From the NCBI RefSeq assembly GCF_037975245.1, contig NC_092568.1, forward strand, positions 5,622,001 to 5,686,000: 64,000 nucleotides of DNA. The letters run 5' to 3'. The notes beneath the pieces were generated by a model. That model was not told where the DNA came from. It did no database searches and was given only the letters and a program-made list of their open reading frames with translations. Position 1 is the stretch's first letter. Every line of letters starts with the position of its first letter. Shown in pieces: positions 1-64,000 of the stretch. This stretch comes from Apostichopus japonicus. Taxonomy: Eukaryota > Echinodermata > Holothuroidea > Aspidochirotida > Stichopodidae. Position numbers and translations under genes: made by a program.

Positions 1-790
1 TGAGAACGAATTGTCAGTTAGGGTTGGGAGTTGCTTCTACGTAATCCAATTGTCCACCCACATCTGGGTGACCCTTGACCTCAATTTGACCTCTGGTGAC
101 CTTTTCGTGTTTTGGGGATTTTTACAGTTTCGATGCTATTTTCAGATGTTAAAGGTACCTTCTGATCATAAATGTCAATAGGTTGACCCCTGGATGAGCT
201 TTGTGTGTGAAGTTATAGGAGGTCAAAGTTAATTTTCAGACATTTCATGCAATAACTCCCAGTGCGAAGGTGTGACAAGGTTGATTTTTTTGGACAAGTT
301 GCGAATGGTATAGGGGAATATTTTCAAACTTAGCGATCATGTGGTCCAAGGTCACCAAAGGTCAGCTAATGTTAAAAAATTGGTATTTTGGGGGGAGAAA
401 ATGGGCAAAGAAAACATGTTTGAATTTTTACAGTTTTGATGCTCCGTTTAGGTCTCACTGATCAAAAATGTCAATTGGTTGACCTACGGGTGACCTTTGT
501 GAAGTTATGTATACAAGTTCAAAGTTAATTTTTAGACATTTAATGCAATTAAATCCCAATGCCAAGGTGTGACACGGTTGATAATTTGGGACAAGTTGTG
601 AATGGGGGGGTGGTGGAACATTTTCATACTTAAAGGTCATGTCATCTGTGGTCACCAATGTTATCATATCTGTTGACCCGCTTGTAGGTGACCTTATACT
701 TCTTACATTTTCGACGCCACATTTAGATCTCAAAAGTGCCTTTTGATCAAAAATCCGATCACATTTTGTGATCACAAAAGTGTTGGCTAT
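1..790. repeat. Roughly 300-bp GGTCA-rich repeat, about 2.3 tandem copies, in a CCDC85 intron
   Basis: Copy 1 starts near 120 and copy 2 near 425, both beginning with a TTTTTACAGTTT motif followed by related text (a GTTGACC block, an AAGTTA block, AAGGTGTGACA, GGACAAGTTG, then GTCACCAA). A third partial copy starts near 700. The unit is rich in TGACC/GGTCA half-sites. The copies are clearly diverged, so this is an old repeat. No coding potential is visible. It lies upstream of the first visible CCDC85 exon and is presumably intronic. Confidence 0.55.
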
Positions 791-1210
791 AGTGTTGGTT
801 ACTTTATGGGAACATGTAGGACCACAATTACTTGATCTATTTGAGCCCAATCTTGCTTGATAATATTATGTGTATTGTCATATACCCCAAGCAAGGAACC
901 ACAGTGCCCTTGGGCTCTTGTTTATAAGTTTAGGTTCTCAGTTTGTTTATTTGTTGCCATGATTGGTATGGTGGTTGCCTCCCACAATAGCATGGTAGTA
1001 CACTTGAGCCTTTGAATCTGATATACTGTATGCTGGTTTTTTCTTGTGTCTTCTTCCTCTTTCCCTTCCTTCCTCCCTTCCTCTCCCTCCTCCCCTCCCC
1101 CCGCCCTCATCATCTTATGAATGTACAAGCCATATTTTCAAGGTTTCAAACAGTTGCCAATTCTCTCATTATTATTCGTATTTATGACATTTCATTGTAT
1201 TCACACACAG

Positions 1211-1294
1211 CCCAGGAGATCTAATGGACCAATGAGAGATGATCGTATGCAGAACCATGTGGGTGGTCCACCAAGACCTTCCAGTGTGCCGCCA
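1211..1294 (+). CDS. CCDC85: CCDC85 internal exon (first one visible)
   Basis: The acceptor is ACACAG at 1205-1210 and the donor gtaagt starts at 1295. It encodes 28 residues in phase 0, PRRSNGPMRDDRMQNH followed by VGGPPRPSSVPP, a Pro/Arg/Ser-rich linker typical of the region before the C-terminal CCDC85 block. Low complexity makes this exon less certain than the next two. The phase fits the downstream exon, and the donor is a perfect consensus. Confidence 0.62.
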
Positions 1295-4200
1295 GTAAGT
1301 ACTGTGGGGGAGTACTTATGCAGCAAATATGTAACAGTACAGATACATAACAGTACAAATACATAACAGTACAGATACATAACAGTACTTGTGCAGCAAA
1401 TATATTACAGTACAAATGCATAACAGTACAAATACATAACAGTATAAATACATAACAGTACAAATACATAACAGTACTTGTGCAGCAAATATATTACAGT
1501 ACAAATACATAACAGTACAGATACATAACAGTACTTGTGCAGCAAATATATTACAGTACAAATACATAATAGTACAAATACATAACAGTACTTGTGCAGC
1601 AAATATATAACAGTACAAATACATAATAGTACAAATACAGAACAGTGCTTGTGCCACACATATATTACTGTACAAATACATAACAGTACTTGTGCAGCAC
1701 ATATATTATAGTACAAATACATAACAGTACAAATACATAATAGTACTTTTGCAGCACATATATATATATATATACAGTGCAAATACATAACAGTACTTGT
1801 TTCCAAAATGGCAGGTGAAGAAGATGAACACAAAGGTATCACTAGTTTACTAAATGAATATTACCCTGCTTACAGAGCACTCTTTGGTCACACAGAGTGC
1901 ACCAAAGGGTAACAGACAGAAATAAAGTTTTTCATAAATTATGTCAAATCAACTTAGAGATATTTCTGTAAATCATCCTCTGGGCCATCCACTAAGTCGT
2001 CTTTTGCCAGAGCTGGTTCTAAGTTGTTTCCTCTCAGTATTTCACTTTTGAAGACTTTTTGGATGAAATAATAGTATAAACTTGACCAACTGAAAACTTG
2101 TACCTGTGTATTCCACGATTTGAGCTTTCTTGTCATAGAAGGACATGCTATGTTCTGTTTTAAACCAGCTTTACAGATTTTACATTTAAATAGCAGAAAG
2201 TTATTGCAATGTAGTTTACATCTTTGGGTTTTGTTCATTAGCTGTATTTGGGGGCCATATGTGGTGCAGTGACTAGATCGCCCTTGTGCATGAACTTAAG
2301 GAGGATACGAATCCTCCACGTATTTGAGATGAGGGAGGAACATAAATAGGGTTGGTTTTTTTTTTGCAAAATCACATTACTGAAGGTGGCACAAGTGAGA
2401 GACCAAATATATTCAATTCTACAAAGTTGTGTAATGGAGTGCATTTGCTTGTTGATGGATGTTTGCTTGAATCAGCATTTTTGTCTTCTTGTTGAGAAAT
2501 GTTAAATTGCATCTTGTCTTGAAGTACTACTTTGACAACCACCTTCAACAACGCAGCTTAAACGAGGGAGTTGAATCTTCTGGGGCTGCTGTACCTTATT
2601 ATTACTATGTGCCATGTATAACCTCATATATTTCATGCTTAATGGACAATTAATTTACTCATACCTTCCCAGCCACCATACCAGAGGAGTCATGGACTCC
2701 CTCCCCAGGCGCCACCCAGGTCCTATGATGGTACAGTCACCCCTACTAACAACCGCAACCCTCACCCTGACATGGTCAATGCTTTGAAGGTAAACCCATC
2801 AGCTTTTGCTAACTATCCATACTTTTACTGCAGGTCACCAGCCATTGCCTTTCATGATTGTATGAACTTTGTATAGTATCATGTATCAAGAACTTCTTAC
2901 ACACAGGAACTGCAGCCGAAGAATAACCACAAAATGAAAACCCAGAGTACTTTTTACGAGTGGCATTGGCATGTACTGAGTGAATTATGATTTATACTAT
3001 TTCACTCTTAGAAAAGCAAAAGCATTTTGAAATGGTATTGATTTTAGGAATTAAACTGAGTGCATGAAAGTTGTACCAGTAGAACGTGTTAAAAATGAAT
3101 CTGACAACTTTAAAGAAATTTGAGGTAGAAAATACAGCCACTTTGAAGGACTTAAGTTGTAGGAGACAAATACATTGCATGGATCTTATAGAAAACAAGA
3201 CTGTTTATTGGTCTATACAACTAGGTTAACATTCTGATGTTTGCATCATGAAACTAAAAGTGTAATAAAGGTGGTGGTAGTATTCCTAGATGTAGGATTC
3301 ACATTGAGTATGAGAGATATAATTTTTCTGTCTACATTTGCTATATATTCATGCATGTTATCACGCACCTCTGTATATATTCACTGTATACTATATATAT
3401 ATTATCTGCAATGTATACTTGGTTGCTACCATCTGTAGATTGCCTTCAAAATTATCTAAATTATAAGATTTCAAGATTGATGGGGGATATTCGATGAACA
3501 TTTTCAGGGTTGTAGCCAGGACGATGTGAATGTTGGTTGGAAGCTATTGGGTGCCTAACCTGCATCCCCGGGGGGGGGGGTGTCACATTTCAGAACTTGA
3601 TTGGACAAACTCTGCAGCTAATGGAGGAGGCCTTGCTCTATCATTCATACTGTTCATAGCATAGTGTTGCTAGAGTGTATTGCTAACAAACATGAATAAA
3701 GTGCATTGTCAGGAAAACATGTTTTGTGTTTTCTGTGATCATAAATTGTAGCATAGAATGTGTCGCTTACTCGACCACTTTTGCAACGAGTGTTGGGGTG
3801 GCAGGTTCTAATTTGAGTGATGGGTGACAGATAAGAGGAGTGCGCAGGCTCACCCACTTTAACCAACCATGGCTACAACCCTGAACATGTATCTGTTACA
3901 CTTTGTTTTCATTTTTCTACTAGTGCATTTTTTTGTCACACAGAATACATCATTTTTCTTTTTAAAGATCTTAAATTTCTTTTCATTCATACATGCAAAT
4001 TTCAGTATTTTATCCTGTACCTTATGCATCAAACCCCCTAACCCCCCCACCCCCCCCCCCCAAGAAACTACAGTATGTTTAAAGGCATATTCTTATTGCA
4101 GGTTTTGGAAGTCCACGACCAGCTTGATTCAAGGTCAGTAAACAACAGAGATGACTCTTCTAGAATGGATGATAATGAAAAAGCCATTGTTCGCGAAATG

Positions 4201-7200
4201 TGCAATGTAAGCCGTCGTCCTTGGGTGACACTACCATTTCAAACTTTTGCTAGTAGGATTTGAAAACAAAATGACAAAAATATTAAAAAATAAGAGGAAA
4301 AAAGAATTCCTTGCTTTGTGCCTTTGCTGTTGTTTCTGTTAAATTCCTTCAGCATGCTTAAATTCCTTTCTAGCCTCTTTTTCTTCTTAAGTATTCAATT
4401 AACATCTCTCATTTTCTGCTTGACTTTTTCACTTGTTCCATTTTCATCATCTATCGCAATGAGATTTATGTTCACTGTTGCACTCTACATTTAGAACACT
4501 TTGACGTATTTGTGATATCACTCTGCTAGCTTCTTAGTGTTTTTCTATGCTGACACTAGATGAATCTGCCTGCTGCCGTGCATTCATGCTTATATTATAC
4601 CTGTTTGTACTCTCTCTCTTGTGTGACCGTAGTATACTACAAGTGGATCGTACAAATGATAAAACAGTCAAGCTCCCACATTCTGGTATTGTGATCTGAG
4701 ATGCAGGGGTTGTGGGGATACTTTGTTTGTATTGTGATCTGAGATGCAGGGATTGTGGGATACTGTTTACTGTGATCTGAGATTAAGGGTTGTGAGGTAC
4801 TTTGTATTGTGATCTGAGATTAAGGGTTTTGAGGTACTTTGTATTGTGATCTGAGGTTCAGGGATTGTGGGATACTGTGTATTGTGATCTCAGATTGAGG
4901 GGTTGGAGGATACTTTGTTTGTATTGTGATCTGAGATTAAGGGGTTGGAGGATACTTTGTTTGTTAAAAACATGAATTGAGCATCAGAATTAATTACCGG
5001 AACAGCAAGACTTAAGTACACGGAATTGTAGCTCTTTCCAGGTGTACTTGGAAAACAGTGGTTCTGTTAATTATGTATTAAGACAGAATAGACTAATGAA
5101 GAGGTTGTTATAGAGAGTTGTGAGCATGTTAGCCAACTGCCTCTCCCACTGCTCCTAGCATATGACCAAGCCAAAGATGTAGTCAACAGTGCTAAGTCTG
5201 ATGGAGAGATTTTTCACGTTTGAAATGATTGCAGAAGGCTTGCAGTCTATTTCGCCAATTGTTCCCAGCATTAGTTTGTCTTTAGACGTAGCGATACTCA
5301 GTACTAAGTTTGTACTAGAAGAGCATAATGCATAGAGAGATGTAGTTTAGGCTCTGTATGTTTTTTTGCTTGCTTGGGAATTAACCAACACAAGCATTAC
5401 AACATATAGTATTCAGTTCAGCTAGCTAAAGCTGTAAGCCCAGGAACAATTATGATTTAAAGTGAGAAGGTATTTGTGTTCCACTTCTTGCAGTAAGCCA
5501 TTGAGCTGGATTATCCATATGGGTGTCTATTGTGCGTTGTCCTTCAGTTGTAATATTCCTTGCATGTGGTCAAATACTTCCATGTAATTAGGATTGTGAC
5601 TGCTGTAATTGTAAACTCATACTTCAGTTTCTTTCAGCACTGGACTGATGGTTGTGACAGATAATACAGTACAGTGTTGTATTGTACAGTATTTATCTGC
5701 CAAAAGTTTGTTGGCAAATAGAGCTACCGTTACTTAATGCTCAAGATTTGTTTGTTGAGTAGAAATGGTCTAGCTTGTCTACATTCACTGAACTTGATCC
5801 TGACAAAAAAATTCTGCTGATTTAATCAAATGTTACAAGTCATTACAAAATATGAATCAAAAGTGCCTTTAAAGCAGCATTTTGCATCCTTTTCTATGAT
5901 ATTTCTCAACCTCACTGACTCCACTATGCCATAACGACATACATAACTAGCGTATCTATTTATATTTTACTTCAAATGGTGGCATAAAAGTCGAAAAAAT
6001 GGCAACTTTCAACTTTGTTGTTCTCCAAGATATTTTCCGTTGGGAACCCAATAAACCTCGCCCATAATATGAATATTTAAACACTACGAACGTCATTGAC
6101 AGATACGTAATATAACACCACGCTTGATTTGGGTACAGTCTATATGGCAGTTGTACCAGGGAGTTGCATAACAACTCCCAACGCAAAGTCTTGAATCTAT
6201 TTTTAGCAACGGCTCATAACTAAACCTGCATCTCTGATTGGTTGAATTCAAACTAGTGGGTTTGGGAACTGAATGCGATTTAATTTTGCATGTGGAATAC
6301 TCGCCAATTAACGTTTTTGGCAGGGAAAAACTTGGCTAATATCTTAATTTGCTGTTTTGTGATTTGATGAATGTAATAAACTCGATGGACATGTCAAAAA
6401 AGTAGAAAACGGCGACCAAACGCAAAATGCTCATGAATAAACATACTATTCACTGATTGGTGGAATTCAAACTAGTGGATTTGGAGATATGAAAACTTTG
6501 TCGAGGACACTTTTACTCGTTATCGATATAAATCGTTAATTACTCGCTAATTAACGCTCTTGGCAGGGTGAAACTTGGATGGTATCTTAGTTTGCTGTTT
6601 TATGATTGATACATGTAAAAAAATCGATGCGCTTGTTAAAAAGGTGGAAAAAAGCGACCCAACGCAAAATGCTGCTTTAATTATAAAATAGTAATTCAGG
6701 TGTAATTCTCCAAACTTGGCAATATGGTATAGTTAGTCAATGTACAGGTAGATGTAATGCTACAAAGAACAGTGACAGGCCTGATAAGAGGAAGGTTGTG
6801 GAGGGGGGGGGGAGGGGGGGATGATCAGGGGCCTAAAGTCCAAGGGACTGGGATCCATAAGGTGGCCTGGGAAGATATGGAGCGGCCCATGAAAACTTGA
6901 GGAGCCCATGAAAATGATTACAAAATACTAACATGTTCATACAGAATCTTTCTCAAGGCAAAATGAAGTCACAAAACTAGGGCCCCATGACATAATTGTC
7001 CCTGGGGCCCAATATTGCTCTGGTTGCCTGTGAACTGTGGAGTATTTCAGTATATTTCAGAGGTTTGTTTCTGTGGGGAAAGTTTCGTAAAAAAATACTT
7101 ATAAAAGGTTTTTGTGGCTAAAAAAAAATTACTTATATATATATATAACTATATTGTCTGAAATGAACTTTTTATATGTGTTCCTCAGAATAGAATATAG

Positions 7201-9129
7201 TCTTAATGGAGATTTGTTCTTTTGTGTACTTCTTATTGTAGTTTTGGAGCAACAGCAGATTAAAGCTTTACCTTTATTTAAAGCATTTGTCACAGAAAAA
7301 GTACAAAGGGGTTAGTGTTACAGAAAATAATGAAAAAACTAGAAAAAGGCACCACTAGCAGTCAGCAGATACTAAGCCAATAAATTTGGGAATAAGAAAA
7401 GCTGCATATTTGAAATGTCGGAAAAAGTATGGGAAGATGGTTGGGCCATTAAGTGACCATTCGTAGGAGTGTTTGCAGTGCTGGACATAACAGTATTGTA
7501 GAATTCAAGGTAGTTGAGGCTGTTGGGTCATGAAGTGACCGATCGTAGGAGTGTTTGCAGTGCTTGACATTACAGTATTGTAGAATTCAAGGTAGTTGAG
7601 GCTGTGTAAGTATCGCAGGTAGTGGTACTTACAGTAGCAGTGTCAATGAATATCAGAGCATTGTAGAACACTAATCTTGCTTTACTTTTAAAGTTTGGAA
7701 CTTGGTTTTTCCAAGCCTGCTTGCACTACTAAAGCTTATCTGAAGTTCATTTAAGCATTTAAGATAATGCACTTTGTAAGGTACTTAAACATAGCATTGT
7801 TTAATCATTTTGCAGAATTTCATAACAACTACTTTTTGGTTTCGATGATAATCGTAACTTTTGCATTCATGATGGCGTGTGTGTGTGGGTGAGTGCGTTT
7901 TGTGACGCCCAGCTTGTAAACATGACATCTCAAGAAGGGAATGTCAGACCAATTTATATTTGGTGTGTAGAAGTACCACATTGAGTTCAAGAAGTATTTT
8001 GTTTTTGGTGTAGGTCAAATGTCATTTGGGATCACCAGGGGTCACATTGTGAATACATTATAAACAAGATATCTCAAGATAGGAAGCAGTGGCGGACTTC
8101 ATATTTAGTGTGTAGAAGCACCACATTGAATTTAAGAAGTTTTTTGTTTTTGGTGGAGGTCAAAGGTCATATAGGGTCACCAGGGGTCAAATTGTGAATA
8201 CCTCATAAACACAATATCTCAAGAAGTCAATCATGGGCAGACATATATGGTGTGTAGGAGTACCACATTGTGTAAAAGAAGCCTATTGTTTTTGGTGGAG
8301 GTCAAAGGTCATTTTGGGGTCACCAGGGGTCAAATTGTGAATACCTTATAAACACGATATTTCAAGATAGGAAGCATGGGCAGACCTCATATTTGGTGTG
8401 GTAAAGTACCACCTTAAGTTAAAGAAGCCTATTGTTTTTGGTGGAGGCCAAAGTCATGTGGGGTCACCAGGGGTCAAATTTTGAATACCTCGTAAACATG
8501 ATATCGCAAGATGGGAAGCATGGGCAAACATATAAAGTGTGTAGAAGTACCACATTGAATATAGGAAGCCAATTTTTTGGGTGGAGGTCAAAAGTCATTT
8601 GGGGTCATCAGAGGTCAAATTGTGACCACCTTATAAACATGATATCTCAATATTGGAAGCTTGGGCAGATCTCATACTTGTCATGATGGTGTATAACATT
8701 GAGTAAAAATGAAGCCTAATGACTTTGATGGAGGTCGAAGGTCATTTGGGGACCACAAGTCAAATCGTGAATGCCTTGTAAACATGTACATCCTCACTAT
8801 TCAGATTCATGAAGAAAAATGCTCAGGTTACATTATCGAAACCACAATGCATTTTGCATTCTGGTTTTTGTTTTCAGATTAATTTTATCTGATTTTACAA
8901 ATGATTCTTTTTGCAATATTAGGTAGTGTGGAGAAAGTTAGGGGACAACCCTTCAGGATCCAACAGAAGCACCCCTGCCTTACAACCTTCATCATCGCGC
9001 CAAGGGCAGTCTCACCAGAGGTACTCTACGGGAAGCTCAGGTCCACCTCCCATCAGACAGGGGGGTGGGATGAGTGGTCAACCGAGGCCAGCGAGCAGTA
9101 CTAGTAGTCTGGATCGTAAAGGCTTTTGA
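1211..9129 (+). CDS. CCDC85: CCDC85-family coiled-coil protein, 3' part of gene (four terminal coding exons)
   Basis: Four exons join in phase: 1211-1294, 2673-2789, 4102-4206 and 8923-9129. They give 170 C-terminal residues and a TGA stop at 9127-9129; the 5' part of the gene lies outside the window. The diagnostic stretch spans three exons: NALK, VLEVHDQLDSR, then EKAIVREMCN joined to VVWRKLGDNPSG. From memory this matches the conserved C-terminal block of animal CCDC85A/B/C proteins (KALKVLEVHE ... EKAIVREMCNVVWRKLGD). Proline/serine-rich linkers lie on both sides, ending in a low-complexity tail with PASSTSSLDRKGF. In other animals CCDC85 proteins are coiled-coil scaffolds that bind p120-catenin family members at junctions; DIPA/CCDC85B is also nuclear. 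The coiled-coil core itself would be upstream of this window. All three introns are GT-AG and phase 0. The invertebrate copy cannot be assigned to A, B or C. Confidence 0.78.
1311..1800. repeat. Minisatellite beginning about 16 bp after the CCDC85 exon donor
   Basis: The units combine CAGTACTTGTGCAGCAAATA with one to several copies of AGTACAAATACATAAC. The array starts almost at the splice donor at 1295 and ends in a TA microsatellite near 1760-1775. Long reading frames on the minus strand here are products of the repeat (CTVMYLY-type units) and are not genes. Confidence 0.9.
1801..2672. other. Intronic sequence, nothing recognised
   Basis: Ordinary AT-rich intron between CCDC85 exons. I see no gene, RNA or repeat that I can name. 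A pyrimidine-rich tract (ataccttcccag) precedes the acceptor at 2672. Confidence 0.6.
2673..2789 (+). CDS. CCDC85: CCDC85 exon encoding a Pro-rich linker ending NALK
   Basis: The acceptor is CCCAG at 2672 and the donor gtaaac starts at 2790. It encodes 39 residues in phase 0, starting PPYQRSHGLPPQAPPR and ending NPHPDMVNALK. The ALK end joins VLEVHD of the next exon, reconstituting the KALKVLEVHE-type motif of CCDC85 proteins. Confidence 0.78.
2790..4101. other. CCDC85 intron, nothing recognised beyond low-complexity runs
   Basis: AT-rich intron with a G homopolymer near 3570 and a C-rich run near 4036-4062 just upstream of the acceptor (attgcag, ending 4101). A TGTAGCCAGG motif near 3510 resembles the terminus of the TAGCCAGG element family, but I can define no second end. 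Confidence 0.5.
4102..4206 (+). CDS. CCDC85: CCDC85 exon with the VLEVHD and EKAIVREMCN motifs
   Basis: The acceptor is TTGCAG (4101) and the donor gtaagc starts at 4207. It encodes 35 residues: VLEVHDQLDSR, a short acidic spacer (NNRDDSSRMDDN), then EKAIVREMCN. This is the most family-specific exon. An internal AAG/GTCAGT near 4133 could serve as a donor, but using it would remove the conserved EKAIVREMCN part. Confidence 0.85.
4684..4966. repeat. Minisatellite, unit about 40 bp, with a GTGATCTGAGAT core
   Basis: About seven imperfect units of TATTGTGATCTGAGAT followed by TTAAGGG/GCAGGG, GTTG and GGATACTTTG lie in the large CCDC85 intron. Unit length varies. No coding potential. Confidence 0.85.
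4967..5864. other. CCDC85 intron, nothing recognised
   Basis: AT-rich single-copy-looking sequence. No gene or repeat recognised on either strand. Confidence 0.5.
5865..6680. mobile_element. Non-autonomous DNA element with TTAA-bounded inverted termini
   Basis: The left end reads TTAAAGCAGCATTTTGC (from 5869). The right end is its reverse complement, GCAAAATGCTGCTTTAA (to 6680). Inside are two roughly 250-bp related blocks, each with GAATTCAAACTAGTGG, a TTAACG(T/C)T block, GGCAGGG and a GCAAAATGC end. TTAA at both ends is what piggyBac-like and Kolobok-like elements leave as target duplication, so either class is possible. No transposase frame is present. Confidence 0.65.
6159..6179. repeat. 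Hairpin GGGAGTTG / CAACTCCC inside the TTAA-bounded element
   Basis: Perfect 8-base arms with loop CATAA, preceded by CCA. Similar to the hairpin at 58528-58551. Confidence 0.75.
6681..7439. other. CCDC85 intron with a G-rich run, nothing else recognised
   Basis: Contains a poly-G/A tract near 6800-6820 and a TA run near 7134-7148. No gene or named repeat seen. Confidence 0.5.
7440..7604. repeat. 82-bp tandem duplication, two copies
   Basis: Two nearly identical 82-bp units (GTTGGGYCATKAAGTGACC, then TCGTAGGAGTGTTTGCAGTG, then TAGAATTCAAGGTAGTTGAG). The second unit starts at 7522. Confidence 0.85.
7917..8795. repeat. Tandem repeat of about 135-145 bp, six copies, carrying AGGTCAAAGGTCA
   Basis: Each unit has, in order: TAAACAYGATATCTCAAGA, GGAAGCATGGGCAGAC, a GTGTAGAAGTACCACATTG block, TGTTTTTGGTGGAGGTC, then GGGGTCACCAGGGGTCAAAT. 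Perfect AGGTCA-A-AGGTCA stretches occur at 8157-8169 and 8299-8311, with diverged versions in the other units. A reading frame here (8432-8686) is a by-product of the repeat. Confidence 0.88.
8923..9129 (+). CDS. CCDC85: CCDC85 terminal coding exon
   Basis: The acceptor is ATATTAG ending at 8922, and reading starts GTA GTG TGG. It encodes VVWRKLGDNPSG, then a Ser/Gln/Pro-rich tail, ending SSLDRKGF with TGA at 9127-9129. VVWRKLGD completes the family block begun in the previous exon. The poor acceptor (few pyrimidines) is the weak point; a second AG at 8925-8926 would shift the frame. Human family members have shorter tails of different sequence. Confidence 0.82.
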   Translation, partial: VVWRKLGDNPSGSNRSTPALQPSSSRQGQSHQRYSTGSSGPPPIRQGGGMSGQPRPASSTSSLDRKGF

Positions 9130-9451
9130 AGAAATCAGACTATGTCCATATGGAACAACCAGCTTTGGTGATCTGGTACACTGTATTAAAGACAACATGT
9201 TGGAAGGAGTTTGTTGACATGCTAAAACATTTGATGAAAGTAAGACGAGAGTAGCCAGATATCTCCCACAAAGAATCCTGAAATAATTTTGACGTATTCC
9301 CATTCGGTGAGAATCGTTAATGTTATTTTGATCTGAAGCGACACCAAGATTCTGAAGCAGGTTATTGAAGTTATTGAGTCTGAGGGATACGTGACAGTTT
9401 ATGTCTGTCATCGGTCAAGAAATCAATTTCCAAAACAAAGGAGATTTACTT

Positions 9452-9457
9452 AATAAA
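9452..9457 (+). terminator. Candidate polyadenylation signal of the CCDC85 gene
   Basis: AATAAA 323 bp after the stop codon, in AT-rich sequence. It is the first canonical hexamer I see downstream. Usage is inferred. Confidence 0.45.
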
Positions 9458-12400
9458 TATGTAAAAGAGATATGAAGAGTTTGAGCCTGAATGGGGGGGC
9501 TCAAGCCAAACAGGAGATTTCAACATGATTGGGATTGCCTTGTACAATTAATTAGTGACTTATATGGTTGTAATCACTGTGTTAGGTAACAATTGAAGGC
9601 TAACATAAGGCAGGTTGTTACTGAATAAGATGTGAAACTGAACATTTCTTCACTAACCAGACACCTTGTCCTATTAGTAGTATTTACATATGCAGAAAGC
9701 AAACTGGGAAACTTCAAAAACTTCAAGATTTTGATAGAAATCTTAAATGGCCAAACTAACAGCGTACATTGTTTAATCGGATTTTTAGATTTCGATGAAA
9801 ATGAACTTAAATTACTGCTTTATTGCTCACAGGTCTGTTGTGGTCTCATTCTTCATCAAAGACATGAAGGTAATACAAGCTTGTTCCCAGGTATTATATT
9901 GATAGCATTGAAATTATCTTGAGAAATACAATCTACTTTTTCCTTCCTTTGATTGAGAGATCAAAAGAAAATCATCTTTTGTAATTTCTTCTTGTTTTGA
10001 CCCTACTAGTACTCATGATGAACTTTGCCTTCCATTTCTTCACAATGTAATATAACAGATAGTGAAAACAGATACAGTTGACATAGGAAAGCTGTTAAAC
10101 TTGCACATACCCATGTAGAACACCACATGACATGTGTGTCTTGAGATCCTTGTACATTTACTACACAAGTCTACAATGCAGCGTTTGAGATTTCCATTCT
10201 CTTTATCATTCTTTGAGCCTTTTGAGGTAGAATTTCAAGAAACATTAGAAATATTAGAAGGCGGCTGTGTGTGGTGTAAGAGATAAACAACTTGTCCAAT
10301 ATAAAAGTAGAGTTTATTTTAGGGCCTTGTTGTTGCCTAGGAGGTATATGATGGGTTAGCATAATGGACTTCTGAAGAGATGTGAGTTAGCTTGCATTTT
10401 CATGTATTGCAGCACTTCTAGTTAAAGAGGTATGAAGACAATGCAAGGAAGTGGAAAGTGTTTATATGCATTTAATTAGTAACAATGTGCAGCACACTGC
10501 CAAAGAATTAACAGGTATATTTGTTTTGGTATTCTGCTCTTTTCATGTAATTACAGTAATTCATTGCAAAATGGTCTTTATTTTTAATGCCTTGATTTGA
10601 ACTGAATGCAGAGCTTCAGAAGTTAGAGAAGGAAAGCTTCAATCTGTCATTGATTATATTAAATATGAATAAAAAAATAAAAAACAGGACTTCCCAAAGG
10701 AAGGTATTATTTAAGTTTGGGGATGTTTCAAACCGTAAATCATTATGTTGGATACAAGTATGTAGAAATGGGAGTGACCAGTGCAAAATCAAAAATCTAC
10801 AATTGAGGTACTATATAACATCAGTTTGGTGTTCTCATTGAGATTCCAGCATTTACATGAGAAATTCAAAGTGTGTTATGGTGTCAGAACTAAGCCTTGA
10901 AAAATACCAAAGACAAAAATTGCAGACAGTCATTAACTCCAGTTGTATAATATCCTGTTCCTGCAAGAGAGACTTGGCTTCAAGTCAATATATATATACT
11001 CATGTTTAATAGCAAAGTGAAAGCAATAATATTCTTTTGAACAACAAAAAAACATATAATTTACTGCAGTGTAAGGGGACCTATGTGCGACCCCAAAAAT
11101 GGGTCATGAAAACTTTTCTGTGGGTCCCCGTATTTTGCCAGATAATCAGAAAATTCATTGACAGGTCTTAGGGTTTGCTGATGGAGATTAATAAAGTTAT
11201 TTTGATCAACATCAAGTCTTTTGTCCAAACTACATGTAGCTTTCGTGCTGTCTGAGGGGTTTTGTTTCTGAGGGGCAAGGCATGGCTTAGGGGTGGGGCA
11301 TGGCTTAGCTAATAGAAGATCATGATTCGTGGTTTTTGGGTTTGTGGACTGACAGTGTAGGTGACTGAGTACGCCATTCGGTACCATCAAGCAATGCCTT
11401 ATTATATTCACAATGTGGTCCTTGTTAAAAATTGGAACCATGCTTAAATTGTTTTTGTTACATTTATAATTTTAAAAATCAATGCTTAAAAACCAACACA
11501 CCATCTAGAAACTTGCATCCCATATAATAACTCTGTACTTTGCGATCACCAGTCGTCAATATTTTCCCTTTGAATATTTGGTATAATGTTTTTATTCCAG
11601 ATCCAAGTTACTAATTTCATGATTTTCTTGTCTATATTTACTGCCATTATAGTCTTACAAAAACATTAATTTTGTATTCAAAGCTTTGAATTATTCACCA
11701 AAATCTTTTTGCATGTTCTTTCACTAATGATCCATCCTGGAAGTATATTGTCTCATCTTAATATTATATCAATTATTATCAATTCATTCATTAATTCTAC
11801 AACAACAACAAAAACATGATAGGTATATGACTACTGTACAACAGTTATTCACCAGAGGTTATTATTATTCTTATTATTATTATTTGAATGGTTGCACTCT
11901 ATTGTTATTTGTTTCTTTCAATTGTATTTACCTATCTGCATTTGAACTATATTAATACTCCGACACATATTTGACATGCAGCATGAGTGAAAGGCTCCAC
12001 TGTTCTCTTGAAAATGATTTGTAGTTTAATCTGTACTGGTGGGTATGTTTGTGTTTTACTGAATTGCATAATGAATATAGGTCAGTTTTGATTCAATTTG
12101 CAACTCTGTTTTATTCTTGGAAATGTTAACTGAATCGTGTTCTTGTCTGATGTACTGTAGCCCCAAGAGTCGTTAGTACTCTTGGCTTTTCACAAACTGA
12201 TGGCATTCACCAATGAGCTTTACAAAAGTTCAGAGAACTGCTTGTAAAGGTTTACACCTCCATGAACACTATGCAGTAGATGACACTTTCTTAGGGATTG
12301 AAAAGGACTGGGCAGCAAACCAAAACCTGTTCTAATAACCTCTTCAGTATTGTTTGTATTGTTTTATCATGCTTCGTTACAGATTTGTCATTAAGTTTGG

Positions 12401-14604
12401 TCTGTTAGTATTTACAATGTCAGTTCATATCATTCCTAGTGTTCAGCTATACAGCGTGACTCAGTTCAGTAATTATACTTTCCTTTACTTTTTTCTAAGT
12501 TTTTTTCCCCACTTTTTACAGGGGAGGTGACATGTGAGTATTTTAAAACAATCCTGTGTCCTGTTTCAGTTTATACATTCTTTTTTCAAAATGTTCAAAC
12601 CAATCTTTGAAGTTTTTAGAGAAAATTAATTTTAAATAATACCTCCTTTAGTCTCAATGAAGTGACTTCTATGTTGTTGCTAGTTTAATATTATGCAAAA
12701 ATGTGTACAGAATTTTGCTCATATTAGTTATGTGTACTTAGAAAATGGTTCCTTGTGAATGCTATATTGCCATGATATTTCTGAAATGCTGGAATATATG
12801 GATGTGAACCTGGGAGAGAGTGTACCTAGTTGTACAGATATGAAATATATTAAATGAGTATCCCATATATTTGGTAGGAAATATATTACTTAATGTATAT
12901 CCCATGAAAGCACAGAGGTTCTATGGTCACAAAGAAAAGAAGTACCTTAAATATGATAGCAGCACTTAATGGTAAGAGGGGGGAAATTGGGGGGGGGGGA
13001 GGGTGATAGAGAAGTGATGGGAGGCTGTTATATAATGGTACAAGTGTATGTGTGTGAGCGAGTGAGTGGAGGGGATTATAAGTTTGACATGGTATGTTCA
13101 TTATATTTTTATCAAGCTGTTATTTTGTAGTTCTCTTGCTTTTCTCCCGCACTTTTTTTTTTGTCTTAAATATTTGTTCAGTTATTTATGAGTATGTGGG
13201 TGCTACTAATCCTGGGATGTAATAAAAGGTAAAAGTTATGCTATTGGAATATGAATATTATTCTCTTCCTGCTTGCATGTTTAGTTGCTTCTACCTCTTG
13301 TATGATTTATAGTAATATTCGTGTGATTCATAGAAAGAAAATTGCCTTCTAAGAAAGATAAAAAAAATGAAGTGATTAGACCTTCGGAGTTCATTCATAT
13401 CGTGTGCTGTTTATGTATACATGACTTGTTTATCCACTTGAGAAATCCATTTGTGTATAAAATTAATTGTTAATAGAAAACATTTTTTTGTATTCAGTAA
13501 ATTATTAATATTCAGGAAGCAATAACTTATGGCTTCATGAACTAGTGTTGTACTTGTGTTTTACGTTTAGGTATTTGTATTACAAGAAAATTCACATCAT
13601 TGGTAATTGTTAACGAGTTCATTGTTTTAGAACTTATGAAAGAGAACAAATGCAAAGAATGTTTACATTATTTACCCAACCCAGTTGTTTGTTTGTGTTT
13701 CTTTTATGGTCACTGTCTTAAAATTAAAGGTCTGGGAACCAGTAGGGAGGGGGGGGAGGGGACAAGGTGATCCCTTACCCTTGACACTAAAGGTGTAAGC
13801 TTAAGCCTTGGAAAGAGATAACAATAGGGCATCCCTATCTTCGTTATGCTTGCATTAAAACAAAAAGCCGACTCCCTGAGTCTATAAACAAACTGGGAGA
13901 GGGGTTGGCGAATTTGCATATTGTCACTTAAATATGGTACAGAATGTAACATGAACAAACTCTGAGAGCACATGATTTTAATGAAATAATGGCATTTGAA
14001 GGGTCCAAAATTTGAGCAATTTCTGTTCAAAAGGTTGAGTCTTTGCAATGTGTTTCTTATCTTTAGTGAAAGTTTTCTGTCCTTGGTATGAATAGTTCCA
14101 TTTAATCTAAGGATAGGGAAACATGATTTGACACCTTTACTTGTAACCATGCCAAAAAATAATATTTAACAGACTAAATTCTGATACTTTTTTTTCCCTA
14201 GACAACAATAACAGTTAGCAATACCATATTGTATGTAATTCCCTCTTTTCATTCAACTTTCCATTGATTGACAAAATATTCATCCTTGAAAATGGACTTT
14301 CCCTGTGGGAGGGTAACAATGCAAACAGTATGCTAAACAATCACAGCTTCCAATCTGTAATTCAAACAACATTTCTTTTTCTCTGTTACAGTCAAAACTT
14401 TTGTATGCACTATGCAAGTTTAAAAGCTAATGATTTGTTACAGCGGTCACAAATATGAAACACCTAGATAGGCTGCGCTTACACAAACTGGCGGCTGAAC
14501 CATGACCAGCTTCAAGATTGCGCAACATTGGGTTTTTCGCAGACGATCATTCGCTATCATTACTGTACACCCTTATGAAGTAATTCAGCTAATTTCATCG
14601 TAGT
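9458..14604. other. Intergenic region, no supported gene
   Basis: The stretch between the CCDC85 3' end and LRPPRC is AT-rich and has no frame I would call coding. The longest frames (minus 11061-11441 and minus 13710-14150) have no recognisable motif and unremarkable composition. G-rich runs occur near 12990 and 13748. The LRPPRC promoter must lie in the last few hundred bases. I see no TATA box, and 14470-14560 is locally richer in CpG than its surroundings. Confidence 0.55.
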
Positions 14605-14625
14605 TGACTGTCAAAAGGACTGAAA

Positions 14626-14774
14626 ATGAGTTCTGTGGCGAGGGCATCTGCAATAATTCGCCATCTTCCAGTCGTTTACCGTCAGCTTTCGAGTGCTGGC
14701 TGCTTACCACATCATGGAGCAGCAACTACGACCCAGTACGCTAGGACACTTCTCAACGCTCAGGGACTCACATG
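14626..14774 (+). CDS. LRPPRC: LRPPRC exon 1 (start codon, transit peptide)
   Basis: The ATG at 14626 has A at -3 and an in-frame TGA 21 bases upstream (14605-14607). It encodes residues 1-49 plus two bases: [20 protein letters not shown] and onward, basic with no Asp/Glu in the first 49 residues. The donor is TG|gttggt, weaker than the others in this gene. It is chosen because exon 2 needs a two-base carry; the alternative GT at 14779 breaks the frame. Confidence 0.82.
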
Positions 14775-17700
14775 GTTGGTGCAGTGTGCCGCCTAACATG
14801 GTTTCGTAATTGATAAATTAACATTAGGCTTAGGTTTCAGGTAATCGTGCAAACTGTATGAAAGTTACCGTACTTGTTCGTGAATGTAAAGCTGCAGTAC
14901 ATATGCGCCCCAAATGAATATAAAGATTGCACGAAGTTTTAACAACAAGTAATAATACATTTGTTTTAAGTTTTTATTCCCCATGAAATCTTCTCTTTTA
15001 GTTTTACGATACGTTGCATTTTTTGTTTTACATTCTTTTGAACTTTTAATGGCATTCTGAACTTTTTATAGCCTAGGCATACTACATATTTATTCTATAG
15101 CCTAGGGCCTAAGTCTACTTTTGTTTGTACATGTATGTAATATTTTGTATATTTGCTCCTTGTAAGTTTTATGTTTTAGCACCTGTGATAACAAATAAAC
15201 TTGAAGCTTTTTACTGTACATGTAACTTTTGTAAGACCTATCCTTTTCACTTCCTCAGGTACCCCTTCCTTGCAAGTTGTATTGTCACTTCACTTAAATC
15301 GTACAGAAATTCTACTTAAATTTTGTGTCCATTTAGAATATACATCATGAAATATGTACACTGCAGGGCTTCCCACAGGCTTTGAAACATGAGTCATGAC
15401 TAGTAGCAGCCCATGTCATCTTGTCATGTCATCTCCAGTTGAGTGAAAGATGTTTCCAAGACAAGAGCGTGGGCCAAGGGGGCTGCAGTCCTGGGTCAAG
15501 TAGGGTTCCCGGGAAGTATAGCTTCCTATGAGAATACATGATAAGTGATGAATACACAAACAGATCCATTGACATAATTGTCTTCAGACCCCACATCCTC
15601 TTGATGCCTCTGAATGTGTCTTCCACTTTTATGCAATGTCAGTTGCCACCCAAATCAGAATTCACATTGGTTTATTTCATGATTGCTGGTGTCAACAAAC
15701 TCAAATTTTTATTAACTATGCCTTTTTTTATTAAAACATGTCCATTGAGTCATTGTGGAGACTGGGCACTAAATCATAAACATCAGATGGACTCGGATAT
15801 TACAACCATATTTTAAGAAATTAAGTAACTATTTACTAATTTTTGATTAATTTTTCTAACTACATATACACAGCAAATACATGTTACATGATTTTGCAAT
15901 AAGAAACCCTCACAGCTTCAGTCCTTCGGATAATTATGAAGTAACTGTTCTGCTATATAACATCAGAACTTCTTAAAACAGTCGCCAAACTAGCATTTTC
16001 ATGAGATCAGAGGTTTCAAGAATTAAAGGAAAAGCATTACTTTTACCCTTTTCTGTAGCACTCCTCAACACCGGCATTTCCATGCCTACGGCGCAGCTTA
16101 CCAGAATGTTTCATCTGAGCACAGAGTAGGACAATCAAACTTCCAAACAAGAAATGTAGAAACAGACTTTCGAGTTGTCTTGAAGAGATTAGACGACATG
16201 GTTAGAAGAACAGGGAGAATTACTAGGAATCAACTACAGGTGGTATTTGATGAAGTCTGCAAGCTAGGTAATTTAAATGTTAAGCAGTTTATCGGTATTT
16301 GCCTCAATATATAGAAATATTCAGGGAATAATTTATCCGGTATCGCATCTTAAAATGTTATGCAAAATAGTCAAATAGCTACATAAATGAAAAAAATATA
16401 TATAGCAGTTTTTGCACACTGAAGCTCACTATTTTCAGTATTTTATGAAACATAAATATTCATAAACCAAAAAATACTACACAAAATTATTCCCTTATGT
16501 TGTAATTAGATTATTTTATGAGACATAAAAATTCATGAAGCAAAAAATGCTACACAAAATTATGCCCTTATGTTGTTATTTCTTTTCTGGCAAAGTTGCA
16601 TAAAATTTGGCATTTTAAAGGCATTGAAAACTCGTGCACAAAGAAACGTCTCATGCCGGTAATCTGACCTAGTTTCGAATGAGGTGTAACAGAAGTGTTA
16701 GACACCACCATCGATCCCAGAAATTTCACACACAGCTTGCAACCGTCGGTAATTAGACACTACTGTACAGTTCATACATACAGCTACGGTCAATACCCAC
16801 AACACTGTACGTAGCAGCGTGGACATCTCAGGTCTAGATAAAAGATAACAAGGTATCACGTTTCATTACTGTCTGCAAGTTGTAGCGACACGAAAAACAA
16901 TTCACTTGCAAGCAATGGAAAGTTAACTTTTTCAGATGGTGGCACGCTGTTTGGGGTGAGTCTTCAATGCCTTTAACCACCTTTTAATACTGTTGAAATT
17001 TTCTTTTGTCATTGACAGGTATAGCAACTCCAAATCAGTCCCTGCTCCTGATCAGAAGCTGTGGGTCATTATTACCAGAGGTCCAACCAAAGGAAAGGAC
17101 AGAACTGGTTCACTCCTTCTGGGACACATTAAAAGGCTTTGGTATGTGAACAAGTTAACTTTATAATAATATACTTGTTTGCAGGACCCATAGATGATTT
17201 ATTGAAAGGTTACTGGATAATCTGAGATAACATGGCTTGTTGGTAGATATTACACAGTTTATAATAAGACCAGATTAGTATACATTGATGTTAGTAGGTC
17301 AGACAGAGCAACATTTAAGGGAAGAAATAAAGTTCTGCTGTGTAACTGAATGTGTGGAAGATCACGTGCAGAGGCCCAGTCTCTTAAAAAGAGAAAACAA
17401 AAAATAAGGGAGACTTGTCTGTTTATTCAGTATGTTATTATGTGAGAAGGTGAATGTACAACTGTAAAGCTAGGAAAGAAATAGATTGTATCTATTGACT
17501 CTATAAATCTCCATGAGGTTATGATCCTTAGAATGGATCTTGTTGCCTCTGTAACTCTCCATGTGGTTGTGATTCTTGCTACATTTACAACAGGAATAGT
17601 TTCAGTTGTAGCTAATGACTCCCTGTCTTCATTTTAAGATTTGTATATATTCAACTTGAGAAGATTTTCAGGTTAACATGTACTGGTGTTTTTTTTTGGT

Positions 17701-20700
17701 CATTTGATAGTCTCTCTCATACCAAGGTGTGTCCAGGGAAGCTATTATCAGAAAATACCTCTAAGGGAATTAATACTGTATGTAGTATTTCACTACAAAG
17801 TGCTTTACAAAATGGACAAGTTGCCATGTAAATGTAAAGATGTAGACCACCGTGTTGTAGCTAATGACTCCCTGTCTTCATTTTAAGATTTGTATATATT
17901 CAACTTGAGAAGATTTTCAGGTTAACATGTACTGGTGTTTTTTTTTGGTCATTTGATAGTCTCTCTCATACCAAGGTGTGTCCAGGAAAGCTATTATCAG
18001 AAAATACCTCTAAGGGAATTAATACTGTATGTAGTATTTCACTACAAAGTGCTTTACAAAATGGACAAGTTGCCATGTAAATGTAAAGATGTAGACCACC
18101 GTGTTGTATTTTTCACTTTTTATTATGCGACATTATGTCATGTTTTGTATGCTTCAGTGTCATTTAAGCCTTTGTTATTTTACATTTGTTGTAATATGTT
18201 TCTTCTTCAGGAACAAAGTATGACGCGAGTCATTACAATGCACTGCTCAAGGTGTATCTGCAGAATGAACATGACTTCAAACCCACAGAGTTCTTGGCCA
18301 ACATGGAACAGGATAATGTGGAACCAAATAGGGTAAGGCTAACTCTAAATTTAACACAATACTCTTTACTGTACTATACACCATGTATGTATGGATGGAA
18401 TTGTAATCCAACGACTGATGTAACATTTTAATTTATTTTATGAATGAATATATGGTTCAATGCCTAGTGTGTTGACAGCATTGATTATGAGGATATTAAT
18501 TTTACCACAAGCCTTTACAATATTTGCAAAGCTATAGCAATGCCCTTTGCCCTGTAAAATTTCTAAGGAATGTATATAGTCTGGCAGGGAAGAAAAACAT
18601 TCTTGAATTTTTATTTCCTTGTTGATTAGCATGTATTTTGCAACATTTTTTAGGAAAAGTTATTTCCAAATGAAAAAGTCTGTTGATTATAGTTTAGATT
18701 GTTTTTGTTTTTGTTTAGTCGTACTAAGTAAGACAATCCTAGAAATCTTCTTAACTAGTTCATTTCTTTGAAGGTAACCTACCAAAGGTTGATCAGTGCC
18801 TACTGTCTGAAGGGAGATATACCAGGTGCAACTCAGATCCTAGAGTTTATGAAGAGCAAAGACCTACCTGTAACGGAAGGAGTATTCAATTCTCTAATAA
18901 CTGGCCACGCTAGATCAAAGTAAGTATTTTAACATTTCTAAAGGGACCGACACAAAAAGACTGCTGGATACCCTAAAAATGACATCAAAGTTGTACAATA
19001 TTACAAGTGTCTTTCAGCACTTTGTTTTGTACAAATTTTGAACTACCTGTTTACTTGGTGTTTGTAATTTTGTGACATTCCTTGTGTTCTCAAGATTTGT
19101 TAAAGACATACAGTATACTGAGCATTGTGAGCAAGTCAGTCGTTACTGGATTTGTACCAAAAATCAATTTTTCTTTTAAGCTTCACTTTATATATATGTA
19201 ATACCTCTAATTGTATAATGCATGCTATGACCTAAGTTAGCTTGACAAGGATAAAGGGATTTCTTTGAACATATTCTAATTGTCTTACAGAAAGCATAAA
19301 CCACTTCAAAAATCACTTTTATGTGACTTAACATTTTAAGTTACTAACATACTTTGCCTCTTTGCATACATCTTTAATTATCTGAGAAAAATGTATGAAA
19401 GAAAAATTCCAGGAAATCCAATTTGGTATTTTTTATACAGTTTGGTATTTGTATGAATTGGTATATATCATACAGCTTAATCAAATGTTACTAATGAATG
19501 TAAATTAAATATGAACTGTCTGACTCTTTGACCTCTCCTAGTGACATGGAGAATGCCAGAAATATCCTGAATGTGATGAGGTAAGAAGAACACAAAATAC
19601 TACTGTTAATCTGATTGGTAGGAAGAGGCATGGAAATGGAAAAGGAAACATTGATGCTTTGAAATGCCTGAAATTTTTGGTTAAAAATGAAGACTGTTTA
19701 ATTGTGAAATAGATTGCTAATATGTCTTTAAAGTAGTTATTCATCATATTTAGTCACAATTATACAGATCACACTGTTTGTGTGTGGAGACTGTACAGCT
19801 GGACACAGACTTCTGTGTGTCAAAGAATGGCTATACTCAGTTATAATTGAATAATGGAGTAAGTAGCAAAGGAGGTATTGTATCCTTCATAGAATGTACA
19901 GCTGAGACAATTTACAACAGGGATTCTCAAGTAACTTTCTATGAGGTCAAGAGAAAACATTGGCTGGACCAAAGGTACTAAAGCATATCCCAACACGTGT
20001 TGATTTGTCTTGGCACATTCCACATTGAAATCTTTCTCTTGTGCTGATTTGGCTAGCAGGCCAACTATTGAGAACACCATGATGAAGGATGTATACTTAG
20101 ATGTTACATGATGAGCTATTCTGATCAGCAATAGAGAAGAGATTAGTATATGAAAGGATGACCAACTTGAATGGTCCACATTTAATAGTGTTTCAACTAA
20201 TTCCTTTGAGTGCCAAAAGCTGCATTCACTAGCCTTAATGTTAAAGCGGTATATTAAGTTTATTCATAAGTCTCAATTTTAAAATATAATTCAAATTTTT
20301 CAGTGCAAATAATTATGAAAAAAATAAATATTCAGTGTTTTATTTTGGCATCATTTTGATGATAAGTAATCTGTCAACCTACTTCTTGAGGGTTGTATCC
20401 TGATGTTCATTCATTGCAAGGCATTCATACTTGCAGGCGCGTAGCCAGGAATTTGCCATGGGAGGGGCGAAACTGTAGATTCGGCATTGCAAACTATCTA
20501 AGCGTAGCGCCACCATGGTTGGCGAGAAGCGTACAAGAAAATTTTGGCTGAAAATGCCTCCCAGATTGCTGATCGCTTCCCAGGCCTTGGAAGTTGCATC
20601 TTAGCATTTTCTCTTTTGAAAATACTAGCGATATCATAAAAACATTTAAAAAAATTAAAAAATATGCACGGGGGGGGCAGCTGCCCCCTTTGCCCCCCCC

Positions 20701-23700
20701 CCCTTGGCTACACGCCTGCTTGATACTTGATCATCTATAGGCAAACCTGAATTGGTTTCTGAAAACAGCTTAAGAATCAAGTAGGGTTAACGTGGTGATG
20801 CATATAATGACATTCGTTGATGGCGTTATCTGTTCACTGCAGGGCGGTAGGATTAGAACCAAGTGCTGATACCTTCACGACACTAATGGCTGCCTATGCA
20901 GAGAGTGGAGCAGCAGAAGAAATAGAAAAAGTAAGAATTCATTCCCTGTGAAGTTTATTTTATTCATAAATATTTGTATTGTTACCATCAAGAAAAGAAT
21001 GTACTCCTTAGCAGTCCTGGATGTGAATGTATATCCTAGGCAGTGATAAAACTAGTGATAAAATAAGATATATACCAATAACTTCAACTTTCACGTAAGG
21101 TTGTTTTAGTTTCCTTAATTAATAATAATTTCAATAGTATTAATATACAATCCACAGTTGATAATTATATTAGATTTTGTTTAGAGTTCGCAAGTAACTT
21201 TGAAGTGATATATTGTTTTATTTGGCTGAAACTGTTTTGGTTATCTGTATCTTTAGTAATTGAATTGTTAGTAAGCATGAATATTCAACAAGGAGTATTT
21301 TAAATTTCTGGAATGACTTCTTTTGCACCTGTCTTCACGCACATTAATAATCACAGCCTAACATTTGCTTCATAGCAAATTCATGAGGGTAAATTTACAT
21401 TCGCAAAAAAGTATACTTAGCTCATATTTAATTTGTCGCCTTAATTTAAAGAATTCTTAGCATTAAGATAAATTAGTACAATATTAGACAACTAATATTG
21501 TAGCTATGTCATTGCCAGTATTTTAGAGGCAGTAATTACATTATTTCTGCATTAAAGTATTTTCTTCATCATCTCTTTGTTAACAGATTATGGAAGAAGC
21601 AGAATCCCAGAATGTGACTCTTAGCACCAGACATATCCTCAGTGTTGCATACTCTCTGGCTGTCTGCGGAAACACAGACCAACTCCCAAAGGTTTGTGTG
21701 AGACATAAAAAACTACCCTCTCAGGATAAATACTGAAGGAGAAACAGTTCTGTAATGCGAAAACAGAGAGATATATTATGAAACATTGATCCTTTTAAAA
21801 GAACAGCTTAACTGAATCTTCAATTCATTCGATAAAATGTTCAACATAGTAATCTTCAGAATTTCTTAATATTCAAATCCTGTCCACCATGAGGAGTACA
21901 CTTTTGCTGTATTTGAATTTAGTTCACTTGTAACATGCAATACAGAATTTATTTTGCAAAGTTCTCTTAGTCAAAAGCTTTTCTTTTCTCACTGGTAGTT
22001 GTTATTACCTCTGATGGAATACATTTATGACCAGAATAGCAATATAATGATCAGGACAGCATAAGCAACCCATTGACTTGCTTTTTGAACTTTATTTATT
22101 TATAGTCTTTTTATTCTGAATTATTTTTTCTTTAGATTCTAGCAAAAGCTGACATTGGATCAGGATTTATACCAGGTAAAACTATTTCTAACAATATAGT
22201 AATACTGATGCAACTTTCGGTTCTTGGAACCAGAAAGAATGTATTCTACCTTCCAGCCACCTCATTAAGAGGTAAACTTGGATAAGCAGCATTATGAAAA
22301 GGTTACTTATCATTCATCTTATTCTGTGCACCTATTGGATGGGTAGGTGGGGGTGGTGTGGGGGAGGGGGGGCTGCACTCATGCCTTCCAACTACATTGA
22401 CTGTCCCCACCCCAACCCTCATCCTTGAGAAATGGGTCATATCTTGAGTAGATTTTGCCGGCAGTTTCAACCTCAACCATGAAATATATGAATTGTTAAA
22501 GATTTCCTTTATCATCCCACCCTTTACGTAATATGCACAAATATATGTTGGCTGTGTTGCTTTCACAGTGAAATACACTCAAACATTTTGGCATAAATTT
22601 GCCTTTTATATGTTATTCTAGACACTATCAACCTCTGTCTGAGTCTGATGGCGAGAGGTTTGGATGAAGCCGCCTTTGAAGCTGTCAAGCTATTTAATAG
22701 CATCAGAGAAGACCGAAACCTAGTAGATGGTGAGACATTCAACCAAGGCAACTTCTTTGTAGACCATGCAGTCATCAATCATATGGTAAGGTTATGGTGC
22801 ATCCTCTTGAAACATTTGTTTGTCATGTACTCATATCTGGTTACCTTCTCCTACCTCCATGTCATACTCTGTCCCTCCCTCCCTCCCTCCCTCCCTCCCT
22901 CACTCCCATTTAGCCATCTTTGGTACCCTTTGCCCCTCCCTTTTGAACCAACCTACTGTATTGCTGTTCACCTCCCTCCTCTCTCTTCCCTCCTCCCTAA
23001 TCTCTCCTCCCTCCTCCCCTGTGCTTCCTCACCGCCTCCATCACTGGGCTCATTCGAACATGACATGAGTAGACAGGATTTTCTCTATTCATTGGTGTCA
23101 GTTGGTACTACAGATCAATTAGCAATTCAAACCAAGTTATCTCTCTGTCAGTTACTCTATGGCCTGAAGTTTTATTCACTTCCAGTTCCATCATTATTTC
23201 TCTAGTTCAGTGTTGTCAGAACCACAGTGTCAAGAAGTATAAAAGCTGAAAGAACAACATCGTTTTACTATAACATTATTAACACAATTTTGACAGTTTC
23301 TGTGACTCTGTTAAGTAAATCTATTTCATTTTATCTGCAGCCCTTTGAAAAGTTAAACGGGTACATGGATCAGATGGTGGAGATGGGATTACACAGTAAT
23401 CCTCATACCGTAGCTCTCCAAGCATCACTCAGGAGAGGTGATGAAGGTAACTCCCATGACTTAACCTTTGACCTCAAAATGGTACCACACTTGGACAACA
23501 CCATGTAGTTGTCATTCTCTGATGAGAGGTGACAGATATGATATTAATAATTTGCAAATGGGACTTCAAAGAAGAAAACATTACGTTATACCTAACTTTA
23601 ATCGATGGTGAAAGCATCGATTTCAAGAAAACTCAAAAAGAATCTTTGGTACATTGTAAAAGCAATGTGTTACCATTCACATTTTGTAAATTATTTCTGT

Positions 23701-26700
23701 TTCTGGGTTGTGAAGTTAATGCAAGTCTGAGATAGCTCCATCAACATAAACGTTGCATTAATTTTATTTCATTTTCCTCAGAATATGCTGAGAAAGTAAT
23801 CAGAAGGATGAAAGAATTGGTAAGTTTTATCCTAAATATTTATCATTTCAGTGTCAAAGAAAGAGGATAAATAGTATATTGAAGTGAAATATAAGTCAGG
23901 GGGAATGTCTAAGTCAGAGGCAAATGTCTCAGTGTTCAGAGGATGGTCAGTGTCCTCATGTTTGACCATTAGAGATGGTTGTCCATTGCTAGCTCAAGAA
24001 GTGTCTATATTTTACATAGGAAGACTGTTCTTCCTGGATACTGTAACATTTTGGTTTAAAATTTATACTGTAGAATCATTACAAGTGAATGATATTTTTG
24101 ATGCCCACAAGGGATTGCTACAAAATTTGTCTGGTTCTCACTTAATTCATGGATAGATTTAACTCACATGCTCTACATTAGTCAGATAGATATTCTGAGG
24201 TTTGAGCAAATTGTATGACAAAGAATCAAAAAGCTCACTGGCTTTCTGGTTGGTTATATTTTTTTTATTTTTTGGGGATAATATTCATACAAGAAACGAT
24301 ATTAGGACATTTGAGGAATAGGTTTTTAGGGTTGTCGATGTTGGAGCTCTAAATGTACCTGTAGTTTCAAATATGTGAAGTGGTATGTTATAGTTTTGGA
24401 AGTATGGTCTTTTGAATATCTTGATTGTTTTTTTTAATTATCAGTAAATGTTGAATAAAAACAGCAACACATGAATTTCAGTTTAACTGTTGTTTTTATA
24501 CATATATTTTTTTTTTAATTTGTCCATCAGACCTTAGAAGTAGTCACAATTGTATTATTCCATACATGGACAGCACACTCATCATTCTTGTTTTTGTTCT
24601 CAGGGTCAGACACTTAGATGTCACTACTTTTGGCCTCTTCTTGCAAATGTTTCCGCAAAGAATAAAACCAGTGAGTAATGATGTTTGCAGCTTTTTAAGT
24701 TAGGTATGAACTAGAGTCAAAACAAACAAGCAGTGTATATTGATCACAACAAAAGATGTCTCTTTGTCACTGTGAGACTACTGACACTGTAAGTCAGTAT
24801 TACAAATGTGTAGAAAGTGTGAAAAAGCCATGTAGAGTAACATTTTGATGGTTTTATATTCAAGTTTTGTTGAACCAGGAGACCAAGTAAGGTGGATTTA
24901 TTTTACCTAGAGCAATCCATAATATTTGCAATATGTGAAGCTGGGAGTAAATGTCATGATTTTTAAAATTAGCTGACATTGTTTCTTTTCCTGGTATATA
25001 CTTGTGTTTTCTTGTCTTTTTATTAGATAGGGTGCAGTGGGTCCATATATTTTAGGGAGCTGAGGGTCCTTCCAGAGAAGGGGTGTGACTGTTTGCAAGG
25101 CTGAGAGACATGGACACCATCCCACACAACCTTTGAGCCCTCTCTTATTCTACATCCTAACCGAAATAACCTTGCTTTGATCCTACATTAAATCTTTATT
25201 GTTGAGGAAATAGTGTTGTAATGCCTTTGTCCCTCTCTCCCTATTACTGTCTATGAGATTCCTGATCATTTCACTGCCCTATGAGTTTAAGCTATCATTT
25301 TGTGGCCTATAGTGAACACAGTAGTTCCACTTGTAAATTTCTTTCATTTTAATCTAGGAATGAAGCATCTGCTTGGATTCATGTTTGAGATGGGAGTACC
25401 AGTCAATATTGATACCTACACTATGTATGTACTGCCAGTCCTGAAGCCAAGTGTGGAAGAGATGTTGAAGACGGTAGAGGTATGAAAACCTTTGTATTAT
25501 GACAGTCAGATAAAGCAGGAATCACTGTTTAATGTCTGGCTTAAGGATCATGCTAGGACTCACACACAGCAAAGACATTATGAAACGTGAAAATATTCTG
25601 CTTCTGAATGGAAGAAATTTTGCAAAATGAAAGAAAAATTGAAACGATTGAGCTGAAACATTATATTCACCACTTACTAAAGTTATTAATTTGTGCTGGG
25701 CAATCAATATTCAATTACTGGGATTTTGCCCCGTTTTTATCTCATTTTTCTCACAAAATGGTAGTCTGAAGTGAGATGAAACTAAAGTGGTAAACAGTGT
25801 TTGTTATTGGAGATTGGCACCCAAGCCCTGTGTCCTACTTTTTGAAATCATACATATATTTATAGACATACTTTACAGTCCTACTTCCATCTGTTTGGAT
25901 GTTTACAAAAAATGCTTCAATCATATCTCATGATCTCTGGAAATATTCAAATATTTCACTTAGAGCCCAATATCTGCTATTTGCATCTAAATTTAACACC
26001 GTTGAGTGCAGCAGGTATTGCCTCATGTAAACTTTGTTCAGTGTGTTCCTTTCAAAGTAATTTTTTATCTTTTTGACATCATCACTACTTTATAACAAGA
26101 TTACTTTAAACTTGGGACAGTCAGAGAGATGCCAGGTGTTTCCATATGAGGCAGCTTATGGTTGCACGCAATTTAAGAATCTGGTGCATAAAAAAAACAC
26201 AAAACAGAAATGATCTGCTCCTGTGTCATTCACAATGAGACTTTTGTTCTATTAGTATACAGTAATATAGAGGGGCGGTTTGGCAGACTGGTGTTCAGGC
26301 TCAGAACCGGTGTGCCGCTGGATCAAAGGCACCAAAGTGAAGTTGAATGTTTATTGGATGATTATCTCTTAGTCACAAGAGATCGTCCAAGGTTACAAAT
26401 GTGCCGCTTCTTTGAAGGCCCAGGAGCTGCCGAGTGGGTCTGTAGCAATTTATACGCCAGTCCACTGTTGGTTATGGATGTGATTGGATAGAGAACCTAT
26501 TGAATGAAGCTTAAAATTCTTAATTTTCTTACTTTTTATCGCCAAGGAACTCAATGGTGTTGTTGACAAAGATCTGGTCAATGCCCTCTGTCGCAGCGAG
26601 GTCAAGACAGGTCGTCTAAGTGGTGTGCAGACGCTCAGTAAGTTGGAATTTGTTCATCAGCAAAAATCTATTGCGAACTGACCTGCCGTAGGAAACTGCT

Positions 26701-29700
26701 TACTAGTGCATAGTCAGTTGTAATTAAAGTAACTGATTGACCGTTCACACTTTAGTGTCCATATTTTTGCCTTTAAGCAATCTCTCTTAAAACATAGACA
26801 CAGCATGAATGGTATCAAACATGAATAAAAGAAAAAACTACCTCTGAAATATAGTGAGATACAACCAATAATGCAGAAATGCTGTCTTTGGAAATTGAGA
26901 ATCCAACTAGAAAACCTGCTCAAAGGTCATTCCTAGTTACTCTTTCTCTGTTCCCAGTGGAGCGTTATCCAGATCTGGTCGATGTGTCATCCTTCAAAGC
27001 TACTCTGGTTTCTTCATTCACAAGGTACGTTAATAATATCCAGCTCTGAGTTTGGCTTCGTTAATTGCACTGTTCTCTAAACTTCCTCATCTAACTGTTT
27101 CTAGGCTGTGGTGTTTACTCAATTTGCTCGTATAAAGTTGACACCAATGTTTCATTGTAATGTTTGTGTATTGATCAAGTAGTGGGGATAGACAGTCTGA
27201 TTAGAATGATTGCTTTCATATCTAACAAATATGATTTCTGAAGCAGACAGTCAAACCTGATATACTGGAGTGAATACATTTTGTATTAAAGCAAGCATAC
27301 CATGATTCGATATGTTTGATACTATAAAATCAAACAATCAAGTAATATCTCATAGACAGGAGACAGCCAAGATAAGGTCTCTGTGGCATCTGATTTGAAA
27401 TTTATTCAAAGTATTTTAGGATGCTAACAGACACTAATTTGTATCTTCCCTAGTTGACTTCACCAGTGAGGGCAGATTTAATTTGAATAACCATCTCTTC
27501 AGAGGTTCTTTTTTTTCCAGTTTCTTCATTCTGTTTCTATAGATGCTGAACATGTTTCAACCTCTCTTCTGTCGTCAGTAGTCGGTGGTGCTAATTAGTG
27601 ATCATTCTGGTCAGACTGCTGGAATATTTGTTAAGTGTTTTGTTTTTTCTATTTTTAGGTCTACAGAGGTTGAGCCATTCATCAAAATCCTCCAGCATGC
27701 ATCTGAGAAGTTTGAATCCAATTCTACAGAGAATGGAATATCCCTACCAGGTTAGATACACCAATCATGTTATTTGTTATTGTATAGTATACTTTAATTG
27801 TGTATTTTGAAACAAAATATATGAAAATGGAAGAATGTAGGGTGTAAAGCATATCAATTTAAGGTGTAACACATTAATATAGGGTGTAGCACATATCAAT
27901 GAAGGGTGTAGCACATATCAATGAAGGGTGTTGCACATATCAATGAAGGGTGTTGCACATATCAGTGTAGGATGTAGAACATTAATTTAGGGTGTAGCAC
28001 ATATCAATGAAGGGTGTCGCACTTTTCAGTGTAGAATGTAGCACATTAATTAAGGGTGTAACACATCAATATGGGGTGTAGCACATATCAATGAAGGGTG
28101 TTGCACATATCAATGAAGGGTGTTGCACATATCAGTGTAGGATGTAGCACATTAATATAGGGTGTAGCACATATCAATGAAGGGTGTTGCACATATTAAT
28201 GAAGGGTGTTGCACATATCAACGAAGGGTGTTGCACATATCAGTGTAGAATGTAGCACATTCTTTAAGGGTGTAACAACTATTAATGAAGGGTGTTGCAC
28301 ATATCATTGTAGGATGTAGCACATTAATTTAGGGTGTAGCACATATCAATGAAGGGTGTTGCACATATCAGTTAAGGATGTAGCACATATCAATATAGGG
28401 TATACCACTTATCAATGTAGGGTATAACACATATCAGTATAGGATATAACACATATGAATGTAGGGTATAGCACTTACAATGCAGGGTATAGCACATATC
28501 AATGAAGGGTGTTGCACATATCAGTGCACTATGTAACACATATCAATGTAGGGTATAGCTCTTATCAGTGCTGGGTGTAGCACATATCAATATAGGGTGT
28601 AGCACATATTAGTGCTGGATGTAGCACATATCAATGTAGGATATAGCACAATATTAATGAAGGGTGTAGCACATATTAGTGCAGGGTGTTGCACATTAAT
28701 TTAGGGTGTAATATATCAATTTAGGGTGTAGCACATGTCAATGCACGTTGTAGAACTTATCAAAATATATATCAGCATCTGTTGTGTTGGATGTCAACAT
28801 GTCTTCATGAGAATTTCTTATTTTCATGGTTACTATTAATTCTGAGTTAAATGTTTAAAGCAATATATTGTTAATTTTGTACACCTTGCTCTTTTTGTTT
28901 ATAGAATATCTTGGCATAATTCTGTACGACACCATCTCCTCAATACCAGTGGCAGACATTGCTGGTATGAAACCAAGTCTTCAGTTGCTATTCTCAAGGA
29001 TGGCCCAGGAAGTAAGTACTTTAGAGCAATTACTACTCTCCAGATGGTATAAATTATGTAATATATTTATAAATATATAATATTACTACTCCACTGTAAA
29101 AATTGTGAAGTTGTGTAGAAGTGCTCTCTTCACACCGCTACCCTGACCCAGTCTTTAACCACTGTTTGGACTAACTTGGCCATGTTGAAATATTTGACTT
29201 CTGATACATAAAGGTTGGGTTTGTTTTCAATGCTAAATATTCTTGACAAATTGTGTCTGCTATGAGTTTATTAGAGATGTAAGAAATAATTGGATTGCTA
29301 AATGAATTAGTCCAGAAGCAGAGCAGTTTATATAAAAGCTCAGATTCTTGTTGAAGAGCTAAAAATTATAATTGTTTGTCTCTATGGAAAGACTGACATG
29401 GAAATGAAATCCAAAAATTTACAATGATCTCCTTGATTTTAAGAATATTAAGAATTTTTAATCTGCAGAAACTATACATCAACGGATTGAGGTTCCGAGG
29501 GATCAGAAATATTCTTGACAGGAACAGAACTGTTGGGCTGAAGCAGTACGCCCTGAAGATTGTCGACCCAAAGGAAGTCGAAGAAAAGACAGTGGAAAAT
29601 CTGGATCTCTTCGCAAAGGAGGTAAGAAAACTGAGTGTTGATATATGGTGTTCCTCTTTTCACCAGAAAATAAATCAAAAGTAAGGTAGGCTTTAAAATG

Positions 29701-32700
29701 TAAGCTATGTGAGAAATATTGTATTGTGCAGTGTAGGGTTGGGCGATATTTGCTTTTTAATGTCACGATAAATAGTTCAAAAATTATCGCGATATTTCGA
29801 TAATTACGATAATTTTTTCTTGTTGTTTTTAGTGTGTTCGCGAACACACTAAAAACAACTGCCGATTTCCCACCGGTGTATTCGCGCAGCAAACACACCG
29901 GGCATAATGGTGTGGGGTTCAGGGCCCGCCTTAGAGCCCCGTTGGGGTCAAGGGGTGGAACCCCTTGTAGGGGTCCAGGGGCGAAGGCCCCCGGAAAAGT
30001 TAAGTATTTTTTCGTGTCTGGTGATAAAAAATTCGCAATTGAGGATTCAAAATACTGACTAACTTTATGAATTTAAATTGTCACGAAACTGATGAGAGTT
30101 TTAAAATGACAAGTTAGAGTAGCTATATTATGTGATAAAATGAAAAGAGAATTAATCTGTTTTACAATCTTTATAAAGTTTAACTTACAAAACTGTCGAT
30201 ATTATGAAACAAACTACGTGCGGCAAAGCCCCGTTTCTAGACTGCCTAACAATCAGTTTACAACTGCAGTGTTTAACCGTACTTAAATATCACGGTAGGC
30301 TACAATGTGCTTCAAATTTTCTCAGGTACCTTGCAAAACAACCCCCCTGTCTAACACCTGTTTGTTAACATTTTTGGCACGGTTCCAATAAACTTTTCAT
30401 GGAGTAAACTTTTTTGGCTCCACTCTAGAATTAATTAGGTCAGTCAGTAAAGGATCCGTAAAGTTATGCGAAATATTATCTTAGATGTTCAAGGAAAGTA
30501 GATAAATATCCCCGTAACATTAAGGTAAGTAAAACACCACAAGCCAACCGACTCCTCCGCATGAACAAAACAATCTATTCCCCATGATACACGAAGCACA
30601 GTCTATACCATACAGACATACTGAAGCACGATATCAAGGCCCCAATAGCTACAGTATGGCCATCTTTATGAAAGTAAACCTTGTAATTCCATGTTTTAGG
30701 CCTCCAGGCGTGATTAACTTAATGCTAAATATTGTTTCCATGTCCTTGTAGAAATCGTCAACTTCGCAAAATACAATTAGTTGTGTTTTTGTTGTTACGT
30801 GAGATCTGTAACCGACGAAGTGGTTAGGCTATTTACTATACACTTAACTATGGTAGGATATTATTATTATTTTTTGTGTGTGGAAATTCTAGAAAATACT
30901 TTCTTTCTCCCGCTTTACACCAGATGTGGTCTTCTGGTTTATTCATAAATGGGTGTACTAGAGCCTTGTTTACATGACACTTGTTGCATTTAGCACGATA
31001 TGCCAGTTTCGCATGAATTTTTCGAAAGTATTTTGCTCGATCTTTCGTAAAATTAGAAAGGTTTACCAACTTACTGTTCGTACACAATTGGTTATTTCTC
31101 TACTGATTTTCAGAGTTTTGTTCTCTATACAGTCAATGTTGTAAAGAACGGGTTTTTACGAAGTTCAAAAGTCAGTAAATGAAGTTGATAAAATATTTCT
31201 TTTCAACTTTCTTAACCATGGAATGCTAGAATAACATTTACACATAAAACGGAGAATTTTTTTTCTACATCTATTTCAAATTTCTTTCACAAGAAATTAT
31301 CGTCATTTGTTCAATCCTCAAAAAATATGGTCTTGAAAAAAAATTATCGCGATAATAATAATTTTCGATATATCGCCCAACCCTAGTGCAGTGTCTATAG
31401 ATAAGCCAGGCTTGGAATGTGTTACTTCATTCTAAGGTCTACTTGTTAAGTACTGACAACTGCTCTGACTCAGATCGAGTCATTGACTTGGATGGAATTA
31501 GTGACTCAAGTCGAATCTCATTTGAGCAGAATCTGTGACTGGAATTAGTGACTTGAGTAGAATCTGACGTCAGTGAAATCGGTGACATGAGTGGAATTAG
31601 TGACTCAAGTGGAATCTGACATGAGTGTAATCAGTGACATGAGTAGATTCTGACATCAGTGAAATCGGTGACATGAGTGGAATTAGTGACTCAAGTTGAA
31701 TCTGATTTGAGCAGAATCAGTGACTTGAGTGGAATCTGACGTGAGTGAAATCAGTGACATGAGAGGAATCAGTAACATGAGTGGAATTAGTGACTTGAGT
31801 AGAATCTGACATCAGTGAAATAGGTGACATGAGTGGAATTAGTGACTCAAGTGGAATCTGACATGAGATGGAATCTGACATGAGTGGAATCAGTGACTTG
31901 AGTAGATTCTGACATTATTGAAATCAGTGATGTGAGTGAATCAGTGAAGTGACTGAAATCAGTGACTTGACTGAAATCAGTAACACAAGTGGAATAAGTG
32001 ACTCGAGTGGAATCAGTGACTCATGTGGAATCTGATTTTTGTGGAATCAGTGATTGGAGAGGAATATGACTAGAGTGACTTCAGTTACTGTACTTTCTAT
32101 GTTGGGTAACAACATAAACTTCTGTCTTTATAACAACACTCTATGGTAGACTCACCAGTCTTGTATTCTTTTTTTTAAGTGAATCTCTGGAATGTATCAA
32201 TATTAAAATAACTATCACAATGTACATGTATATAAAATTACCCAAAAGTATTGTCTACAAGCTGACATAAGTAACCAGGGGTACTTTTAAATATCTTTTT
32301 ATTTTCCTGGCCGTAAAACATATATCAAAGATCTGTTCTGAATATTGATTGATTTCAGGATGTGGATGTAACTGAATTGGATAAACTGTGTTCAGATTTG
32401 AAAGAGAAGAATGCTAACTACAGGTCACCTTTGAGGGCGTTGTTGCTGCACCACTGCTCGGCGAATGTGAGTAACAATAACAAAAATGTATAATTGTTCT
32501 GTACTGCTTGGCAGATTTGAGTAACAGTAACAATAATGTGTAGTTGTTCTGTACTGCTCTGCAAATGTGAGTAACAATAACAACCTTGTATAATTCTTCT
32601 GTACTGCTTGGCAGATGTAAGTAACAATTATAACAATGTATAATTGTTCTGTACTGCTCGGCAGGTGTGAGTAACAGTAACAATAATGTGTAGGTGTTCT

Positions 32701-35700
32701 GTACTGCTCTGCAAATGTGAGTAACAGTAACAATAATATGTAGTTGTTCTGTACTGCTCGGCAGATGTGAGTAACAATAACAATAATGTGTAGTTGTTCT
32801 GTACTGCTCGGCAGATGTGAGTAACAGTAATATGTAGTTGTTCTGTACTGTGTAACTTTACTACACACTTGAAGCGATATGGTAGAGTAAATTCAAGAGA
32901 ACAGCCTTAAAGATTTATGGGCACAACAATGACAAAGGCATATGGTCAGAGCATAAACACAGATAAATAACATCATAAACAAAACTATTAACCAAAACTA
33001 TAAAATGAAGCATTTAATTACTTAACAAATTAATGATATTTCCATGCAAAAAAATACTATATAATTAGTCAGTATTTGACTAGGTTGAAATGTTTTGAAA
33101 CCAAGAAAAACTCAGCAATTATTGTTTTGTTTTTTTCCTCACGAAGTAACAAAAGTCAATGAGATGCACAAAACGTACTGCTTTATGATGTATTATTTAC
33201 CGATTGTTATATTTATATATTTTATATATTTATATACTCAACAAATCCCAAAATGAAGGAAAGATGAGAAGCATATTTAATACATGTTCTAAGTCACTTC
33301 ACAACCATGATATTCATGTTTAGGTGAACATTTTACATTTTGGCTAAATTGTTTTTCATCCGGTAGAATTACGATAAAGTGATGGAGCTGAAGAAAGAAT
33401 TTGACGTGGCAGGTTACGACCTCACCGGTGCTATGTATGCAGCTATGATCCCGATGTGTTGTAAAGTAAACAAAGTCTCAGAGGCTCTGCTGATCAAGAA
33501 ACAACTGTAAGTAACAAACTTTAAGCCACTATTAAAACTCCTATATCTCCAGAGTTCTCTTAACAACAGAAATATCAGAAACACACAACAACAACAAAAG
33601 CCAAAAGTTTCCCAATCTGAAAGTGACACAAGCTTTTCTAATGTGCGTATTGATTATTGAATTGTTTTCAACTTTTGCAGACTAGTTTGAATCAGACAGT
33701 CATATTGGTTAATTGATCATTCCAAATGAGTAGTCAATATTTCTGCCTTGAAGACAGTCCTTCAATTTCTGATCTGGAAGTCTGCTCAGTCCAAATTATG
33801 GTCCATAAATCTGAAGATGATTCTGAAGTAGATATGTGGAGAGAGTCTTAAAATGCTATCCAACTTAAGGTGCAAGAAATTAGACTCCTGTCATATTTCA
33901 GTGGGATTATCTTACAGATAGATGTGTTTGCTTATTAATAGAGTTGTAATTCCTTTGCAAAAACCTTTTGTTTTAGAATATCAGATGGTAATCACTGGAA
34001 GCATTTTCACTCATATCTTTTTTCTTTCTTTTTATCAAAAGGAAATTATGTTGCACTTATTACAATAAACTTTCAAGAAAGTTCATGTGCAGCACAGCTG
34101 TTGGTTTGAACAAATGAGTTTGTTTTATAGGATATTAATTAAAATGAATGAAAATAGCAGAATCTCTCAATAACCTGAACGGTTCAGAGAGCTCACTTGA
34201 ATCTTTAGAATTACCTCCGGAACCGTGTTGATCAAGGGGTAAGAAAAGAAACTTTTAATCTGTTTCAATATCTTAGATCATGAAAAGCAAGTGAATGGGT
34301 TTAATACATACTTACCATAGTTCTTAAGTGAGCATTTAGGTCTTGGGTTTTTCTACCATAATTTTTGTAAATAATTTTCATTGTGTGTTTGATCTTCTCT
34401 ACAGGAAAGAGTTTGATCCAAGCTTTCTTCTGGACATAACAAAATATCGATATCTGATTGCTGAACTGGCAAGAAGTAACCAGACAGAAGGTAATGAATA
34501 TTTATAAATAATAGTAAAATATAGCGTATGAATATTCATGAAAAAACAACATCCTATAATGAGGTGACAAACATCAGGGAACATTTCCATCACATAGAAA
34601 GTGATGAGAATCTAAGAGAAGCGAGACAGAAAATAGGCATAAGTAGTGAATATCATCAAATAGCAAATCCAATCATTAGGTAAATGAATAGTGGAATAAT
34701 TGTTATAAGTGCACAAGAAGTAATGAATATTTATGAACAATGCAAATAACTGACATCATGTTTGTAGTAACATAGTATATAATAGTACTTATACTTTCCT
34801 GGATGTGCACAGTTTTAAATTTCTAATTTTGCATAAGTAAGAAAGGTGAGACTTGTTGGTTACGACATCAGAAATTGTTTTTGAAATAGTTGTTAAATTC
34901 TTTGGGGTCAATTTTCAGATATTATACCACTTATTGAGGAGATTGAGTTGTTAAATTCTTTGGGTCAATTTTCAGATATTATTCCACTTATTGAGGAGAT
35001 TGAGTTGTTAATTTCTTTGGGTTAATTTTCAGATATTATTCCACTAATTGAGGAGATAGCAGAGCTGAATGTTGATCCAGATAGACTGGAGAAGAACATG
35101 TTCCATCTGATGAATGACTTGGCCAAAGAAGGACTCACTGAGCAAGTCCAGCTCATCTTTGATAATCTTGCCTCTAAGGATATCATCAAGGTTTCCAGTA
35201 ATCTAATTGGACCATTAATCACATCCTACATAGTAAGGTGAGCAAACTACATAGTAAGGTGAGCAAACTACATAGTAAGGTGAACAACCTACATAGTAAG
35301 GTGAGCGTCCTACATAGTAAGGTGAGCAACCTACATAGTAAGGTGAGCAAACTACATAGTAAGGTGAACAACCTACATAGTAAGGTGAGCATCCTACATA
35401 GTAAGGTGAGCAACCTACATAGTAAGGTGAGCGTCCTACATAGTAAGGTGAGCGTCCTACATAGTAATGTGAGAATCCTACATAGTAAGGTGAACAACCT
35501 ATTTAGTAAGGTGAACAACCTACATAGTAAGGTGAGAATCCTACATAGTAAGGTGAACAACCTACATAGTAAGGTGAGCATCCTACATAGTAAGGTGAGC
35601 GTCCTAGATAGTAAGGTGAACAACCTACATAGTAAAGTGAGCGTCCTACATAGTAAGGTGAACAACTTACATAGTAAGGTGAGTATCCTACATAGTAAGG

Positions 35701-38700
35701 TGAGAATCCTACATAGTAAGGTGAACAACCTACATAGTAAGGTGAGTATCCTACATAGTAAGGTGAGCATCCTACATAGTAAGGTGAGCATCCTACATAG
35801 TAAGGTGAGCAACCTACATAGTAAGGTGAGCATCCTACATAGTAAGGTGAGCATCCTACATAGTAAGGTGAGCATCCTACATAGTAAGGTGAGCATCCTA
35901 CATAGTAAGGTGAGCATCCTACATATTAAGGTGAACAACCTACATAGTAAGGTGACTATCCTACATAGTAAGGTGAGCATCCTACATAGTAAGGTGAGCA
36001 TCCTACATAGTAAGGTGAGCAACCTACATAGTAAGGTGAGCATCCTACATAGTAAGGTGAGCATCCTACATAATAAGGTGAGCATCCTACATAGTAAGGT
36101 GAGCATCCTACATAGTAAGGTGAGAATCCTACATAGTAAGGTGAGCATCCTACATAGTTAGGTGAGAATCCTACATAGTAAGGTGCACATCCTACATAGT
36201 AAGGTGAGCATCCTACATAGTAAGGTGAGAATCCTATATAGTAAGGTGAACAACCTACTTAGTAAGGTGAACAACCTACATAGTAAGGTGAGAATCCTAT
36301 ATAGTAAGGTGAGAATCCTACATAGTAAGGTGAGCATCCTACATAGTAAGGTGAGCATCCTACATAGTAAGGTGCACATCCTACATAGTAAGGTGAGCAT
36401 CCTACATAGTAAGGTGAGAATCCTACATAGTAAGATGAGAAACCTACATAGTAAGGTGAGCATCCTACATAGTAAGGTGAGCATCCTACATAGTAAGGTG
36501 AACAACCTACATAGTAAGGTGAACAACCTATTTAGTAAGGTGAACAACCTACATAGTAAGGTGAGAATCCTACATAGTAAGGTGAACAACCTACATAGTA
36601 AGGTTAGCAACCTACATAGTAAGGTGCGCATCCTACATAGTAAGGTGAACAACCTACTTAGTAAGGTGAACAACCTACATAGTAAGGTGAACAACCTACA
36701 TAGTAAGGTGAACAACCTTCATAGTAAGGTGAGCAACCTACATAGTAAGGTGAGCAACCTACATAGTAAGGTGAGCATCCTACATAGTAAGGTGAACAAC
36801 CTATTTAGTAAGGTGAACAACCTACATAGTAAGGTGAGAATCCTACATAGTAAGGTGAAAAACCTATTTAGTAAGGTGAACAACCTACATAGTAAGGTGA
36901 GAATCCTACATAGTAAGGTGAACAACCTACATAGTAAGGTGAGTATCCTACATAGTAAGGTGAACAACCTACATAGTAAGGTGAGCATTCATAATCATAG
37001 CATTCATAACTTTAAGTGACAACCCACATCTAACTAAGGTATCAAGGAGTATTAGTGGTATCCCACATGTTAAGGTGGGGAACTATTACTATAACATACT
37101 GAACTATTAGAGACAAACCACACAGTAAGTTGGGCATCTAACTATAGTATCCAGGAGTATTAATGATATCCCACTTGTTAAGGTGGGCAGCTATTATTAT
37201 TACACACTGAACTGTTAGAGACATTCCACACCGTGGGCTATCTGTAACCATAACATTCTGAACTATTAGTAATAACCGACATATTCAGGTGGACATAAGA
37301 TACCAAACTTTTGCTGACACCCCACATATTAAGGTGGGCATCTGTAGATATAACACCAAATTGTTAGATTAACCTGCACAGTAAGGTGGGCATCTGTAGC
37401 TATATGCATCAAAGTGAAACCCACACAGTAAGGTGGGCATCTGTAGCTATAACACACCCAAATTGTTGGTGAAACCCACACAGTAAGGTGGGCATATGTA
37501 GCTATAACACACCAATTTGTTAGTGAAACCCACACAGTAAGGTAGACATCTGTAGCTATAACACACCCAAATTGTTGGTGAAACCCACACAGTAAGGTGG
37601 GCATATGTAGCTATAACACACCAAATTGTTAGTGAAACCCACATATTAAGGTGGGCATCTGTAGCTATAACACACCAAATTGTTGGTGAAACCCACACAG
37701 TAAAGTGGGCATATGTAGCTATAACACCAAATTGTTAGTGAAACCCACACAATAAGGTGGGCATCTGTAGCTATAACACACCCAAATTGTTAGTGAGACC
37801 CACACAGTAAGGTTGGCATATGTAGCTATAACATACCAACTATCTGTTATATCCTTCTTAGTAGGGTGACTATCTGTAACTATGATATACCTTCACTATT
37901 AGTAAGACAGCATGAAACATAACGCTTCTTAGTGATTGACTTTACTTACACATCTAACGTTAAACATTTCAATGTTTGTTATTTCAGGGATGATATGACT
38001 GGTGCTCTTCAGTGCATCACAGACTGCCAGACAAAGTTTAAGATGATGCCGTTATTTCATGACCTACTGGTTCGACTGGTGGAGAAAGGCAACACCGAAC
38101 AGCTGCAAAAAGGTACGGTACTTTCAGAATAATTCAGCAAGAAAACCTTCCTTGTAAAACGATTTGTTGTACTCAGAAATCCTTGATAAGGCCAACACAG
38201 GTTAGCTACAGAGAGAAAACCTTGCTAGTTAATAAGGCCAACACAGATTAGCAGTTGTACCAGCGTGAGGCTTATTGAGCAGATTTTGCATTTTCTTGAT
38301 ACCATTCTAAAGATTTCCTTCAACTTCTTGAAAAGTTACTCTTCAATTTTAAGTTTTATCAGTTTTGTTGGTGCAGATTCATAGAGAAACTGATCTTTTG
38401 GTTTGGAAAAAGGTTACGGTTGGGTTAATGAATATGGGAAAGTGATGGTTTCAAACTGTTATACGTCTAAATATCTTGTCAGAAAAACTATGAAAAGATA
38501 CCCTTTGATATTTTCCAAGAATAATTACTCTTTTTAACTTAAACTTCGCTCATTTTTTGTAACTTTAATGTAACATCAATGCAGTTGGAAATTGAACCTT
38601 GCTGATCATGTGACCTAACTTTAAAATTAGGCTCCCTACTCTGATCTGATCTAAAGACCAGACTTGAATCATTTCAATTTGAGAGTTTCATCTCAGTGAT

Positions 38701-41466
38701 TATTGATGTTTTTTTTATTGCTTTCAGCTATGGATTTTACAAGTGAGCAACATGGTGACATCAACATGTTGTATGACCTCATCTTTGCCTTCCTCACTGC
38801 TGGAAAACTAGCAGAAGCTCAAAAAGTCATTGAGGTTAGCCAAGTAGCTTTATTCTATTTTTTTTAAGCTCTTTACCATTCTTATTGTTATTATAAGCAT
38901 AAACTGAGTTTTGGTTGCTTAGAATTGAAGTTTGTTGAATGTTCCATTATTAGTATCATAAAACAATAAGACAAAACGGCAGTGACATTTCAAATTTGAG
39001 CGTTGGATGCAGCTGGAAATGATATGTAACATGTGAAAGTTCCAGTTTTACTCTCATGTGATACAAAAGCACTTAACATTGTAATATGAATATTTGAGAC
39101 ATATCTCGGAGTGAGACGAGCTTTTCATCTGTGGTTTCCAGACTGACTATTTCTTAAATCACAGCATTTCAGCCTGAGCAAGAATTGTTTAAAATTGAAT
39201 TGAAACCTGTAAGTCTGGTTGTATCCACTCAGACACATGCACACATAGACATTCACACACACAGATGGACACACAGACACACACATGAGGCTATGTTACC
39301 AGCAGATATGATTAAGTAATGGATCTCTGATATGATTCTTGTATCCTTTCTTGGTGATAGACTCCAGGTATGGTTGCTAGGGACAGAAGATTGCAGTGGT
39401 ATGCAGAGAAGTGTGTCTCCACTCAGCAGCTGGAACCACTTCAGAATCTTGTGAACATTACCAGAGATCTTTATAATTGTGATAGAGATAATATGTACTT
39501 CTTCCTAATTCAATACCACGGTAAGGTTAAACAATTATTGATGTGTGTGGTCTGTTTTTTCATTTGTCCCAAGAGGTTTCCCTTCTTACTCTTGTAATGT
39601 GAGTGTTCTGATATTCTCATTGTCCAATCAATGTTCTGATATTACTCAGCCCTGTTAGTGTTCTGATGTTATGAAGTGCTGTGAGTGTTCTGATATTCTC
39701 ATTGTCCAATCAATGTTCTGATATTACTCAGCCCTGTTAGTGTTCTGATGTTATGAAGTGCTGTGAGTGTTCTGATATTCTCATTGTCCAATCAATGTTC
39801 TGATATTACTCAGCCCTGGAAGTGTTCTGATGTTATGTAGTGCTGTGAGTGTTCTGATATTCTCATTGTCCAACGAATGTTCTGATATTACTCAGCCCTG
39901 TTAGTGTTTTCATGTTATGCAGTGCTGTGAGTGTTCTTATATTCTCATTGTCCAATCAATGTTCTGATATTACTCAGCCCTGGAAGTGTTCTGATGTTAT
40001 GAAGTGCTGTGAGTGTTCTGATATTCTCATTGTCCAATCAATGTTCTGATATTACTCAGCCCTGTTAGTGTTCTGATGTTATGAAGTGCTGTGAGTGTTC
40101 TGATATTCTCATTGTCCAATCAATGTTCTGATATTTCTCAGCCCTGTTAGTGTTCTGATGTTATGAAGTGCTGTGAGTGTTCTGATATTCTCATTGTCCA
40201 ATCAATGTTCTGATATTACTCAGCCCTGGAAGTGTTCTGATGTTATGTAGTGCTGTGAGTGTTCTGATATTCTCATTGTCCAACGAATGTTCTGATATTA
40301 CTCAGCTTTGTTAGTGTTCTGATGTTATGAAGTGCTGTGAGTGTTCTGATATTCTCATTGTCCAATGAATATCCTGATATTACTCAGCCCTGTTAGTGTT
40401 CTGATGTTATGCAGTGCTGTGAGTGTTCTGATATTCTCATTGTCCAATCAATGTTCTGATATTACTCAGCCCTGTTAGTGTTCTGATGTTATGAAGTGCT
40501 GTGAGTGTTCTGATATTCTCATTGTCCAATGAATATCCTGATATTACTCAGCCCTGTTAGAGTTCTGATGTTATGCAGTTAATCAGTGTGAGAATCTCAC
40601 GAAACAATAGAGGCACTGTGTGTTTGAGCTAGCCGCCAAGATATTCATCTGTACATTGTTTGTCAATACAATAGCTTCAGTTAAGCTGCGAGATCACGCA
40701 AAGGGTTGCCTGTCTTAGTACAAATCCTTCTCTACATGTAACGGTACACAGAAATACCACTTAAACTATAATTGCTTATAAGGTAAATATAGTCTTATCG
40801 AAAAGAACAATATGCTAAACGAACCCACTAATGAGTGCAAAGTTGAAAGTATAATCTACCACTGTCAAAGGCAGAGGGAAAAACAAAGACGTGTGACAGG
40901 ACACTATGGCCAGTGAAATGTATAACGTACTTTAAAAGCAAAAACAAATCAATCATGACGTGTCAAAACTACAGATATGCATCTCAAATCACCTCCTAGC
41001 CTGATCACACGTGTATGCAAGAGCTCTTCTGTGCATTTGCGATTTTATGTGCCTATCACATCCAGGAATGTCAGTTTTCAACTACATGGGCCTTCAGCCA
41101 ATATTGCGGCTATATACCGCAAAAATTGCACAAAAAATATCGTCAGTTTATATATTTTTTATGTGATGAATAGATCATGTAGCCCTAAAAACAAACAGGT
41201 GTGATTGCCGAATTCCCGTTTGGCGGGTGCGATCCCGGTTTCCATTTGCGGTTTCCCAAATTCAAATGCTAGATCAACGAACTACGTAGTAACTTTCTAC
41301 TTACGCAAACTTCGTTCATGTGTAAACAATTTTGCAATGTACAGACATGCACGTTTGATAGAATCTCGACAAGTTCCCATAAAAAACTTTGAAAGTCAAA
41401 GGTAGAGCTGTGTCACTTTGAATTGATGAAAAACAGGTTTTTAAAATCATATAAACATTGTATATA

Positions 41467-41515
<49 letters not shown>

Positions 41516-43171
41516 ACCGGTGTCTGTATGAAATTTTGTAAAATGGATACATTACTCATAAATCAGGCGAATGAAATCTAGAAATAGCTTCAGAAATCGG
41601 TCGGGGTAGATGGAACACAGTCACGTAATGAATGGGTTTGAGTTACATTGTCTGTAACAACAGCTTCAGTTTTGTTTTGGAGTTACAAACAATTTTGTGA
41701 TTTTACGTATGAAATTTTTACAGGCAATGCAAACGATCCTGACACATCAGGCAGAATTCAGACTTTATCAATTGATGCATCGGCAGTTTTGTATTATCTT
41801 AATAATCCGTCGTTTATTAACATGTAATAGAGCTGAGGTGCATCCATTGTGGTTGATGATATTGCTGTGAACGTTGTCGAGATCTCGCAAGTCCTTTGTA
41901 GTCACTGTTATGCAGGAAGGTTTGAGATCTTGTGAAAACAATTGACGATTGCCCCAAGTGTTTTCAATACCATTGGATGTTCTTCTATTATTGTGCCATA
42001 AATGTTGTGATATTACTCAGTGTGGTGGGTGAGTGACATTCTGATATTACTCAGTGTGGTGGGTGAGTGACATTCTGATATTACTCAGTGTGGTGGGTGA
42101 GTGTTGTGATATTACTCAGTGTGGTGGGTGACTGTTCTGATATTACTCAGTGTGGTGGGTGAGTGTTACTCAGTGTGGTGGGTGAGTTATCAATATTATT
42201 AACAGTTGACAATTCTTCACCTTGAAATAGCAATTTATATGTTTAAGAATGTGGCATGTTTCCAAGGAATGTATTCCACCTTAGACAATTGTGACCCACC
42301 TCAGACAATGTCACCCAACTTAGGGCAAATTCCTACCTTAGGAAATTTTACACCTTAAGCAATGTCAAGACAATGTTTTCCACCGTAGAAATAGCAAGCA
42401 CAGACTGAATTGTTTGTCTGCTAGATAATAGTGTATAAGTTGAATAAAACGTAGTAGACAATCGTGCAGTGATAGTGTGAACGACGCCATGTCACAGCAA
42501 AGAGATGGACAAGCGCCTCACACCCCCCATCCCCCCCATCCCCCCCATCCCCCATGCTTTAATCTGTTTTTCAGACTTAGTCCCTAGAAGTCATAAAGTG
42601 GTATGTTGATTGTTTCACAGCAAGAGCCCGAGATGCTCAGAAGTGTCTTCAGGTGTGGACGGACATGCAGGAAGAGGGAATCATAGCGAAAGACCGCACC
42701 ATGAGATACTTGGCTAATGTCCTGAAAACAAGCAACTTACCGGTACCATTCCAAGTACCAGAACTACCTCCTAGAGATGAGACCACTGATAAGGTTTGGC
42801 ACACTTAATAAGATTTCAAAGATTATGACAAAGTTAATCATTATTGAAGCGATTATTAAGCAAGGTTTGTTCACCAAGCCTTTGTATGGTTCAGTCGGTT
42901 ACAGACAAAAGGTCACATGTTAAGGTTCATTTTCCAAACTGGTATTAAAGTTTAAGGTTTTGTGGTACAAGCTGTTATCCTGTTGAATGGTTCATTTTCC
43001 AAACTATAATTAGATTCTACGGTTCATTTTGAAGCTGTTTATGTTGTAACAATATTTTCCAAGCCACTTTCTGTCTTTTCCCTTCTGGGATTTCAATTTT
43101 TTTCTCCATTCAGTCTCTAAAGTGAGACAAGCAAATTTATGCAAAGAATTACAAAGAAACTTGATAAGATC

Positions 43172-43227
<56 letters not shown>

Positions 43228-46200
43228 TCTATGTTGTGACTTAATATTTGTGTAAAACTTTGTATGATCTGCTGTCATTCTCCTTGTTTATTGTTGTTTT
43301 GTGTTTCAAGGCTTTTTCTGGAGAGAGCAGAGAAGCCAAGAGTCCAGCAGCAGTAGCCCATCGTGGAGAACATCCAGTTATTGTGCTATCCAAAGCAGGG
43401 GTAAGGATTGGGTGTGGGACAGTTATAAACATTAAATGGGCTTGTCAGAGAAGACCTAGCCAAATTAGGTTAACTCATCACAACCTTCCAGTGATAAATC
43501 AAATTGAAAATGTTAATAAGAAGCCTTCATCATTTGTATCTCATAGCTTTGATGACCATAGTCATTAAATTGAATTCTTAATCAGTTGTATCTCATAGCT
43601 TTGATGACCATAGTCATTAAATGGTCCAAAGGATGAATTGATTCAGGAAAGTGTTTTTTAACTTTTCAAAAGAAAGGAAAGGGCTGTTTGTCATGAATGT
43701 GATATCTAGGTCAGTATTAACATGATTGCAATCTACATGTGCTACTCAGTATGTAACCTTTTCTATGTCATGTTGGTTCTTTGCTCAATTTTATCTTTTT
43801 TTCTTTCCTTTCTTTTGTCTTTTAAGAATTTTGTTGAAGCAGAGAGGCAGCTTGAATCTAGCCAGGAAGCAGGAGAAGAGGTTCCTCTAGGTGTCTATAT
43901 GAACCTGATGTGGGAACATCTTAAAAGGGGAAATATTGAAGAATGTATGCAATATAAAGAACAGTGAGTATATATACTATGAATATGCATGGGGTATGGT
44001 AATTAGAAGTTAAAGGAATATCATCTTTGTCATAATTACTTACAACTGTGTGTTGGTGCTATGTATAATGTAGATAATAAATGTATGCCCCATGAGGTAC
44101 AGTTAGGTGATTATAAAATGACCTGCTATGAATATGCATAACATGATAATTAGAACATCAAAAATATCAACTTCATAAATCTTGCATGGAATAATGCTAT
44201 ATATTGGATGTGAGGTTAAGTATATAACTGATTATTAATATGCATTGGTTGTGAGGTAAAGTAAATAACCGATTATTAATATCATAACACAAGGTGGGGA
44301 ATGGGCGGTTTTATCAACTACAACTACAGTGTTAGTAGAGGTATTAAACCAATCACGGTGACATAATTTTACATGTGACCTAAAACAGCACCATTTGTTA
44401 AAATGTTGTTCAGTGTGTGGGGTTGAGTGGGGTTAAGTCTATGGGACAAGGGTCAAGGCTGAGTAGTGTTGTGCTCAGATGGGTCCTTGTTTGACCAGCT
44501 GACACAGATTTTCTGCTAGTTTTGGGCAGTTTGTGAACATTTCTGCTGTCCTATATTTATGTCAATGTCATAGTGATCTTCTTTTTTTCAACTTCACAGA
44601 TGTCAAAGATTTAAAGATTTTATTGTCTCAAAAGATTTCTACAACCGACTGGTCATAGAGTATGTGAAGAAAGATGATTTGGAAAGTGAGTATTTCACAA
44701 GTTTATTGTGTCTTTGTTGGAAATTTGGTGATAGATTCTGCACCTGTTATTAGCTACATTGATCAACAGTAGTAATGTGTTATGCAATTAACCTCACTAA
44801 CATGGTTCAGTACATACAAAATATACAACAGCAAACAAACATGAAATGAGAGGGAGGGAGCAGATAGGTGGATGGAGGATTTAGAAGGGGGGGGGGGCAA
44901 GTGGATAGGTGGGTGGTGGAATTAAAGTTTATCATTTCAAGGATCCAAAAAATTTTGGACCTTTTCTGTTTCTTTACAAAATACAAACAAATACTTTAAT
45001 ATAATTTCAGGTATTATTTTGCATTTTCTGTTTTGGGATGAGAGGGGCAATGGCTCAGAATTAGCAAAATGGACCCCTAGGGTATCTCATCTTTGACAGA
45101 TAAAGTATGAATAGGAAAAATGAAACATAATTAGGGAAATTATTTTCACATATTGCACAAAATTGTATTACTGTGAGGTACACATCCATGAAGTCCCTTT
45201 TGATATATATATGTTCTGCAACAAAAACAATTGACCCATTCAGCAGATTTATTGGTTAAAGTGATTTGTATTCGAACATAGTCAGTATTAGTTTCCTCAT
45301 TGCCAGAGACAAACTTTGAATTTGTGATAATGTGTATTGGATCACGGTTTATAGTAAAAAGGCATTGTGGAAGCTGCCCTAAGTTAAGGTGCAACATAAA
45401 AGGCATCGTGGAAGCTGCTGCCCTAATTAGGTGCAACATTAAAGGCATCGTGGAAGCTGCCCTAAGTTACGATGCAACATTAAAGGCATTGTGGAAGCTG
45501 CCCTAAGTTAAGATGCAACATCAAAGGCATTGTGGAAGCTGCCCTAAGTTGAGATGCAACATCAAAGGCATTGTGGAAGCTGCCCTAAGTTGAGATGCAA
45601 CATTAAAGGCATTGTGGAAGCTGCCCTAAGTTAAGATGCAACATTAAAGGCATCGTGGAAGCTGCCCTAAGGTAAGGAGCAACATAAAAGTGTTGCAATA
45701 AGAGGAAACACAGAACAAACTTATTTGCAATTCCTTTTGGCTTTTTTTGGGAACATTAAATTTGAAATGTTATGGATCTTTTTAATTGATGTTTATTTCT
45801 CCAGATGCCCACAGAGTCTTTTGTGAAACCTTGGCCTCTGGAATACTTCCACTTGCTTCGGGAACTAAACTCCTGGCAGGAAAATACCAACAAATGGGAA
45901 ATGTGGAGAAGATGTTAGAAATCAAAGAAGTCTATGAGTCAAATACAAAATCTCTATTTCCAGCCACAAAACTTGTGTTGGCAACTTTTATTGGAAAGTA
46001 AGATATTTGGCCTTTAATAATATAATTGATTATGCTTTAAAGTATGAAATATATATATCTATAGTTTGAAACTTTCCAGTCAGATATTATTGATTTGCTT
46101 AGGTGATCTGAGTTTGCAACACCTTAGAAGATTTGACTTATACCATACCACAGATGCATCCTGGGAAGGATAGTGCATACTTACAGATTCATTCACTATG

Positions 46201-49200
46201 TATAGTTTTCAAAGCTCCAATTAAAACTAATTAATGTTGCCTAGGTGATCTGAGTTTACAACACCTTAGAAGATTTGACTTATTCCATACCACAGCTGCA
46301 TTATGGGAAGGATAGTGGAAGCTCACAGATTCATTCACTATGTAGGCCTATAATTTCCAAAGCTCCAATCAAAACTAATTAATGTTGCCTAGGTGATCTG
46401 ACTTTGCAACACCTTAGGAGATTTGTATTATACCATACCACAGATGCATCCTGGGAAGGATAGTGCATACTCACAGATTTCCACATTATCATTGAGTGTC
46501 ATCTTCGATGAGCTTACATGTCATCTGTCCATACCAAATCAATGCTGTGTAGTTTTATCATGTTGGCAACAAACAATGTGATGAATCACTGGTTTACAGT
46601 TAGTAAGGTTTCCCTCCAAAATAGGGATTAAGAATTATATTATGCAATACAAAGGCTGGCAGATTGTATAACACTGCTGCACATTAAAATGCAATACAAA
46701 ATGATGCTATATATACTGCCAACACTGGCCAGAATACTTAATTAGCTACTACAAGTCCTGATTTTCAGTGGCGTCGCCAGACATTCAATCTTAGGGGGCA
46801 CAGGGAGGGCACAGCACTTAATTAGGGGGGGAACAATGTTTATTTGTGAATGCTGTCCTGGGGGAGGGATCTAAAGGGAGGTTTTTTTTAATTAATTAAG
46901 GGTCTTTAGATGCAATCTGGTGCAATATTTTGCAACATTGAAGTAACTTTATATTCAAGAATTTTCGGGCTAAGTCTGTCCAATATTTATGTTTTTAATT
47001 GAGGCGGGATAAAAAGTTATACAAAACATGCAAATTAACCCTTTTGCTTTGATAATGTGGTGACATGCCACTGTTGATTATCATTGCTAGTATTTGTTCC
47101 TAAGATTTATTCAACTCCTTTAACTTGCAAACAGGAATGACATCACTGGTGCAGTATCTTTCATCGAGGGTGAGATTGCCAAACATCCCGATCGTTCCAG
47201 ACGGATGGGACTGCGTTCATTTTACTCCAAGCTCGTACAGACTAACCAGATGACAGATGAAGGTAAAGAGCCCCCTCTATTTGTAACATGTAGAGAGTTA
47301 ACCTATTGTCTGCTTGTAAGTCACTGATATGGTTATATATGACATATATATGGTGCCTTACCTTCTGACAATTCATTATTCCTTTTGATCTGTTCGTATT
47401 TCTGCTATCTTCACTTGCACGGTCTAGACTGTACAGTGAGTACATGTGGCAAGGTTTGAAGATGTCATCAAAACTTTCTGATTATAGAAAGATTCCTTGA
47501 TATTCTTCCATTCTCAGACTGACATAGTAGAACTGACCGTACAGATAAATTCTCACATTTTTTTCTTTAATAGCTGTAAGCTTTGCTGAGGATCAGCTGT
47601 CTAAGGACATTGATGGTCCTATTCTGGGAATTGTCTTTGCCTATCTTGATAATGACAAAGTGGAAGATGCCAAAATGCTAATAGAGGTAAGAAAGCTGCA
47701 AGGTGGTGAATGAGAGGGAGAAGGGGTGTGGGGAGGGGGGAGGGGGATGGGACCAAAATACCATGGAGGGTCATGTTCTTGTCTACAAGTTCAGAAACGA
47801 CATTAATTGTTAATTTCTGTTATTTGATATTCAACTCTTTATGTTCCTCTTAGCTGGTTTAGAGTAAACAATATCAACTGAAGCAGGAATTTTTATTCCA
47901 TGTATAAACAGAGACTGGAATAGTCAAATAACAGACTTAAAATGGCGAATTATTTTTAAATATTTAAATATTTTTAATACCAGTCATTTTCTCTGTAATA
48001 ATTTCTCTTTTTTATTTGCATAAGAAAATTCAGGGTCAGAAAAAAAACATGTAGAATTTTGTTTGGAGGTTTTTTATTTTCCTGTTGAAAGTGCATTGAC
48101 AGTATTATCTACTTGAACTGATTCTGCTATCAAGGTTACTCTACACATTAGCATATCATACCATGTTAGTTTCTTGCATTAATATCACAGCTGGTTCTTA
48201 ATTAGGGTTAACCCTAACCCATATTGTAAGTGTTTGCTATTTCTGAAAGCTCTGGTAATACCTGTTCCATGTAAGAAGCATAACAGCTTTATTGTGTGGT
48301 CCATTAGTGCTTTTATTCTTACTGTGCTTCAACTTGCGTATAATTTTCATGCATGAAGGGGTAACTTTGTTATTCTTGGTATTGATAAAAAGACAAATAA
48401 CCAGTCTTACCTTTTGTTGGGGGGAGGGGTTAAATATGTTAATAGCATTTCATGTGTTTGTGTGTATGAAACCCGTCCTACATAACTTGCATTGGCTTCC
48501 AGTTAGAGAAAGGATATCTTATAAGATTTTATTACTCACTTTTAAATGTATTTACAATATTGCACCGCAGTACCTTTGTAATTTAATTTCTCTTTACACT
48601 CCCTCTAGACCATTGCGTTCCTCGTCCCGTCTGCTTTTAACTGTTCCTAACATAAGAACTGCAAAATTTGGACCGAGATCTTTTAGCTATGCTTCGCCAG
48701 TTTTATGGAATTCACTCCCTGAGGTTTTAAGAAAAATTGAAAGTTTTACCCTTTTTAAATCCAAACTTAAGACTCATTTATACTGCAATGCTTATAATAT
48801 CTGAATTCATTTTATGTATTATTATTTTGTTAATTGTTTTCTTGTTATATATTTGTTTTACTGTTTTTCATGTAATTATTATATTCTTTTATCCACTATT
48901 TTTATTAACTTAATTTAACTTGAATTGTTTTGTTTTTTATTTCTACTTATTATTGTTTTATTCTTCATCATGTAAAGCGCATATGAATATATATATATGT
49001 TATAGTATTTGCGCTATATAAGGAACCATAATAATAATAATAATAATAATATGATTATTATGTTGCAAGAAGCCAGTTGTGTGTAAGACAGGAAACTCCC
49101 ACGTCCCCGCCAAACCTTAGAGCAACAAGTATGTTAGCTAGTTCATCAGCTGCTAGTGTCTCGACAGGAGTTAAAAACCTCAGCTTATTTTAGTCTATTT

Positions 49201-52200
49201 CCCTCTTTAATTGAAAACAAATACAAACACTTAGTTTAGTCCAGCAGCACATTCATATTAGATATGTACCATTTACCTTTAATGAGGCATAAGGGAGGGG
49301 GGGGGGAGGGTGACTGAGATGAATTTTTATCAACCACATACTTCTTACTTCAGTGAACATTGGTTCGGGAACTGGTGTGTTGCTGTATTGTAGTCGTAAA
49401 ACGTGAGTTTTGTCTTTAACTTTATTCATGTTTATCCGTCGTATTTCATTTACAGAAAGTTCCAGTGTTGAAAGAGAAGTCTTCTGCATTACTCGGCTAT
49501 ATAATAGACATGGTTGGCAAGGATGATCAAGTCGTAAGTCTTTCATATCTTATTGAGTAGAGTAAAAATGATATACAAAACTGTTTTGTTGTTATAATAT
49601 ATGTTTACATATGGTGGACTGCTACAGACTTGTCTATGGCAAGCCAAATGCCCAATAGTTTGATATCGACTGATAAGCTTGCAATATGGACCGATAATCC
49701 AGGTTTTTCACTCAATAATCCAGGTTTTAATAACCCATAATCCAAGTTCTCAATGGTAAACCTGGATTATCCACCCACTCCTACCAACCCATCTGCATTC
49801 CCATTACAAATTACCCACTCCCACCAATCTGTGTCCACTACCATTACAAATCACCCACTCCCACTAGCAAATCTCCACTCCCATAACAAATCACCCACTC
49901 CCACCATTCCACCAACAAATTTCCACTCCCATTACAAATCACCCAACCCACCAACCCATCTCGACTACTAGTGAAAATCACCCACTGCCACCAACAAATC
50001 TCCACTCCCATTACAAATCACCCACTCCCACCAACATATCTCCACTCCAATTACAAATCACCCGCACCGACAAATCTCCATTCCCATTTCAAATCCCCCA
50101 CTACCACCAACCAATCTCCACTCCCATCACCCACTCCCACCAACCCATCCCCAATACCAGTACAAATCCTCTTCTCCCACCAACCCATTCCCACTCCTAG
50201 TAAAAATCTCCTACTCCCACCAACCCATCTCTACTCTTAGTTCCTATACTGAAGCTGTATCTACTTCAGCTTTTCTGTATGTGACAACAGAACTCTTCTG
50301 TTTTTCTGCTATGTGATGAGGAGAATGAGACATACGCATTAGGTTCAATCTGCTGGTGATGGAATACTGGCAGCAAATGAACTTGAGATTTGACATTATT
50401 ATGAATGGCATTAATGCCTTCCTCCTCTTCTCAGCTACCCATCCCACCCCTAGCTGATTCCTCACATCTGTCTAAGCAAAGAATTCCTATTCTCTATTGA
50501 TTGTACATTGTAATTTTAATCTGTTTGCTCTTATCTTCTTTGTTCTTGCCAGGTTCACAGAATAGAGAATGTTCTCTCACTGACAGAGGGCCAGTCCTAT
50601 CTAGACAGAGAAAAGGTTTATTTCTACCTCCTAAAAGCCTTCGGTAAGGCTTTTGATTTTTACAGACATTTCAAAAACAGAGCAGCTTGATTAAAGTATT
50701 TCCACTCATGACCTTTAACAATTCACAACAAAGCAATCATTTGTCTGAAGGTGATTTTGACTTCTTGAAGAGATATAAGGCAGTTTGCAAAGCAACAAGT
50801 ATTGCGAACTGTTTTACAGACATATGATGGTGACATGGTGTGTTATAAATACATGCATATAGCACAGACAACTGATAGTGACATGGTGTGTTATAAATAC
50901 ATGCATATAGCACAGACAACTGATGGTGACATGGTGTGTTATAAATACATGCATATAGCACAGACAACTGATAGTGACATGGTGTGTTATAAATACATGT
51001 ATATAGCACAGACAACTGATAGTGACATGGTGTGTTATAAATACATGTATATAGCACAGACAACTGATAGTGACATGGTGTGTTATAAATACATGTATAT
51101 AGCACAGACAACTGATAGTGACATGGTGTGTTATAAATACATGTATATAGCACAGACAACTGATAGTGACATGGTGTGTTATAAATACATGTATATAGCA
51201 CAGACAACTGATAGTGACATGGTGTGTTATAAATACATGTATATAGCACAGACAACTGATAGTGACATGGTGTGTTATAAATACATGTATATAGCACAGA
51301 CAACTGATAGTGACATGGTGTGTTATAAATACATGTATATAGCACAGACAACTGATAGTGACATGGTGTGTTATAAATATATGTATATAGCACAGACAAC
51401 TGATAGTGACATGGTGTGTTATTAATACATGTATATAGCACAGACAACTGATAGTGACATGGTGTGTTATAAATACATGTATATAGCACAGACAACTGAT
51501 GGTGACATGGTGTGTTATTAACAGATGCTCTCAGTATCTCTGGCATACCATTTGCTTTAATACTTTATGACCAAGAACTTCAAGAGTGGGAGAAAATAAG
51601 GTGTGTTTGCCAAATGGAATGTTCGAAAGAGATACTTGTTGTTCAGATTGATGAAAGCATCTAAACTGTTCAATCCCATGACTGCTTGAGTGACTTGCTT
51701 TCTGTTACAGGTTGTAATGCTCCAGTGGATTTAAGATAGTCTAGACAAGACTAGGCTTTGTCTATTCAAGCTTAGCCAGATTCTTTCCATTGGCATGCAC
51801 TTATAAAATTACTCATTTGGAAAGAATGGAGGCATTTCTGCTGAAAGGGACCATTAGAGTAGGCTGCACCTATCAGTCAACATTTTTGTACAGCCTTTTG
51901 AATGCCTTCCCTTGATCTTCTCCATGTATGTTAAGTCTGTACCTACAGGTGGTCTTAAAAGTGATAGGAAAGCTTTAAAGTTATTTTGCTCATGTTATAT
52001 CACAACAACTAGTGTGATAAAATTGTGTTGTGTTACGCTGAATATTTCAACATGCCAAAACAATGTGCTTTTGTTGGCATGTAAAAGTTTTATGCAATAT
52101 GTGACATCTTGAAAAGAAACTCAAATTATTGAGATGTTAAATGCTAACACAGGATGTCTGTACCTTGTAAGATCCCTCCAATTATTGAGATGTTATATGC

Positions 52201-53637
52201 GTACACAGGCAGTCTGTACCTTGTAAAAACCCTTCAATTATTGAGATGTTAAATGCTTACACAGGAGTCTGTACCTTGGTAAAACCCTCCAATTATTGAG
52301 ATGTTAAATACTAACACAGGAAGTCTGTACCTTGTTAGATCCCTCCAATTATTGAGATGTTAAATGCTTGCACAGGAGTCTGTACCTGGTAAAACCATCC
52401 AATATTGAGATGTTAAATGCTTACACAGGAAGTCCGTACCTTGTAAAAACCCTCCAATTATTGAGATGTTATTTGCGTACACAGGCAGTCTGTACCTTGG
52501 TAAAACCCTCCAGTTATTGAGATGTTAAATACTAACACAGAGGAAGTCTGTACCTTGTGTGTCCCTTCAGGATCACCATGATTAAACCCCCTCTTTTCCA
52601 TCTATCTGTCTGCTGCTGCACAGATCTTCAAGACGATTGGAAAGGTGGCATGAAGGTCAAGGAGCGGATGGAGGCAGAGGGGTTTGAGGTGACCAAGTTC
52701 AACCTAAAGAGGCTGAGCATGCTACTTCAGAGACAAGACCAGCAGGTGCCGTTTGAAATCCCACCAGTGAGTAATAACCTAACATGGGTTTAATGTTGGA
52801 AATGAACAGAAGTACGGGCAGGTCCTGGTAATCCCGGCTGTCATTGCAAAGCCTTCCCCCCACCTCCCCCTCCCCACCTGTTGTAACATTACACAGGATA
52901 AATAACCAATGTCATTTCCTCTATAAAGACAAAGCTGTTCATTAGGATCTTGTAGAGATTATAAACTGCACCTTCAGATATAATGCCTCAAAATCATGAG
53001 TTGAATAGTCCCAAGTTTTGTCTTCTTGAAAAGTACAAATTAGTGACATAACACCCTTTTAGCTGAGAGAGCTGCCAATATGCTAAGAATCTCAGGATCC
53101 AACTGATGACCTGATTCAGTCATAATGTGGCCTAAAAAACATGCTTTTTTTAAAAATATATATATTGTCAAGCTTTCAAATTCTTCTCTTGATCACTGAA
53201 CAACACTGTACTTACTTATAAAGTAACTATATAAGTAAATTTTTATAATGTTTCAATATTGACCTTATTCAATGGAAAAAGAAAGAAAAAGTCAGTCACA
53301 TATTTCTTAAGTCTTAGTTGTATCATTGGTTAATTATTTGAGCCATCTTTTCAGGTCACAAATGGTCAGTAAATGTTTCTTTCTCGGCTTTTCTCATAAA
53401 TGAGAGAAAAATCTCCACAGAATTTACTGCTAGAATCGCACATGCGATTAATGCTCTCCTGGTGAGGACTGGAAGATAGTTGTTGAGAGCAGATATTTCA
53501 TACAGATTTATACATACACAACCCATCTATTCAATTAAACCTTCCTTCCCTATTGTTTTCAGGAATCGTTAGCATTCTACAGAGACCAGTTAATATCTGA
53601 CCAGAAAGACCACTTACAAGAGATTGGTACAGAATGA
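14626..53637 (+). CDS. LRPPRC: LRPPRC, leucine-rich PPR motif-containing protein, mitochondrial (complete, 37 coding exons)
   Basis: The hand-built model joins 37 exons in phase (4266 nt, 1421 residues plus stop), each described in its own entry. The N-terminus, [20 protein letters not shown], is basic, hydroxylated and free of acidic residues, as in a mitochondrial transit peptide. Recognisable stretches include VRRTGRI (about residue 97), [52 protein letters not shown] and the C-terminal VPFEIPPESLAFY. From memory these align in order along vertebrate LRPPRC, about 1394 residues. Clear PPR units of about 35 residues lie at roughly 168-201, 202-236, 237-271 and 272-306, with degenerate helical repeats through the rest. 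In animals LRPPRC with SLIRP binds mitochondrial mRNAs in the matrix and promotes their stability, polyadenylation and translation. An in-frame TGA at 14605 supports the chosen start. Several introns hold satellites that include splice sites. Confidence 0.93.
14775..16058. other. LRPPRC intron 1, nothing recognised
   Basis: AT-rich intron. Frames at 15125-15319 and 15538-15816 show no family motif and are judged chance. Confidence 0.6.
16059..16267 (+). CDS. LRPPRC: LRPPRC exon 2
   Basis: The acceptor is TTCTGTAG (16058) and the donor is CTAG|gtaatt. It encodes residues 50-119, ending [18 protein letters not shown] then [17 protein letters not shown] is a hallmark at the start of the mature LRPPRC repeat region. 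Confidence 0.9.
16430..16582. repeat. Tandem duplication of about 72 bp in intron 2
   Basis: Two copies of a block containing TATTTTATGA, CATAAAWATTCATRAA, AAAAAATRCTACACAAAATT and CCCTTATGTTG. The copies are moderately diverged. The rest of intron 2 shows nothing. Confidence 0.75.
17019..17141 (+). CDS. LRPPRC: LRPPRC exon 3
   Basis: Acceptor TTGACAG, donor TTTG|gtatgt, phase 1 in and out. Residues 120-160 include [20 protein letters not shown] and [11 protein letters not shown], matching the conserved RSCGSLLPE ... WDTLQKLG part of LRPPRC. Confidence 0.93.
17605..18102. repeat. 249-bp tandem duplication in intron 3, two near-identical copies
   Basis: The unit starts GTTGTAGCTAATGACTCCC at 17605 and again at 17854, and copy 2 runs to 18102 before CTTTTT-rich sequence. 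I see only a couple of substitutions between copies. The duplicated reading frames (17686-17886 and 17935 onward) reflect this and are not a gene. Confidence 0.92.
18211..18332 (+). CDS. LRPPRC: LRPPRC exon 4 (PPR unit 1)
   Basis: Acceptor TCTTCTTCAG, donor AGG|gtaagg. Residues 161-201 include [17 protein letters not shown] and [10 protein letters not shown], a canonical PPR helix pair. Confidence 0.94.
18774..18919 (+). CDS. LRPPRC: LRPPRC exon 5 (PPR units 2-3)
   Basis: Acceptor TTTGAAG, donor AA|gtaagt. Residues 202-249: [19 protein letters not shown], then [20 protein letters not shown] and ITGHARS. VTYQRLI and GHAR are conserved across LRPPRC. Confidence 0.95.
18920..19541. other. LRPPRC intron 5, nothing recognised
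   Basis: AT-rich, no repeat or gene seen. Confidence 0.6.
19542..19580 (+). CDS. LRPPRC: LRPPRC exon 6 (39-nt exon)
   Basis: The acceptor is CTCCTAG and the donor is AG|gtaaga. It encodes [14 protein letters not shown] across the joins, residues 250-262, completing GHARSNDMENA. Its short length is compensated by strong conservation. Confidence 0.92.
19581..20433. other. LRPPRC intron 6, part before the inserted element
   Basis: AT-rich; the minus-strand frame at 19841-20179 has no recognisable motif. Nothing else seen. Confidence 0.55.
20434..20718. mobile_element. MITE-like element, 285 bp, with TAGCCAGG-type inverted termini
   Basis: The left end is CAGGCGCGTAGCCAGG. The right end, read on the minus strand, is CAGGCGTGTAGCCAAG followed by a G run. 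CTTG flanks both sides (20430-20433 and 20719-20722), so the target duplication may be short. The interior holds ACTATCTAAGCGTAGCGCC and GAAGCGTACAAGAAAATTTT, which recur at 62879-62938. No protein is encoded. Elements with this kind of terminus are familiar from marine deuterostome genomes (recollection). Confidence 0.75.
20843..20930 (+). CDS. LRPPRC: LRPPRC exon 7 (PPR units 3-4)
   Basis: Acceptor CACTGCAG, donor AAA|gtaaga. Residues 263-292: [20 protein letters not shown] then [10 protein letters not shown], a textbook PPR unit. Confidence 0.95.
20931..21586. other. LRPPRC intron 7, nothing recognised
   Basis: AT-rich intron without visible repeats or frames. Confidence 0.6.
21587..21691 (+). 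CDS. LRPPRC: LRPPRC exon 8
   Basis: Acceptor TTAACAG, donor AAG|gtttgt, phase 0 on both sides. Residues 293-327: [20 protein letters not shown] then [15 protein letters not shown]. Confidence 0.93.
22136..22175 (+). CDS. LRPPRC: LRPPRC exon 9 (40-nt exon)
   Basis: Acceptor TTCTTTAG, donor CCAG|gtaaaa. Residues 328-340, [13 protein letters not shown], correspond to the ILEKVTCERRYIPD position of the vertebrate protein. It is short, but its phase (0 in, 1 out) is required by both neighbours. Confidence 0.85.
22622..22785 (+). CDS. LRPPRC: LRPPRC exon 10
   Basis: Acceptor ATTCTAG, donor ATG|gtaagg. Residues 341-395, starting [20 protein letters not shown] and ending [11 protein letters not shown]; the vertebrate counterpart reads DAMNLILLL ... 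GSFFLQHCVTM. Confidence 0.93.
22868..23050. repeat. CCTCCC-rich pyrimidine tract in intron 10
   Basis: A run of CCTCCCT units (22868-22904) is followed by looser C/T-rich sequence. It has low complexity and makes two overlapping spurious frames. Confidence 0.9.
23341..23446 (+). CDS. LRPPRC: LRPPRC exon 11
   Basis: Acceptor TTATCTGCAG, donor GAAG|gtaact. Residues 396-430: [20 protein letters not shown] then [15 protein letters not shown]. Confidence 0.94.
23782..23819 (+). CDS. LRPPRC: LRPPRC exon 12 (38-nt exon)
   Basis: Acceptor TTTCCTCAG, donor TTG|gtaagt. Residues 431-443, [13 protein letters not shown]. The phase (1 in, 0 out) fits exactly between exons 11 and 13. Confidence 0.88.
23820..24603. 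other. LRPPRC intron 12, nothing recognised
   Basis: AT-rich. The frame at 23884-24156 has no recognisable family and no splice context that would keep the LRPPRC frame. Confidence 0.55.
24604..24670 (+). CDS. LRPPRC: LRPPRC exon 13
   Basis: Acceptor TTCTCAG, donor ACCA|gtgagt. Residues 444-465 start [20 protein letters not shown], matching the conserved RPHYFWPLLVG of vertebrate LRPPRC. Confidence 0.94.
24671..25357. other. LRPPRC intron 13, nothing recognised
   Basis: No gene or repeat identified on either strand. Confidence 0.55.
25358..25479 (+). CDS. LRPPRC: LRPPRC exon 14
   Basis: Acceptor TTTTAATCTAG, donor GAG|gtatga. Residues 466-506: [20 protein letters not shown] then [20 protein letters not shown], aligned with GVHPDQETYTDYVIPCFDS in vertebrates. 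Confidence 0.94.
26270..26491 (+). other. GC-richer open stretch in intron 14, possible gene or element fragment
   Basis: A frame containing [35 protein letters not shown] and [15 protein letters not shown] stays open for about 75 codons in clearly GC-richer sequence than the surrounding intron. It looks like real protein, but I recognise no family. It is not needed by the LRPPRC alignment, and no acceptor/donor pair I could find keeps the LRPPRC phase. It could be a pseudo-exon, a transposed fragment or chance. Confidence 0.35.
26547..26637 (+). CDS. LRPPRC: LRPPRC exon 15
   Basis: Acceptor TTATCGCCAAG, donor CTCA|gtaagt. Residues 507-536: [20 protein letters not shown] then [10 protein letters not shown]. 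Confidence 0.9.
26958..27024 (+). CDS. LRPPRC: LRPPRC exon 16
   Basis: Acceptor GTTCCCAG, donor AAG|gtacgt. Residues 537-558: [20 protein letters not shown] then FTR across the join. Confidence 0.9.
27025..27658. other. LRPPRC intron 16, nothing recognised
   Basis: AT-rich intron, no repeat or frame of note. Confidence 0.6.
27659..27750 (+). CDS. LRPPRC: LRPPRC exon 17
   Basis: Acceptor CTATTTTTAG, donor CCAG|gttaga. Residues 559-589: [20 protein letters not shown] then [11 protein letters not shown]. Confidence 0.9.
27834..28760. repeat. Minisatellite, unit about 22-23 bp, roughly 40 copies, in intron 17
   Basis: Units read approximately AGGGTGTAGCACATATCAAT, with GTT/GTA and TTAAT variants. 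Sequence and unit length vary, so it is an older, less homogeneous array than those at 35 kb and 51 kb. Confidence 0.93.
28905..29011 (+). CDS. LRPPRC: LRPPRC exon 18
   Basis: Acceptor TTTATAG, donor GAA|gtaagt. Residues 590-625: [20 protein letters not shown] then [16 protein letters not shown]. It corresponds to the GYFLYNLIDSM ... region of vertebrate LRPPRC. Confidence 0.93.
29469..29621 (+). CDS. LRPPRC: LRPPRC exon 19
   Basis: Acceptor TAATCTGCAG, donor GAG|gtaaga, phase 0 on both sides. Residues 626-676, beginning [20 protein letters not shown] and ending [12 protein letters not shown]; vertebrates have [20 protein letters not shown] here. Confidence 0.94.
29822..29859. repeat. Perfect 38-bp palindrome inside the hAT-type element
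   Basis: The two 19-base arms meet at TTCG|CGAA with no spacer (left arm GTTGTTTTTAGTGTGTTCG). It lies about 90 bp inside the left terminus and may be a fold-back, a transposase-binding site or the scar of a nested insertion. Confidence 0.9.
29900..30000. repeat. G/C-rich short-period block in the hAT-type element
   Basis: A compact block repeats GGGG-CCCC complementary runs (GGGGTCAAGGGG, AACCCCTTGTAGGGG, CCAGGGGCGAAGGCCCCC). It can form several small hairpins and contrasts with the AT-rich remainder of the element. Confidence 0.6.
31488..32075. repeat. Minisatellite with GAATCAGTGACATGAGTG-type units, intron 19
   Basis: Units of about 18 bp (GTGACTTGAGTGGAATCA and variants with GACATGAGTGAAATC) are arranged in longer composite periods. 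Heterogeneous, non-coding, about 280 bp upstream of exon 20. Confidence 0.9.
32359..32466 (+). CDS. LRPPRC: LRPPRC exon 20
   Basis: Acceptor GATTTCAG, donor AAT|gtgagt. Residues 677-712: [20 protein letters not shown] then [16 protein letters not shown]. It corresponds to [23 protein letters not shown] in vertebrates. The last 16 or so exon bases (ACTGCTCGGCGAAT) and the donor are the first unit of the following satellite. Confidence 0.93.
32450..32850. repeat. 50-bp tandem repeat containing copies of the exon 20 splice donor
   Basis: The unit carries TACTGCTCGGCAGAT|GTGAGTAAC, a copy of the exon 20 end plus donor. Donor positions fall at 32467 (the real one), 32517, 32567, 32617, 32667, 32717, 32767 and 32817, exactly 50 bp apart. 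The 32517 copy is dead (TTGAGT), 32617 is GTAAGT, and the others are GTGAGT. Read-through from the exon frame meets a TAA near 32490, so downstream donors would truncate the protein. Confidence 0.93.
32851..33366. other. LRPPRC intron 20 remainder, nothing recognised
   Basis: AT-rich with a short TATATTTATA run near 33210. The acceptor tract upstream of 33367 (TCATCCGGTAG) is pyrimidine-poor. Confidence 0.55.
33367..33506 (+). CDS. LRPPRC: LRPPRC exon 21
   Basis: Acceptor CCGGTAG, donor ACT|gtaagt. Residues 713-758, starting [20 protein letters not shown] and ending [11 protein letters not shown]. It resembles MQKALELKAKYESD...[26 protein letters not shown] in vertebrates. Confidence 0.93.
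33507..34404. other. LRPPRC intron 21, nothing recognised
   Basis: AT-rich, no repeat family or coding frame noted. Confidence 0.55.
34405..34490 (+). CDS. LRPPRC: LRPPRC exon 22
   Basis: Acceptor TCTCTACAG, donor GAAG|gtaatg. Residues 759-787: [20 protein letters not shown] then ELARSNQTE, in the place of VLDTGKYLGLVRVLAKHGK. Confidence 0.92.
34889..35060. repeat. 57-bp tandem triplication that includes the exon 23 splice acceptor
   Basis: Three copies of GTTGTTAAATTCTTTGGGTC + AATTTTCAG followed by the first exon 23 bases (ATATTATTCCACTTATTGAG). AGs are at 34918, 34975 and 35032. The last is the acceptor used in this model, because it joins the intact AEL codons. The 57-bp period equals 19 codons, so frame is kept. 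Copy 1 to 2 stays open, while copy 2 to 3 carries TAA at 35023-35025, so use of an upstream acceptor would normally truncate the protein. Confidence 0.93.
35033..35237 (+). CDS. LRPPRC: LRPPRC exon 23, flanked on both sides by splice-site repeats
   Basis: Acceptor AATTTTCAG, donor AAG|gtgagc. Residues 788-855 run from [20 protein letters not shown] through [19 protein letters not shown] to [13 protein letters not shown]. The vertebrate counterpart ends FPLVTVHLEKGDLSTA. The phase is 1 in and 2 out. The final codons TCC TAC ATA GTA AG are also the seed of the 21-bp satellite that follows. Confidence 0.94.
35224..36990. repeat. 21-bp satellite, 84 units, each unit a copy of the exon 23 splice donor
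   Basis: The unit is (A/G)(T/A)CCTACATAGTAAG|GTGAGC and its variants GTGAAC, GTGAGA, GTGAGT and GTGCAC. The first GT (35238) is the real donor and the last (36981) lies 1743 bp away, exactly 83 x 21. I detect no indel in the whole array. In the exon frame each unit reads GTA AGG TGA, so only the first donor avoids a stop. Because 21 is a multiple of three the array is open in other frames on both strands. The plus frame repeats HSKVSIL and is broken once by TAG near 36159; the minus frame repeats LLCRMLT. These are by-products and not genes. Confidence 0.97.
36991..37890. repeat. Diverged satellite with 50-65-bp units sharing the AGTAAGGTGGGC core
   Basis: Later units read CACACAGTAAGGTGGGCATC, TGTAGCTATAACACACC, AAATTGTTAGTGAAACC. 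Earlier units are more degenerate. The AGTAAGGTGGGCAT core matches AGTAAGGTGAGCAT of the adjoining 21-bp array, so the two are probably related, with extra sequence captured into the longer unit. The array ends about 100 bp before exon 24. Confidence 0.9.
37988..38112 (+). CDS. LRPPRC: LRPPRC exon 24
   Basis: Acceptor TTATTTCAG, donor AAAG|gtacgg. Residues 856-897: [20 protein letters not shown] then [20 protein letters not shown]. It aligns with [38 protein letters not shown]. Confidence 0.95.
38113..38727. other. LRPPRC intron 24, nothing recognised
   Basis: AT-rich; only a short direct repeat (AAGGCCAACACAG near 38188 and 38240) seen. Confidence 0.55.
38728..38834 (+). CDS. LRPPRC: LRPPRC exon 25
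   Basis: Acceptor TTGCTTTCAG, donor GAG|gttagc. Residues 898-933: [20 protein letters not shown] then [16 protein letters not shown]. Vertebrates have [36 protein letters not shown], the strongest match in the gene. Confidence 0.97.
38835..39360. other. LRPPRC intron 25, nothing recognised
   Basis: AT-rich with an ACACACAGAC-type short run near 39230-39290. Confidence 0.55.
39361..39520 (+). CDS. LRPPRC: LRPPRC exon 26
   Basis: Acceptor TGATAG, donor CACG|gtaagg. Residues 934-986, starting [20 protein letters not shown] and ending [14 protein letters not shown]. Vertebrates have TPGIRARSARLQWFCDRC and FECDRDQMYYNLLKLY. Confidence 0.97.
39599..40577. repeat. 82-bp minisatellite, about 12 copies, in intron 26
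   Basis: The unit starts GTGAGTGTTCTGATATTCTC, continues ATTGTCCAATCAATG, and ends TGATGTTATGAAGTGCT. The first starts are 39599, 39681 and 39763, so the period is 82. Inside the unit TGTTCTGAT recurs three times, showing it grew from a shorter period. Confidence 0.95.
40578..41990. mobile_element. Possible 1.3-1.4-kb insertion separating two related arrays
   Basis: Unrelated sequence sits between the 82-bp array and the 42-kb array, which share TTCTGATATTACTCAG. The 9-mer GTTATGCAG occurs at 40570-40578 and 41907-41915 and could be a target duplication, but the interior termini show no convincing inverted or long terminal repeats and no coding frame. A (TA)n run lies at about 41461-41513. 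The nature of the insert is unknown. Confidence 0.35.
41461..41513. repeat. TA dinucleotide microsatellite
   Basis: A near-pure TA run, with one TG interruption near 41471. Confidence 0.95.
42002..42190. repeat. Short tandem array with ATATTACTCAGTGTGGTGGGTGAGTG units
   Basis: About five units of 30-37 bp combine TCTGATATTACTCAG with TGTGGTGGGTGAGTGA. The first part is shared with the 82-bp array at 39.6 kb. Confidence 0.88.
42191..42620. other. End of intron 26: short direct repeats and a C-rich run
   Basis: Holds ACCTTAGACAATGT-type short repeats (42280-42390) and a CCCCCAT tandem run at about 42521-42555. The remainder shows nothing. Confidence 0.6.
42621..42793 (+). CDS. LRPPRC: LRPPRC exon 27
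   Basis: Acceptor TGTTTCACAG, donor AAG|gtttgg. Residues 987-1044: [20 protein letters not shown], then [17 protein letters not shown] and [12 protein letters not shown]. Vertebrates have [30 protein letters not shown] ... VPFDVPELW. Confidence 0.96.
43173..43226. repeat. TA dinucleotide microsatellite in intron 27
   Basis: TA run with a TTTA interruption near 43211, 85 bp upstream of the next exon. Confidence 0.95.
43311..43400 (+). CDS. LRPPRC: LRPPRC exon 28
   Basis: Acceptor TGTTTCAAG, donor GGG|gtaagg, phase 0 on both sides. Residues 1045-1074: [20 protein letters not shown] then [10 protein letters not shown]. This is a variable linker, in the place of the Ser-rich segment of the vertebrate protein; phase and spacing support it. 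Confidence 0.83.
43401..43826. other. LRPPRC intron 28 with a short duplication
   Basis: About 36 bp (TTGTATCTCATAGCTTTGAT, GACCATAGTCATTAAA) occur twice, near 43535 and 43587. Nothing else seen. Confidence 0.7.
43827..43963 (+). CDS. LRPPRC: LRPPRC exon 29
   Basis: Acceptor GTCTTTTAAG, donor ACA|gtgagt. Residues 1075-1119: [43 protein letters not shown]. Vertebrate counterpart: [23 protein letters not shown]. Confidence 0.93.
43964..44599. other. LRPPRC intron 29, short diverged repeats only
   Basis: Repeated TATGAATATGCAT and GATTATTAATAT motifs near 43980-44280. No gene seen. Confidence 0.55.
44600..44685 (+). CDS. LRPPRC: LRPPRC exon 30
   Basis: Acceptor AACTTCACAG, donor GAAA|gtgagt. 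Residues 1120-1148: [20 protein letters not shown] then YVKKDDLE; vertebrates read [24 protein letters not shown] here. Confidence 0.93.
44686..45356. other. LRPPRC intron 30, first part; G-rich run only
   Basis: G-rich tract near 44888-44900; no gene seen. Confidence 0.55.
45357..45685. repeat. 40-bp minisatellite, about eight copies, in intron 30
   Basis: Unit AAAGGCATTGTGGAAGCTGC, CCTAAGTTAAGATGCAACAT. The second copy has a small insertion (GCTGCTGCC). The array is fairly homogeneous and ends about 120 bp before exon 31. Confidence 0.95.
45805..45997 (+). CDS. LRPPRC: LRPPRC exon 31
   Basis: Acceptor ATTTCTCCAG, donor AAA|gtaaga. Residues 1149-1212: [20 protein letters not shown] through [19 protein letters not shown] to [11 protein letters not shown]. 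Vertebrate counterpart: [21 protein letters not shown]. Confidence 0.94.
46085..46470. repeat. Tandem repeat of about 155 bp, 2.5 copies, in intron 31
   Basis: Unit contains TAGGTGATCTGAGTTTGCAA, CACCTTAGAAGATTTG, CCACAGATGCATCCTGGGAA, CACAGATTCATTCACTATG and CAAAACTAATTAATGTTGCC. The copies are about 90% alike by eye. Confidence 0.9.
46471..47134. other. LRPPRC intron 31 remainder, fragment of a GTGGCGTCGCCAG-type element
   Basis: CAGTGGCGTCGCCAGACATT near 46769 followed by a GGGGGCACAGGG block resembles the termini of the other CAG-GCG-type elements in the window, but no second end is defined. Otherwise nothing recognised. Confidence 0.4.
47135..47262 (+). CDS. LRPPRC: LRPPRC exon 32
   Basis: Acceptor TTGCAAACAG, donor GAAG|gtaaag. 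Residues 1213-1255: [20 protein letters not shown] then [20 protein letters not shown]. Vertebrate counterpart: NNNIDAAIENIENML ... YFGLAYLFRKVIEEQLEPA. Confidence 0.95.
47574..47686 (+). CDS. LRPPRC: LRPPRC exon 33
   Basis: Acceptor TTAATAG, donor GAG|gtaaga. Residues 1256-1293: [20 protein letters not shown] then [18 protein letters not shown]. Vertebrates have FFLQLVDAGKVDDARALLQ. Confidence 0.95.
47687..48465. other. LRPPRC intron 33, part before the retrotransposon fragment
   Basis: G-rich run near 47731-47750; otherwise AT-rich and unremarkable. Confidence 0.55.
48466..49051 (+). mobile_element. 5'-truncated CR1/L2-like non-LTR retrotransposon (3' end of ORF2 plus tail)
   Basis: A + frame from about 48469 to a stop at 48802-48804 encodes [20 protein letters not shown], then [15 protein letters not shown], then [19 protein letters not shown] and [10 protein letters not shown]. 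This is the characteristic C-terminal end of reverse-transcriptase polyproteins of CR1/L2-type LINEs. A short 3' UTR follows with TGTAAAGCGC and GCGCTATATAA motifs and an AATAAT microsatellite tail (49029-49051), as these LINEs have. The polymerase and endonuclease domains are absent, so it is a dead truncated copy in intron 33, in the same orientation as LRPPRC. Confidence 0.88.
49052..49455. other. LRPPRC intron 33, remainder
   Basis: Contains a G-rich run near 49295-49309. No gene or named repeat. Confidence 0.55.
49456..49533 (+). CDS. LRPPRC: LRPPRC exon 34
   Basis: Acceptor ATTTACAG, donor GTC|gtaagt. Residues 1294-1319: [20 protein letters not shown] then GKDDQV, in the place of EQTPILLLFLLRNSRKQGK. 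Confidence 0.9.
49745..50235. repeat. C/A-rich minisatellite in intron 34
   Basis: Irregular units of CCACTCCCATTACAAATCAC and CCACTCCCACCAACAAATCT. Frames rich in Ser/Pro/Thr/His are repeat by-products. Confidence 0.93.
50553..50643 (+). CDS. LRPPRC: LRPPRC exon 35
   Basis: Acceptor TTGCCAG, donor TTCG|gtaagg. Residues 1320-1349: [20 protein letters not shown] then [10 protein letters not shown]. Vertebrate counterpart: [27 protein letters not shown]. Confidence 0.93.
50822..51525. repeat. 48-bp minisatellite, nearly 15 copies, highly homogeneous, in intron 35
   Basis: Unit ACATGGTGTGTTATAAATAC, ATGTATATAGCACAG, ACAACTGATAGTG (48 bp). The inner copies are practically identical; the edge copies differ at a few sites (GCATATAG, GATGGTG). 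Since 48 is a multiple of three, both strands are open (16-residue units on the + strand, [16 protein letters not shown] on the minus strand). The frames at 50802-51425 and 50737-51546 are by-products. Confidence 0.97.
52126..52560. repeat. Minisatellite of about 56 bp, eight copies, just upstream of exon 36
   Basis: Unit ATTGAGATGTTAAATGCTTA, CACAGGAAGTCTGTACC, TTGTAAAACCCTCCAATT. The array ends about 60 bp before the exon 36 acceptor. Confidence 0.93.
52624..52766 (+). CDS. LRPPRC: LRPPRC exon 36
   Basis: Acceptor CTGCTGCACAG, donor CCA|gtgagt. Residues 1350-1397: [44 protein letters not shown]. Vertebrates have [26 protein letters not shown]. Confidence 0.96.
52767..53562. other. LRPPRC intron 36, nothing recognised
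   Basis: Short C-rich run near 52856-52878; otherwise plain AT-rich intron. Confidence 0.6.
53563..53637 (+). CDS. LRPPRC: LRPPRC exon 37 (terminal coding exon)
   Basis: Acceptor TTGTTTTCAG. Residues 1398-1421: [20 protein letters not shown] then IGTE, with TGA at 53635-53637. [10 protein letters not shown] is the counterpart of ESFEFYAQQLRKLRE at the vertebrate C-terminus. Confidence 0.96.
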   Translation, partial: ESLAFYRDQLISDQKDHLQEIGTE

Positions 53638-55298
53638 GAGATCGCTGACCGCGAAGGTTAGAGATAAATTCCACCAGAAGATTTTTTGAAGCCTGTTACG
53701 CAGCATTGAGGGAGTGTTTGTAAGGTGATCCCTGGTGATCCTTTAATCTCAAAGGATTAGAGAGCCTTGAACCATTATTACACTATCACAAATCCTTAAT
53801 CCAACTCCCAAGTCTCCAGCCTTGCTGCTGTTCTACATACTCATAATGATGAAGAATTGATTTGCTTGAGTTTGACAACAATGTCCTGTACTGCTATAGT
53901 TAAAGCACTGATGCTGAATACCATACCTGACTCCCTAACTGTTGCCAATAAAGAAGTTGGTTTGTACATCGTTTGATTGCCACTGTGTGTGGCACATTCT
54001 CAAGGAGAGTATAGAATGCTTTAAATTCTGTAACCGTTTTGTACCGTATTCAATGACTGTACTTTCAGCTTGTTCAACAGACAAAATTCAACTTCTGCTG
54101 GTATTATTATCAGGAACTTCAAGACATGACATTGGTCTGATGCGGTTACAAGGCTGTTTGGTTGGTAATATCGTTGCATCATTCTCACCATAGCAATGTA
54201 CATACCGTTCTTTTTTCCTACAGTATCTCTATCTTTCACAGTAGTGAGACATGAACCTACTAGAAAACCATTCTAAGACCTTTAGTGTCTCACCAGTTTA
54301 TTTGAACTGAAGTTTTTATGTCCAAATATCATTGGTGTAGTTTTTGGAGTAGACTAAAGTAATTTCATGGTTACAGTGAGTCATCATTCCACTATTTCAC
54401 CAGCATGTTGCAGTTAATTCAAGGCAAAGATGGTTTCTTGATACAAAGAGTAAGTGGTTTAAGCTTCTCTTCATGCAACTGTTTTAGCTTGGTATGGGTT
54501 AGCTTTTTGAGGTTTGAGTTACCGTATCAAAAACAAAACAGCACACAACAGGTCTGGTCCCTTCAAATAGAAATTCTCCAATTGTCTTAAGAATGGTCAA
54601 CTTTTTATTGGTACTGTTGTAATGTAAGGCAAGTTACTCTGTTGGAGTTTTAAGCATATAATAGACCCCCACCCCACCCCAAGAGAGTAAATACTGTATA
54701 TTGAATTTGGTTGTAACTGTCACTCTGAGCAAACCATTTAAATATTCACACATATAATGGGATACACTACAATCTAATGTTAAAATAAAGGGATTGTGAT
54801 GTGCAAAGATCAGCACACAATATTATTCATTTAGTAATACTGTTTTTTTTTTACTGTTTTCATGTTGATCTGTTCCTTGTTGAAGTCAAAAGGAATCTTT
54901 GTGTTGGTGATTTGTGTTTGTAGGTTTGTGTGTGTGTGTGCATATGCATGTATTATATGTGTATGTATGAATGTATTTAGGTATGTATGTATGAAGTCTT
55001 GGCTTGTAAATGTCTGGCTTGTAAAGTCATAAAGTCAATGCTGGTTGATTGTCATACTTGGTATGTGGACGCAGTACAATGAATAAAAGACATGCATTGT
55101 TGAACGTAGGTCAAGATTTGTTAACGTTAGAAAACATTGCAACCTGATAGCTTCAGAAGCAAAGCTAGTTCAAACTGTCCCATGTGGTAACTCTGTTGGT
55201 GTTTCATTCACACAGAACCTGGAAATATTGTAATGAATGTCCTCATATAACACATGGCAAGGAATTGCAATGCCTGTTGGTTCTCTGGTCTAAATAAA
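53638..55298 (+). other. LRPPRC: LRPPRC 3' UTR and downstream polyadenylation signals
   Basis: AATAAA hexamers occur at 53947-53952, 54784-54789, 55082-55087 and 55293-55298. The first, 310 bp after the stop, is the most likely principal site; the others allow longer 3' UTRs. No frame here has a recognisable motif. A TG/TATG-rich run lies near 54925-54995. Confidence 0.55.
53947..53952 (+). terminator. Candidate LRPPRC polyadenylation signal
   Basis: Canonical AATAAA, 310 bp after the stop codon, with T/G-rich sequence (GTTGGTTTG, GTGTGTGG) just downstream as expected for a cleavage site. Confidence 0.6.
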
Positions 55299-55329
55299 GG
55301 CACTAATTAGTGTTGATATGTCAGCTTTA

Positions 55330-56280
55330 CAAACTTTATACCCTCACTCAATGGGTGTACACTCTTACTCAATGGGTGTCCACCCTCACTCAATGGGTGT
55401 CCACCCTCACTCAATGGATGAACACCCTCACTCAATGGATGAACACCCTCACTCAATGGGTATACACCCTCACTCAATGGATGAACACCCTCACTCAATG
55501 GATGAACACCCTCACTTAATGGGTGTCCACACTCAATCGGTGTACACCCTCACTCAATAGATGAACACCCTCACTCAATGGGTGTACACCCTCACTCAAT
55601 GGATGAACACCCTCACTCAATGGGTATACACTCTCACTCAATGGGTGTCCACCCTCACTCAATGGGTGTCCACCCTCACTCAATGGATGAACACCCTCAC
55701 TCAATGGGTATACACCCTCACTCAATGGATGAACACCCTCACTCAATGGATGAACACCCTCACTTAATGGGTGTCCACACTCAATCGGTGTACACCCTCA
55801 CTCAATAGATGAACACCCTCACTCAATGGGTGTCCACCCTCACTCAATGGATGAACACCCTCACTCAATGGGTGTACACTCTCACTCAATGGGTGTCCAC
55901 CCTCACTCAATGGGTGTCCACCCTCACTCAATGGATGAACACCCTCACTCAATAGGTATACACCCTCACTCAATGGATGAACACCCTCACTCAATGGATG
56001 AACACCCTCACTCAATGGGTATACACCCTCACTCAATGGATGAACACCCTCACTCAATGGGTATACACCCTCACTCAATGGATGAACACCCTCACTCAAT
56101 GGATGAACACCCTCACTTAATGGGTGTCCTCCCTCACTCCATGGGTGTCCTCCCTCACTCAATGGGTGTCCACACTCAATCGGTGTACACCCTCACTCAA
56201 TAGATGAACACCCTCACTCAATGGGTGTCCTCCCTCACTCAATGGGTGTCATCCATCACTCAATGGGTGTCCTCCCTCTC
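55330..56280. repeat. 21-bp satellite with a superimposed longer period, downstream of LRPPRC
   Basis: Units CCCTCACTCAATGGGTGTCC(A) and CCCTCACTCAATGGATGAAC(A). A shortened junction unit (ACACTCAATCGGTGTACACC) recurs at 55531, 55779 and 56174, so blocks of about 248 bp and 395 bp have been duplicated as wholes. All long frames here (HPHSMGV / PLSEGVH repeats) follow from the 21-bp period. Confidence 0.96.
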
Positions 56281-56934
56281 CTCTTCATACTCCTTAATGA
56301 GTCCTGCTCACACATAGAAGTCTCTCTTACAAAGTGACAGATAAAATCACTAGCTCCACCCAGAAGCTTCCTTTAGTTTGATACACAGTCATGTTGGGTC
56401 AGCACTACCCCTCCCTCTGTGATGGACTTCGAACGTCATATAATGGTAAGTCAGATAAAGATATATCTCTCTGCCTTTTAACAATCTAATCCCATCGAGA
56501 TAAGGAGACGCTTAATAGCGCTGTAAACTTCACTCTTATCAATAAAGTGGGCAATATGTATCTGTGTACTAAAGAGTGTTAATTGAGAGGAGAAGATTTC
56601 GAACTGATTTTCCACTGATATTCCACTTTACTACTCTTAGAGTCGGTACATCGAAATGGAGGACTCTGATTGGTCAATTCTACCTACCACCTGATTATTA
56701 ATGAATGGTTTTAAAAAAAATGGCCTTGAGAGTTAGCGCAAATCTTCAGTTGCGAGACACTTGAAGACAGCACACACACACACTGTGATGAATGCACACA
56801 CACACTCGTTATATGTATGTTAACTAGCGTTTGTTGACGACTGTTCAACCTGAAACAAGACCACAGTGTATTGTGTGAAGCAATTACAACCTACATTGTT
56901 GTGAAAGGTACGGGAAACAAAGGGTGTCTACGGA

Positions 56935-57005
56935 ATACAAAGAGTGTCTACGGAATACAAAGAGTGTCTACGGAATACAAAGAGTGTGTACGAAAAACAA
57001 AGAGA
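56935..57005. repeat. 20-bp tandem repeat, about 3.5 copies
   Basis: GTGTCTACGGAATACAAAGA repeated, the last copy diverged (GTGTGTACGAAAAACAAAGA). Confidence 0.93.
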
Positions 57006-57870
57006 GAAGATTAGCCAACAGGTATTTATTATAATACCGTTGTATATCTTGCAAGTCGTCTACACAATCCCTTTTTAACTTACATACAGCACAAGGAATG
57101 TAATTCTATACGTGCCCTAGTTAATTGACCTTGCAAGCCAAATAATAGCCTTCGTTTTAAATATATATTTTTTTCATTGTTCGTACTAGCTTTACTTTGT
57201 TATTCAATTAAGCCGTTATCTTCATCGTAAGTTGTTTAGCCTTTGATTTTATTTGTTATAATTATTAGCAGCTTTTTTGAGTGATAGTACAGACCAAAAC
57301 GTGACGGGAGAACACAAAGTAGAGTCTGAAGGTTGAATCCATCGATACCGGATATTAATTAAGGATGCGGTAATTAGAGAAACTGTTCAGTGAGTGAACT
57401 ATGCGGTACAAATTTGAGAATAAGTATAACCATCACTTATTCCATGCCGAATATGTGATGAAGTGTGTGTCTACATGTATGAGTAACGCCTAGGCATGTT
57501 AACATTCAACTCCGAAACTGAAGTGTAAAGTGTCAATGATCCTTTGTGTGGAGGTCATTTTGGGGTCAAGAAAGGTAAACGTCGGACAACTTTGTACACA
57601 CTGTATCTCCAAAAAGTAAAGCTTCAAAACAAATATTAGAATTGAGTCTATAAGATAATCCGGGGCTTCCCATGTCTTCTCTACACCCGCTCCCCTCCCC
57701 CGACCGATATCTGGCTCAGCCATTGCTAAGCATGTTCCTGTCACAATGCGGTTGACAAGTTCACAACCGACTCTACATTTGACCACGGAACGCTATTCTA
57801 GCAGCTTCCCGGCCTGATTTGACCTTATACCAATGGAAAATACCCAAATTATCGCGTCCTTGAAGATTTG
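57006..57870. other. Intergenic, nothing recognised
   Basis: AT-rich sequence without a supportable gene on either strand. Confidence 0.5.
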
Positions 57871-58273
57871 TACGGGAGCGTAGAAGGGACATATCAATTG
57901 ACGTTTTGAAGAGATACAACAGTTCGTCAAAATGAACAAAATCTGAAAACTGACGACCAATACCAAATCGTCAAAATAGCCCTCCACCAAAACGTTAATT
58001 GACCGAATTTTATCATTCGGACAAGGTAATACCACTCGACAAATCATGTAGTTTCAGATTTTTGTCATATGGACGATTTGGTATGATGTTGTCATAACGT
58101 CTATTTTCATATTTTTGTCAGCCTGACGAGTTGATGCATCGTGACAAAACATCAATTTTCAGATTCTCGACACTTGAGAATATATCGTCAAAAACGTCAA
58201 TTTTCAACATCATATGGCGAGTTGTTGCATCTCACCAGAACGTCAATTTGTTTGTCCCGTCTACGCTTCCGTA
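57871..58273. mobile_element. Fold-back MITE, about 403 bp
   Basis: The left arm begins TACGGGAGCGTAGAAGGGAC. The right end, read on the minus strand, begins TACGGAAGCGTAGACGGGAC, and similarity continues for about 70 bases (ATTGACGTT ... AGATRCAACARYTCG). Internal sub-repeats carry TCGTCAAAA and GTCAATTTTCA. No coding capacity. Confidence 0.8.
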
Positions 58274-58527
58274 TATATCTTACGACCAGTTTCACAGATT
58301 CGCTGACGTGTCATTATTGAGCCGTTCAGTTGGTTTCCCAGCCGCAATTAACGTAACCGTATCCAGTTATTCTATGAAATTGAAGCAGCACGCTTCATTG
58401 AATTAATGGCTCACAATTTCTTTGTGTGGTATGATTAGTAAAGCACTAACAAGACCAGATGAACCGCCTGTACTTTTCATAAGAGACCGCCAACACAGTT
58501 GAAAAAAAAATAGCGTATGTCTGAATA

Positions 58528-58551
58528 GGGAGTTGTTCCATAACAACTCCC
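58528..58551. repeat. Perfect hairpin, 10-base arms GGGAGTTGTT / AACAACTCCC
   Basis: The loop is CCAT. A related hairpin (GGGAGTTG, loop CATAA, CAACTCCC) lies at 6159-6179, inside the TTAA-bounded element. The right side of this copy and the left side of the other share a CCAGGGAGTTG context when one is reversed. Confidence 0.8.
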
Positions 58552-58619
58552 TGGTCTGAATGCTTTACTGTATCTGGGTGTATGACGCGAGGTTGATATA
58601 AACAGCCTTTATTCTTTGC

Positions 58620-61600
58620 AGCTAGCATTGCCTGGTTGAATGGGGGGGGGGGGGGGGAGTTAGGCTGGCAATAAAGGGGAAATCAATTTTGTTGATGGGG
58701 AAGGATCATGATGAAGCTAGTGTCATGTAGGTCTAGGCGGCGATCATAAAAATGTAGGCCTGGCTTATCAACACATGCACAATTTGCAAGCAAGAAGCGG
58801 ACCCTTGCATGTTAACCATGCACGTATACCATGCCCCCACGTAGCTGGTATAGCCAGAGAAATGTTACTCTCAGAGCAGGGAGTTGTTCTCTGGACAGAA
58901 AGTGAGTATAGTTCGTGTGTATAGTTTTTCAATTTTGACTACAAAAAGAAAAGAAATTCACTCTCTTACAAAAGCAAAGTTTCAGTTAAGTGTGGGTAGG
59001 GTGGGGGGCGGGGGTTGAGCGCTTGTACACTGAAAGAAAATGGGAATAACAGTTTGTAACGCTATAATACTAAGGAAACCGTGCTTATTAGATCATGAAG
59101 TCATATATGAAGATTATATGACGAGCCATTGTTCGAGTCGAACACTATATAGCGTGGTCATCTGAATAATGTATTGAGCCTCAGTCAAGTTGCCTCTACC
59201 ATTCGGTAGCCTTTCGATTCTTTTCTTGTCACATGTCATTAAATCCGATAAATCGACATATACAACACCTACCCATGACGTAGGTATCTGTTTGTCCAGA
59301 TAAAGGAGCAATATTCCGTTATGTCCAATGAAGGGGTGTTAATGGTCTTGCCTATCTTATGTTCGATGATACAGTCATAAATGTTTTCAGTTTGGTCTTG
59401 AGTTTCTCAAATAATGTTATGATTCTTCCGACTTTGTTCTCGAAGCATCTGGTCCTTATTTCATGAAGGAAAATTTATGTCACGAAAACAGTTATGTTGC
59501 CAAGAGACCTCGATGACCCGCCCGTTCAGGACTCGGTAAAGTGAGCGTGAATGCTGAACAGGACAACTTGCAGCCAATATCACTGAAGGAACTTTTAGTA
59601 CCGAGTCTAACCCCTGTATCTCTCGTATTGGTTAAAATATTGCTACAATAATGCAGTTACTACTTTTAATTTTAGGCCCATCTAATGCTGCCATTTATGT
59701 CAGGATTAAAACTGCTCATTTTCACAATGGAAAATATAAAGACAAAAAAAAAACACATTTCTCGAACTAATGCTTCTATGAAAAAAATCACGTTTTGACT
59801 AAGTATCTGCTTCCTGGCACCCGGATACCTCCTAGACGAAATAGTACTCAGCTGTTTTAAACAGTTTGTTGTCACATTTATCTCTCTAACATTATAAGAT
59901 TGAAAGAGGGAAGGAAGGGGGTTGATTCGTTGTGATTAGTTTACTTGTGGAACAGTTGGCAAAAGTAAAGATCAAAGGTTGTCCATTTAGGGTTATTTCA
60001 AAACAAAACTTTCGAAAAAAAGAACCAGGGAAACGAAAATGTAAAAGTAAACAACAATTATAATGTATTTGTACTTTAAGTGAACGTAAAATAAGGAACG
60101 TTAATTGACATAACAAAGCAATGATTACAGAAGATTCACGTGTATCAACAGACTACTGCAGTATAGCTTTCCTCACGACGTTGTTTACTCGAAGCAATGG
60201 CCACATTAAGAAACGACCTGACCTCATTGATAAATAAATGATTTATTACTTCAAAAACCTTGAATTTATGAACTGTAACGAGCATAAACAGACGAAAGGC
60301 AGATTAAATATAGCTCAGTGGAACAGTTACGGTATACTTAATAAGTCATTAGAAAAGAGATATGTACATCATTTAATGATCATTGGTATTGGCACCCAAT
60401 ATGCTAAACGAAAAATTAATGGTCAGTTGGTCACTCACTTTACTATACCACCCTTAATTAAAGTATCTTTCCTCGTTGAGACACTTTGATTTTCTTATTT
60501 AGAACTACTCAAAGACTTGAAATATTGTGGAGATTTAGAACTACCAGGAAAGGACCTTTCAATATTTGCGTTAGCATGCTTAACTTCGGGGTCAATGTTG
60601 ATGACATTGATAAGTTAAAAATCGAGCTGATGAAAACCAATAGGAATGAATAAAAAAAAACAGTTACATGACACCTTGTGTTATGACCACAAAGAAAAAA
60701 CCTTTAAGTAACCATCTGTAATGCACTTGGAATGATTCCAACATATTTTAGGGCCATCCTACAGCCTGACCCCACCTTCTACCAACCCAAATATTGACAC
60801 CTAAAACCCAACTCGATATTCAAGAAGATTTTTTTCTAATTTGTCTTAGCTTATTGTTGTCTTAGGACAAAGGGTGAGTTTCGGCTCGAATTACATCACC
60901 AATTAATATCTGGACAAATTTGAGAAAAACATTCCAGTCTCTACTAACATGGATGAATCCCTGTATGGTAACTCAAGCACAGTTATTTATAATGTTGTCA
61001 GTGGTGATGGGATGAGTGGGTAAGGGGTGGGGAGAGGAGTGGGGGTTGGGGAGAGCTTTGATCATAACATGGAATTATTAACCTGTGTGGGTATTACTTA
61101 CAGATAGGTCTATTGGAGATAGTAACTGGTACCTCATCTCGGGGTGGGGGGGGGGGAGACGTTTATTACATTAGCCAAATCCAACATTACATACTGTAAT
61201 TATTTGTATTTATTTGCATTTATCAATCTGTGACATACTGTTATTTACAACACTATCAGCTCTAAAAAAGATCACACAGGAACATTATTGATGATATCCG
61301 TTTTCACTCGTGATAGTACATCCTCTCTACTACTCCCCAGGTGGGGATTCTAGTAGTATCAATACATGAGTGACGTCATTACCGACGGAAAATTATAATT
61401 GTCTTCTTCTCACATGACGAGGATATAGCCTATGCTAAATAGGTGCGGCCAAACTTCCCATTACGTCATATATCCACTTTCATGCAAACATTACCTTTCA
61501 ATGACTGCTACTACGCTGCCCGCCCGTTCCTCCTTCCTTCCCGTCCCCTGACAAATAGATATATAAACGTCCAAATGGTGCATTCTAATGCACATTTAGA

Positions 61601-62189
61601 CTTTTAGTTATGCCTATGATTAGATTTAAACGCACGGCTCCACTACCAAATATTCTTGACTTTTTGTTTGAAGGTTGGAAAAAGAGTGTGTACACCGCGA
61701 GCAGTGGTCAAATTGTTCTTCGAATGAATTTAAAATTCCCCAGACTGAGTCATAGTTTTCCCCCGACTGAATTACCCCCCTCCCCGGTCTGAACCACACC
61801 CCCCCCCCGCACCCCGACTGAACCAGGCATGGGCTCCTCTGTGCACATCATTGCTCTGGCATAGTGAGTCACTAATTAATGATAGACACAACTTACTATC
61901 AATTGGAAAAAAATATGAAAAAGCAATTTTCAAAATTAGAAACATTCTCCTGAGATATTTCGTGGTATTTACAAAGATGCAATTCATTGCAAATGATGGC
62001 AGACCTTGAATTGTGTAGAATTGAAAACCGAACGCTCCGCACTAATTTTTGATTGGTTGCTTGGTTACCTAGATGTTCCATCATTGGTCTCTTCGGAAAT
62101 GACCCCCCACTTCTTATAGTCGTTGCTCCTGGCATCTCTAATTCCACCAAACTCGCCAGTTCTGTAAAAACCTTGAGGATTAGGAAGAA
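58620..62189. other. Intergenic region, no supported gene
   Basis: AT-rich with G homopolymers near 58640-58658 and 61141-61156 and a C run near 61798-61808. The frames at 59672-60116 and 60238-60489 have no recognisable motif. A TATATAAAC motif at 61561 lies 49 bp upstream of an ATG (61610), but the 60-codon frame that follows has no family resemblance. Confidence 0.45.
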
Positions 62190-62407
62190 TATGACACCTC
62201 AACTGATTTATAGAAAACGTCAATATTTATTCAGATATGCTCGCCATTTTGACGAGTTAGTGCATCACACCAAAATGTCAACTTTCAATTTTCGATCAGT
62301 TGGTATTGGTCAGTCGACAAAATGTCGATTTTCAGATTCTTGCCATTTTGACGAATTCTTGCATCTCATCCAAACGTCCGTCGACATGTCCCGTCTATGA
62401 TTCCGTA
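62190..62407. mobile_element. Truncated copy of the 57.9-kb MITE family
   Basis: Ends GTCCCGTCTATGATTCCGTA (62388-62407), matching the right terminus of the element at 57871-58273. The preceding text holds the same sub-repeats (GTCGATTTTCAGATTCTTG, CATTTTGACGAATTCTTGCA). The opposite terminus was not found. Confidence 0.7.
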
Positions 62408-62667
62408 CACAACCCAAGTTTGGACTATGACGTCGTTGTACCACCATGCACGTTTTGAGTTTACAAGAGAGATTACAAGCAAAGACGTCACATACACAAG
62501 TACACATACGTATGCACACACATAGACAAGTACACGTACGTATGCACACACATACACAAACACGAAATCACCATCGCTTGCCTTATAGATTGATGTCTTC
62601 GACCAGGAATTGAAAGGGAAAATAGTTGAATTAGGAGATCATTCATGTTCAGAGATGCCTTCATATC

Positions 62668-62824
62668 CAGTGGCGGAGCGTCCATACAGTCACAGGGGCG
62701 TATCCAGGATTTTCCAATAGGGGGGCGCCAGGCATGAATGATCGCCGTCCTGGGGAATGGGTCTAAGGGGAGGGGTGTACAATTTTTGCTTTCGAAGGGC
62801 TGAAATGCCAAATGGTGTCATATG
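62668..62824. mobile_element. Fragment with a CAGGGGCGTATCCAGG terminus
   Basis: GTGGCGGAGCGTCC is followed at 62693 by CAGGGGCGTATCCAGGATTT and a GGGGGGCGCC block. This resembles the left terminus of the 20.4-kb element but without a matching right end; it abuts the element starting near 62825. Confidence 0.5.
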
Positions 62825-63668
62825 CATGGGCGGCGATCAGTACTTCCGAGTGGGGGGGGGGGGATATGACCTTGTTGACTATCTAAGCGTAGCGCCACCA
62901 TGAGTTGGCGCGAAGCGTACAAGAAAATTTTGGGATTAACAAACCCTCTAGATGGCCGGAAACGGCACTTCCCGAGGTTTCCATGCGGCATATACCCAAC
63001 TTTAAAACAGGGATGTCATGTCCAAAATATCTCATATTCAGGATCCAAAATACTTTTTTTTTAATTTCGGGTGTTATTTTGGGAAAATTGCCCCTGTCAA
63101 TCTTGTTTCAGGCGCAACGTTAGAATGTTCGAGAGCTCTTTTATATTATTCGATGAAGAAAATGGCCTCATGCAGGCTATTATAGGCCTATACACATGCA
63201 ATACACAATTACACATAGTGACATTCCTAGGTACCGATTGCTAGGGCATCCAGGTGAAACGTGTATTAAGCATTACCCTGGTTACATGAGATTCTCAGCT
63301 GTTCGAGGGAACATGTACGTGTGTAGGCCTACTATAGGGCCTATATGAATACTATGAGGGTACATATATGTACTATATCAATACCGTGGGCGCAATAATA
63401 CATTTTGTTGTTATAGGGCCAATGAAGCCTACAGTCAACTATTTTTGCTTTATAAAGACGCTTTATTTGAAAAGATCGCACTGAGTTTATTGTAGGCGAG
63501 AAATGAAGCTAAAAAAGAGCCGTACATTAACGAAGATGCATAAATGTAGGCATGAAAATATTCTTATCCCTGGCATTTGGTGGGGGGGGGGGATATGGTG
63601 CATTACATCCCCTCCACCCATTTTCATGGGGGGATATATCCCCCCTCCACCCAGGATCGCCGCCCATG
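62825..63668. mobile_element. Possible 840-bp element with CATGGGCGGCGATC inverted ends
   Basis: CATGGGCGGCGATC (62825-62838) and its exact reverse complement GATCGCCGCCCATG (63655-63668) are both followed inward by G- or C-rich runs. Near the left end the block CTATCTAAGCGTAGCGCC, then GAAGCGTACAAGAAAATTTT, is shared with the element at 20434-20718. No clear target duplication and no protein. Confidence 0.5.
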
Positions 63669-63699
63669 GCCATATGTGATCCATTTTTCGACCTTAATA

Positions 63700-63810
63700 A
63701 TAAGGTTAAGGTTAAGGTTAAGGTGGAAACACTTGGTAAAGCGCACATTACTGTAAAAACACTCAATGGCGCTGAACAACAAAACAATTATAAAAACGAT
63801 TTCTTAAATA
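63700..63810 (-). mobile_element. Possible 3' tail of a minus-strand retroelement
   Basis: Read on the minus strand: a GTGCGCTTTACC motif, then CACCTTAACCTTAACCTTAA and TTATTATTAAGG. A GCGCTTTAC motif followed by a short-period tail is how many CR1/L2-like LINEs and their SINEs end. The body is not recognised. Confidence 0.3.
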
Positions 63811-64000
63811 AATGAGTCTTTAAAGCAGCTTTAAAAGCAACATTTCCAGTAAATATGGACACAAAATGCACAATTTAGTACGGCTGGCATGTCACTTAGT
63901 GTTTATAGTGATAATACAAACACAATTACCATCTATGTTTCTAAAACTATTATGCCGCCGAACTTCGCCAGAACCTTTTTTTTGGCAAACAAAAAATAAA

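Follow-up and report, generated by a model that had tools for sequence, protein, structure and literature searches.

The LRPPRC locus and its tandem arrays

In the 64,000-bp stretch of the Apostichopus japonicus genome analyzed here (hereafter, the window), an intron of the LRPPRC gene begins with a long minisatellite that also includes the end of the preceding coding exon (Table 1). A phmmer search started with the joined peptide of this exon, denoted exon 23 in an earlier note on this DNA, and the next one identifies similarity to residues 768-876 of human LRPPRC (8any), with an E-value of 4e-15, and the only gap in the alignment lies away from the splice join. Because the joined exons align to the human protein without a gap at the junction, the exon end at 35237 and the acceptor of the 2,750-bp intron can be considered real.

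Table 1. Features of the LRPPRC region, in window coordinates (a slash marks the exon-intron boundary)
Feature	Position	Strand	Basis or remark
Upstream LRPPRC exon, the second exon with an amplified donor	32359..32466	+	Join to exon 33367-33506 by homology
50-bp array, x7.6	32453..32830	+	TRF; starts in the last 14 bases of exon 32359-32466
57-bp repeat, x3, of the acceptor of exon 35033-35237	34888..35057	+	TRF, translation
LRPPRC coding exon ("exon 23")	35033..35237	+	phmmer to human LRPPRC; last 16 bases (35222-35237) belong to unit 1
21-bp minisatellite	35222..36988	+	84 units, 0 indels; TRF and unit list
Genuine donor GT, unit 1, AAG/GTGAGC	35238..35239	+	
First TGA in the exon frame, read when unit 1 is skipped as donor	35239..35241	+	ORF 35026..35241
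15 diverged copies of the 18-bp core of the unit	37066..37874	+	Parts of 53-54-bp intronic repeats
Acceptor AG of the 2,750-bp intron	37986..37987	+	Next exon 37988-38112

The TRF output for the minisatellite (period 21, 84.1 copies, 90% matches, 0% indels, score 2729) and the 84 donor positions, which proceed from 35238 to 36981 in exact 21-base steps, bear out the description of an indel-free tandem array of 84 units in the earlier note. The genuine donor is indeed that of unit 1, the exon end being set by homology across the join. The absence of indels, stressed in the earlier note, is nothing special for this window, where three other arrays (50 bp x7.6, 82 bp x12.0 and 48 bp x14.6) likewise show 0% indels in the TRF output. 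In the register set by the array start, each unit consists of 16 exonic and 5 intronic bases, CATCCTACATAGTAAG/GTGAG. The units comprise 26 distinct sequences, with 0.066 differences per site from the consensus, and a block of four non-majority units that is present at units 13-16 appears again at units 62-65 (P = 0.01 against shuffled unit order), a sign of block exchange. A search of the assembly (671,581,487 bases in 35 contigs, the basis of all genome-wide pattern counts given here) with the exact pattern AAGGTGAGC-N12-AAGGTGAG detects 27 matches, every one of which lies within this array; as judged by this exact pattern, the array is single-copy in the genome.

The reading frame of the exon meets a TGA codon at the very beginning of the intron (Table 1), so that intron retention or the use of a later donor would end the protein at once. 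TGA is found in 80 of the 84 units of the unit list rather than in every unit, as had been claimed; the other part of that claim, that full-length protein comes from the first donor only, stands, given that unit 1 itself holds the first in-frame TGA and any later donor therefore truncates the protein. Together with the homology across the join, the reading frame supports the view that the array is a tandem amplification of a true splice donor, of which the first copy alone would yield the full-length protein; this first donor is probably the one used in the animal. Long open frames are present in the array region (35202..36161 and 36162..37019) but lie outside the frame of the exon, and the possibility that the array is a coding sequence was rejected.

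Two other arrays span exon boundaries of LRPPRC. The 50-bp array begins inside an upstream exon and continues through its donor (GT at 32467, AAT/GTGAGT). A single stretch of similarity to residues 662-736 of human LRPPRC (E-value 4e-8) extends over the join of this exon to exon 33367-33506, as judged by the limits of the match. In the same search, four designed PPR proteins outscore human LRPPRC, as is possible for repeat proteins. On the acceptor side, the 57-bp repeat provides two decoy acceptors, which would begin the exon at 34919 and 34976, upstream of the real one (35033), and both decoy readings run in frame into the TAA at 35023-35025. Other arrays, e.g., those at 39598-40579 and 42003-42187, are clear of every placed LRPPRC exon, in a comparison that covers the exons placed up to 45 kb of the window. 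An LRPPRC match sought at 45001-60002 was not found, which leaves the 3' exons, corresponding to human residues beyond about 1020, unplaced. Read-through matches of the window to RNA polymerase II RPB1, an autotransporter adhesin and other repetitive chains are best read as artefacts of short tandem repeats.

An assembly artefact or a wrong exon model was considered as well, given that misassembly of tandem arrays does occur. However, both splice joins fit human LRPPRC, and the HiFi reads behind the A. japonicus assembly, with a mean length of 14.7 kb at 64x according to the available text of the assembly report (PMC10344927), far exceed the 1.77-kb array. Explanations of this kind are scarcely credible.

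The distal part of the intron holds copies of the unit core as well. The 15 distal copies of the 18-bp core each match it at 13-16 of 18 positions and are spaced by 45-55 bp, with one step of 106; as parts of the 53-54-base repeats, they are not mutually independent. The remaining 60.7 kb of the window contain, on the same strand, one site with 13 matches and none with at least 14. In sum, repeats with the donor-like core make up most of the 2,750-base intron, those near the exon being homogeneous and those towards the acceptor diverged, and the divergence of the distal copies suggests that they are older. The acceptor context, TATTTCAG/GGATG, contains no copy of the array unit.

Strength of the donors along the array

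The GT dinucleotide is kept in 83 of the 84 units, with one unit lacking it. The earlier note held that nearly every unit keeps AAG/GTRAG, which is too generous: exact AAGGTRAG is found in just 50 of the 84 units and GTRAG in 53. The G at +5 is missing in 28 units, which makes this position the second least conserved column of the unit (67%). Donors were scored with a simple matrix of donor base frequencies, and the U1 pairing energy was used as the second measure. By the matrix, 13 units score higher than unit 1, 37 (unit 1 included) are equal to it and 34 are weaker, so that the donors are not equally good as had been suggested. Of the 13 higher-scoring units, only three (GTGAGT) also pair better with U1, and the other 10 differ from unit 1 by 0.17 bits. 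Thus, unit 1 is not the strongest donor of the array by the matrix, and 49 of the 83 later units score at least as high. The picture of a competition among dozens of equal donors is overstated, and the observation of the earlier note as a whole is partly confirmed, its interpretation partly supported.

These counts bear on the possibility that the array is a device for the control of splicing or expression, in which many U1 sites would slow or vary splicing and direct part of the LRPPRC transcripts to nonsense-mediated decay. The retention of GT and AAGGTRAG in so many units and the immediate stop that each later donor would introduce are compatible with such a role. However, the +5 position, which is important for U1 pairing, is among the most variable, so that there is no sign of selection for donor strength and the idea that selection maintains the strength of all donors is unsupported. 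Nor does RNA structure appear to hide the later donors: the first 521 bases (35180-35700) fold no better than shuffled sequences (z = +1.55, with 95 of 100 shuffles at least as stable). Furthermore, comparable arrays in amphioxus are reported to splice normally in the available portions of the respective publications (PMC3087553, PMC3902484). A control function of the array accordingly seems very unlikely.

Arrays at exon ends elsewhere in the genome

To place the LRPPRC array in a genomic context, 160 loci were cut around matches to PF00063 (myosin-head) and PF00069 (kinase), for which 70 and 134 profile matches, respectively, were available. The first 60 loci are the best 30 of each; the further 100 consist of 33 of the 40 other myosin matches (five lie within loci already cut and two were omitted) and, of the 104 remaining kinase matches, 67 picked for shortness, a choice that favours exons of split genes. 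The 160 loci include intronless copies, and a donor was called in 91. An array with a TRF score of at least 100 was counted as a crossing array if it runs across the end of the exon match from a start no more than 75 bases upstream of that end, and the expected number was obtained by shifting the arrays circularly within their locus.

Arrays cross the exon 3' end in six of the 160 loci, compared to 1.58 expected (P = 0.004, or 0.018 if only one of L105 and L106, which are paralogues, is counted). At a TRF score of at least 200, there are five compared to 1.24 expected (P = 0.005; 0.03 with one paralogue dropped), and at a score of at least 50, six compared to 2.63 (P = 0.04; 0.12 with one paralogue dropped). 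The arrays in question have units of 53 bp (x17.4, L005) and 28/62 bp (L087), with the donor placed by eye, and of 31 bp (x15.9, L050), 42 bp (x6.6, L140) and 70 bp (the two paralogues, with about 64 exonic bases per unit), with the donor called automatically. Donor-spanning minisatellites thus recur in the A. japonicus genome, and a modest enrichment of arrays at exon ends is likely. Among the unit lengths of the boundary arrays (21, 50, 53, 31, 28/62, 70 and 42), five of seven are not multiples of 3, which is to be expected if the arrays are spliced out.

On the acceptor side, crossings with a score of at least 100 were found in none of the 160 loci, compared to 1.06 expected (P = 0.34, not significant), and at a score of at least 50, one was seen compared to 2.07 expected. 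LRPPRC itself has an acceptor array despite the zero count in the sample.

A genome-wide count of the donor word AAGGTAAGT in tandem, 12-42 bases apart, gives 77 pairs compared to 119 for the reversed word, a count of pairs and not of separate arrays. The pairs are no commoner than the reversed control, and therefore the sequence of a donor does not in itself promote tandem amplification. Donor words were accordingly rejected as minisatellite seeds, and a special amplification mechanism at donors is not supported by this control.

These results can be set against pure chance, whereby the introns are rich in minisatellites, some of these overlap donors, and the arrays merely stop where coding constraint begins. 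Of the flank bases in the 60 large loci, 17,321 of 180,000 (about 10%) already lie inside arrays, donor words are not enriched in tandem, and arrays are only modestly enriched at exon ends, to a degree that depends on the threshold, all of which fits chance. Conversely, the excess of crossing arrays in the sample and the presence of three boundary arrays in LRPPRC, albeit a gene chosen because of one of them, argue against it. Chance is a possible explanation, which we hold at somewhat below even odds.

Another interpretation is that exon-intron junctions are active amplification hot spots (e.g., through co-transcriptional RNA-DNA hybrids or slippage at AGGT), such that introns would be extended at the 5' end, where young copies would border the exon, with decayed ones found closer to the acceptor. 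The homogeneity of the array at the exon, the 15 diverged copies of the core farther along the same intron and the recurrence of boundary arrays in unrelated genes are what such a process might produce. Against this stand the lack of a genome-wide excess of tandem donor words and the fact that the distal gradient is known from the LRPPRC intron alone; the mechanism is hypothetical, and we consider hot spots unlikely.

Relationship to mirage minisatellites and intron growth

Mirage minisatellites, the length of which can differ among alleles or somatic cells, were reportedly first described in a founding paper in NAR in 2002. In amphioxus, such boundary-spanning minisatellites are found in Adh3, the globin genes BflGb6 and BflGb9 and the troponin C gene, with similar repeats in PGBD5, and have units of 10-72 bp in Adh3, 150-160 bp in BflGb6 and 157 bp in BflGb9; although many units hold AG or GT, regular splicing is reported not to be disturbed, as far as the accessible sections of these papers go (PMC3087553, PMC3902484). 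The LRPPRC array shares with them a tandem unit across the exon-intron boundary (with the exon end defined here by homology), splice signals in many but not all units and occurrence in several genes per genome, given the second LRPPRC donor and the sampled loci. The amphioxus arrays, as described in the same sections, lie on the donor or the acceptor side, and their unit lengths are in the same range as that of the LRPPRC array. The copy numbers differ, with 6 and 3 copies in the two described haplotypes of BflGb6 compared to 84 in LRPPRC, and the LRPPRC intron contains further diverged copies. The host, a cephalochordate in one case and an echinoderm in the other, is a taxonomic rather than a mechanistic difference. 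The echinoderm host agrees with contig 35 of the assembly, a mitochondrial genome of 16,099 bases: of the genetic codes 2, 4, 5 and 9, code 9 alone yields the conserved cox1 residues of echinoderms, and the frames follow the order cox1, a short frame that is probably nad4L, and cox2. No echinoderm case of a boundary minisatellite is present among the literature matches listed. The LRPPRC array can thus be classed as a large mirage minisatellite from an echinoderm, known here from the DNA of one assembly; the finding is sound, and the phenomenon is not unprecedented. The choice of donor, which the earlier note called an open question, is not wholly so, considering the amphioxus precedent with normal splicing in the sections cited above (PMC3087553, PMC3902484), and unit 1 is presumably the donor used in LRPPRC.

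Two other systems are comparable. Intron gain by tandem duplication of an AGGT-bearing segment has been described for potato RdRp, ATP2A1 and 24-bp repeats in fission yeast in the portion of the source available (PMC4974935), and there, too, the duplicated segment that holds AGGT supplies splice sites. In that process, however, both intron ends come from copies, whereas the LRPPRC acceptor is no repeat copy; the duplication enlarged an intron but did not visibly create one. Ordinary intronic VNTR minisatellites resemble the LRPPRC array in unit size, copy number and variants shared along the array. They differ from it in that the first LRPPRC unit is partly coding and includes a genuine splice site.

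The anatomy of the array, the genuine first donor, the in-frame stop that precedes all later donors, the distal copies and the arrays at other exon ends are best compatible with the hypothesis that the LRPPRC array is a tolerated minisatellite of the mirage type, which grew from a duplication of the junction and is silent while the exon-adjacent donor is spliced (a probability of roughly 0.7). Under this scenario, a tandem duplication would have taken the last 16 bases of the exon and the first 5 bases of the intron, and the array would then have grown within the intron by unequal exchange or slippage. Provided that splicing uses the copy adjoining the exon, a duplication across the donor would leave the mRNA as it was, so that the array could persist. 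This exon-adjacent copy would be transcribed first and, as the sole copy beside the enhancers of the exon itself, would be favoured by exon definition. Rare use of a later donor would lead to an immediate stop and, presumably, to nonsense-mediated decay. Duplications across an acceptor should be tolerated less because the first AG downstream of the branch point tends to be chosen.

The array has 84 clean copies, and 49 of the 83 that follow the first equal or exceed it in score. Nature has thereby set up an assay of competition between 5' splice sites at this locus, in which the position relative to the exon is nearly the sole difference. The finding also extends boundary-spanning minisatellites from amphioxus to an echinoderm. 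A broader conjecture, which we regard as rather unlikely, is that introns of this echinoderm become longer in one direction, starting at the 5' end, with junctions repeatedly re-amplified next to the exon, older copies drifting towards the acceptor and the exon-adjacent donor reliably picked from tens of near-identical ones. If this were true, junction mirages would be a general deuterostome mode of intron growth and not an amphioxus oddity. The array suggests how introns could grow out of exon ends while the protein remains unharmed.

Acceptor side of the LRPPRC exon

The LRPPRC exon 35033-35237 is flanked by decoy splice sites at both ends, namely acceptor copies and donor copies. On the acceptor side, a 57-bp repeat comprises three copies of the acceptor of this exon, which also carries the 84-unit donor array. 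From both upstream copies, TAA is reached in frame.

Other repeats in the window

Several further repeats are found in the window (see table). The two-copy segment may represent a further boundary duplication; no exon was placed at the 41-bp array.

Coordinates of the repeats and splice-site features
Feature	Position	Remarks
249-bp segment, two copies, 99% matches	17605-18108	PPR-coding sequence lies just 3' of it, from about 18.2 to 18.9 kb
50-bp donor-spanning array, x7.6	32453-32830	at a different LRPPRC exon; second such array
57-bp repeat	34888-35057	
ATA|GTAAGG site	35233-35237	second donor-like site of the 21-bp units
41-bp array, x8	45358-45690	final copy contains donor-like word CTAAGGTAAGG

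Kinase loci and cox1-like matches

Two similar kinase loci, L105 and L106, both on contig 11 of the same assembly (G000:C11), each contain a 70-bp array, within which the examined sequence stops; the unit consists of about 64 coding bases and the first bases of the intron. Five cox1-like matches are located at G000:C29:14745-31219, on a contig other than the mitochondrial one, and are perhaps nuclear mitochondrial copies or residual mitochondrial sequence.

A second donor-like site in the 21-bp units

The 21-bp units contain an additional donor-like site, ATA|GTAAGG, 5 bases upstream of the main donor, which is exact in 72 of the 84 units. Splicing at this site would cause a frame shift.
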